A stretch of DNA of 37,501 nt, taken from the NCBI GenBank assembly GCA_910575605.1, contig CAJTEW010000027.1:1-37501 (forward strand), given 5' to 3'. This DNA is from Lachnospiraceae bacterium. Lineage in GTDB: Bacteria > Bacillota > Clostridia > Lachnospirales > Lachnospiraceae. The position numbers and the translations under genes were made by a program. Shown here piece by piece: positions 1-37,501 of the stretch. Positions within the stretch are counted from its first letter, which is position 1. Every line of letters begins with the position of its first letter. Under the pieces are notes generated by a model, which did not search any database, was not told where the DNA came from, and saw only the letters and a list, made by a program, of their open reading frames with translations.

Positions 1-279
1 GATAGAATATAGAAAACATTTAACATGTGTAGCATAAGAATACTGCCAACCACAAAAATGTGATTGGCAGCTAAAATTTTTATTTTTTCCACTGTCTACT
101 TGACAGGGAGCGGTTCACTCATATATGCCGGATCTATGTATATTTTTAAAGAAAAGCAACAGGAATTTCACAGCCTGCCACTTATAAGAAGATACGTGTA
201 TGTAACTTTTGGATATGTACCGTCTAATTGCGCAAATATTGATTTTCCACAAAAAATTTTTAAAGTTTCATTTTTCTTG
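1..279. other. Intergenic stretch upstream of tRNA-Arg
   Basis: No gene that I can support is visible here. An open frame from position 64 runs straight into the tRNA and has no ribosome-binding site or recognisable domain, so I treat it as chance. The sequence is AT-rich and ends in the tRNA promoter. Confidence 0.6.
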
Positions 280-308
280 TTGACAGAAGCAGAAATATGG
301 ACTATAAT
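280..308 (+). promoter_or_regulatory. Sigma-70/A-type promoter of tRNA-Arg
   Basis: A perfect TTGACA (280-285) and a perfect TATAAT (303-308) are separated by 17 bases. Transcription would start near 315, about 35 bases before the tRNA, as expected for a stable-RNA promoter. Confidence 0.85.
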
Positions 309-349
309 AATTTTTGCTTTGAATGGCAAAAAGAGCATATATATGCTGT

Positions 350-423
350 GTGGGCGTAGCTCAGCTGGATAGAGCGTCTGGCTACGGACCAGAAGGTCGG
401 GGGTTCGAATCCTCTCGCCCACG
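350..423 (+). tRNA. tRNA-Arg (anticodon ACG)
   Basis: The acceptor stem GTGGGCG (350-356) pairs with CGCCCAC (416-422), followed by discriminator G423. The anticodon stem TCTGG/CCAGA encloses the loop CTACGGA, giving anticodon ACG at 384-386, which reads CGN arginine codons. The T arm GGGGGTTCGAATCCTC is canonical. The 3' CCA is not encoded. Confidence 0.95.
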
Positions 424-427
424 TTAG

Positions 428-456
428 AAAGCACTCCTTTTAATGGAGTGCTTTTT
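428..456 (+). terminator. Rho-independent terminator after tRNA-Arg
   Basis: A 10-bp perfect stem (428-437 with 445-454) with a 7-base loop is followed by a T run. It lies 4 bases after the tRNA. Confidence 0.85.
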
Positions 457-534
457 ATGTCTGATTTTTATGTTATCATTTCCTGCAGAAAACTCTACAC
501 AAATAACATTACCTCAATGGAAGGATATTGCGTA

Positions 535-1392
535 ATGAAAAAAATTGCTGTAATCAATGATTTATCCGGCTTAGGCCGCTGCTCCCTTACTGCCGCCATA
601 TCTGTCATCTCTGCTATGGGTGTGCAGCCCTGCCCGCTGCCTACTGCCATTCTGACAGCACAGACCGGATACCCAAGCTATTTTATAGACGACTATACAA
701 ATAGAATGGAGCACTTCCGGCTGGAATGGGAAAAAATGGGACAGCATTTTGACGGAATTTATACAGGATTCGCTGCCAGCGAAGAACAAATCCGCCAGAT
801 TTTCCGTTTTATCGAAACCTTTAAGTCTGCCGGCACATTTCTTCTCGTAGACCCCATTATGGGGGACGACGGAGTAAAGTATGATATGTTTACGCCAAAT
901 CTCTTAAAAGAAATGAAGAAACTAGCAAAAAGAGCGGATATTATTACCCCAAACCTTACTGAGCTCTGCCTTCTTACAAACGCAGATTTTCACTATATCC
1001 GGAAGATTCCAGATACTAAGAAGCTTCTTGATACAGTGCAGAAGCTGGCACTTGAATTTTGTGAAGAGGGACCCACACATGTTATCGTAACCGGAATACA
1101 TTTCACAGATGAGACTGGGATTATGCAGATGGGCAATCTGTATGTATCAGAAACTGCTTTAAGCTTAAGCGCTTTTCCTTATATCGGAAAAAGCTATTCG
1201 GGAACAGGGGATCTCTTTGCTTCATGTCTGGCAGCAGGAGTCGCAGAGAAAATAGAAATACCGCAAATTATTCAGATGACAGGAGAATTCCTTGAGGCTG
1301 CCATCGCAGATTCAGTGAGAGAGAACGTGCCCCATAATGATGGGGTGAATTATGAAAAATTCCTGGGGATGCTGATGTTGGGGACGGAGTAA
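535..1392 (+). CDS. pdxK: Pyridoxal/pyridoxamine kinase, PdxK/PdxY type
   Basis: Cytoplasmic ribokinase-fold enzyme that phosphorylates vitamin B6 vitamers with ATP for pyridoxal-5'-phosphate salvage. The 285-residue product starts MKKIAVINDLSGLGRCS, the vitamer-binding start typical of bacterial pyridoxal kinases. VDPIMGDDG is at 105-113 and the anion-hole motif GTGD at 223-226, with D226 the expected catalytic base. The frame is open 29 codons further upstream, but an AAGGA-like site lies just before the ATG at 535 and the homologous part begins there. The last four codons and the stop lie inside a long palindrome shared with the convergent araC-type gene. The gene stands alone behind tRNA-Arg. 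Family assignment is firm; whether it is formally PdxK or PdxY is not resolved. Confidence 0.9.
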   Translation: MKKIAVINDLSGLGRCSLTAAISVISAMGVQPCPLPTAILTAQTGYPSYFIDDYTNRMEHFRLEWEKMGQHFDGIYTGFAASEEQIRQIFRFIETFKSAGTFLLVDPIMGDDGVKYDMFTPNLLKEMKKLAKRADIITPNLTELCLLTNADFHYIRKIPDTKKLLDTVQKLALEFCEEGPTHVIVTGIHFTDETGIMQMGNLYVSETALSLSAFPYIGKSYSGTGDLFASCLAAGVAEKIEIPQIIQMTGEFLEAAIADSVRENVPHNDGVNYEKFLGMLMLGTE

Positions 1393-1457
1393 AATGAAAA
1401 AGTGCCTGTCCCCAACCTAGGTGGGGACAGGCACTTTTTCATTTTACTCCGTCCCCA
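1379..1457. repeat. Long perfect palindrome: bidirectional terminator and GGGACGG-family repeat
   Basis: Two perfectly complementary 36-base arms (1379-1414 and 1422-1457) surround a 7-base centre. The inner part has A- and T-rich flanks and would act as a terminator in both directions between convergent genes. The outer arms read GGGGACGGAG, a core shared with palindromes at 5160-5203 and 5385-5424. The stop codons of both neighbours fall inside the arms. Confidence 0.9.
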
Positions 1458-2326
1458 GCCCGATACTCTCTCGGCGTGCATTTCATATACCGCTTAAATA
1501 TCTGCCCATAATACGCCGGGCTTGAAAATCCTGCCATCCCCGCCGCCTTCGTAACACTCTCTCCTTCCCGCAGCAGAGGAAGGCTCTTTTGTATCCGCAG
1601 AAACATTATGTACTCAAACAATGTCATCCCCATATGTTTTTTAAAAAATCTGCAGCACTCACTTTTACATATATTCACATGCCCTGCCACGTCATCCAAT
1701 GTAATATCCTGACTACAGTGCTCCTGTACAAAGGAAATGATGTCTCTAAGCCTCTCAAGATATCTCTGGGGCTTTTGTTCCTTTTCTGGCAGTGTATTGA
1801 AATACTGAAAAAATTTCCTCCATATTTGTAACAACGTCATATGAACCCCCAGCTCATAATCAGCGGGCGGGTTCTGGGACATCTCGTAAATATTTCTCAG
1901 CATTTGTATAATTTCCTGATGCCATACCGTCTTTTTTTCAAGCTTTAAGGATGACCATGCATCATTAGATGTCACAAAATCTACATATTTTGTCTGCAGC
2001 ACGCTGTTTTCATATCCATACAGGAACCTCGGATGAAAGGTGACGGAAAGATAGGTACATGCTTCCCTGTCCTTCTGGTAGCCCGCATGAAGAGTATTGC
2101 TGTTTCCAAACATTCCATCTCCTTCCTTCAAAATATATTTTTCATTATTGACATGGTACTCCATCTGCCCTGACATCACCCATGTAAGCTCAATCTCCGG
2201 ATGCCAATGCCATAAGAAGGCTCCCCGCTCGTAAGCTTCAATCTTTTCCACATTAATTCCCACTGGAAATTCATAATTTCCATGTGCCTTTATCTCCTTT
2301 TGGTTTTCACTAATATTTATCTGCAT
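1439..2326 (-). CDS. AraC-family transcriptional regulator (cupin plus two HTH)
   Basis: The 295-residue product has an N-terminal AraC-type cupin with FLWHWHPEIELTWVMSG (about 37-53) as the ligand-binding strand. The C-terminal AraC DNA-binding domain (about 190-290) reads DITLDDVAGHVNICKSECCR for the first helix-turn-helix and AGFSSPAYYGQIFKR for the second. It is divergent from galK with about 130 bp of AT-rich DNA between them, so it probably controls galKT and itself; that is inference from position. The ligand is unknown, perhaps a sugar. It has an AGGA-type ribosome-binding site. Its last residues GDGVK and its stop are read from the shared palindrome, in a different frame from that used by pdxK on the other strand. 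Confidence 0.88.
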   Translation of the reverse strand: MQINISENQKEIKAHGNYEFPVGINVEKIEAYERGAFLWHWHPEIELTWVMSGQMEYHVNNEKYILKEGDGMFGNSNTLHAGYQKDREACTYLSVTFHPRFLYGYENSVLQTKYVDFVTSNDAWSSLKLEKKTVWHQEIIQMLRNIYEMSQNPPADYELGVHMTLLQIWRKFFQYFNTLPEKEQKPQRYLERLRDIISFVQEHCSQDITLDDVAGHVNICKSECCRFFKKHMGMTLFEYIMFLRIQKSLPLLREGESVTKAAGMAGFSSPAYYGQIFKRYMKCTPREYRAGDGVK

Positions 2327-2459
2327 TTCCTCAATATCCTTATAATTATGTGTAATATTCTTATTGTTATTTCCTTATTTTCTCATTATCATTATAATCA
2401 TAAAACAAAGAGCAGGTTCCCGCAAGGGAAAATAGGGAAGAAGATAAGGAGAATGGAAA

Positions 2460-3629
2460 ATGTTAGAGAAATTAATGCAGAAATTTAAAGAGCTCTATGG
2501 AGAAAACGGAGAACTGCGTACCTACTTTGCACCAGGCCGCGTAAACCTAATCGGGGAACATACGGATTATAATGGCGGTCATGTGTTTCCGTGCGCACTG
2601 ACTCTTGGTACTTATGCTGTAGTACGGACTCGGAATGACCGTACTTTACGCTTTTATTCTATGAACTTTGACTCCTTCGGCGTTGTAGAGACAAGTCTTG
2701 ACGATCTGGTTCCAAACAAGGCTGCCTCCTGGACGAATTATCCAAAGGGCGTTATATGGGCATTTGAAAAACGTGGAATGAAGCTTAGCCATGGGCTTGA
2801 CATTGCTATTTACGGCGATATTCCGAACGGCTCCGGCCTTTCCTCCTCCGCCTCCCTGGAAGTACTGACAGGGGTAATTTTAAAGGACATCTTCGGATTT
2901 AGCGAGGTAACTATGGTGGATATTGCTCTTATCGGGCAGGATGCGGAAAATAATTATAATGGCTGCAACTGCGGAATCATGGACCAGTTTGCAAGTGCTA
3001 TGGGCAAAAAGGATCATGCAATCTTCCTTGATACAAATACCTTAAATTATGAATATGCTCCTGTTAAGCTCCCGGATGCTAAAATTGTTATTACCAACAG
3101 CAAGGTTAAACACAGCCTTGTGGATTCAGCTTATAATGACAGGAGAAATGAATGTGAAACTGCTTTAAAGGAGCTTCAGACTGTAGTAGATATCAAGACT
3201 CTGGGCGAGCTTACAGAAGAACAGTTTGAAGAATATAAGCATGCTGTCAAGGATTCTGTAAGGCAGAGACGGGCCGGACACGCAGTATATGAAAACCAAC
3301 GTGCTATCCGTGCCGTAGAAGCGCTAAAGGCAAATGATATTGCTTTATTTGGAGAGCTTATGAACTCTTCCCATATCTCTCTTCGGGATGACTATGAGGT
3401 TTCCTGTAAAGAAATCGATATTCTTGTAGATCTTGCATGGAAAACAGAAGGCGTTATCGGCTCCCGCATTACCGGAGGCGGCTTCGGAGGCTGCACAGTA
3501 AGTATTGTAAAAAATGAGGCTGTAGACACATTCGTAAAAGAAATCGGTAAGGCATATCTTGATAAGGTCGGACACGAGGCTGAATTTTATGTTGTAGATA
3601 TTGGTGAAGGTGCAAGGAGATTAGGTTAA
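2460..3629 (+). CDS. galK: Galactokinase
   Basis: Cytoplasmic GHMP-family kinase that converts galactose plus ATP to galactose-1-phosphate, the first Leloir step. The 389 residues are the usual length. Visible motifs are the signature FAPGRVNLIGEHTDYNGG (23-40), the GHMP ATP loop IPNGSGLSSSASLE (121-134), MDQFASAMG with D175 as the expected catalytic base, and the third motif GSRITGGGFGGC (334-345). The ATG at 2460 is preceded 7 bases earlier by AAGGAGA. An ATG at 2453 sits too close to that site and is out of frame. galT follows after 15 bases, so the two form an operon. A TATAAT-like box is at 2393-2398 but I see no convincing -35. Confidence 0.97.
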   Translation: MLEKLMQKFKELYGENGELRTYFAPGRVNLIGEHTDYNGGHVFPCALTLGTYAVVRTRNDRTLRFYSMNFDSFGVVETSLDDLVPNKAASWTNYPKGVIWAFEKRGMKLSHGLDIAIYGDIPNGSGLSSSASLEVLTGVILKDIFGFSEVTMVDIALIGQDAENNYNGCNCGIMDQFASAMGKKDHAIFLDTNTLNYEYAPVKLPDAKIVITNSKVKHSLVDSAYNDRRNECETALKELQTVVDIKTLGELTEEQFEEYKHAVKDSVRQRRAGHAVYENQRAIRAVEALKANDIALFGELMNSSHISLRDDYEVSCKEIDILVDLAWKTEGVIGSRITGGGFGGCTVSIVKNEAVDTFVKEIGKAYLDKVGHEAEFYVVDIGEGARRLG

Positions 3630-3644
3630 GGAGGCGATGCTTTT

Positions 3645-5141
3645 ATGTTATACGAAAATATTAAAAAGTTAGTGGAATATGGAATCCAGACAGGACTCAC
3701 CCCTGAAAGCGAGCGCATTTATACAACAAATCTTCTGCTGGAAATTTTCCATGAGGATAATTATGAAGACACCGATGTAGATACTTCTTATGTGACAGAA
3801 GAGCTAGAATCCATACTTAAAAATCTTCTGGATGAGGCTGTAAAACGTGAACTCATCACCGACAGTATTGTTTACCGCGATTTATTTGACACAAAGCTAA
3901 TGAACTGCCTTCTGCCAAGGCCGGCCCAGGTACAGGCTGAATTCGCCCGCCATTATAAGGAATCCCCTGAGACAGCCACCAATTACTATTATAAGTTCAG
4001 TCAGGACAGCGACTATATCCGCCGCTACCGTGTAAAGAAGGATATGAAGTGGAAGGTGGATTCCCCCTACGGTGAAATTGATATTACCGTCAACCTTTCC
4101 AAGCCAGAGAAGGACCCAAAGGCAATTGCCGCCGCCAAAAACGCAAAAGCAAGCAGTTATCCCAAATGCCTTCTGTGTATGGAGAACGAAGGCTACGCCG
4201 GCCGTGTAAACCATCCTGCAAGAGAAAACCACCGTATTATCCCGATTACAGTCAATGACAGCGCCTGGGGGTTCCAATATTCTCCGTATGTATATTATAA
4301 CGAGCACTGTATTGTATTTAATGGACAGCATACTCCGATGAAAATAGACCGGGCTGCATTTACGAAGCTGTTTGATTTCGTAAAGCTGTTTCCACATTAT
4401 TTTCTCGGATCTAATGCAGACCTCCCGATAGTAGGCGGCTCCATCTTAAGCCATGACCATTTTCAGGGAGGACACTACACCTTCGCTATGGCAAAGGCCC
4501 CCATTGAAAAGGCCGTGTCCGTTCCAGGCTTTGAGGATGTGGAGGCAGGTATTGTAAAATGGCCTCTCTCTGTGCTTCGTATCCGCCACAAGGATGAAAA
4601 GCGGCTTATTGACCTTGCAGAACATGTGTTAAATTGCTGGCGTTCATACACCGATGAGGCTGCATTTATCTTTGCAGAAACAGACGGTGAACCTCACAAT
4701 ACAATTACGCCGATTGCAAGGAAAACTGGCGATATGTTCGAGTTAGATTTGACACTCCGCAATAACATTACAACTGAAGAACATCCGCTGGGGGTCTATC
4801 ATCCGCATGCACAGTATCACCATATCAAAAAGGAAAATATCGGGCTTATTGAAGTAATGGGACTTGCTGTTCTGCCTTCCAGACTTAAGAAAGAGCTTGA
4901 ACTGCTGGCAGAATATATTGTTAATAAAAAAGATATAAGAACCAATTCAGACATTGAGAAGCACGCTGACTGGGCAGCCAATTTCCTTCCCAAATATAAT
5001 ACTATTACAGAGGAAAATGTAATGGATATTCTAAAAAAAGAAGCAGGCGAAGTATTTGTCCATGTACTGGAGGACGCAGGCGTTTATAAATGTACTCCGG
5101 AAGGAAGAGAAGCATTTATGCGGTTCATTCGGACATTATAA
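3645..5141 (+). CDS. galT: UDP-glucose--hexose-1-phosphate uridylyltransferase, Firmicute GalT2 type
   Basis: Transfers UMP from UDP-glucose to galactose-1-phosphate, the second Leloir step after GalK. At 498 residues it is the long Gram-positive type, not the ~350-residue HIT-type enzyme of E. coli. Typical stretches are CLLCMENEGYAGR, HCIVFNGQHTPM and GGSILSHDHFQGGHY, which is rich in histidines for nucleotide transfer, then NTITPIARK. The start has AAGGAGG about 8 bases upstream. It is co-transcribed with galK. galE is not in the window, so the epimerase step must be encoded elsewhere. A palindrome 18 bases after the stop probably ends the operon. Confidence 0.95.
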   Translation: MLYENIKKLVEYGIQTGLTPESERIYTTNLLLEIFHEDNYEDTDVDTSYVTEELESILKNLLDEAVKRELITDSIVYRDLFDTKLMNCLLPRPAQVQAEFARHYKESPETATNYYYKFSQDSDYIRRYRVKKDMKWKVDSPYGEIDITVNLSKPEKDPKAIAAAKNAKASSYPKCLLCMENEGYAGRVNHPARENHRIIPITVNDSAWGFQYSPYVYYNEHCIVFNGQHTPMKIDRAAFTKLFDFVKLFPHYFLGSNADLPIVGGSILSHDHFQGGHYTFAMAKAPIEKAVSVPGFEDVEAGIVKWPLSVLRIRHKDEKRLIDLAEHVLNCWRSYTDEAAFIFAETDGEPHNTITPIARKTGDMFELDLTLRNNITTEEHPLGVYHPHAQYHHIKKENIGLIEVMGLAVLPSRLKKELELLAEYIVNKKDIRTNSDIEKHADWAANFLPKYNTITEENVMDILKKEAGEVFVHVLEDAGVYKCTPEGREAFMRFIRTL

Positions 5142-5159
5142 AAAGGGACAGGGATATTC

Positions 5160-5203
5160 GAATCTGGGACGGGGTATTTTTAAAAATACCCCGTCCCAGA
5201 TTC
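5160..5203. repeat. Perfect 44-base GGGACGG-family palindrome, likely galKT terminator
   Basis: Positions 5160-5181 are exactly complementary to 5182-5203, with no loop bases beyond the central TTTTTAAAAA. The core GGGACGGGGTATTTTT is identical to that of the palindrome at 5385-5424. A related GGGACAGGGATAT lies just upstream at 5145-5157. Confidence 0.9.
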
Positions 5204-5223
5204 ATATTATTCTAATTTCTTTA

Positions 5224-5253
5224 TTGCATCTTTCCCTGTTCCTGTGCTATAAT
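5224..5253 (+). promoter_or_regulatory. Promoter of tRNA-Ser
   Basis: TTGCAT (5224-5229) and TATAAT (5248-5253) are 18 bases apart, with an upstream TGC extension of the -10. Transcription would begin about 40 bases before tRNA-Ser. Confidence 0.6.
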
Positions 5254-5296
5254 TCATTCGTGCGTAGCAATATCAACTAAATTTTAAAGGCACTAT

Positions 5297-5381
5297 GGAG
5301 AGATGTCCGAGTGGTTTAAGGTGTAGCTCTCGAAAAGCTATGAACCGAAAGGTTCCGAGGGTTCGAATCCCTCTCTCTCCG
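5297..5381 (+). tRNA. tRNA-Ser (anticodon CGA)
   Basis: Acceptor GGAGAGA (5297-5303) pairs with TCTCTCC (5374-5380), with discriminator G5381. The anticodon stem TAGCT/AGCTA holds loop CTCGAAA, giving anticodon CGA at 5331-5333 (UCG codons). A long variable arm follows, as expected for a class II serine tRNA. The 3' CCA is not encoded. Confidence 0.95.
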
Positions 5382-5384
5382 CTA

Positions 5385-5424
5385 GTTGGGGACGGGGTAT
5401 TTTTAAAAATACCCCGTCCCCAAC
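5385..5424. repeat. Perfect 40-base GGGACGG-family palindrome after tRNA-Ser
   Basis: 5385-5404 is exactly complementary to 5405-5424. It begins 3 bases after the tRNA and shares its inner 34 bases with the copy at 5160-5203. It may serve as the tRNA terminator on either strand. Confidence 0.9.
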
Positions 5425-5519
5425 CTTATTATTTTAAATCTTCCGATTTTCTTAAGAAATTTTATAATTATTTCTGTTTTTTGACACATCCGATTCACAT
5501 TTTCAAATTATAATAATTA

Positions 5520-5667
5520 TATCAATTAAAGAAGACGGTAGTCGTACTTATCGCTTACATAATCTGTATGATTACCGCACTTCGCCTAACAATTAGTTAA
5601 AATTTAGATAGATTGTTTTCATTCCTCTCCAATTGGCCGGTGTCCGAAAAGACACCGGCCACTCTCT
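5520..5667 (+). ncRNA. Candidate structured small RNA ending in a terminator
   Basis: No gene lies between tRNA-Ser and iadA (5382-5880), but this part folds. CGGTAGTC (5536-5543) pairs with GATTACCG (5570-5577), with TAC/GTA and TTAT/ATAA pairs inside. AACAAT and ATTGTT form a second weak stem, and a 10-bp G+C-rich hairpin (5635-5644 with 5651-5660) with a T run ends it. TTGACA (5481) and TATAAT (5509) lie upstream but 22 bases apart, too far for a normal promoter. I do not recognise an RNA family. It could also be a leader that ends transcription ahead of iadA. Confidence 0.35.
5635..5667 (+). terminator. Strong rho-independent terminator upstream of iadA
   Basis: GGCCGGTGTC and GACACCGGCC form a perfect 10-bp stem with a 6-base loop, followed by ACTCTC and a run of T. 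No protein gene ends just upstream, so it terminates an unannotated transcript or read-through from the tRNA side. Confidence 0.85.
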
Positions 5668-5756
5668 TTTTTTATTATTTTTTAAATGTCTTTAAGTTAA
5701 ATGCTTTTTAACCATTCATAAGTAAGATAATATGTCCTTCATGCAATAATTTGTAT

Positions 5757-5785
5757 TTGATTATATTAGACAATGTTGTTATAAT
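5757..5785 (+). promoter_or_regulatory. Promoter of iadA
   Basis: TTGATT (5757-5762), 17-base spacer, TATAAT (5780-5785) with a TGT extended -10. It predicts a leader of about 90 bases before the ATG at 5881. Confidence 0.65.
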
Positions 5786-5880
5786 CAAGACAATAAAAAC
5801 AAGCGTTTTGTATAAATACTACATATAATTATCTATTAATTTGTGCAGTATGTACAAACACAAGAATTGGAGGACAAAGA

Positions 5881-7059
5881 ATGAAACCTTTACTATTGAT
5901 AAAAAATGTTAATTTATATGCTCCCGAGCATATGGGAATGAAGGACATATTAATATGTAATGAAAAAGTTATTGAAATACAGCCGGAAATTAATCCAGAT
6001 ACAATCGGCCTGCCCTGTGAAATAATAGACGGAGAAAATGCGGCAGCTGTACCTGGTTATGTAGATCAGCATGTACATATCACAGGCGGCGGGGGAGAGG
6101 CTGGTTTCTACAGCCGCGTACCTGAAATTATGCTGTCAGAAATTACCAGCGCAGGAGTCACTACAGTAATCGGCGTTTTAGGTACAGATGGTACGTCAAG
6201 AAGCCATGAATCATTACTTGCAAAAGCAAAAGGATTGGAAGAAGAGGGAATAACAGCCTATATTATGACCGGCTCCTACGAATATCCATTAAAAACAATC
6301 ACTGGAGATGCACGTAAGGACATTATCCTTATGGATAAAGTTATTGGAATTGGTGAAGTTGCTGTTTCAGACTATCGGTCATCTGAAATGACATATGAAG
6401 AATTTAAACGTACTGCAACCCAGGCCTTTTTAGGAGGAATGCTGTCTGGAAAATGCAGTCCCTTACATCTTCATATGGGAAGCGGACAAGATGGGCTTAA
6501 ATATTTATTCAGGCTGATTGATGAAACAGATATACCTGCTTCCAGAATTATACCTACGCATGTTAACCGAAGCGCCTCCTTGTTTAAGGAAGCAATGGAG
6601 TATGCTAAAAAAGGTGGTTATATTGATATTACTACTGGCGTCCGCCCGGAAAGCGGTTTCTTAAGCTCCATATCATTACACGAAGGATTAAAGGTTTGTA
6701 TCGATAATAATGTCCCAATAGAGAAGATTACTATGAGTTCTGACGGCAATGGAAGCATGAGCGTTCCGCAGAAAAATGGAAAAGCAAAATTACTGACTAC
6801 AAAGCTGTGTACATTACATGAGGAAGTCCGTATTGCTGTAACAGAAACTGGTATTCCACTAGAGACTGTGCTTAAATTATGTACAGTAAATCCTGCCAAA
6901 GCATATGGTCTATATCCTTCGAAAGGATGTATCCGTACTGGAAGTGATGCAGATATCCTTCTCTTAGACAATGATATGTATATCGATTCTGTAATTGCAA
7001 AAGGTCAATTCCATATAAGAAACAAAAACAAAGTACTCAAAGGTACTTTTGAAAATTAG
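5881..7059 (+). CDS. iadA: Isoaspartyl dipeptidase (beta-aspartyl peptidase)
   Basis: Amidohydrolase-superfamily metallopeptidase that releases isoaspartate from beta-aspartyl dipeptides formed during protein ageing. The 392 residues are the usual length. Metal and active-site positions can be followed: H64 and H66 in VDQHVHITGGGGE, E73, Y133 in GSYEYP, H196 in LHLHMG, H227 in PTHVNR, and D288 in SSDGNG. At the place where E. coli IadA has its carboxylated lysine this protein reads GIGEVAVSDYRSS, i.e. E159 in the bridging position. The ATG is preceded by GGAGG 7 bases earlier. It begins a rightward set with a DUF1538 protein and a P-II-like protein, suggesting peptide or amino-acid handling under nitrogen control (inference). 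Confidence 0.93.
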   Translation: MKPLLLIKNVNLYAPEHMGMKDILICNEKVIEIQPEINPDTIGLPCEIIDGENAAAVPGYVDQHVHITGGGGEAGFYSRVPEIMLSEITSAGVTTVIGVLGTDGTSRSHESLLAKAKGLEEEGITAYIMTGSYEYPLKTITGDARKDIILMDKVIGIGEVAVSDYRSSEMTYEEFKRTATQAFLGGMLSGKCSPLHLHMGSGQDGLKYLFRLIDETDIPASRIIPTHVNRSASLFKEAMEYAKKGGYIDITTGVRPESGFLSSISLHEGLKVCIDNNVPIEKITMSSDGNGSMSVPQKNGKAKLLTTKLCTLHEEVRIAVTETGIPLETVLKLCTVNPAKAYGLYPSKGCIRTGSDADILLLDNDMYIDSVIAKGQFHIRNKNKVLKGTFEN

Positions 7060-7187
7060 AATTAAATATTTTCATTCATGAGGAGTATATATTAAATATC
7101 CATAAACAGTTTGCCTCTTTCCCGGCATCATGTTAAGCTATTTATAGACAGCCATTTCACATGTAATATAGAAAGGACTATCTCCTC

Positions 7188-8720
7188 ATGAATGATTACC
7201 GCACAAGATTTGCTGAAAAGCTTAAGGAAGCCTTAACTGCCGTATTCCCTATCATCGGAATCGTGCTTGTTCTTTCCTTTACAATCGCTCCCATTCCCTC
7301 AAGTATTCTGCTTCTTTTTATCTTCGGAGCAGTCCTGCTTATTATCGGAATGATGTTTTTTACTCTGGGCGCAGAACTTGCCATGTCGCCGATGGGTGAG
7401 CGTATGGGCACGAAGATGGCTTCTACCCGTAAGCTTCCTATAGTTCTTCTCCTTTGCTTTGTTCTCGGATTTATTATAACAATTTCAGAACCAGACCTTC
7501 AGGTCCTTGCAGAACAGGTTCCCTCCATCCCTAATATGACGCTCATTTTATCTGTCGCCTGCGGTGTGGGAATATTTCTGGTTGCCGCCATGCTTCGTAT
7601 GCTGTTCTCAAAGGCACTGGCTCCTCTTTTAATCCTGTTTTATATCCTTGTATTTATACTTGCTGCCTATGTGCCAGGGAATTTTTTGACAGTGGCCTTT
7701 GACTCAGGAGGCGTTACCACAGGGCCTATGACAGTCCCATTTATCATGGCTCTCGGCGTTGGCTTTGCTGCTGTCCGAAGTGATAAGCATGCAGAGGACG
7801 ACAGCTTTGGTCTTGTCTCCCTCTGCTCTATCGGTCCCATCCTTGCAGTCCTTATCCTCGGACTCCTTTACCATCCCGAGGAGGCAGGCTATACTCCCAA
7901 GGTACTGCCGGAGCTTGAAAATTCTGTGGAAATGTGGCATTATTTTGCATCCGGCTTTCCTGAATACATAAAAGATATAGCCATATCTCTTCTTCCGATT
8001 GTTTTGTTTTTTGTTTTTTTTCAGGCGGTATCTTTAAAACTTAAGAAAAAGACACTTTTTAAGATTGGAATTGGTATTATATACACCTATATCGGCTTAG
8101 TCCTTTTTCTTACAGGGGTAAACGTGGGGTTTATGCCTGCCGGAAACTATCTGGGACAGATTATTGCAGGACTTTCCTTCCGGTGGATTATCATCCCTAT
8201 CGGCATGCTCATTGGTTTCTTTATCGTAAAAGCAGAGCCAGCGGTATATGTGCTGATGGAGCAGGTAGAAGAAATCACCTCCGGCTCCATCTCCGGAAAA
8301 TCTATGGGGATTTCCCTGTCCCTTGGTGTAGCCGTTTCTGTAGGACTTGCCATGATACGTGTGTTGACCGGCATCTCTATATTCTGGTTTATTATACCGG
8401 GATATGTGCTTGCGCTTCTATTGTCCTTTTTTGTGCCAAAAATATTTACGGCTATTGCCTTTGACTCCGGCGGCGTTGCCTCTGGCCCTATGACAGCCGC
8501 CTTTCTTCTTCCTTTTGCCATGGGAGCGTGTCAGACAGTAGGAGGAAATATCGTGCAGGATGCGTTTGGAATTGTGGCTATGGTTGCCATGACCCCTCTT
8601 ATTGCAATCCAGCTTCTAGGGTCCATATATAGATTTAGAGCTATGAAAAATGAGAGCAGAGAAATGCTTTCTGTGTCCTATCTTGACACATGGGATGAAG
8701 ATGATATCATTGAATTATAA
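7188..8720 (+). CDS. DUF1538 multi-pass membrane protein, two tandem repeats
   Basis: The 510-residue, very hydrophobic product is a probable transporter. It consists of two homologous halves. Each carries the same signature, AFDSGGVTTGPMT at about residue 171 and AFDSGGVASGPMT at about 424, in an internal-duplication layout like inverted-repeat transporters. This is the DUF1538 family, whose substrate is not established as far as I know. It lies 128 bases after iadA and 48 bases before a P-II-like gene, which fits a P-II-controlled importer or exporter. A possible AAAGGA ribosome-binding site is about 12 bases before the ATG. Family confident; function open. Confidence 0.85.
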   Translation: MNDYRTRFAEKLKEALTAVFPIIGIVLVLSFTIAPIPSSILLLFIFGAVLLIIGMMFFTLGAELAMSPMGERMGTKMASTRKLPIVLLLCFVLGFIITISEPDLQVLAEQVPSIPNMTLILSVACGVGIFLVAAMLRMLFSKALAPLLILFYILVFILAAYVPGNFLTVAFDSGGVTTGPMTVPFIMALGVGFAAVRSDKHAEDDSFGLVSLCSIGPILAVLILGLLYHPEEAGYTPKVLPELENSVEMWHYFASGFPEYIKDIAISLLPIVLFFVFFQAVSLKLKKKTLFKIGIGIIYTYIGLVLFLTGVNVGFMPAGNYLGQIIAGLSFRWIIIPIGMLIGFFIVKAEPAVYVLMEQVEEITSGSISGKSMGISLSLGVAVSVGLAMIRVLTGISIFWFIIPGYVLALLLSFFVPKIFTAIAFDSGGVASGPMTAAFLLPFAMGACQTVGGNIVQDAFGIVAMVAMTPLIAIQLLGSIYRFRAMKNESREMLSVSYLDTWDEDDIIEL

Positions 8721-8768
8721 ACTTTAGAAACCGTACTTGTAAATTTCCCCTGAGAAAGGATTTTAATC

Positions 8769-9452
8769 ATGAACGAACTCTATATTATGGGAATTATAAC
8801 AAACCGGGGAATGCGCGATAAATTTATTGCTTTCTTTAAGCACTGCGGAATTCATGTGACCTTATCTGTACTTGCAGTAGGCACAGCAGACAGCGCAGTC
8901 CTCGATTATCTGGGCATGGAAGCTACTGAAAAGGTAATTTATATGGCTTTCGTCACTCCAGATACGTGGAAAATAATAAAAAAAGAACTTTATCATAAAG
9001 TAAAAATAGATATTCCCGGCAGAGGGATTGCATTTCTTATCCCATTCAGCAGCATTTATGGGAAAAAAGCGCTTCATTATATCACCGATGGACAGGATAT
9101 TTCCATAAAGGAGGAAAGCACATTGAAGGGAACAGAGTATGAACTTCTTATTACCATTGCAAATGCAGGATACACCGATACGATTATGGACGCTGCCAGA
9201 AGCGCCCACGCTCCCGGCGGCACAGTAATTCACGCAAAAGGGACGGGAATGGAGCATGCAAAAAAATTCTTCGGCATCTCACTTGCCGAAGAAAAGGAAA
9301 TGATATTTATTGTTGTCCGCTCTTCTCAGAAAAATGATATCATGAAGGCTATTATGGAGCAGGCCGGCCCGAAAAGCCCCGCAGGAGGGATTATTTTCTC
9401 CCTTCCGGTTACAGGCACCGCAGGCTTGAGGCTTCTGTCTGAGGAGGAATAA
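8769..9452 (+). CDS. P-II (GlnB/GlnK)-like signalling protein, two-domain
   Basis: The 227-residue protein looks like two P-II-like ferredoxin folds in tandem. The second half (about 118-215) carries the recognisable core: ITIANAGYTDTIMDAARSA, GGTVIHAKGTG, then EEKEMIFIVVRSSQKNDIM. A classical P-II is about 112 residues, so this is a double-length form. P-II proteins bind ATP/ADP and 2-oxoglutarate and regulate partner transporters and enzymes. Here the probable partner is the DUF1538 protein upstream. The gene converges on larE and its last 44 bases overlap the end of larE on the other strand. No T-loop uridylylation tyrosine in a classical setting is evident to me. Confidence 0.8.
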   Translation: MNELYIMGIITNRGMRDKFIAFFKHCGIHVTLSVLAVGTADSAVLDYLGMEATEKVIYMAFVTPDTWKIIKKELYHKVKIDIPGRGIAFLIPFSSIYGKKALHYITDGQDISIKEESTLKGTEYELLITIANAGYTDTIMDAARSAHAPGGTVIHAKGTGMEHAKKFFGISLAEEKEMIFIVVRSSQKNDIMKAIMEQAGPKSPAGGIIFSLPVTGTAGLRLLSEEE

Positions 9453-10263
9453 GAACCTCATCCATGCTGCCTGAACGGAAGCCCTCAAGATCAAGGGTAA
9501 CATAGGTATAACCCAGCATTTTTAAATATGCCGTTATCTCCTCCCTGAAATGAAGCACTGTCAGTAAAGCGTCAGAATCTACTTCGATTCTGACGGTTTC
9601 TTTGTATACCCGCAGCCGCACATTATAAAGCCCTAATTTCTTTAAGTGTATTTCCCCCTTTTCAACCCGCCTCATATCTTCATAGGACAGTCTGGTCCCA
9701 TAGGGAAATCTTGTGGCAAGACAGGGAGACGAGGCTCGGCCTGACACGGAGATTCTGTATTCCTTCGCCAGACTTCTCACTTCTTTTTTCGTAAGTCCCG
9801 CCTCTGCAAGCGGACTTAGAATTCCAAGTTCACGCACTGCCTTAATTCCCGGACGATATACATGCAGGTCATCCTCATTTGTTCCTTCTAAAATCCTTCG
9901 TATCCCCAGGTCCTCTGCCTTTTTCCGAAGCTCTCTAAACAAATATTTTTTGCAGCGGTAGCATCTGTCTACAGGATTATCTTCTATTCCTGCAGCCTCA
10001 AGCTCATCAACTTTAAGCACAATCAGCTCGGCCCCCGCCTCCTGTGCAGCCCTTCCGGCATTCTCGGCATCCCCCAAAGGGTGGAGCATCGTATGAAGGA
10101 AAATACCATATACCTTCCGCCCTGCTTTTTCCGCTGCATCACAAGCCATTTTCAGCAAAAGGCTGCTGTCCACCCCTCCAGAAAATGCTACTGCCACATC
10201 TTCTAAGGCATAGGATTCCATTATTCGTTTTAAAACCTCCACTTTATCCCTATAGCTCTTCAT
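9409..10263 (-). CDS. larE: ATP-dependent sacrificial sulfur transferase LarE
   Basis: Third enzyme of nickel-pincer nucleotide (NPN) synthesis: it adenylates a carboxylate of the pyridinium dinucleotide and inserts sulfur. The 284-residue PP-loop protein has SGGVDSS at 28-34 for ATP. It has the cysteines C101 and C104 in DRCYRCKK and C181 in ASSPCLATR. A three-cysteine arrangement fits the LarE class reported to use an iron-sulfur cluster instead of a single sacrificial cysteine; that class call is inference. It overlaps the end of larC by 14 bases, so translation is probably coupled. Its 3' end overlaps the convergent P-II-like gene by 44 bases. Confidence 0.92.
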   Translation of the reverse strand: MKSYRDKVEVLKRIMESYALEDVAVAFSGGVDSSLLLKMACDAAEKAGRKVYGIFLHTMLHPLGDAENAGRAAQEAGAELIVLKVDELEAAGIEDNPVDRCYRCKKYLFRELRKKAEDLGIRRILEGTNEDDLHVYRPGIKAVRELGILSPLAEAGLTKKEVRSLAKEYRISVSGRASSPCLATRFPYGTRLSYEDMRRVEKGEIHLKKLGLYNVRLRVYKETVRIEVDSDALLTVLHFREEITAYLKMLGYTYVTLDLEGFRSGSMDEVLIPPQTEASSLRCL

Positions 10264-11602
10264 CTAACACCTCGCGGCAGACTTTACCCCACACCTCCTG
10301 ATAAGAAAGCCCGGTGTCCCTGCAGATTGCTGCAACACTTTCGTATTCAGGATAAACGCGCCTGCCTTCTCTAAGATGACAGATCTTCACCTGTACTTTT
10401 CCCAATGTTGTATCCACTGTCTGAAGCTCCCGGCTTAAAACCGTGCGCTCCATCTGAATTCTGCGGATTCCAATGGTTGTAGTCTCCGTAAAAATAATAT
10501 CTTCAAGGGCTGCAATCTGCTCTTCCTTACAGATAATATTAAGCTGATAAGCAGGACGGTTCTTTTTCATGAACACAGGAATATAATGGACATCCCTCGC
10601 TCCCGCCACAAGAAGCCTGTCCATCACGTAGCCAAGCGCCTCCCCTGTACAGTCATCTATATTCGTCTCCAGCTTATAGATAACATCGGAAGCCTCTTTT
10701 TCCTCCTCAATCAGCATCGCCCGGAGAATACTTGTCCTTCCATAGTCCCGTTTTCCTGCACCTAGCCCGGTTTTCATAATTCTATATTTTGACGGAAGCC
10801 TGTCAGACGTACGGACTGCTGCCACAATAGCCGCGCCTGTAGGCGTCACAAGCTCTGCTTTTGTTTCCGTCATATGCAAAGCGAGTTGGTACATCTGCGC
10901 TATATTCGCCGTCGCAGGAACCGGGACCGGTATCAAACCGTGCTGACAGCGAATCACCCCCCGTCCTTCATAGAGCTCTGGCACAATCACCTCTGTAATT
11001 CCCAAGTTATCAAGGCAGATAGCCGCGGCTGCAATATCTACAATAGAATCCACTGCGCCCACCTCATGGAAATGCACTTCCTCAATGGTTGTTCCATGGG
11101 CCTTTGCCTCCGCCTGAGCAAGAACCTTAAAAGTATCCGAAGCAATTTTCTTTGCACCCTCTGTAATTCTCGAGCTTTCAATAATCTTTAAAATCTCCGG
11201 CAGGCCACGGTGAACGTGAGAATGGGCATGGGTATGGCCTTCATGGACATGCTCATGGGAGTGTCCTTCATGTTCATGAGTATGCTCATGGGTATGCCCT
11301 TCGTGCCCATGAGTATGCTGCTCATGGGAGTGCCCTTCATGGCCATGAATATGCTGGCCGCCATACAAATATTCAATATCATGATCATGGTTCTCATGCT
11401 TCGCATCAAGAATCACGTTAAAGTCACAAGCTGCGAGTCCTGACTTTTTTACCCGGCTTATAGAAACCTTATAACCTTCTACCGGAAGGCTTTTAAGCTG
11501 ATCCTCCAAAGCTTTCTGATCTGCTCCCAGATCCAAAAGCGCACCTACCGTCATATCCCCACTGATTCCGCTATAACATTCTAAATATAAAGTTTTACTC
11601 AT
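10250..11602 (-). CDS. larC: Nickel-pincer cofactor biosynthesis protein LarC, single-frame
   Basis: LarC inserts nickel into the pincer nucleotide in a CTP-dependent step. The 450-residue product contains both LarC1- and LarC2-like parts in one open frame, whereas in Lactobacillus plantarum they are joined by programmed frameshifting. Residues 69-131 hold 25 histidines in HEGHTH/HEGHSH-type repeats, a metal-binding tract suited to nickel storage or delivery. N-terminal LYLECYSGISGDMTVGALLDLG is the family start. It lies between larB (8-base overlap) and larE (14-base overlap). The histidine region is encoded by a degenerate CATGGGCATG-type repeat (about 11210-11400) that could vary in length by slippage. 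Confidence 0.94.
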   Translation of the reverse strand: MSKTLYLECYSGISGDMTVGALLDLGADQKALEDQLKSLPVEGYKVSISRVKKSGLAACDFNVILDAKHENHDHDIEYLYGGQHIHGHEGHSHEQHTHGHEGHTHEHTHEHEGHSHEHVHEGHTHAHSHVHRGLPEILKIIESSRITEGAKKIASDTFKVLAQAEAKAHGTTIEEVHFHEVGAVDSIVDIAAAAICLDNLGITEVIVPELYEGRGVIRCQHGLIPVPVPATANIAQMYQLALHMTETKAELVTPTGAAIVAAVRTSDRLPSKYRIMKTGLGAGKRDYGRTSILRAMLIEEEKEASDVIYKLETNIDDCTGEALGYVMDRLLVAGARDVHYIPVFMKKNRPAYQLNIICKEEQIAALEDIIFTETTTIGIRRIQMERTVLSRELQTVDTTLGKVQVKICHLREGRRVYPEYESVAAICRDTGLSYQEVWGKVCREVLDEEL

Positions 11603-12344
11603 GTCCTACCCCCAATTTATTAATCTGTGCGGCCATATAGCCTGCACCGTATCCATTATCAATATTTACAACTGCTACTCCATTTGCACAGGAATTAATC
11701 ATTGTAAGAAGGGCTGAAATCCCCTTCATATTAGCGCCATATCCTACAGACGTCGGCACCGCAATAACCGGTTTGTCCACAAGTCCTCCGATGACACTTC
11801 CAAGAGCTCCTTCCATTCCGGCAACTGTAATAACACAGTTTGCCTTCTGTATTGTCTCCATGCTGGACAAGAGCCTGTGAAGGCCGCTCACTCCCACGTC
11901 ATATACACGCTCCACATAGGCTCCAAAATATTCCGCCACCTGGGCTGCTTCCTCCGCTACAGCAATATCCGCCGTACCTGCTGTACATACTGTAATACAT
12001 CCCACACGCTTTTTGTCCGGCTTTTCTATTTTTATAATTTTTGACACTTCATCATACTCAAGCAAAGGATAACGTTCCTTAAGGAATGCAAACTGCTCCT
12101 TCGTCGCTCTCGTGCCCATTACCTCGCCTTCCGCCTCATAGAGCCTTCCGACAATTTCTAGAAGATGTTTATCCGCCTTTCCCATACAGAAAATCACCTC
12201 CGGAAAGCCGGAGCGAAGCTTTCTATGTGTGTCAAGTTTCGCGTAACCTAACTCCTCGAAGGGCTGTCTGCGAAAATATAGTTCTGCCTCCTCTACAGTC
12301 ACTTCCCCGTTCTTTAATTTTGTTAAAACCTCTCTTGCGTCCAT
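11595..12344 (-). CDS. larB: Nickel-pincer cofactor biosynthesis protein LarB
   Basis: LarB carboxylates and hydrolyses nicotinic acid adenine dinucleotide, the entry step to the NPN cofactor. The 249-residue protein has the PurE-like C-terminal fold with CTAGTADIAVAEEA, AGMEGALGSVIGGL, PTSVGYGANMKG and NIDNGYGAGYMA in order. It is the first gene of the leftward larB-larC-larE operon, with a GGAGG site 6 bases before the ATG and a clear promoter. The lactate racemase gene larA is absent from the window, so the cofactor serves a LarA-type enzyme encoded elsewhere (inference). Confidence 0.95.
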   Translation of the reverse strand: MDAREVLTKLKNGEVTVEEAELYFRRQPFEELGYAKLDTHRKLRSGFPEVIFCMGKADKHLLEIVGRLYEAEGEVMGTRATKEQFAFLKERYPLLEYDEVSKIIKIEKPDKKRVGCITVCTAGTADIAVAEEAAQVAEYFGAYVERVYDVGVSGLHRLLSSMETIQKANCVITVAGMEGALGSVIGGLVDKPVIAVPTSVGYGANMKGISALLTMINSCANGVAVVNIDNGYGAGYMAAQINKLGVGHE

Positions 12345-12379
12345 CTATTCCTCCGTCAGAATTAATATAATTAATCCTA

Positions 12380-12408
12380 ATAGTACTATATATCCTTCTT
12401 TTCGTCAA
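12380..12408 (-). promoter_or_regulatory. Promoter of larBCE
   Basis: On the minus strand TTGACG (12408-12403), 17 bases, TACTAT (12385-12380). The start codon of larB follows about 35 bases downstream. Confidence 0.7.
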
Positions 12409-12418
12409 ATTTCAGTTA

Positions 12419-12499
12419 TCCCTGTGGTGCATGATTCTGTAAACTGCCGCCTTATAAGATACGGAATTAAAAAGCGGTGAGTCCTAAGACTGACCGCTT
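12419..12499. repeat. Diverged copy of the sequence at the left end of the serine-recombinase element
   Basis: 12419-12447 (TCCCTGTGGTGCATGATTCT onwards) matches 13495-13524 (TCCCTGCGGTGCATAATTCT onwards) with a few changes. About 50 bases further on, AAAAGCGGTGAGTCCTAAG resembles AAAGGCGGTAGCCCATAAG of the element end at 13542-13560. The two copies flank the XRE/micropeptide module as imperfect direct repeats. It may mark an older insertion at the same kind of site. Confidence 0.5.
12466..12499 (-). terminator. Terminator of the XRE/micropeptide transcript
   Basis: AAGCGGT (12472-12478) pairs with ACCGCTT (12493-12499), extended by AGTC/GACT after one mismatch. On the minus strand the hairpin is followed by TTTTTAATT. 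It lies 22 bases beyond the small gene's stop. Confidence 0.65.
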
Positions 12500-12520
12500 A
12501 ACATTAAAAAATAAATTTTA

Positions 12521-12640
12521 TTATTTCTTTTCTTCTTTTTTCTTCTTTCTATCCCACCAGTTTCTATCCCACCAGGTACCTGCTAATGAACACCTTCCAC
12601 CTATAGCTATAAGAACTATCATTATAATCCAAAATTCCAT
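12521..12640 (-). CDS. 39-residue putative membrane micropeptide
   Basis: This small frame has a strong GAGGAGG site 7 bases before its ATG (12640). It starts 20 bases after the stop of the XRE regulator on the same strand and is followed by a terminator. The product has one hydrophobic helix (about residues 3-15, WIIMIVLIAIG), then an exact TWWDR/NWWDR doublet (residues 22-31) and a tail of lysine and glutamate (KKKKEEKK). That is the layout of a single-pass peptide with a charged cytoplasmic tail. I do not recognise a family. The setting suggests it acts with, or is controlled by, the membrane-anchored XRE protein, but toxin, sensor and adaptor roles are all possible. Confidence 0.6.
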   Translation of the reverse strand: MEFWIIMIVLIAIGGRCSLAGTWWDRNWWDRKKKKEEKK

Positions 12641-12660
12641 ATTTCTTCCTCCTCTTAATT

Positions 12661-13242
12661 TCATAAATGTTGGCAAATAAAGATTACAATCAAACATACA
12701 GCAATTGCGATTACACCTGCTAAAAGTGCAAATATAATTTTTTGATAATTTCTTTTTCCTATTTCCTGTTGTGTTTCATCATAAGTTAATTGTTTTCCAT
12801 CAATAAATGCCAGAATTTCTTTACACGTTTGAATGTCATAACTTTTCTTAAACCTTTCAATCTTACTTGCTGTAAATAATGTTACGGCAAACAAGCACAG
12901 CCAAATAATAATTCCAATATAACCGTCAATACTAGCTAAAGGATAAGCACTTATAGTTACAATTATCAATTCAGCCAGGTAAACACAACTCATCATATTA
13001 AACTTTTTAATTGTTTCTTTTTCAACAATTTCCCTCAACTCCTTTATATCTTCTTTTATAAAACTATCTAAAGATACATTGAAGATATTGGATAATATTA
13101 TTAAACTTTTAACATCAGGACAACTTTTATTTGTTTCCCAATTTGAGATTGTCTGTCTCGAAACAAATATTTTAAGAGCCAGTTCTTCTTGAGAAATCTT
13201 TTGTTGTTCTCTAAGTTTCTTGATTCGTAATCCAATATCCAT
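12661..13242 (-). CDS. XRE-family regulator with C-terminal membrane helices
   Basis: The 193-residue protein has an N-terminal Cro/CI-type helix-turn-helix (about 5-60: LREQQKISQEELALKIFVSR followed by QTISNWETNKSCPDVKSL). A linker follows, then hydrophobic segments at about 84-102, 107-125 and 168-190. A DNA-binding domain tied to the membrane suggests it responds to an envelope or membrane signal. Two copies of a 25-bp operator-like sequence lie upstream, so it probably controls its own promoter. It is transcribed together with the 39-residue membrane peptide. Target genes other than its own are unknown. No close relation to either neighbouring operon is evident, so it may be a separate acquired module. 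Confidence 0.8.
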   Translation of the reverse strand: MDIGLRIKKLREQQKISQEELALKIFVSRQTISNWETNKSCPDVKSLIILSNIFNVSLDSFIKEDIKELREIVEKETIKKFNMMSCVYLAELIIVTISAYPLASIDGYIGIIIWLCLFAVTLFTASKIERFKKSYDIQTCKEILAFIDGKQLTYDETQQEIGKRNYQKIIFALLAGVIAIAVCLIVIFICQHL

Positions 13243-13280
13243 CTTGAATCTTCTCCTTTATTTTATATGAATATATTCTA

Positions 13281-13305
13281 TTTGTCTGTCAAAAGTCTTT
13301 GACAT
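13281..13305. promoter_or_regulatory. Operator-like repeat, copy 1, upstream of the XRE gene
   Basis: The 25-base sequence contains the dyad TGTCAAA-AGTC-TTTGACA (13287-13304). On the minus strand its distal half supplies a TTGACA -35, with ATATAA/TATAAA about 18-19 bases downstream. A protein bound here would block the XRE promoter. Confidence 0.65.
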
Positions 13306-13344
13306 TGGGATTGTCATTCAAAAATATGTTTCAAATAAAGCTTT

Positions 13345-13369
13345 TTTGTCTGTCAAAAGTCTTTGACAT
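13345..13369. promoter_or_regulatory. Operator-like repeat, copy 2
   Basis: An exact second copy of the 25 bases at 13281-13305, spaced 64 bp start to start (about six helical turns), with the same 18-base dyad at 13351-13368. The pairing suggests cooperative binding or DNA looping by the XRE protein. Confidence 0.65.
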
Positions 13370-13525
13370 CGCCTTTTTGCTTCCAAAATTACTGTAAGAT
13401 GTTACAAATACGTCTGCCAAATCATTTTTACAAAAATAGATTATATACTGTAGGAGGCTTAAGTGCAATATAGCATTCTGTTATTTTCCAGCTCTCCCTG
13501 CGGTGCATAATTCTGTGGAATTGCA

Positions 13526-13563
13526 AAAAAAGACAGTGGGTAAAGGCGGTAGCCCATAAGGAA
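13526..13563. mobile_element. Left end (inverted repeat) of a large-serine-recombinase element
   Basis: GACAGTGGGTAAAGGCGGT followed by AGCCCATAAGGAA (13532-13563) matches the reverse complement of 24409-24439 at 28 of 32 positions with one gap. The adjoining A run also matches. The recombinase gene lies just inside the right copy, so these are the probable arms of attL and attR. The exact crossover bases are not resolved. Confidence 0.75.
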
Positions 13564-13601
13564 ACATTGAAAAACTTATGACTTATGTCAGGTAAACGGA
13601 A

Positions 13602-13653
13602 AAATAAAAAATGCTATGCAAAAATTCCACGGATTGCATAGCATTTTTTATTT
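13602..13653. terminator. Bidirectional hairpin near the element's left end
   Basis: A 20-bp perfect stem (13602-13621 with 13634-13653), A-rich on the left and T-rich on the right, with a 12-base loop. It would insulate the cargo from outside transcription. Apart from the element end and the operators, the gene-free stretch 13243-13834 holds nothing else I can name. Confidence 0.75.
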
Positions 13654-13777
13654 CGCAAAGATATTATAGGTTTCAATTTTTCAGTGTTCCAACGGAACGC
13701 GCAGCCATCGCAGCAGGTGATGATCTCAGGGGTTTGGGGATATGTCACCAAGAAGGCATTTCTTACTTCTTATTATG

Positions 13778-13806
13778 TTGATGCAGCACAGACAATCTGC
13801 TATAAT
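13778..13806 (+). promoter_or_regulatory. Promoter of the LysR gene
   Basis: TTGATG (13778-13783), 17 bases, TATAAT (13801-13806), about 28 bases before the LysR ATG. Confidence 0.65.
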
Positions 13807-13834
13807 TGACTGAAAGCAGAGGAGGCGGTATCCT

Positions 13835-14704
13835 ATGGAATTTCGAGTTTTGAAGTATTTTCTGATGGTTGCCAGGGAGGAAAACATTACAAAAGCAGCG
13901 GCTCTTTTACATATTACACAGCCCACACTGTCCCGGCAGCTTATGCAGTTGGAAGAAGAATTAGGAGTTAAATTATTTCATAGAAGCAAACACAGTATTA
14001 TTCTGACCGAGGATGGGATGCTGTTAAAGCGTCGGGCGCAGGAAATGGTTTCTCTGTCAGATAAGACTGTGCAGGAACTTTCACACAAAGATGAAGTGCT
14101 GTCAGGCGAGGTTGCTATTGGGTGCGGAGAAACTAAAAGTATGATGTTTCTTTCAGAACAGATTAGGAATTTTCAGCAGAAATATCCTCTTGTGCGATTC
14201 AGTATTCACAGTGCGATTGCAGATGATATTAAAGAACGCATAGAAAAGGGTATATTGGATATGGGGCTTCTGGTAGAGCCTGTTGATATTAGTAAATACG
14301 AATTTGCACGTATGCCGCATAAAGAACAGTGGGGAATCCTTACACGCAGGGATTCGGAACTAGCATTGAAAAAGTATATTCGTCCGGAAGATCTGGCAGA
14401 TGTTCCCTTATTGATGGTGAAGCGCGATCTGGTGAAAAATGAACTGTCCAGTTGGTTTGGAGAATATTATGAGCGGCTCCATATTTCCGCAACATATAAT
14501 CTTATTATCAATGCGGCGGCAATGGTAAGAGGTGGAGTTGGAATAGCTTTATGCTTTGATCTCGGTATCAAGTACCATGACGATTTATGTTTTGTACCGC
14601 TTATGCCTGTGATGGAAACGGGTTCCGTTCTTGTCTGGAAAAAAAATCAGGCAATGAGTAAGATTTCCGCACATTTCATACAAACAATAAAAAATGCTAT
14701 TTAG
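13835..14704 (+). CDS. LysR-family transcriptional regulator
   Basis: The 289-residue protein has a standard LysR winged helix at the N-terminus (MEFRVLKYFLMVAREENITK, then AAALLHITQPTLSRQLMQLE, residues 1-40) and a periplasmic-binding-type effector domain from about 90 to 285. GGAGG lies 9 bases before the ATG. It is the first cargo gene of the element and is transcribed in the same direction as the redox operon. LysR regulators usually activate an adjacent gene set in response to a small co-inducer. The redox operon is the obvious target here, although MerR also sits in front of it. The inducer is unknown. Confidence 0.9.
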   Translation: MEFRVLKYFLMVAREENITKAAALLHITQPTLSRQLMQLEEELGVKLFHRSKHSIILTEDGMLLKRRAQEMVSLSDKTVQELSHKDEVLSGEVAIGCGETKSMMFLSEQIRNFQQKYPLVRFSIHSAIADDIKERIEKGILDMGLLVEPVDISKYEFARMPHKEQWGILTRRDSELALKKYIRPEDLADVPLLMVKRDLVKNELSSWFGEYYERLHISATYNLIINAAAMVRGGVGIALCFDLGIKYHDDLCFVPLMPVMETGSVLVWKKNQAMSKISAHFIQTIKNAI

Positions 14705-14731
14705 GCATTTCTTATCATATAAAATAGGTAT

Positions 14732-14760
14732 TATACATTTATTATGCGGTTAGCTATAAT
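14732..14760 (+). promoter_or_regulatory. Candidate promoter of the MerR/redox operon
   Basis: A perfect TATAAT (14755-14760) has a weak TATACA 17 bases upstream (14732-14737). The hairpin at 14761-14785 begins directly after the -10. Confidence 0.45.
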
Positions 14761-14797
14761 GTAGGTGTTCAGGAAGAATACCTGCATTTTTTATTTT
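14761..14797 (+). terminator. Hairpin with T run between LysR and MerR genes
   Basis: GTAGGTGTTC (14761-14770) pairs with GAATACCTGC (14776-14785), with two G-T pairs and loop AGGAA, then ATTTTTTATTTT. It probably terminates the LysR transcript. Because it overlaps the start region of the next transcript it could also attenuate it. Confidence 0.55.
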
Positions 14798-14817
14798 CTG
14801 TGGAAAGGAGTACACAA

Positions 14818-15183
14818 ATGACAATTGATGAGGCGAGTACCCGCTACAATATTCCACTTGATATTCTTAGGGAATATGAAGGCTGGGGATTGTGTAATGC
14901 TGTCAAAAAGGTCATGGGGGCATGGCAATATGACGATCAGGATATTGAACGGTTGAGTATGATTATGACGCTGCATGATATTGGTTTTAACAGCAATGAG
15001 GTTGAACATTATATGCGTCTGCTGTTGGAAGATGGAAATACCGAGGCGCAGCGGCTTGAAATGTTGAATAAAAAACGTAGTACAGCCCTTGACGAAATTC
15101 ATTTCAAAGAAATGCAGCTGGATCGATTGGATTATCTTAGACATAAAATTCAAGCGTCAGGCAGAAACAACGGGGGAAAATAA
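14818..15183 (+). CDS. MerR-family regulator
   Basis: The 121-residue protein starts MTIDEASTRYNIPLDILREY, a MerR-type winged helix, though the usual aromatic-rich wing is shortened (WGLCNAVKKVMGAWQYDDQD). The rest is a long dimerisation helix (about 55-110). I place the start at 14818, not at the in-frame ATG at 14800, because GGAAAGGAG lies at 14802-14810, between the two. The flavodoxin gene begins 2 bases after its stop. MerR proteins usually twist a long-spaced promoter on binding a metal, oxidant or drug. There is no conserved metal-binding cysteine set here, so the signal is likely organic or redox (inference). Confidence 0.85.
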   Translation: MTIDEASTRYNIPLDILREYEGWGLCNAVKKVMGAWQYDDQDIERLSMIMTLHDIGFNSNEVEHYMRLLLEDGNTEAQRLEMLNKKRSTALDEIHFKEMQLDRLDYLRHKIQASGRNNGGK

Positions 15184-15185
15184 CT

Positions 15186-15656
15186 ATGAAAAGTTTGATT
15201 GTGTATTACACATGGTCGGGAAAGACCAAAGGAATGGCGGAGATTATTGCACGTCTGACAGGAGCTGATCTGTTGGAAATTAAACCGGAAACACCATATA
15301 CGACGGATTATAACAAAGTGGTTGAACAGGCCAAGAAAGAAATTCGTGAGGGCTATCGCCCCATTATCGCCCCGGTTCATGCAGAACTTGAACTGTATCA
15401 TGTGATTTACATTGGCACACCAATCTGGTGGGGAACAATGGCTCCGCCACTGGCGGCATTTTTGGAGGAACATGATTTCAGCAGTAAAATAATAATGCCT
15501 TTCTCAACGCATGGCGGAGGCGGTAAAGGCCATAGCGACCATGACATTGCGAAACTATGTCACGGCGCACAGCTCATGGAAATGTATACTGCTTATGAGG
15601 GCGGAGGGCGCACTGCTGAAAAGGAAATTTTCGGATGGATTAAAAAAACAAACTGA
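15186..15656 (+). CDS. Flavodoxin-like protein, cytoplasmic
   Basis: The 156-residue protein is close to the usual flavodoxin length. It has an FMN phosphate-binding loop at the start (IVYYTWSGKTKGMAE, residues 5-19), the YIGTPIWWGTMAPPLAAFLE loop around 78-97, and STHGGGGKG near 110. It has no signal peptide. It is a single-electron or hydride carrier of unknown partner, probably serving the aldo/keto reductase or membrane protein of the same operon. GGGGG lies about 10 bases before the ATG, inside the end of the MerR gene. It is the first of three flavodoxin-like proteins in this operon and the only one predicted to stay in the cytoplasm. Confidence 0.88.
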   Translation: MKSLIVYYTWSGKTKGMAEIIARLTGADLLEIKPETPYTTDYNKVVEQAKKEIREGYRPIIAPVHAELELYHVIYIGTPIWWGTMAPPLAAFLEEHDFSSKIIMPFSTHGGGGKGHSDHDIAKLCHGAQLMEMYTAYEGGGRTAEKEIFGWIKKTN

Positions 15657-15670
15657 TTTAAGGGAGGATA

Positions 15671-16381
15671 ATGGCAATGAGAAAATTATTTGCAGGAATG
15701 ATGGTGTGCATGTTGATGCTTGCTCTGACAGCCTGTGGAAATGCAGAGGATAATCATTCAGAGGAACTTTCACATTCAGCGCAGAGCACAACGGAAAAGC
15801 CTGCTGCAGAAGCAGAGAGAGAACCAGAAAACGAATTGGGAACAGAGGAAAGCACTTCTTCGGAGGGTGCGTTGGAAACAGATTCAAAGCCGGAAACAGA
15901 AGGAATCGTGAAAGAACTGGTTGTATACTTTTCCTGGTCCGGAAATACGCAGTCCGTTGCCACTGAAATTCAGAATCAAACGGGTGCAGATGAGTTCCGG
16001 CTTATGCCGGCAGAGCCTTATACAGATGATTATGATGCTCTTTTGGATATTGCACAGGAAGAACAGCGAAGTGGCGCACGGCCTGAAATTTCCGACAGCA
16101 TAGAAAACTTTGAAAATTATGAGGTAATCTATCTTGGTTTTCCGAATTGGTGGGGCGATATGCCAATGATCCTTTATAGCTTTTTGGATGATTATGACTT
16201 GTCAGGCAAAACAATTATTCCTTTTGTTACAAGTGGCGGCAGTGGATTTTCTGATACAATCAGTACGATTAAAAGCATGGAACCGGATGCAGAGGTATTA
16301 GACGGACTTTCTTTAGGCAGCTCACAGGCGGCAGAACCTGCCAGTGCGGTAACAGATTGGCTGAATGGGCTTGCGGAATAG
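15671..16381 (+). CDS. Flavodoxin-domain lipoprotein
   Basis: The 236-residue product has a lipoprotein signal peptide with lipobox LTAC (C22 if the first ATG is used). A glutamate- and serine-rich linker follows (about 23-78). The flavodoxin domain reads LVVYFSWSGNTQSVATEI, then LGFPNWWGDMPMILYSFL and TSGGSGFSDT. It would be anchored outside the membrane. The ATG at 15671 is only 3 bases after GGGAGG; the ATG at 15677, giving MRKLF, is 9 bases away and may be the true start. An extracytoplasmic flavodoxin next to a membrane cytochrome-like protein suggests electron transfer across the membrane (inference). Confidence 0.88.
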   Translation: MAMRKLFAGMMVCMLMLALTACGNAEDNHSEELSHSAQSTTEKPAAEAEREPENELGTEESTSSEGALETDSKPETEGIVKELVVYFSWSGNTQSVATEIQNQTGADEFRLMPAEPYTDDYDALLDIAQEEQRSGARPEISDSIENFENYEVIYLGFPNWWGDMPMILYSFLDDYDLSGKTIIPFVTSGGSGFSDTISTIKSMEPDAEVLDGLSLGSSQAAEPASAVTDWLNGLAE

Positions 16382-16392
16382 GAGGCTGCGTG

Positions 16393-17430
16393 ATGGAATA
16401 TACAAAACTTGGAATATCTGATCTGACCGTATCTCGTATTTGTATGGGATGTATGGGATTTGGCGAAGCAGGAAACGGGCAGCATACATGGACGGTTGAC
16501 GAGGAACACTCCCGTCAGATCATCCGCCGGGGACTGGAATTGGGCGTGAACTTCTTCGATACGGCAATCGCTTACCAGAGTGGAACCAGCGAGCAGTATC
16601 TTGGCCGGGCGCTTTGGGATTGTGCAAAGCGGGAGGATGTTGTGGTTGCGACAAAATTCCTTCCCCGTACACAGGAAGAAATCAAGGAGGGCGTAACCGG
16701 GCAGCAGCATATTGCGCGGATGATAGACAAAAGCCTCGCGAATCTTGGTATGGACTATGTTGATTTATACATCTGCCACATGTGGGATTACGAAACGCCG
16801 CTTTATGATATTATGGAAGGCTTGAACAATGTGGTGAAGGCTGGAAAGGCACGCTATATTGGTATTTCTAACTGTTATGCTTACCAGCTTGCAAAGGCAA
16901 ACGCACTGGCAGAAAGGGAGGGGTTTGCAAAGTTCGTATCGGTACAGGGACATTATAATCTGATTTTCCGGGAGGAAGAACGGGAAATGGCAAAACTGTG
17001 CGCGGAGGATGATATTGCGATGACGCCATATAGCGCATTGGCAGGCGGCAGGCTTGCGAAACATCCCGGCGAAACTTCAAAGCGTATGCAGGAGGACAGC
17101 TATGCAAAGATGAAATATGGTGCAACTGCGGGGCAGGATGGCGTAATTATTGACAGAGTAGCAGAACTGGCCGGGCAAAAAGGCGTTTCCATGACAGAAA
17201 TTTCCCTTGCATGGATTTTGACAAAGGTGACTTCACCTGTGGTTGGCGCAACAAAGCTCCACCATATAGAAGGAGCGGCAAAAGCAGCGGAGCTGACATT
17301 ATCGGTGGAGGAAATTTCCTATTTAGAGAAGACTTATGTTCCGCATAATTTGGTGGGCGTTATGGCACAAAATACGCAGGATTCTGCGAAAGAGAGTCAT
17401 GTATGGTCTACCGGAAACCAGAAAATCTGA
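16393..17430 (+). CDS. Aldo/keto reductase
   Basis: NAD(P)H-dependent reductase of the AKR fold, 345 residues. The catalytic tetrad is visible: D56 and Y61 in NFFDTAIAYQSG, K88 in VVATKFLPR, and H129 in LYICHMWD. The C-terminal coenzyme region SPVVGATKLHHIEGA is present. The frame is open 12 codons upstream, but AGGAGG lies about 7 bases before the ATG at 16393 and the family start METLKLG-like (MEYTKLGIS) is there. It sits between a flavodoxin lipoprotein and a CMD/cupin protein. The substrate is probably a carbonyl or quinone; not determinable from sequence. Confidence 0.92.
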   Translation: MEYTKLGISDLTVSRICMGCMGFGEAGNGQHTWTVDEEHSRQIIRRGLELGVNFFDTAIAYQSGTSEQYLGRALWDCAKREDVVVATKFLPRTQEEIKEGVTGQQHIARMIDKSLANLGMDYVDLYICHMWDYETPLYDIMEGLNNVVKAGKARYIGISNCYAYQLAKANALAEREGFAKFVSVQGHYNLIFREEEREMAKLCAEDDIAMTPYSALAGGRLAKHPGETSKRMQEDSYAKMKYGATAGQDGVIIDRVAELAGQKGVSMTEISLAWILTKVTSPVVGATKLHHIEGAAKAAELTLSVEEISYLEKTYVPHNLVGVMAQNTQDSAKESHVWSTGNQKI

Positions 17431-17443
17431 ATGGAGGATTAAA

Positions 17444-18529
17444 ATGAATTTGCATGTAACAGATCCGGAATTTATGGAGCGTTTTGAACATTTTGCTTTT
17501 GAAGAAGTCCCCAATGAGGAAGGACAGCAGCTTGATGACAAGACCCGGTATATGGCGATTCTGGCAACTCTGATTGGCTGCCAGGGAATGGAAGAATACC
17601 GCCTTGTATTATCCAGGGCGTTGGATGCCGGCTTTGCACCGATTGCAGTAAAAGAGATTGTGTATCAGGCGGTAGATTATCTTGGAATCGGACGTGTTCT
17701 CCCATACTTGAAGGCGTCAAATTCTATTTTGGAAAGCCGTGGTATAAAATTACCTTTAGAGGGGCAATGCACGACAACACCGGAGAACCGTCTTGAAAAA
17801 GGGATACAGGCACAGGCAGATATTTTTGGAGAACACATGAAAGAAGCATGGAAGGCCGGACATATCAACCGCTGGCTGGCAGCAAATTGTTTTGGGGATT
17901 ACTATACCCGGACAGGACTTAATCTGGCACAAAGGGAAATGATTACGTTCTGCTTTTTAGCTGCTCAGGGAGGGTGCGAACCGCAGCTTATCGCCCATGC
18001 AACGGGCAACATAAATTTAGGAAACGATAAGGAGTTTTTGATTCGGGTGGTTTCCCAGTGTTTGCCTTATATTGGTTATCCGAGAAGTTTGAATGCGATT
18101 AACTGTATTAACAAAGCAGTTGACACCGGAAAGAAAACACTTTTTCCTATGGGCGGCCCCAACAACGCCTTTGCGTCATATTTTGTGGGACAGAGTTTTC
18201 TGAATATGCTTACTACGGAAGGCGTGCCGATTGGCAATGTCACTTTTGAACCTGGATGCCGCAATAATTGGCATATCCATAAGGCAGATAAAGGCGGCGG
18301 GCAGATTCTGCTCTGTACGAATGGACGGGGTTGGTATCAGGAATGGGGCAGGGAGGCGAGGGAACTATTCCCCGGAGATGTCGTGACGATCCCCGCCGGC
18401 GTCAAGCATTGGCATGGTGCAGCAAAGGATAGCTGGTTTACACATCTTGCCGTGGAAGTTCCTGGAGAAAATACGGGCAGCGAGTGGTTGGAGCCGGTGG
18501 ACAAAGCTGCCTATGCTGCCTTGAAATGA
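17444..18529 (+). CDS. Carboxymuconolactone-decarboxylase-like protein with C-terminal cupin
   Basis: The 361-residue protein has two AhpD/CMD-type helical segments (about 35-110 and 125-225; the second reads REMITFCFLAAQGGCEPQL then IAHATGNINLG). A C-terminal cupin (about 265-345) has the likely metal ligands in NNWHIHKADKGGGQIL and GVKHWHG. The first CMD segment lacks a CxxC pair, so AhpD-type peroxidase chemistry is doubtful. GGAGG is about 8 bases before the ATG at 17444; the longer open frame overlaps the previous gene and is unlikely. Its stop overlaps the next start (ATGA). CMD/cupin proteins often travel with aldo/keto reductases and flavodoxins in operons of unknown chemistry. Confidence 0.85.
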   Translation: MNLHVTDPEFMERFEHFAFEEVPNEEGQQLDDKTRYMAILATLIGCQGMEEYRLVLSRALDAGFAPIAVKEIVYQAVDYLGIGRVLPYLKASNSILESRGIKLPLEGQCTTTPENRLEKGIQAQADIFGEHMKEAWKAGHINRWLAANCFGDYYTRTGLNLAQREMITFCFLAAQGGCEPQLIAHATGNINLGNDKEFLIRVVSQCLPYIGYPRSLNAINCINKAVDTGKKTLFPMGGPNNAFASYFVGQSFLNMLTTEGVPIGNVTFEPGCRNNWHIHKADKGGGQILLCTNGRGWYQEWGREARELFPGDVVTIPAGVKHWHGAAKDSWFTHLAVEVPGENTGSEWLEPVDKAAYAALK

Positions 18530-19242
18530 AGAAAGTGGGTGGTGCTTTGAAATCTAAATTGCAGACAATAAAATGGGTGACGGATGTTTTGATGACTTTA
18601 GCAATGCTATTTCTTATGGGCTATCAATTTTGGGGAGAGCAGGCCCACGAATGGATTGGTGCAGGTATATTTATTCTCTTTATCCTGCACCACATATTAA
18701 ACCGGCAATGGTACAAGACGCTTTTCAGAGGTAATTATACGCCTTTTCATGTCTTTCAGGCTATTGTGAATGTATTGGTGTTTGTTTCCATGCTTGCGCT
18801 TATGTACAGCAGTATTGTAATGTCGCGCTATGTTTTTGCTTTCCTCCCAATTTCCGGTGGAATGTCGTTTGCCAGACGGCTGCATATTTTAGGCTCCTAT
18901 TGGGGCTTTCTGTTGATGGCTATACATCTCGGTCTGCATTGGAACATGTTTATGAACATTGTTGTAAAAAGATTTCAGATAGAAAAACGGTCAAAAATTT
19001 GTATCTTCCTGCTCTTTCTTATTGGACTTGTGGTTTCTATATTTGGACTTACGGCATTTATAAAGAGGGACTTTTCTACATATTTACTGTTAAAAAGTGA
19101 GTTTGTATTTTTAAATTATGGCGAACCGGTCTTGCTGTTTTACTTTGATTATTTTGCTTTGATGGGGCTTTGCATTTTTGTATCCCATTGTCTGTCAAAG
19201 TTGTTAAAGAAGATTCATAAGCGAAAGGCGGTTGCAAAATGA
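18526..19242 (+). CDS. DUF4405-like multi-helix membrane protein, possible b-type cytochrome
   Basis: The 238-residue protein has about five or six hydrophobic helices. Histidines are placed within or near helices: ILHHILNRQW around residue 45, then RRLHILGSYWGFLLMAIHLG and LHWN around 117-145. Histidines spaced this way on helices are the pattern of di-heme cytochrome b/ferric-reductase-like DUF4405 proteins. The start ATG overlaps the stop of the CMD gene (ATGA) and the end overlaps the next gene the same way, so all three are translationally coupled. It could carry electrons from the cytoplasm to the two flavodoxin lipoproteins (inference). Heme binding is not proven. Confidence 0.72.
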   Translation: MKKVGGALKSKLQTIKWVTDVLMTLAMLFLMGYQFWGEQAHEWIGAGIFILFILHHILNRQWYKTLFRGNYTPFHVFQAIVNVLVFVSMLALMYSSIVMSRYVFAFLPISGGMSFARRLHILGSYWGFLLMAIHLGLHWNMFMNIVVKRFQIEKRSKICIFLLFLIGLVVSIFGLTAFIKRDFSTYLLLKSEFVFLNYGEPVLLFYFDYFALMGLCIFVSHCLSKLLKKIHKRKAVAK

Positions 19243-20369
19243 AAAAATGGATTACAATGCTTTTGTCTTTCTGTTTGTTGTTTGGAATGACTGCTTGCAG
19301 TACGGGAAAAACAGAAGTGTCCGGTATAACAGAACAAAACAGCGAAAATCAGATGCCAAATAAAAAAACGGAAATAACATTGGCAGAAGGTTCAGAAACA
19401 TTTGCAAATAAAGTTGCAGGCAAAAGTGGCAGCAATATTCTGATTGCTTACTTTACATGGGCGGAGAATACGCAGGTCGAAAATCCAGATGAGGTGGATG
19501 TGGATGCTACAACATCAGCAAGTGTCCTCTTACCCGGCAATGCAGCACAAATTGTAGCATGGATTCAGCAAAAGGCTGGTGGTGATTTGTTTCCTATTAT
19601 TGTGTCAGAACCGTATTCCAGCGATTATGACGAGTGCGTAGATAGGGCAGCCAATGAAAAAGCTGAAAATGCCCGACCGGAGCTGGTAAATCATGTTGAT
19701 AATATGGACGAATATGATGTGATTTTTCTCGGTTTTCCGAACTGGTGGTATACAGCTCCGATGGCAATTTTTTCTTTCATAGAGGAATATGACTTCTCTG
19801 GCAAGACAATAGTACCCTTCTGTACACATGGAACTGGCGGACTGGCAGGCTGTATTGAGGATATAACGGCAACATTGCCGGATTCCGCGGAGATACTGGA
19901 GCCGATAGGTATTTATCGACCAGATGTGGATTCGGCACAGCCGGTTATTAACAAATGGTTAGAAGGGCTTGGTTTTGAGGATGGAGAGAAGGCTTCTAAT
20001 ATGGCGGATGGTGAAAGAAAACTGCGAATGATTGTAGATGGACAGGAAATCGCAATTACTCTTTATAATACGCCAGCAGCAAACGCATTATATGATTTGC
20101 TTCCTTTGGAATTGACTTTTGAAGATTTCAATGGGATTGAGAAAATCAGTTATCTTTCGGAAGAACTGCCAACGGACGGCGAACCGGACGGCTGTGATCC
20201 GGATGTGGGCGATTTGTGCCTATATGCTCCGTGGGGGAATCTTTCAATTTTTTATCAGGATTTTCGGTATTCAGAAAGTTTGATTATGTTGGGACATGTT
20301 GATTCGGGCATGGATATTGTTTCATCTATGGAAGAAAATACTGCTGTTGTTCTTGAAAAGTTAAATTAA
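19239..20369 (+). CDS. Lipoprotein with flavodoxin and cyclophilin-like domains
   Basis: The 376-residue product has a signal peptide with lipobox MTAC (C20). A flavodoxin domain follows (about 65-250: ILIAYFTWAENTQVENP, LGFPNWWYTAPMAIFSF, CTHGTGGLAG). The C-terminal cyclophilin-like domain is at about 265-376 (LRMIVDGQEIAITLYNTPAA then PWGNLSIFYQDFRYSE). The flavodoxin has an acidic insertion just after the phosphate loop (about 79-100), and the loop itself is altered relative to its two neighbours. It would sit on the outer face of the membrane. It is the last gene of the coupled redox operon and is followed by a terminator. Confidence 0.85.
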   Translation: MKKWITMLLSFCLLFGMTACSTGKTEVSGITEQNSENQMPNKKTEITLAEGSETFANKVAGKSGSNILIAYFTWAENTQVENPDEVDVDATTSASVLLPGNAAQIVAWIQQKAGGDLFPIIVSEPYSSDYDECVDRAANEKAENARPELVNHVDNMDEYDVIFLGFPNWWYTAPMAIFSFIEEYDFSGKTIVPFCTHGTGGLAGCIEDITATLPDSAEILEPIGIYRPDVDSAQPVINKWLEGLGFEDGEKASNMADGERKLRMIVDGQEIAITLYNTPAANALYDLLPLELTFEDFNGIEKISYLSEELPTDGEPDGCDPDVGDLCLYAPWGNLSIFYQDFRYSESLIMLGHVDSGMDIVSSMEENTAVVLEKLN

Positions 20370-20414
20370 GTATCTAATTTTGTTGATGTTGCAAGGCAAG
20401 CGTATCTTGCCCGG

Positions 20415-20449
20415 AAAGGTCAGTCTGTCTTGTATGGATTGGCCTTTTT
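20415..20449 (+). terminator. Terminator of the redox operon
   Basis: AAAGGTCAGTC (20415-20425) pairs with GATTGGCCTTT (20437-20447), with two G-T pairs, then T residues. A second short hairpin GGCAAG/CTTGCC lies just upstream. Confidence 0.75.
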
Positions 20450-20481
20450 ATTATGTTTGAATTGTGCAGGGAGGTGAATGT

Positions 20482-20838
20482 ATGAGTGAATATAAATCAA
20501 AGCGAAATTGGATTAATAATGATCCCTTAACGATTGTTGATTTAGGTTCATTACATTTTTGCCTTGAATATCGATCTGTTGAAATTTGTGGGAAAGAAAT
20601 CGAATTGACGGCTAAAGAATTTGATATTTTGGCATTACTAATCTTAAATCCTCATCGTGTTTTCACTTATGAGATGATCTCGGACATTGTTTGGAATGAA
20701 GAATATAATGAATATTCCCGTAAAGCAATAAATAATCATATCAGTAATTTAAGAAAAAAATTGAAAACCACACCGGACATACCCAATTATATTAAAAGTG
20801 TCCATAGTGTCGGATATAAATTTGAACCGCAGGAATAA
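20482..20838 (+). CDS. Stand-alone OmpR/PhoB-type winged-helix regulator
   Basis: The 118-residue protein consists almost only of a response-regulator output domain. It reads VEICGKEIELTAKEFDILAL near the start of the fold, then YEMISDIVWNEEY, AINNHISNLRKKL and YIKSVHSVGYKF at the end. There is no receiver domain in front. The start at 20482 has GGAGGTG about 7 bases upstream; the GTG 6 codons earlier is less likely. Its place between cargo and transposition genes is common in clostridial serine-recombinase elements, where such proteins may control excision or cargo. No partner kinase is present. Confidence 0.85.
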   Translation: MSEYKSKRNWINNDPLTIVDLGSLHFCLEYRSVEICGKEIELTAKEFDILALLILNPHRVFTYEMISDIVWNEEYNEYSRKAINNHISNLRKKLKTTPDIPNYIKSVHSVGYKFEPQE

Positions 20839-21006
20839 AACAAATAAACTAATACTAAAATTAGCTTTAAGAAAAGTAGCAACAATCTTATCTGTAAACA
20901 GAATCTTTCGGGAAAAATAAAAGAAATATCCCAAGTATAATTTCCACGAAAGGGAGACTGACCGCAATATAGCCCTCCGTTCCTCTTTAGTCAGGAGGAT
21001 TAGAGG

Positions 21007-21105
21007 ATGTTTCCGAAAGATACAGAGCAGCAGTTATTCCATTATATATGTGAGGCTCTAAGCGCCGTAGTCCATGAAAAAAGGATTACGGCGCTTTTTC
21101 CCTAA
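21007..21105 (+). CDS. Possible 32-residue peptide
   Basis: An ATG 8 bases after a perfect AGGAGG (20993-20998) opens a 32-codon frame starting MFPKDTEQQLFHYICEALSA and ending ITALFP. It looks helical and amphipathic and carries no known domain. The last third of the frame coincides with a strong hairpin (21060-21096). Either the hairpin terminates a non-coding transcript and the frame is chance, or the peptide's translation competes with termination. The strong ribosome-binding site is the main support. The rest of the gap 20839-21276 holds a short hairpin (21219-21225 with 21242-21248) and nothing else I can name. Confidence 0.35.
   Translation: MFPKDTEQQLFHYICEALSAVVHEKRITALFP
21060..21098 (+). 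terminator. Strong rho-independent terminator
   Basis: AAGCGCCGTAGTCC (21060-21073) pairs with GGATTACGGCGCTT (21083-21096), one G-T pair, 9-base loop, followed by TTTT. Confidence 0.8.
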
Positions 21106-21276
21106 CATTGAATTGTTATATGATAGAAATTTTTAATTGTATGAACAAGACCAATGATAGCATTGGATAAGCTGTTTGTAAATTTTTTGTGAACTTTTCG
21201 TATAGGGGACGCCGTTTTCCCTCTAAAAATGTACTGAATAGTAGAGGGATATATTTCAGACCGCCAGGAAGGAGGC

Positions 21277-21666
21277 ATGCCTATCCAAAATAAAACACCG
21301 ACTATGGCCTACTCACAATACCGTAAGGCAAGAAAGCTGGTGCATGAATGCTGCAACTATGACAACGGGAGCTGTATCGCACTGGACAATGGGGAAGGAT
21401 GCGTCTGTGTCCAGAGCATTTCCTATTCGCTGATCTGCAAATGGTTCCGTATTGCCGTCCTTCCATTGGACAGGCCGCTGGAAACAGAACTGCTGTATCG
21501 GGCCAGCATGAAACGCTGTGATGTCTGCGGGCAGCCATTCCTTCCCGGTTCCAACCGGGCAAAATACTGTAAGCCCTGTGCTTCAAAAATCCACCGCAGG
21601 CAGAAAACAGAAAGCGAAAGAAAAAGAAGGCTCTTGTGTGGACAATTAGAATCAAAAAAGAGTTGA
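21277..21666 (+). CDS. Cysteine-rich VLP-type mobile-element protein
   Basis: The 129-residue protein has many cysteines: ARKLVHECCNYDNGSCIALD and GCVCVQSISYSLICKWF in the first half, then a zinc-ribbon-like CDVCGQPFLPGSNRAKYCKPCASK. This is the cysteine-rich VLP-domain family found beside mobilisation genes of Gram-positive integrative elements. Its role is unproven. The ATG at 21277 lies almost on top of AAGGAGG, so the ATG at 21304 (MAYSQYRK) may be the real start. A relaxase gene normally follows but is missing here. Confidence 0.8.
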   Translation: MPIQNKTPTMAYSQYRKARKLVHECCNYDNGSCIALDNGEGCVCVQSISYSLICKWFRIAVLPLDRPLETELLYRASMKRCDVCGQPFLPGSNRAKYCKPCASKIHRRQKTESERKRRLLCGQLESKKS

Positions 21667-22038
21667 TTATACAGGCTCTGCAGACAGCGGTCAGAGGGTA
21701 TGAGGGATAAATCCCTTATGCCTCCCGAAATCAGGTTTTTAACTGTCCATAACACTTATTGAACCTAAAAGGGATTTTCCCAAACAGGTACAGATTTTCA
21801 TCTCGCGGTCTTTGCAGCCAACAGGAACTCCGCCAGTATGGGGAAATCCAGGATTGGATTTTCAGAGACTGGAAAAGCTGACCTTCCGGACGAACCGAAT
21901 CCGGCATTTCAGACGATGGATTTTCCGACGCTTTTGGCAGCCCATATTCAGACGGAAATTAAAGAGAAAGAAGTTAATTACAAGATAATCAATATCAATC
22001 AAATCAATCCGTGGATGGATTGATGGAAAGGAAGATAT
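21667..22038. other. Gap where a mobilisation gene would be expected
   Basis: No intact gene. An open frame at 21838-22023 (61 codons, ending ININQINPWMD) has a flavour of the variable C-terminal tails of RepA-like proteins. It could be a leftover of a deleted mob/rep segment; it has no good ribosome-binding site. Confidence 0.35.
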
Positions 22039-22404
22039 ATGCACAAATATGAATTAAGTCCCTACAAGAATGGTACTGCTGTACCGGCATATCTCCCACT
22101 CCCCCGTTTTCTCGTATCAATGGATTTATCCAATGACGCCAAAATATTGTATGCCCTTCTCTTTGACCGGGCGGGCATATCCAGAGAAAACGGGTACATA
22201 GAGCCGGATGGAAGGATACGCCTTTATTTCACCTTGGAAGAAGCAAAGGAAAAACTCCACAGGAGCCGCCAGGTGGCAACCCGTGCTTTTCAGGAACTGG
22301 AAAGAAACGACCTGATTGTACGCAGGAAACAGGGGCTTGGCAGACCGGCGGTAATTACGTTAAACATTCTTTCAGCTAAAAAGGGGGACAGCCTGCATGA
22401 GTGA
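22039..22404 (+). CDS. Short RepA-like replication-initiator N-terminal domain protein
   Basis: The 121-residue product matches the winged-helix N-terminal domain of replication initiator protein A. It reads LPRFLVSMDLSNDAKILYAL, then FDRAGISRENGYIEPDGRIR, YFTLEEAKEKLHRSRQVATR and RRKQGLGRPAVITLNI. A full RepA has a long C-terminal part, absent here, so this is a short form or a truncated gene. It may bind DNA to control element copy number or neighbouring genes rather than start replication. It overlaps the tnpW-like gene by 8 bases, indicating coupling. Confidence 0.78.
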   Translation: MHKYELSPYKNGTAVPAYLPLPRFLVSMDLSNDAKILYALLFDRAGISRENGYIEPDGRIRLYFTLEEAKEKLHRSRQVATRAFQELERNDLIVRRKQGLGRPAVITLNILSAKKGDSLHE

Positions 22405-22632
22405 CAAAAAAGAGTTAAACAATCTCCCCAAATATTTGAAACCAGAGATTGCGGAACGTGTAGCAGAGCATTTCAAGGACGGATTTTTTGAATTTGGCTT
22501 TAGTAAGGAAGAATCCATTGCTGTAGAAGGAAACACCGTCTACCACACAATTCCCCATTATGCGGAGGATGGGGCAGAAAGCGTATTGGACAAGCTGCGC
22601 CGTATCATGGCCGGAAATCTGGAGGAAACAGA

Positions 22633-22636
<4 letters not shown>
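22397..22636 (+). CDS. TnpW-like transposon-encoded protein
   Basis: The 79-residue protein ends with VEGNTVYHTIPHYAEDGAE then SVLDKLRRIMAGN, the short beta-strand and helix pattern of TnpW proteins found next to clostridial large serine recombinases. The N-terminal half (LPKYLKPEIAERVAEHFKDG) looks helical. Function unknown; possibly an accessory or directionality protein. It starts inside the RepA-like gene, and its stop overlaps the next small frame as ATGA. Confidence 0.7.
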
Positions 22637-24371
<1,735 letters not shown>

Positions 24372-24408
24372 CCTAAGCCACGCCGGTTTTGCCGGAGACT
24401 TGATATAC

Positions 24409-24445
24409 TTCCTTATGGGCTTCCGCCTAACCCACTATCTTTTTT
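24409..24445. mobile_element. Right end (inverted repeat) of the serine-recombinase element
   Basis: TTCCTTATGGGCTTCCGCC onward (24409-24439), followed by a T run, is the inverted counterpart of 13526-13563. It begins 38 bases after the recombinase stop. Beyond it, 24446-24680 carries no gene I can support. A 66-codon open frame on the minus strand ending at 24455 has coding-like composition and could be the remnant of an interrupted gene. Confidence 0.75.
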
Positions 24446-24680
24446 ATTTTACTACTATCTGATATCATATACACTTTTCAATCGGATTCCTTTTGCTTCC
24501 CCGGAAATAATCTTCACACGCTTCTCATCTCCATATAAAGATATTCTATATTCCCATAATTTTAATCCAAAATAAAGTAGAGAAAGAAAAGATTTTACAT
24601 TATAATAATATACAACATCTATTTCACTAAAAAAAGGTAACCAGAAAGGTTTAAATTACAAAATGAAGGAGGAACTGCAT

Positions 24681-25028
24681 ATGCCGTTTACTGAAATCTG
24701 TATTTATCAGGTCAAGCCTCAAAAGGCGGCGGAATTTGAGGCGCTCATGCTTGAAGCCAAAAGCCTTTTGGAAAAACAGGAGGGATTGCTTCTGCTTCGT
24801 CTTGCGAAAAGAGGATACCGCATAGACATGGAGCAAATTAAGGATGGACTTCCACCCCTGAAAATCACCCGTATTGTAAAAAGTGTTAAGTATATGCTTT
24901 ACTGGGAATTTGATACGAAAGAAAGCTACGGAGCCGCACAAAAAAATCTTTACAGCAGCTATTGGAAACCTATCGAAAAGTGTTTGGTAGTTCCTCATGA
25001 TAAATATTTAGGAGAGGTGGTATTTTAA
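24681..25028 (+). CDS. ABM-like dimeric alpha/beta-barrel protein
   Basis: The 115-residue protein has the length and pattern of antibiotic-biosynthesis-monooxygenase/Dabb-type small barrels. It reads FTEICIYQVKPQKAAEFEAL for the first strand and helix, a middle LLLLRLAKRGYRIDMEQI, and WEFDTKESYGAAQKNLYSSY with the last helix. The start is placed at 24681 because AAGGAGG (24666-24672) lies 8 bases before it and after the in-frame ATG at 24663. It stands alone outside the element. Such proteins range from monooxygenases to heme-degrading or purely structural forms; the reaction is not known. Confidence 0.65.
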   Translation: MPFTEICIYQVKPQKAAEFEALMLEAKSLLEKQEGLLLLRLAKRGYRIDMEQIKDGLPPLKITRIVKSVKYMLYWEFDTKESYGAAQKNLYSSYWKPIEKCLVVPHDKYLGEVVF

Positions 25029-25176
25029 TGTCTATTAAAGAAAATATTCCCAAAATAATAACCAATACAAGCATTTCCTCATCCTTAATAGCTAATATAA
25101 TAATCGGGATAAGAATTGCCGCCACAAATATCATAATACCATAAAACCACTTAGAAATTTTACCTTTAAATCTCAT
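24970..25176 (-). pseudogene. Possible truncated small membrane protein
   Basis: The minus-strand frame opens MRFKGKISKWFYGIMIFVAA and has two hydrophobic helices (about 10-29 and 36-52), preceded by GAGGCGGA. The start resembles membrane proteins with a later PH-like domain, but the frame runs 59 bases into the end of the convergent ABM-like gene and has no such domain. I read it as a probable 3'-truncated remnant. Confidence 0.35.
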
Positions 25177-25271
25177 AAGTCCGCCTCGCAAAATTCTTTA
25201 GATTTTTAACCTGTCTACTTGATAAAGGACATATCAATTTACGGGCTGTACAACTTTGTACAACTTTTTAA

Positions 25272-25326
25272 GAAAAAACAAGAAGTGCCTCAAGCCCTCT
25301 ATTTACAAGGGTTTGAAACACTTCTT
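25272..25326 (-). terminator. Terminator of the tRNA-Leu remnant
   Basis: AAGAAGTG (25280-25287) and CACTTCTT (25319-25326) with inner CAAGCCCT/AGGGTTTG pairs form a long hairpin. On the minus strand it is followed by GTTTTTTCTT. It lies right behind the tRNA 3' end, as a native tRNA terminator would. Confidence 0.7.
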
Positions 25327-25331
25327 ACCAA

Positions 25332-25389
25332 TGCCGCAGACCGGAATCGAACCGGTACGGGAGTATAAGTCCCGCAGGATTTTAAGTCC
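25332..25389 (-). tRNA. 3' fragment of tRNA-Leu (anticodon TAA), probable attachment-site scar
   Basis: On the minus strand the sequence runs from the anticodon loop CTTAAAA (anticodon TAA at 25384-25382) through the variable arm GCGGGACTTATACTCCCGT and T arm ACCGGTTCGATTCCGGT to the acceptor CTGCGGC plus A. The 5' acceptor (expected GCCGCAG), D arm and part of the anticodon stem are missing; unrelated DNA follows. Tyrosine-integrase elements entering tRNA 3' ends leave such fragments. The intact gene is not in the window. Confidence 0.75.
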
Positions 25390-25548
25390 GTAGGGGTCAT
25401 TTAACCCCATTAGTACAAATAGGACCTCATTGGAACTTAGAACCCTTAGAAAATGCAGGAAATTCAAGGTTTTTTACAGCGAAAAGCTAGTAATCCTTTT
25501 AAATACAAGATACACCAAGAATTTGGTTTTGGCAAGACAAAAATCATA

Positions 25549-25581
25549 TTGGAGGGATGTTGGAGGGATGTTGAAGGGATC
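25549..25581 (+). repeat. Three tandem 11-bp units
   Basis: TTGGAGGGATG occurs twice, followed by TTGAAGGGATC. It lies in the gene-free stretch between the tRNA-Leu remnant and the next gene. Another open frame crosses it but has no support. Confidence 0.6.
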
Positions 25582-25644
25582 CAGCCCGGATTTCATCTTC
25601 TCTCTCATGTAAAATATAATGTAACTGCCATAACTACTATTAGC

Positions 25645-25677
25645 AAAGACGGACGGTTTTTAGCCATCCGTCTTTTT
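25645..25677 (+). terminator. Hairpin with T run upstream of the island's first gene
   Basis: AAAGACGGACGG (25645-25656) pairs with CCATCCGTCTTT (25664-25675) with one mismatch, then T residues. It lies 23 bases before the next ATG, so it may be a leader attenuator or the end of an upstream transcript. Confidence 0.65.
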
Positions 25678-25700
25678 CAATTCAAAAGAAAGGAACTAAT

Positions 25701-26891
25701 ATGGAAAATCAAACCTATCAATTAGAGCTGAAACAAATCGTAGAATTTCCACGCTGCAGAATTTACAGAGATTTCATACGGTCACTCATCACTAACAAGG
25801 GCATCCGAACAAACGGAGGCTCTTTTCTTTTTTATTACATCGTCCTTTGCTCTTATGCAAATTATCGGTCGTCTTATCGCCGTACAGAAACTATGACTTA
25901 TCTTGTCGGGCCTGGGGAATGGATCTGCACTCTGGCAGATCTGCGCACATGGTTCCGGTGCCGGTTCCAGCATCAGGCAGTTTCAATCCTGGATTATCTG
26001 CAGAAACAGAACTACATCACTTACTCTCTTCTGGAGAATAAAAAGGTCGTAAAGTTCAAGATAACAGACTGGCCAAAAGACAATACTGTACTGGAATACA
26101 ATTTCCCCTGCAAGAAGGATGACGGCTTTTTCTTTTTCCCAATCGCCAAAGTCCATGAACTTATCAGTATGGGCAAATGCTCGGAGATGGATATGCTTCT
26201 GGACATGTGGATTCATGCCATCTATAACGATCCGTCTGTACAAGGCTCCTACTCCGGCCCGGTTGTATATTACCGCAACCACACCGGCAATCCGGTTACC
26301 AGTTTTCAGACATTAGGTGACCGCTGGAACCATTCAAAGACAACCGTATCACGTACCTTAAAGAAGTTTGAAGAAATGAATTTCATCACATTAGTCTCTT
26401 TTACCGGAAGGCATGGCAGTATGATCTATTTGAACGATTATCTGTCAGTTATGTTCGACATCAGTGATGTAATGATTGATAAGGAGGAGATCGCTATGAC
26501 CATGCAACTGCCAATCCACATACCCGAAAATAAGGAAGAACTCTGCGTTTCAGAAGCTGTGAAAGAGGAACAAGTCAGCGTTCCAGAAAATGATTCATGC
26601 GTTCCGAAATCGCACATGCAGTTTATCATCCAAAAAGTCGCGGAAATGCTGAAATCACAAGGCATTCCGTGCTGCGAGTGTCCCAAAACCCGCTATATAT
26701 TATCTCCTTTATCCTCTGACTGCAGGAATATAGTAAATATATATACTCTAAGTATTATCTGCCCTTATGGAAATGCTGCCTACCGTTTTGAGCTGACCGT
26801 CAAGCCTGAAGAGAAGGACTATCTGGAGAGGAATCCCATCCTAAAAGATCATGCAGATATTGTGGAAAAGATTCTAAAGGGGGCTGAATAA
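25701..26891 (+). CDS. Plasmid/element-type winged-helix protein of unknown role
   Basis: The 396-residue protein has no family I can name with confidence. The central part (about 200-255: FQTLGDRWNHSKTTVSRTLK then FEEMNFITLVSF) is a clear winged-helix of the kind used by phage/plasmid replication or transcription proteins. An earlier part (about 70-115) with GPGEWICTLADLRTWF reads like a second such domain. The C-terminal third has cysteines (GIPCCECPKTRY) and a helical end. AAAGGA precedes the ATG. The gene is followed, after 3 bases, by another element-type gene and then by a tyrosine recombinase. A replication initiator or element regulator is the likeliest role. Confidence 0.6.
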   Translation: MENQTYQLELKQIVEFPRCRIYRDFIRSLITNKGIRTNGGSFLFYYIVLCSYANYRSSYRRTETMTYLVGPGEWICTLADLRTWFRCRFQHQAVSILDYLQKQNYITYSLLENKKVVKFKITDWPKDNTVLEYNFPCKKDDGFFFFPIAKVHELISMGKCSEMDMLLDMWIHAIYNDPSVQGSYSGPVVYYRNHTGNPVTSFQTLGDRWNHSKTTVSRTLKKFEEMNFITLVSFTGRHGSMIYLNDYLSVMFDISDVMIDKEEIAMTMQLPIHIPENKEELCVSEAVKEEQVSVPENDSCVPKSHMQFIIQKVAEMLKSQGIPCCECPKTRYILSPLSSDCRNIVNIYTLSIICPYGNAAYRFELTVKPEEKDYLERNPILKDHADIVEKILKGAE

Positions 26892-26894
26892 AAG

Positions 26895-27611
26895 ATGGAT
26901 ACAAGCAGGAAGGATGCAGGAAGGAATGGTGCAAAGTTGGAGGATACAAGAAGAGATGGTGGAAAATCAAAGGATATGAGGACGAGCCGAGTGAAATCAA
27001 TACATATGGATATAAATGGTGCAGGAGGAATGGATGCAAAGATAGAGAAAAGCCTGAAGGGGAATAATGCAAAGATAAAGAGTGACTTGAATAAGCAGGG
27101 ATATCTAAAGCCAGAAGAGGATCCACGCTTTCACGACACCTATAAATTTCTTCGTAGATACCGAGATGCAACCTATAGCCTGAAGGTGGTAGTTCACCAA
27201 ATGGAGAAGCAATTCCGGCTGAAATATGGAACAAGTGTGGATGAATTCCTTGATTCCATTTATACTGCAGGAGCCGATCTGTCTGGAGATGATATTGAAG
27301 AACGGGCAAAGAGCATCAAACGAAGTAACCGGATGCTGAAGATGCTGGATTCCTCTGTAGACTTGCTTAGAACTAACCACAAACACGGAGAACAGTATTA
27401 CTGGATCCTTTACTATACTTTCCTTTCTCCGCAGGAGCCGAAAGGTACGAACGAAATCATAGAGAAGCTGAGACCCCATATCGCCAACATTTCCTATCGT
27501 ACCTACTACCGGAAACGCCATGCTGCCATTGAAGCATTAAGTACGATTCTGTGGGGATTTACAGCGAAAGAGACTATTGAGATACTAAACGAATTTTTCC
27601 CCGAAGATTAA
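26895..27611 (+). CDS. Phage/element protein with sigma-like or ArpU-like C-terminus
   Basis: The 238-residue product begins with about 65 low-complexity, charged residues encoded by purine-rich degenerate repeats of the GGATRCAAG type. The folded part (about 75-238) is helical. Its end, KLRPHIANISYRTYYRKRHA followed by AIEALSTILWGF, resembles the sigma-region-4-like helix-turn-helix of phage late regulators such as ArpU/RinA. That match is by pattern only. It starts 3 bases after the previous stop and precedes the integrase by 63 bases. The true start could lie downstream of the low-complexity part. Confidence 0.6.
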   Translation: MDTSRKDAGRNGAKLEDTRRDGGKSKDMRTSRVKSIHMDINGAGGMDAKIEKSLKGNNAKIKSDLNKQGYLKPEEDPRFHDTYKFLRRYRDATYSLKVVVHQMEKQFRLKYGTSVDEFLDSIYTAGADLSGDDIEERAKSIKRSNRMLKMLDSSVDLLRTNHKHGEQYYWILYYTFLSPQEPKGTNEIIEKLRPHIANISYRTYYRKRHAAIEALSTILWGFTAKETIEILNEFFPED

Positions 27612-27674
27612 AGTAATCGACATTTCATAGATGGATACTCATAATAGATATAAAAAACTAAGGAGTATCCATTT

Positions 27675-28601
27675 ATGAACAGATTAGAGACTTTAATTGC
27701 AAGCTACATGAAAAACTGTGAATCCATTAAAAAACTGGATAAGAAAACCCTGAAGGCTTATCGCATTGATCTGGCGCAATTTCAGACATTTATGCTGGCA
27801 TACCCTGATTTTGAAGATAAGAATGCTATAAATGATTACATTTCCTCACTTCATGACCAGTATAAGCCACGTACTACCAAAAGAAAGATTGCTGCTTTAA
27901 AAGCCTTCTTCCATTATTTAGTTTATGAAGAGCTGATTGCCACAAATCCCTTTGACAAAATAAATGTGAAATTTCGGGAACCGCAAATACTGCCCCGCAC
28001 AATACCGGAAACCACGATTGCCACATTTATCTCCACGATGTATAAACAAAAATCATTTGCAACTACAACGTACCAATACAATGCTGTTCTTCGTGACATC
28101 ACTATCATTGAGCTACTCTTTTCAACCGGTGTCAGGATTTCAGAATTGTGCGCCTTAAGAATACAACAAGTGGATCTGGTATCCTACAAAATAATCATTT
28201 ATGGTAAAGGCTCTAAAGAACGCCTGATCCAGATCGGCAATGATGACGTAAAAAAGGTAATAGCCGAATACTATGCTGCATTTCAAACTGATATTGCTGC
28301 CACCGGATGGTTCTTTATCAATCGGCTCCATCAGCGGTATTCAGAGCAGTCTGTGCGGGCCATGATCGTAAAATACTTAAAATTGGCTATGATTGACATG
28401 CATATCACTCCACATATGTTCCGTCATTCATTTGCCACTTTACTGCTGGAAGCTGACGTTGACATCCGTTATATACAAAAAATGCTTGGTCACAGTTCGA
28501 TCAAAACGACTGAAATATATACAAGCGTATCCATGGCAAAGCAGAATAATATTCTGACAACCAAACATCCTCGGAACTTTATGCATCTAAATGAATGTTA
28601 A
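27675..28601 (+). CDS. Tyrosine recombinase (XerC/D-like integrase)
   Basis: The 308-residue protein has an N-terminal SAM-like core-binding domain (about 5-100) and a complete catalytic domain. The active-site set is intact: R154 in TGVRISEL, K178 in GKGSKER, H247 and R250 in TPHMFRHSF, H273 in MLGHSS, and nucleophile Y282 in TTEIYTSV. It is a plausible driver of insertion at the tRNA-Leu 3' end 2.3 kb upstream, but it could instead be a resolvase-type Xer protein of the element. AAGGAG lies about 9 bases before the ATG. A bidirectional terminator follows. Confidence 0.93.
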   Translation: MNRLETLIASYMKNCESIKKLDKKTLKAYRIDLAQFQTFMLAYPDFEDKNAINDYISSLHDQYKPRTTKRKIAALKAFFHYLVYEELIATNPFDKINVKFREPQILPRTIPETTIATFISTMYKQKSFATTTYQYNAVLRDITIIELLFSTGVRISELCALRIQQVDLVSYKIIIYGKGSKERLIQIGNDDVKKVIAEYYAAFQTDIAATGWFFINRLHQRYSEQSVRAMIVKYLKLAMIDMHITPHMFRHSFATLLLEADVDIRYIQKMLGHSSIKTTEIYTSVSMAKQNNILTTKHPRNFMHLNEC

Positions 28602-28631
28602 AAGCAAGTTTACTTTTTAGCTTTCCTGAAA

Positions 28632-28675
28632 AAAAGCAGTGAACATTTCTTCTGAACCGTGTTCACTGCTTTTCT
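28632..28675. terminator. Bidirectional terminator after the integrase
   Basis: A 14-bp perfect stem AAAAGCAGTGAACA (28632-28645) with TGTTCACTGCTTTT (28660-28673). The stretch 28676-28906 beyond it has no gene, only the short repeat at 28848-28875. Confidence 0.8.
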
Positions 28676-28847
28676 ATTACTGTCAATGACCCACTCCGCC
28701 GATAATCCTATCCTGACTTCTATTTCTAGAGTGTAGCAAATGACGGAGAATTTTCCAAAGAAAATTGTTAAAAAGTCACAGAATAAGCAAAATGTGGCAA
28801 GTTAAAGCCGTCAATCGTAGTAAATACGTAGTAAGAATTGAGGACTC

Positions 28848-28875
28848 TTACTACTTTGGTATTTTAGCATGAATT
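28848..28875. repeat. Short direct repeat, copy 1
   Basis: TTACTACTTTGGTATTTTAG followed by CATGAATT matches 29633-29660 with about 3 differences. On the minus strand both copies could encode a KIP-stop peptide end, so copy 1 may be the tail of a duplicated, now decayed integrase fragment. Confidence 0.6.
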
Positions 28876-28906
28876 TTGTTGTTTGTAATATATATACCTT
28901 TAAACA

Positions 28907-29515
28907 CTAATCCTCTATTCCTTCCTCATTAATTGGTTTCTGCAATATTGCATATTCACAAACGATATCTACGAATTCATTAAAAAACCCTGAATATCCC
29001 AATTGCTCTTTCCCAAAAGAATATCTGAAATCTTCAAACAGATTTGAAATATTAGTAAGGTTAAATTTCAACGTTTCTTCATTTTGGTGTGCTTGCTTAT
29101 AGATTATTTCCGTCAAAACATTCTTGTGGCAATCAGGCAGTTGCTCAAAAAGGCGTCGAAGATTATGAATACATTCGTATGAGCCCATTTCCTTAAATAT
29201 CAGAAACTTAAGAGCTAATTCTGCTGCTAATGCCCCATTCACAACAAGAGGCGATTTGAGAGATGGAATACCTTCGTGTTGTTTTGCATAATCATCAATG
29301 CTCTCTTGATTTTTTTCCATACTTTCACAAAATGTAGGAAATTTCTCAAATTCTTCCAATCGCTTAAATAAATAATAAAAACTTTCACATTCAAGCACCA
29401 TCATTTTGACTGTCAATGAGTTATCACTATTTCTACACTGCTCAAGGTGTTCACAAGCAGCACATTTAGACATAGGAGTAAATGGAACACCAGTAAATTT
29501 ACGTTTTGAAGACAT
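28907..29515 (-). CDS. Unknown protein with HEPN-like helical domain and Cys-rich start
   Basis: The 202-residue protein has an N-terminal cysteine pair CAACEHLEQC (about 18-27) plus C43, possibly metal-binding. The C-terminal helical part (about 90-195: NGALAAELALKFLIFKEMG, HNLRRLFEQLPDCHKN, LFEDFRYSFGKEQ) has the layout of HEPN-type domains seen in RNases and defence proteins. The catalytic Rx4-6H motif of HEPN nucleases is not visible, so nuclease activity is doubtful. It is a single gene between two short direct repeats in an island full of mobile-element debris, consistent with recent insertion. AGAGG precedes the ATG. Confidence 0.55.
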   Translation of the reverse strand: MSSKRKFTGVPFTPMSKCAACEHLEQCRNSDNSLTVKMMVLECESFYYLFKRLEEFEKFPTFCESMEKNQESIDDYAKQHEGIPSLKSPLVVNGALAAELALKFLIFKEMGSYECIHNLRRLFEQLPDCHKNVLTEIIYKQAHQNEETLKFNLTNISNLFEDFRYSFGKEQLGYSGFFNEFVDIVCEYAILQKPINEEGIED

Positions 29516-29632
29516 TATACATACCTCTCTGACTACCTTTCATCAAATCTTAATCTCTTTTTCTCTATACTAAAATTCATGAATAATACTCCATATTAAT
29601 ATTCTTTGATACACATTTCTCTCATATAAAAT

Positions 29633-29660
29633 TTACTACTCTGGTATTTTAGCATAAATC
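29633..29660. repeat. Short direct repeat, copy 2
   Basis: TTACTACTCTGGTATTTTAG followed by CATAAATC; partner of 28848-28875. It includes the stop region of the decayed integrase frame on the minus strand. Confidence 0.6.
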
Positions 29661-30146
29661 CAACCATTTTGATATAGCAAGTATAAATAAAAAGATGCCC
29701 TACCAAAGCAGAGCGCACAAACTTTCCATATATCAGATTGCCTGAAAGATTTTTTTGAAACAGGCTTCTTTTCCATTTCCTTCCTTGCCATCTCTAAATC
29801 CTCCATCCTCTTCAACTCATCCGCAGCATCATCCGTCATAAGAAGTTTCCTCGTTCCTGCATTCTTCGTGGATTCAATCACCAGCTTCATATTCGCCGCC
29901 ACCGAAGCTAGTGGTCAATGTTGAGGATTTTATATTCCAGATCAATATCCCGCAAAGTCAGCCCGCAGAACTCCGAAATTCGCAACCCCGTATGGAAAAG
30001 AATACCGTCACCACCACCATCGACAGTTCAAAGCCAAATGGATTCTTATAGCACATCATCATCCACCGCCATCTGGAACGCTGGTCACAGGATTCCCCGG
30101 ACTGTTTTACCCTCCACAAATTCTCCGTTTTTCTACTATAAACCAA
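29636..30146 (-). pseudogene. Decayed Tn916-type tyrosine integrase
   Basis: Pieces of an integrase can be read in order on the minus strand. NGEFVEGKTVRGIL, then an in-frame stop where an arginine is expected, PAFQMAVDDDVL, a frameshift, and NPFGFEL. A deletion follows, then FHTGLRISEFCGLTLRDIDLE and KILNIDH, a stop where glutamine is expected, and after another shift KLVIESTKNAGTRKLLMTDD. The catalytic HxxR and tyrosine regions are missing. Its 5' side ends exactly where the 41-bp inverted repeat begins (30146), as if the cassette to the right had cut it. Confidence 0.8.
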
Positions 30147-30186
30147 GGATAATCAAGTATTATCTCTTGTATAAAGAGGATTCTTA
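30146..30186 (+). repeat. 41-bp inverted repeat, left copy
   Basis: Identical to the reverse complement of 33918-33958 over 41 bases. It is made of two adjacent dyads, GATAAT-N5-ATTATC and CTCTT-N5-AAGAG. It lies 21 bases before the glycosyltransferase start, so besides marking a cassette boundary it may be an operator or leader hairpin. Confidence 0.9.
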
Positions 30187-30207
30187 TCTACTAAAAAGGA
30201 TATAAAT

Positions 30208-31056
30208 ATGAAACAAGAAAAAATGGTGAGCATCATTATTCCTACATATAACAGAAGTTTGCATTATCTTTCAAGGGCTGTTCATAGCATTAAACAGCAA
30301 ACATATATACATTATGAAATTATTGTTGTTGATGATAATATATGCAGTTCAAATTATAGTCTAAGTATTGAAAAGTATTGTATATCTCATAAACTTATAT
30401 ATATTAAAACAAAAGGTAAAGAAGGTGCTAACAAGGCTCGAAATATTGGTGCACATCATTCCAGAGGAGATTATCTGGCTTTTTTAGATGATGATGATAT
30501 GTGGTTGCCAAATAAATTAAAAATACAATTAGAAAATATTTCTGATGATATTGGCATGGTATATTCGAATGGATATGTTATAACATCAACTTCTCAACAA
30601 TTATACACAGATTCCGCTAATTTCGTTTCTAATGGGAATCTATATAGACTCTTACTATATAACTATATTGGTCCTACAGTGACAGCATTAATAAAAAAAG
30701 AATGTTTTTTTGCAGTTGAAATGTTTGATGAAGCTATGCCAGCCAAACAAGATTATGATTTGTGGATAAGAATAGCCACCAAGTTTAAAATCAAAGGGAT
30801 AAATCACCCATTATATTTATATACTCAGCATAAATCACATCAAATTACCAAAGATTACTCTTTGCTACTTAAAGGCTATCAAATGATTTATGAAAAAAAC
30901 AAAACATATTTTACACATGATTATATTTTAAAAGCATTTTTTTATTTAAAAATTGCAAAATTATTTAAATATGATAAAAAATACTTTAAATACTACAAAT
31001 ATATTTTGCTAGCATTTATAAATATATATAATGCACCCATAAATACTATATTTTAA
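30208..31056 (+). CDS. GT2-family glycosyltransferase
   Basis: The 282-residue protein has a GT-A fold N-terminal half with VSIIIPTYNR (7-16), the nucleotide-sugar strand YEIIVVDDN (36-44), GANKARNIGA (73-82), and a metal-binding run DDDD (94-97) in AFLDDDDMWLP. The acceptor-side motif AMPAKQDYDLWIRIA is near 175-189. No membrane helix is evident, so it probably acts at the inner face of the membrane or in the cytoplasm. AAAGGAT lies before the ATG. The donor and acceptor are unknown. It is followed by an ATP-grasp gene on the same strand, and both are very AT-rich compared with the left half of the window, a sign of transfer. Confidence 0.9.
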   Translation: MKQEKMVSIIIPTYNRSLHYLSRAVHSIKQQTYIHYEIIVVDDNICSSNYSLSIEKYCISHKLIYIKTKGKEGANKARNIGAHHSRGDYLAFLDDDDMWLPNKLKIQLENISDDIGMVYSNGYVITSTSQQLYTDSANFVSNGNLYRLLLYNYIGPTVTALIKKECFFAVEMFDEAMPAKQDYDLWIRIATKFKIKGINHPLYLYTQHKSHQITKDYSLLLKGYQMIYEKNKTYFTHDYILKAFFYLKIAKLFKYDKKYFKYYKYILLAFINIYNAPINTIF

Positions 31057-31130
31057 TTACAGACTGCACTAAACATATCACTTTAACAATATGCTTTAAT
31101 AAAGACATTTAAGATAAAGGAGCGAATATT

Positions 31131-32177
31131 TTGATTACAAAATCACAGTACTATAATTTATTAGATGAAATTGCAGGAAAAACGATTGCTGTAGTATATA
31201 TATTTGAAAACGAGAAAGCTGCCGGCTTTAAGCATTATGATGTTTGGAAAAGTAATCTTATATCTTGTTGGATTAATGCTATACAAGAATTACGATGCAT
31301 TCCATATATTTTAGATGTACGTACATTTATATTTAAAATTACAAATAATACTCTTCCTCATATTGATTTTGTTATAAATATGAATGCTGGTTGTGAAGAT
31401 CTTTCAACATTAGGATTAGTTCCTTCTGCCTGCGGTTTCCAAAATCTGGAATGTATACCTTGTAATACATCAGCAATAATTACTGGAGAACACAAAAGAA
31501 TAGCTAATATGATTGCGCAATGCTGCGATTTTAATGTTCCAAAAGTATCGAAAACATCTAAAAGTATATTTAGACCTTTGAATTTTGGGAGTAGCAAGGG
31601 TGTTTATTTGACAAAAGATTATCCTGATAATAATACTAATATTGAAGGAATATTTCAAGAATTCATCCCAGGATATGATGTAACAACCCCTCTAATGTAT
31701 AATCCTTTGACAGAAGAGATAAATCCATTGCCGAGTATTATATATTATCCGGAATGCAATGATATCAATTGGTATTTAAGTGATACTGCAAAAAAAACAT
31801 CTTCAGGATTTACTCGTGAGATATTCCCTAATATTAGCGATAAATTAACTGATAATTTTATAAATTTGATGCAAAATTTTGATATTGATACATATTGTAG
31901 AGTTGATTCTCGTTTATATTCTGAAAAACGCTTGTCTCTATCAGAAATAAAAAGGTTAACATTTAATAAAGAGAATTGTTATTTTATAGAAATGAATCCT
32001 ATGCCTACTATTGAAATAGGTAATAATTTTTATGTTTCTATGATGAGTATTTCCCAAGACTTTGCTTTTTATGATACCATAACTTATTATAACGAGAAGA
32101 CAGAAAACCATAGTTTTCATGGTTTTATACTGTCATGCGCTATAATCAAAAAAATTATATCCAAACATAAAAAATAA
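31131..32177 (+). CDS. ATP-grasp ligase-like protein (D-Ala-D-Ala-ligase-type fold)
   Basis: The 348-residue product starts with TTG (31131) behind a good AAAGGAG. ATP-grasp landmarks are visible: the central-domain start TGEHKRIANMIAQCCDFNVPK (about 118-138), the phosphate-binding RPLNFGSSKGVY (148-159), the hinge FQEFIPGYDVT (175-185), the metal-binding CRVDSR (256-261) and FIEMNPMPTIE (285-295). The order fits D-alanine--D-alanine-ligase-like ATP-grasp enzymes, which join a carboxylate to an amine or thiol. It has no signal peptide. Together with the GT2 gene it suggests synthesis or decoration of a peptide- or amino-acid-linked glycan (inference). Its end overlaps the convergent TPR gene by 23 bases. 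Confidence 0.78.
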   Translation: MITKSQYYNLLDEIAGKTIAVVYIFENEKAAGFKHYDVWKSNLISCWINAIQELRCIPYILDVRTFIFKITNNTLPHIDFVINMNAGCEDLSTLGLVPSACGFQNLECIPCNTSAIITGEHKRIANMIAQCCDFNVPKVSKTSKSIFRPLNFGSSKGVYLTKDYPDNNTNIEGIFQEFIPGYDVTTPLMYNPLTEEINPLPSIIYYPECNDINWYLSDTAKKTSSGFTREIFPNISDKLTDNFINLMQNFDIDTYCRVDSRLYSEKRLSLSEIKRLTFNKENCYFIEMNPMPTIEIGNNFYVSMMSISQDFAFYDTITYYNEKTENHSFHGFILSCAIIKKIISKHKK

Positions 32178-33846
32178 GAGGATTGTATCCATAACGTTCA
32201 ATAAATTCAGCTCTGCGTCCAGAAATTTTAGATTTTTTAGACGGCAGAATAAGTTTATTTATAAGATCAAAATTATGATTTTGTTCATATAATGTTTTTA
32301 ATTGCAAAATTAGTGGACCTGAAGACATTATATTTGAATATAATGACAATTGAATTAACCTTTCAACCGGAAACAATATTAATAAATTGTTATATAGATT
32401 AAAATTCTGTTTACCTGCAATTGCCAATAAATTTGTCACATAGCAAGCCGATAAGTATGGAAGTTCGTCTCCCATGCTGTCAAAAATTTGTCGCATGTTA
32501 AATATAATATTTTCTTCACTTACTTTTTTTAATGAATATGACTCTGCTATTAAAATATTAACTTGAATAGCTAAACGTTGAACAGTTCTGTCTTCTTTTC
32601 GTGCTAGTTCATAGCCTTTATTGAAATTTTCAAGTGCATCATTGGGATTTCCTGCAAGAAGATATGCAACTCCAGTATTGTTATATATATGAGAAATACC
32701 GACTAAGCCATGAACGTCGTTTATGGCTTTTTCCGATAAAGCTTTAAATTGTCTGGGACGCACTTTATTTGAATTAAACTGTAAAATGAGCGCATTATTT
32801 TCACAGTATATGGCATGATCCATCATTCCGTTTTGAGTAAATATATCTTGGGCTTTTTGTAATAATGGAACTTGATCTAATTCATTTTCTTGTGGTAAGA
32901 AATACGCATATCTATATACATGAGCTAAAAGAATATCATTATTCAATTCTTTAGCAATTGTAAGTGCATCTAAAATATCTTGATTACCAGAATCATTACA
33001 AAATACACGATTCAATTTTGCTAAACACAAAAAACTATTTGAAAGATATAAAGACTTTTCATTACATTGGGTGTTGTTGCTCAAATCATTTATAATAATA
33101 TCAAGGTCGGTCTTACAACTTTCTTTTTCATCAAATAACAACTTTGATCTTATTTTAAACATCAATGGTGAATAAAAACTTATAATGGATTCTTTACGTA
33201 ATTCTTCTGAAAGTAATATTTCTCTTTGTGTATGAGAACAGGTGCTAAAGCACTGAGTAGCAAACATATCAATAAATAATTCTATATCATCTGCTCCACT
33301 ATTAATTACTTTATATATTGTTGACTCTCCATTATTGCGTATGAATTTAATATTCATTCCATTCGGACAAAATTGTAAAAGCTCCTTTGCACGTTCAAAA
33401 TTATTATCCTTTAATATTATTATAATAGTAGGTTGAAGTATACTATGTTGATGCAGGCATACTAACTGACTAAGTCGTTTTTTTGAAATACCATCTTCTT
33501 GAATGATAATTGGATCAATTACTTCAGGGCCTACTGCTTGATGATTATAAGTAGTAAACGTTTGTGACATTATTAAAACAATTTCATCTAATGCAGCTCT
33601 TTTTTGATTTAATAATAAATTTGTAATAAGGTTCTTTAAATTAGGTGCATTCTTTCCAAGCCAATTTGTAATTTTAGCCAAAAATTTATTAATTTCAACT
33701 TCTGTAGATATGAAGTTCTCCTTTCCTTTGAAAGAGTTGAAAAATTTTCGTCCTCTGTCATTGGCAAACCTTTGTTCTACCACATAAATTGTAAATGCTT
33801 CTTGATGCTCGTTAAATAGTTCTTCTGTATCTATAAAATTTTCCAT
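32155..33846 (-). CDS. Large TPR-containing protein of unknown function
   Basis: The 563-residue protein is mostly helical. The clearest tetratricopeptide unit is HIYNNTGVAYLLAGNPNDAL followed by ENFNKGYELARKE (about 385-420), with degenerate repeats before and after. The N-terminal 200 residues have no recognised domain; there is no helix-turn-helix and no signal peptide. GGAGG lies 4 bases before the ATG. It converges on the ATP-grasp gene and carries the same 41-bp sequence upstream as the glycosyltransferase gene, so the two transcripts may share a regulator. A scaffold or peptide-sensing role is possible; none is shown. Confidence 0.6.
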   Translation of the reverse strand: MENFIDTEELFNEHQEAFTIYVVEQRFANDRGRKFFNSFKGKENFISTEVEINKFLAKITNWLGKNAPNLKNLITNLLLNQKRAALDEIVLIMSQTFTTYNHQAVGPEVIDPIIIQEDGISKKRLSQLVCLHQHSILQPTIIIILKDNNFERAKELLQFCPNGMNIKFIRNNGESTIYKVINSGADDIELFIDMFATQCFSTCSHTQREILLSEELRKESIISFYSPLMFKIRSKLLFDEKESCKTDLDIIINDLSNNTQCNEKSLYLSNSFLCLAKLNRVFCNDSGNQDILDALTIAKELNNDILLAHVYRYAYFLPQENELDQVPLLQKAQDIFTQNGMMDHAIYCENNALILQFNSNKVRPRQFKALSEKAINDVHGLVGISHIYNNTGVAYLLAGNPNDALENFNKGYELARKEDRTVQRLAIQVNILIAESYSLKKVSEENIIFNMRQIFDSMGDELPYLSACYVTNLLAIAGKQNFNLYNNLLILFPVERLIQLSLYSNIMSSGPLILQLKTLYEQNHNFDLINKLILPSKKSKISGRRAEFIERYGYNPLIFYVWI

Positions 33847-33917
33847 GCTTCCTCCGAATAGTATTAGGTAGCTTTCAAAATAATTTCATTTACTTCTAAT
33901 GTAAAATAACAGATAAC

Positions 33918-33958
33918 TAAGAATCCTCTTTATACAAGAGATAATACTTGATTATCCT
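33918..33958 (-). repeat. 41-bp inverted repeat, right copy
   Basis: Exact reverse complement of 30146-30186. It lies about 72 bases before the start of the TPR gene, on that gene's strand. Together the copies enclose the three-gene cassette. Confidence 0.9.
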
Positions 33959-34198
33959 CTGTTCGTACTCTCCCCCTTTTATTTTATACTAATTATACAA
34001 TTTTTTCCAGTATATGACAATTTTCTTACATCATATCCGTAGTTTGTTACATCACATTGTAAAAATATCTGGCACAGACGATATCTCTACAAGTTTGCTT
34101 CCGAATCTAATAACCGAAAGTCGATTTAGGGATTCCATTTTCCAAACACATCAATCTTTGCAGGACAGTCTGCTATTCATAAAAGCCTATCTGACCAA

Positions 34199-34447
34199 AT
34201 GTATGATTTTACCGATTGGGTCGGCAATTATCCTGAACTTCTGACTGATCCAGCAACCAGAGAGATATGCAAGGTTCATGCGTTTGCTATAACATTGGGC
34301 TTTAGCAGCCGCGTATGCACAGAGATCTTTCCTGATGAAAAACTTCCAAATTTTATTGCTGGCATTGTCCATGCTCTGGAATACTATAGAGCCGTTCCGA
34401 AAAATCTTGTTCCGAACAGCCTGAATACTGCAGTCTCTAAACGATAA
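34199..34447 (+). pseudogene. istA: IS21-family transposase (IstA) fragment
   Basis: The 82-codon frame reads MYDFTDWVGNYPELL, KVHAFAITLGFSSRVCTEIF, NFIAGIVHALEYYRAVPKNL and LVPNSLNTAVSKR. This is the central DDE-domain stretch of IS21 transposases (DWaG..., then rAfEyf.GvPk..VpDNLKtAV). One catalytic aspartate is replaced (VPNSLNTAV where VPDNLKTAV is usual). Sequence upstream (33959-34198) shows no further readable part in the same frame. The transposase is non-functional. Confidence 0.8.
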
Positions 34448-34499
34448 ATTAATCCTAAATTCAGCTTTTCATTTATGTTCCTACAAGGGAACTGGACAC

Positions 34500-34979
34500 A
34501 ACTGCGATTGAGTAGCTGGCAGTCTGCCATTGGATTAACGAAGGAAAGAACCTGCTGATTATCGGGATGCCAAACATGGGAAAACACACCTAAGCATTAC
34601 CTTGTGTATTTGCTCTTCGCTAGCTGAAAACAATACAATATATCCGAACAAACATGCTCATGTTCGAACTGGAGTAGGCCAGACAGAAGTCAACCTATCT
34701 GGAATACGTTACTGCGCTGTCCAAACTTGATCTGCCTGCAATCGATGACTTCGGTCTCATGGAATTGGCTCTGGATAAATGTCACGATCTTTTTGAAGTG
34801 ATCGACGGACGGGATGGATGCGGATCCACTATTATCATCTCACAGCTTCCGAGCAAGTCCATGGTTTGATCTGTTTCGGGAACATACCCATGTAGATATA
34901 TATCGTCCGTATTACCGATAAACGACATAGTTATCGTCTTGAAATGAATAGCATCAGTACGCGCGAAGCTGAGAAATAA
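34500..34979 (+). pseudogene. istB: IS21-family helper ATPase (IstB), frameshifted
   Basis: Readable parts in order: WINEGKNLLIIGMPNMGK, then a one-base loss inside Walker A. YLEYVTALSKLDLPAIDDFGL holds Walker B; it is followed by HDLFEVIDGRDGCGSTIIIS, QLPSK, and at the end RHSYRLEMNSISTREAEK before TAA at 34977-34979. Several stops and frameshifts separate them. It follows the IstA fragment in the usual IS21 order. The stretch 34980-35174 after it probably holds the decayed IS end and the promoter of the next gene. Confidence 0.85.
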
Positions 34980-35174
34980 GCATTTATCAGTAAAGGAGTG
35001 GTGCTCCGCACCGTTTAAAATGGGCTAAGTACATCGTTGGTGCGAAACATATGCCCCTTTTACAGGAATTTGCAATAAATCGTAACCTTATAATCGTTAA
35101 CTCGAATCTAAACATTGGATAATTTATAGTTATCCTTCATTTATACTGTTTAGTTAGAAAGAAGAGAGATACTT

Positions 35175-36608
35175 ATGCCATCTATCGCATTAAAAAAATT
35201 AAAAAAATATGGCTACAGCCGTCAAAACATCTCAGAATTTGAAAAAGATAATCGTACTATTCACAAAAAAAATTATAAAGGCATGTCTTTAAATCGCAGT
35301 ATTTTAGAGTATACCGAAATCAAAGAATGCAATTTTGATTTTGCATCCATTACAGGAAGTATCTATAGGGATTGCACATTTACAGATAATTCTATACATG
35401 AATCAGACTTTGAATTTTGTGAGTTTTCAAACTGCAATTTCCAAAACAAATCTCCCATTAATTGTTCCTACAATAATAGTAACTTTATAAATTCACGATT
35501 CTTTGACGTTACCTTTGATGCCTGCACTTTCACGAGCGCTTACTTCGAGAGATGTCAATTTAATGGCGGCGAGATAAAGTATTCAACTCTTGAAAATTCA
35601 GCATTTAAAGACTGTACATTCAACAATATGGATTTTCGTAATCTCAACATGGATTTTGTTGAGATTACCAGTCCACATATGAACTATGTTGTGCTGCCGA
35701 TGGCTCAGATACCTTTTATGTACGGCTGCATGAATTATTTGCTGGAAACAAAAGACGCTGTAAAAATTTCGAAAGGAAAAGATGCGGACATTTCTGTTCA
35801 TGAGTATTTTGAAAAGGTGATTCCTTTAATGAAAAAATACTTTGATGAATCGGGTCAATACTTCCCGTTGTCCAATATTTATATTGCACTAAAAGAGTAC
35901 GATTCGGCGATTCAGGCATTGAAGAAGGGATTGTCAATTGCTGTTGAAAACCGGGATTTCCGAATGCTGAAATATTACTGTTATCTGATTGCTAAGAGCG
36001 GTTGCTTCCAGCCAGATACATTACATATGTTTTATAACAATATCTGTCGGTTGAGTCCCCAGGGAAAAGGTTCGATGAATGAACTAAAAAACTATACCAG
36101 ACATATTGGGGAAATAAAAACGATTTTGTTCGAACAGACATCTATATCCAACTTGAATATGACGATACGATCAGATATTCAGTCAAAAAATATTTCGAAA
36201 TTGTCATATATTTTGGAATCAATATTTTCAATTTCGAAGACAGATATTGGATATGGCGTAAATCAAGTTGAAATACTTATTACAGAAAATTCGCCGCTTA
36301 TTATTGAATTACGAGTAGGCGGGGATGAAAATGGACTGGTTTGTCTGTTAATCGCGATGATGAAGTTATTGAATGTTGAAGAAAGGGCAAGTTTGTTCTT
36401 ACCTTATATTGACACGGATAACAATTGTATACAACAATTATATAAAACCGCGAAAGAATATAGCAGTATAATAAAGTCATATGCTGTAAATCTTACGCTT
36501 GCTGAATACTACCTTGGTAATTTTAGAAAAGATTGTTTTAAGGACATACCATGTTATTACCATAACAGTTCTGTTTGCAATACATCATATTCCGCATTAT
36601 TAACTTAA
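35175..36608 (+). CDS. Pentapeptide-repeat protein with helical C-terminal region
   Basis: The 477-residue protein has an N-terminal run of pentapeptide repeats (about 36-170), such as CNFDFASITGS, CTFTDNSIHES and CQFNGGEIKYS, predicted to form a right-handed beta helix. The middle (about 210-300) is helical and TPR-like (PLSNIYIALKEYDSAIQALK). The C-terminal part (about 310-477) has a segment ISKLSYILESIFSISKTDIG then a predicted strand VNQVEILITEN, with no family I know. There is no signal peptide. GAAAGAAGAG lies before the ATG. The next gene, 22 bases downstream, is a membrane protein. The pair lies just behind IS21 debris, a setting common for defence or effector pairs, but no such role is shown. 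Confidence 0.75.
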   Translation: MPSIALKKLKKYGYSRQNISEFEKDNRTIHKKNYKGMSLNRSILEYTEIKECNFDFASITGSIYRDCTFTDNSIHESDFEFCEFSNCNFQNKSPINCSYNNSNFINSRFFDVTFDACTFTSAYFERCQFNGGEIKYSTLENSAFKDCTFNNMDFRNLNMDFVEITSPHMNYVVLPMAQIPFMYGCMNYLLETKDAVKISKGKDADISVHEYFEKVIPLMKKYFDESGQYFPLSNIYIALKEYDSAIQALKKGLSIAVENRDFRMLKYYCYLIAKSGCFQPDTLHMFYNNICRLSPQGKGSMNELKNYTRHIGEIKTILFEQTSISNLNMTIRSDIQSKNISKLSYILESIFSISKTDIGYGVNQVEILITENSPLIIELRVGGDENGLVCLLIAMMKLLNVEERASLFLPYIDTDNNCIQQLYKTAKEYSSIIKSYAVNLTLAEYYLGNFRKDCFKDIPCYYHNSSVCNTSYSALLT

Positions 36609-36630
36609 AACCGATGGAAGGGAAAGATAA

Positions 36631-37392
36631 ATGACTGAATCATATTATATAATTCAAGGAGGTCTGTTTAGTCAGCCAGATCAGAATGCATTCACATATT
36701 ACCGTAGGCAAATCTGGCTACGTATAAAAAAGATATTTATTTATAGCATTATTTTTTTAATAAGTTGTATAGTAACAGGTAATATATTTTTGAACTGTAT
36801 TTCAGTTAAGGTGTCGGCAGAAGGAACTTCTATTATTAACTTAAATGAATGTATTTCACTGGGATCTATTTTTGCTACTTTTGGTTCCGCTGTTATATCG
36901 TTTCTTTCATTGACATCTGCCCATCAGATATCTGAATTTCAGGAAAAAGTAGACGTCCTCGCCGGAGAATTTACAAAGCAGGGGATTCCAAACTGGAAAC
37001 GGTGGGGATTTTTGCCAAGATTCAGTCGAAAACGTTCAAATAATGGAAAATATCAATATTTTATATTAAGAAATGCTATACTTGCATTTGAACTGAAGAA
37101 TGAAGAAATGAAAATCCAAATTCCATCTGTAGAGCAAGATTTCAAGGATTTACCCGTTTCCAGCAGCTATTATAAACTATGCGGGAAACGGAAATCCTAT
37201 TTGAAATATGTTCAAGAGAATAATTGTTTGGGTGACCTTGCCATATGGGATTGCCTCGTGTCTCTTTACAGAAATATTATTTTATATAAACTGAGTCAGG
37301 TAGGTGTCTGGATTGGGACATCATTTATCATAAATAGTATTATATATGCATTCTTCTATACGAAAATTTACTATATGATATGGACCTGTTGA
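36631..37392 (+). CDS. Three-helix membrane protein of unknown function
   Basis: The 253-residue protein has predicted membrane helices at about 34-56 (IFIYSIIFLISCIVTGNIFL), 75-96 (CISLGSIFATFGSAVISFLS) and 222-247 (VGVWIGTSFIINSIIYAFFY). A soluble domain of about 120 residues lies between helices 2 and 3, beginning ISEFQEKVDVLAGEF and containing KRWGFLPRFSRKRSN. No domain is recognised. GGGAAAG precedes the ATG. Close spacing to the pentapeptide-repeat gene suggests one operon and a shared job at the membrane. Confidence 0.7.
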   Translation: MTESYYIIQGGLFSQPDQNAFTYYRRQIWLRIKKIFIYSIIFLISCIVTGNIFLNCISVKVSAEGTSIINLNECISLGSIFATFGSAVISFLSLTSAHQISEFQEKVDVLAGEFTKQGIPNWKRWGFLPRFSRKRSNNGKYQYFILRNAILAFELKNEEMKIQIPSVEQDFKDLPVSSSYYKLCGKRKSYLKYVQENNCLGDLAIWDCLVSLYRNIILYKLSQVGVWIGTSFIINSIIYAFFYTKIYYMIWTC

Positions 37393-37447
37393 CAAACTCC
37401 CTTTTCCAGATCCGATTTTATATACCATCTTATGAAATGTTATAAAC

Positions 37448-37490
37448 AGGCTGGTAAATTCAGTTTTTACACCGCTTTTACCAGTCTCTT
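37448..37490 (+). terminator. Probable terminator at the end of the pair
   Basis: AGGCTGGTAAA (37448-37458) pairs with TTTACCAGTCT (37477-37487), one G-T pair; the T run after it is short and broken, so it may be weak. Confidence 0.5.
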
Positions 37491-37501
37491 TAGATTTAAT
37501 G

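Follow-up and report, generated by a model that had tools for sequence, protein, structure and literature searches.

A probable invertible two-arm cassette associated with the tyrosine recombinase XerL in a Lachnospiraceae genome

Genes, repeat and recombinase at the locus

The window analysed here is a 37,501-nucleotide stretch of a Lachnospiraceae contig, and its right part contains a segment, cassette 1, in which three complete ORFs lie between two inverted copies of a 41-bp repeat. The initial annotation had described these ORFs as a glycosyltransferase, an ATP-grasp ligase-like protein and a TPR protein and the repeat as perfect, and both descriptions hold: every one of the 41 bases of the left copy (30146-30186) is matched in the inverted copy at 33918-33958, an identity that by simple arithmetic is far above chance expectation in 37.5 kb, and the similarity extends to 46 bp at 96% identity. 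Cassette 1 has a G+C content of 0.28, against 0.40 for the whole window. The first gene of arm A (30208..31056, + strand) encodes a 282-aa family 2 glycosyltransferase (GT2; Pfam PF00535, E 1.5e-29), and a 59%-identical GT2 gene occupies the equivalent place at a related locus, L060. The second (31131..32177, + strand, TTG start) encodes a 348-aa protein that, judged by its predicted fold, appears to be a D-Ala-D-Ala ligase-like ATP-grasp enzyme. Its model (pLDDT 77.9) matches PDB 3r5x with an E of 7.7e-11 and a TMq of 0.59; among curated profiles, Pfam gave an E of 0.13, ATP-grasp_3 scored 12.7 bits, below its cut-off of 23.2, and NCBIfam returned no match, while a comparison of the ATP-grasp profile with the sequences of solved structures gave nothing above chance level. 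Six relatives share 35-44% identity with this protein; a tblastn search with it against plasmids and a two-row profile search of viral contigs returned none. Arm B (32155..33846, - strand) encodes a 563-aa protein with an N-terminal mixed alpha/beta part and a TPR superhelix (Pfam TPR_1 E 1.1e-3, below cut-off, and the structural model), and its ORF overlaps that of the ATP-grasp protein by 23 bp. The model (pLDDT 83.2) has weak PDB matches to LGN, NprR and Rap; the comparison with RRNPP receptors gave a Foldseek match to 4gpk (E 3.7e-3, TMq 0.38), with LGN scoring equally well.

The core of the repeat is a dyad, GGATAA-N7-TTATCC. The left recombination-type site, GGATAA-TCAAGTA-TTATCT (30147..30165, + strand), forms the core of the copy at 30146-30186, and the right one (33939..33957, - strand) forms the core of the copy at 33918-33958, inverted and with the identical 7-nt spacer TCAAGTA. 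The repeat sits in the 5' leaders of both arms, with core-to-start distances of 42 and 92 bp, and it had been proposed that both outer transcripts share one leader; we do not favour this proposal, since what the leaders have in common is a recombination-type site, found again with different spacers at cassettes related to this one. Membership of the dif/pdif family was considered and rejected, because the arms are near-symmetric around a 7-bp centre and a spacer of 6 yields pairs in 0 of the 46 XerL regions described below. Two copies of the 41-mer occur in the genome itself, and it is absent from the remaining family genomes (395 searched, allowing up to 3 mismatches), so that it is not the scattered intergenic repeat that the initial annotation had raised beforehand as a contrary outcome; an exact search of viral contigs gave 0 hits. 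The integrase remnant that was placed to the left of the repeat is a by-eye reading.

An intact tyrosine recombinase of 308 aa, here called XerL (27675..28601, + strand; R154, K178, H247, R250, H273 and Y282 present), lies 1.5 kb from the cassette 1 site. The initial annotation was silent on this gene, as it was on the dyad and on a further site at 35117. XerL is nearer to the site in most relatives having a site pair; its homologs in L059-L062, L064 and L067 lie 76-255 bp away from a cassette with matched sites. In the window, the two are separated by decayed sequence and a HEPN-like gene (28907..29515, - strand; Pfam PF05168 E 4e-4, below cut-off), of which only one homolog was found among 11 other loci searched, in L021, the same segment in genome G005. 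The genome itself has one XerL at the cut-off used, and XerL is present in 53 of the 397 family genomes sampled; the 10.7-kb contig of L003 carries none.

Cassette 1 is followed by a segment (33958..35116) that contains a promoter unit, with no intact gene recognised in its remainder, and that has a copy of ~80% identity on another contig of the same genome, C42. At 35117..35135 (+ strand) lies the left site of a second cassette, with spacer TTTATAG and its partner at C42:3560-3578. The first arm gene of cassette 2 (35175..36608, + strand) encodes a 477-aa pentapeptide-repeat protein with a TPR-like part (Pfam PF13599 E 2e-12), sharing 26% identity (E 3e-37) with the pentapeptide arm of L123; the second (36631..37392, + strand), to which no family could be assigned, has its 3' end cut at 37382 by an IS-like element, whose end in the window (37382..37501; 17-bp terminal inverted repeat, 6-bp target duplication TGATAT) joins the contig to C42. 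Three cassettes thus stand in series in this genome, cassette 2 spanning to C42 and cassette 3 lying on C42, and the array looks as if it sits on a mobile element. Both arm starts of cassette 3 lie beside the same promoter flank across a 21-N gap, in copies of 98.8-99.5% identity, an arrangement best read as both orientations within one assembly; on the other hand, the copies could be a real duplication.

Matched sites and convergent arms across XerL regions

To place cassette 1 in context, we compared XerL regions. The XerL survey yielded 58 matches, of which 46 were examined, taken in score order and leaving out the lowest-scoring 12. A cassette of 1.9-6.7 kb between two inverted sites with an identical N7 is present in 24 of the 46 regions. 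Controls with 40 permuted arm hexamers gave a mean of 0.025 regions with a pair per 46 and a maximum of 1, and spacer lengths of 5, 6, 8 and 9 gave 0, 0, 0 and 1 of 46. Many of the other loci keep barely anything beyond the 19-bp core, and the spacers are locus-specific yet matched within each locus. Among the 22 regions without a pair, 11 stop at a contig edge, and the others show one site-like sequence close to XerL (6 regions) or none (5 regions). The distance from XerL to a contig end is at most 250 bp on the 3' side in 11 of 46 regions and on the 5' side in 0 of 46; by raw count, 10 of these 11 ends have a site-like sequence (at most 2 mismatches) 4-103 bp away.

The arms converge in all 27 of the cassettes inspected, and the cargo mostly sets an enzyme against a TPR, STAND, TIR or pentapeptide protein. 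At their 3' ends, 22 of 34 arm pairs overlap, 11 are separated by no more than 100 bp and 1 by more; this count leaves out L122, in which a small ORF had been compared with an inserted transposase ORF. The survey uses longest ORFs, with annotated starts taken by length, three of which (L062, L146 and L147) were moved by hand in the promoter-flank set. L067, whose XerL reads as two tblastn pieces (a probable frameshift), was added to the orientation, two-arm and flank comparisons. The arm identities, including that of L125, were accepted at Pfam E values up to 0.01, several of them below curated cut-offs. Exceptions to the design are L150, with a site pair around non-convergent cargo, and L180, with convergent cargo and no pair. 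The arms of L148 resemble ThsA (E 1.1e-60) and ThsB (E 2.4e-12).

The initial annotation had also considered that the three genes might occur in unrelated neighbourhoods without the repeat. This was not observed: close relatives of the ATP-grasp and TPR pair have their own matched sites at 7 of 7 loci (the window, L003, L059, L060, L061, L062 and L067b). Weaker ATP-grasp matches comprise L064, of another subfamily and with matched pairs, and L063, at 20% identity and with none. The orientation of the pair varies, with the TPR gene beside XerL in L059, L060 and L067b and the ATP-grasp or GT2 gene in the window, L061 and L062. The three-gene set itself recurs in one other genome (L060). The proposal that it forms a new biosynthetic or surface-modification system is too narrow, as the set is one of many interchangeable cargoes and the two-armed design is what recurs.

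Inversion, exchange and promoters

Relatives of XerL with 38-47% identity are encoded by plasmids of Streptococcus and Aliarcobacter whose cassettes follow the same design; site pairs there were scored with the shorter core ATAA-N7-TTAT (the permutation controls cover the 46 XerL regions only). Comparison of two complete Aliarcobacter plasmids, pM830MA and pACRY43158, reveals a cassette inverted between near-identical flanks: identity is 99.90% across 988 bp of one flank and 99.86% across 5020 bp of the other, the cassette aligns in reverse orientation at 99.91% across 3458 bp, and the alignments overlap by 20 bp at each end, which is the location of the sites. One arm of this cassette encodes an ATP-grasp protein (E 9.8e-18) and the other a protein of 823 aa that matches AAA weakly (E 8.7e-3); the recombinase of the cassette is 44% identical to XerL. 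Inversion at such sites in relatives is strongly supported by these alignments. In addition, Streptococcus plasmids carry three different cassettes at one docking locus and Aliarcobacter plasmids two at one locus, which suggests that cassettes with matching sites are also exchanged as units. The relatives thus bear out both senses of the earlier description of cassette 1 as mobile or invertible; cassette 1 itself was found flipped in no genome. Viral contigs contain 9 XerL relatives, 3 of them strong, and phage records contain 3; a site scan of 6 such contigs found a pair in L150, a lone site in L152 and L160, and none in L151, L159 and L161.

Outside the right site, a predicted promoter (TTGTCA-17-TATAAT; 33992..34020, - strand) reads left into cassette 1, with a score of 12.1 against a background 99th percentile of 11.5. 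It aligns with the C42 copies (TTGTCA and TTGGCA, each with TATAAT) and with a copy in genome G004 (TTGCCA, TATGAT). Just upstream of the predicted -35 element, the alignment contains two GATGTAA direct repeats 21 bp apart (34026..34053, - strand), a candidate LytTR-type binding site; a LytTR gene adjoins the homologous promoter in C42, with a 90%-identical relative in G004. Across 26 loci, an exact TATAAT is present in 9 distal and 3 proximal flanks (Fisher p 0.097, a trend). Scores of at least 12.1 are reached by 4 of 26 distal flanks (the window, L059, L118 and L140), and all proximal flanks score 10.5 or less.

A proposed switch and its alternatives

We propose, with a probability of about 0.8, that 30147-33957 is an invertible, XerL-associated two-arm cassette. 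XerL would bring together the two inverted sites (GGATAA-N7-TTATCC), which would need matching 7-nt spacers, and would invert the 3.8-kb segment between them. The arms face each other, GT2 and ATP-grasp against the TPR protein, and the fixed promoter outside the right site, on the far side from XerL, would read whichever arm start faces it, much as in the G segment of phage Mu; each cell would then make mainly the products of one arm or the other, and in the assembled orientation the TPR arm would be on and the GT2-ATP-grasp arm off. Toward this either/or expression step, taken by itself, we lean with some reserve. ThsA and ThsB act together in Thoeris, and the ThsA- and ThsB-like arms of L148 are therefore a poor fit to strictly alternative expression.

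It is possible, if not what we expect, that inversion occurs but silences neither arm: transcription reading through from XerL would always cover the proximal arm and the outside promoter would always serve the distal one, a flip altering only their relative dose; this reading shares the inversion step with our own and does not exclude it. The 3' end of XerL points toward the cassette at 21 of 26 loci, with gaps down to 6 bp (L140, L146 and L148), and on the XerL side, terminators oriented toward the cassette are predicted at only 4 of 26 loci, leaving 22 with none in between, and the proximal arm may therefore be expressed by read-through from XerL; the Thoeris-like pair of L148 would, moreover, require both products. 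The promoter scores, however, favour the distal flank, L118 and L131 do have a predicted terminator separating XerL from the site, and in the window the two are 1.5 kb apart. We regard it as rather unlikely that the paired sites serve mainly for insertion or replacement of cassettes, as in pdif modules or integrons, with inversion as a by-product, although this, too, could hold alongside the switch: the several cassettes at single Streptococcus and Aliarcobacter plasmid loci and the three in series in the present genome fit such a role, while convergent arms and a site pair that is inverted rather than direct fit a switch, exchange having no need of them, and one cassette is flipped between Aliarcobacter plasmids.

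Two readings without such a switch are far less probable. A static, co-regulated gene pair, whose promoters share a duplicated 41-bp leader without recombination, would explain why the repeat is present in both 5' leaders, but it is very improbable given how little many other loci retain past the 19-bp core, their matched but locus-specific spacers, the fact that in relatives cassettes are inverted and exchanged at these sites, and the adjacency of XerL. That the segment is a composite transposon, or an IS-like element ending in inverted repeats, is hardly credible: the inverted repeats at the ends, the AT-rich insert and the decayed mobile genes nearby fit such an element, yet no transposase is present among the three ORFs, the ends differ between elements and match within each, the genome lacks a second copy, and related cassettes share one docking locus.

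The invertible XerL cassettes resemble several known systems in part. Like pdif modules and integron cassettes, which are exchangeable gene modules between recombinase sites with variable central spacers, they are exchangeable and have variable spacers; Xer dif/pdif sites, however, have XerC and XerD half-sites around a 6-bp centre, whereas the XerL cassettes have a spacer of 7, symmetric arms, a dedicated nearby recombinase and two convergent arms. Inversion of hsdS exchanges recognition domains, whereas in XerL cassettes whole genes move relative to a promoter. The Mu G segment has two arms and one promoter. The phage Mu G, P1 C and e14 P segments, with the recombinases Gin, Cin and PinE, are described in one account as few-kb invertible segments with a host-range role (PMC12529663), and they share with the XerL cassettes a few-kb segment, alternative genes and, on our reading of the latter, a site-specific recombinase whose flip changes the genes used; Mu-type systems use a serine recombinase and tail-fibre genes, unlike the tyrosine recombinase, complete ORFs in both arms and non-phage exchangeable cargo seen here. 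In the type I R-M system of Streptococcus pneumoniae, as two reports summarise it, the tyrosine recombinase PsrA flips coding DNA and hsdS genes recombine with each other (PMC4948785, PMC7096588). Inverted repeats, a tyrosine recombinase and phase variation are also features of invertons described from gut bacteria and C. difficile, among them the RecV switches and the hCom2 inverton groups, and hCom2 inverton group 139, with 32 of 33 members from Clostridia, is linked there to a tyrosine-type recombinase group (PMC11892184); the two examples quoted for that group, by which we compare it, have ~200 bp between repeats, in contrast to 1.9-6.7 kb in XerL cassettes. Thoeris resembles the cargo of L148, whereas PADLOC models (E 0.001) assigned 0 families to the window's TPR and ATP-grasp proteins, the two scanned. 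A literature search by title and start of abstract, with most subscription papers and all preprints outside its scope, found no description of XerL-bounded two-arm cassettes.

More speculatively, these loci might form a cross-phylum class of exchangeable two-state cassettes, in which a dedicated tyrosine recombinase docks and flips interchangeable modules that typically set an enzyme arm of small-molecule or surface-modifying type against an immune-sensor- or effector-like arm (STAND/TPR, TIR, SIR2, pentapeptide), so that sister cells split into "enzyme" and "sensor" states and the arms are partners expressed in different cells of a clone; such partners would be, for example, a signal maker and its receiver, or surface disguise and abortive immunity. 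We put this forward tentatively. What began as an odd repeat becomes a recognisable and searchable class of genetic switch, in which a defined recombinase, site and junction are directly testable. Should our reading hold, phase variation and interchange in cassette form would extend to NLR-like, TIR and Thoeris-like genes in these bacteria, which would bear on why defence phenotypes could differ within clones.

Matched inverted sites beside a tyrosine recombinase

The initial annotation had described a perfect 41-bp inverted repeat (30146-30186 and 33918-33958) bounding only three complete genes, and repeat comparison and ORF calling confirmed it: the match has no mismatch across 41 bp, falls to 96% when extended to 46 bp, and encloses three complete ORFs. 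The 41-mer has two copies in this genome, and a search of 395 genomes of the family at up to 3 mismatches found it here alone. Its 19-base core (30147-30165 and 33939-33957) is the dyad GGATAA-TCAAGTA-TTATCT; the same arms, with different 7-nt centres, recur at 35117 and at six places in C42, another contig of the same genome. The first relative found, locus L003, encodes ATP-grasp (43-44% identical) and TPR (35%) homologs of the window proteins, and its two genes are bounded by an inverted site pair with the centre CTTAGAA in both copies. Across this ATP-grasp/TPR family, an inverted pair bounds the cassette in all seven loci examined (the window, L003, L059, L060, L061, L062 and L067b), with centres identical within each pair and different from locus to locus. 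At L063, the weakest aligned ATP-grasp match (20% identity), a site pair was not found. Since pairs share a centre while loci differ in it, as expected of recombination sites with a homology-dependent overlap, such an overlap would account for these sequences, and it is the sole explanation we found that fits the pattern. A centre is occasionally shared by unrelated loci; TACATGA, for instance, is found in both L118 and L125. Nested pairs that differ in spacer and are offset by 44-47 bp are present in L064 (4592-9021), a weaker ATP-grasp match from another subfamily, and in L134 (7252-9163), and likewise in C42 (4695/4742 and 7950/7997).

The tyrosine recombinase gene XerL (27675-28601, forward strand) is intact and XerC/XerD-like (TIGR02224, E 1.3e-67, under that family's cut-off), with all six catalytic residues present; in L059, L060, L061, L062, L064 and L067, a homolog is found 76-255 bp from the cassette. 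The XerL profile matches 53 of 397 genomes of the family and, in a phylum-wide sample, 1 of 398, which is this genome. Identical-centre inverted pairs occur in 24 of the 46 XerL regions examined; as controls, 40 hexamers with the same bases permuted gave a mean of 0.025 regions of 46 (maximum 1), and changing the centre length to 5, 6, 8 or 9 nt gave pairs in 0, 0, 0 and 1, respectively. Half of the 22 regions without a pair have the XerL 3' end less than 250 bp from a contig end, and in 10 of these 11 a site-like sequence lies between XerL and the end, with the contig stopping 4-103 bp beyond it; no XerL 5' end among the 46 regions is that close to a contig end. Mixed orientations would be expected to break assemblies at a site, and long repeats could give the same result. 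Of the other 11 pairless regions, six have one site-like sequence near XerL and five have none. In L067 (2660-10052, genome G438), XerL is probably frameshifted and is flanked by two cassettes, each with its own spacer, which are possibly locked. A viral-labelled contig (L150, 10319-13690) carries XerL (57%) and a matched site pair, one site of which lies inside a reading frame.

Inversion and a predicted outside promoter

A tblastn search of plasmids with XerL returned nine records, all of which were inspected: five from Streptococcus, three from Aliarcobacter and one from Paenibacillus. The A. cryaerophilus plasmids pM830MA and pACRY43158 align in one orientation over both flanks (99.90% over 988 bp and 99.86% over 5020 bp) and in the opposite orientation over the cassette (99.91% over 3458 bp), and flank and cassette alignments share 20 bp at both junctions, which is where the sites (centre TAGGATA) fall. 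At the level of sequence, this comparison constitutes direct evidence of inversion. One flipped arm encodes a D-Ala-D-Ala-ligase-like protein (E 9.8e-18) and the other a protein of 823 aa that matches AAA weakly (E 8.7e-3); the recombinase is 44% identical to the window XerL. In C42, the ends of a further cassette (cassette 3) appear as inverted copies of 413 bp (99.5%) and 412 bp (98.8%) flanking a 21-N gap, so that both arm starts adjoin the same promoter flank. The copies are best read as two orientations within one sample; they could instead be a real duplication.

A predicted promoter, TTGTCA-17-TATAAT, lies outside the right site of the window cassette (33939-33957) and points into it; two GATGTAA repeats lie upstream of the promoter. 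Corresponding sequences align with it in both C42 copies, where the -35 reads TTGTCA in one and TTGGCA in the other, and in genome G004 (TTGCCA-17-TATGAT); a LytTR gene adjoins the second C42 copy and is also found in G004. Among 26 cassettes, promoter-like sequence is more frequent on the flank away from XerL: scores of at least 12.1 occur there in 4 (background 99th percentile, 11.5), and none exceeds 10.5 on the XerL side. Exact TATAAT occurs in 9 of 26 distal flanks vs 3 of 26 on the XerL side (p 0.097); the outward-reading controls gave 1 and 0, and the background is 5.4% per 60-mer. Ten of the 26 leave less than 45 bp between site and start codon on both sides, which is insufficient room for a whole promoter inside the cassette, and four of the 26 have a predicted terminator on the XerL side that reads toward the cassette (background 2/150). 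Together, these features lead us to favour a putative single promoter outside the cassette.

Cassette cargo and exchange

All 27 intervals inspected (24 regions at the outer pair, L003 and two modules in L067) contain two convergent arms, each starting near a site. When cassettes 2 and 3 of this genome are included, 24 of 29 set an enzyme arm (ATP-grasp, GT2, GT4, radical SAM, SHMT-like, carbamoyltransferase or epimerase) against a TPR, STAND-type NTPase, TIR or pentapeptide arm, with classes assigned by Pfam E ≤0.01 or homology to such an arm and several STAND, TPR and TIR matches falling under Pfam curated cut-offs. The STAND arm of L130 also has a hexapeptide-transferase gene, and in L122 an IS200-type transposase gene (12176-12781) is inserted between the two arms. 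One arm is unrecognised in four cassettes (L118, L134, L146 and L147). The remaining cassette, L148 (6563-8907, genome G154), sets a ThsA-like protein (E 1.1e-60) against a ThsB-like protein (E 2.4e-12), a convergent Thoeris-like pair that lies beside XerL and is bounded by matched inverted sites, for which a flip switch is puzzling if both proteins are needed together. Outside these 29, L150 has a site pair and its cargo is not convergent.

The plasmids from S. salivarius ICDC2 and S. equinus match as far as the site on either side (281 bp at 99.3% and 5156 bp at 99.1%), each with the centre TAAATTG, and their cassettes lack DNA similarity: one pairs an aminotransferase with a STAND-TPR protein, the other a polyprenyl synthetase with a 330-aa protein (annotated in the 99.7% identical NU10 copy). 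LAB813 and SALI-10, mutually identical here, carry a third cassette, with a methyltransferase and a 327-aa protein. Aliarcobacter pM830MA and pAFAEC likewise match as far as the sites (97.8% and 90.4%), with more differences farther out, and their cassettes differ. Different cassettes between common flanks in both genera provide direct evidence, from plasmid alignments, of exchange. Of 10 plasmid loci tested, 9 have their cassette enclosed by a matched pair built on the shorter core ATAA-N7-TTAT; in Paenibacillus L180, convergent STAND and ligase genes adjoin XerL, yet a matched pair with this core was not found.

An array in a putative mobile setting

The site at 35117, where cassette 2 starts, has the same centre as C42 site 3560, inverted. 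A single IS, with a 17-bp terminal repeat and a 6-bp duplication, appears to be split between the window end and the C42 start, which makes it probable that the two contigs adjoin. When the IS is disregarded, the cassette 2 arms, a pentapeptide protein and an ATP-grasp/radical-SAM fusion, end 6 bp apart; the intact L123 cassette matches them at 26% and 33%. Cassette 3 pairs a GT2 with a protein that has a CAP12-type TIR match (E 5.3e-5, under cut-off); C42 also carries genes that look conjugation-related by eye. Positions 25321-30164 are 99.94% identical to G005, of the same genus (locus L021), with divergence at 25321 and the G005 contig beginning inside the left site; this pattern suggests that a mobile segment was transferred recently. 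A HEPN-like gene (28907-29515, 202 aa) between XerL and the cassette was found in L021 alone among 11 other loci searched. In L059 (4536-10753, genome G141), an operon that by eye resembles a CBASS-type defence system (nucleotidyltransferase, E1-like, JAB-like) separates XerL from two plasmid-type genes that adjoin XerL in the window.

The window ATP-grasp ligase has a predicted D-Ala-D-Ala-ligase fold and the TPR arm weakly resembles peptide-binding TPR proteins; our guess is that one arm performs dipeptide or cell-wall modification and the other is a sensor. The initial suggestion of an invertible cassette was right in kind; the main finding is a class of switch, of which the window cassette is one copy.
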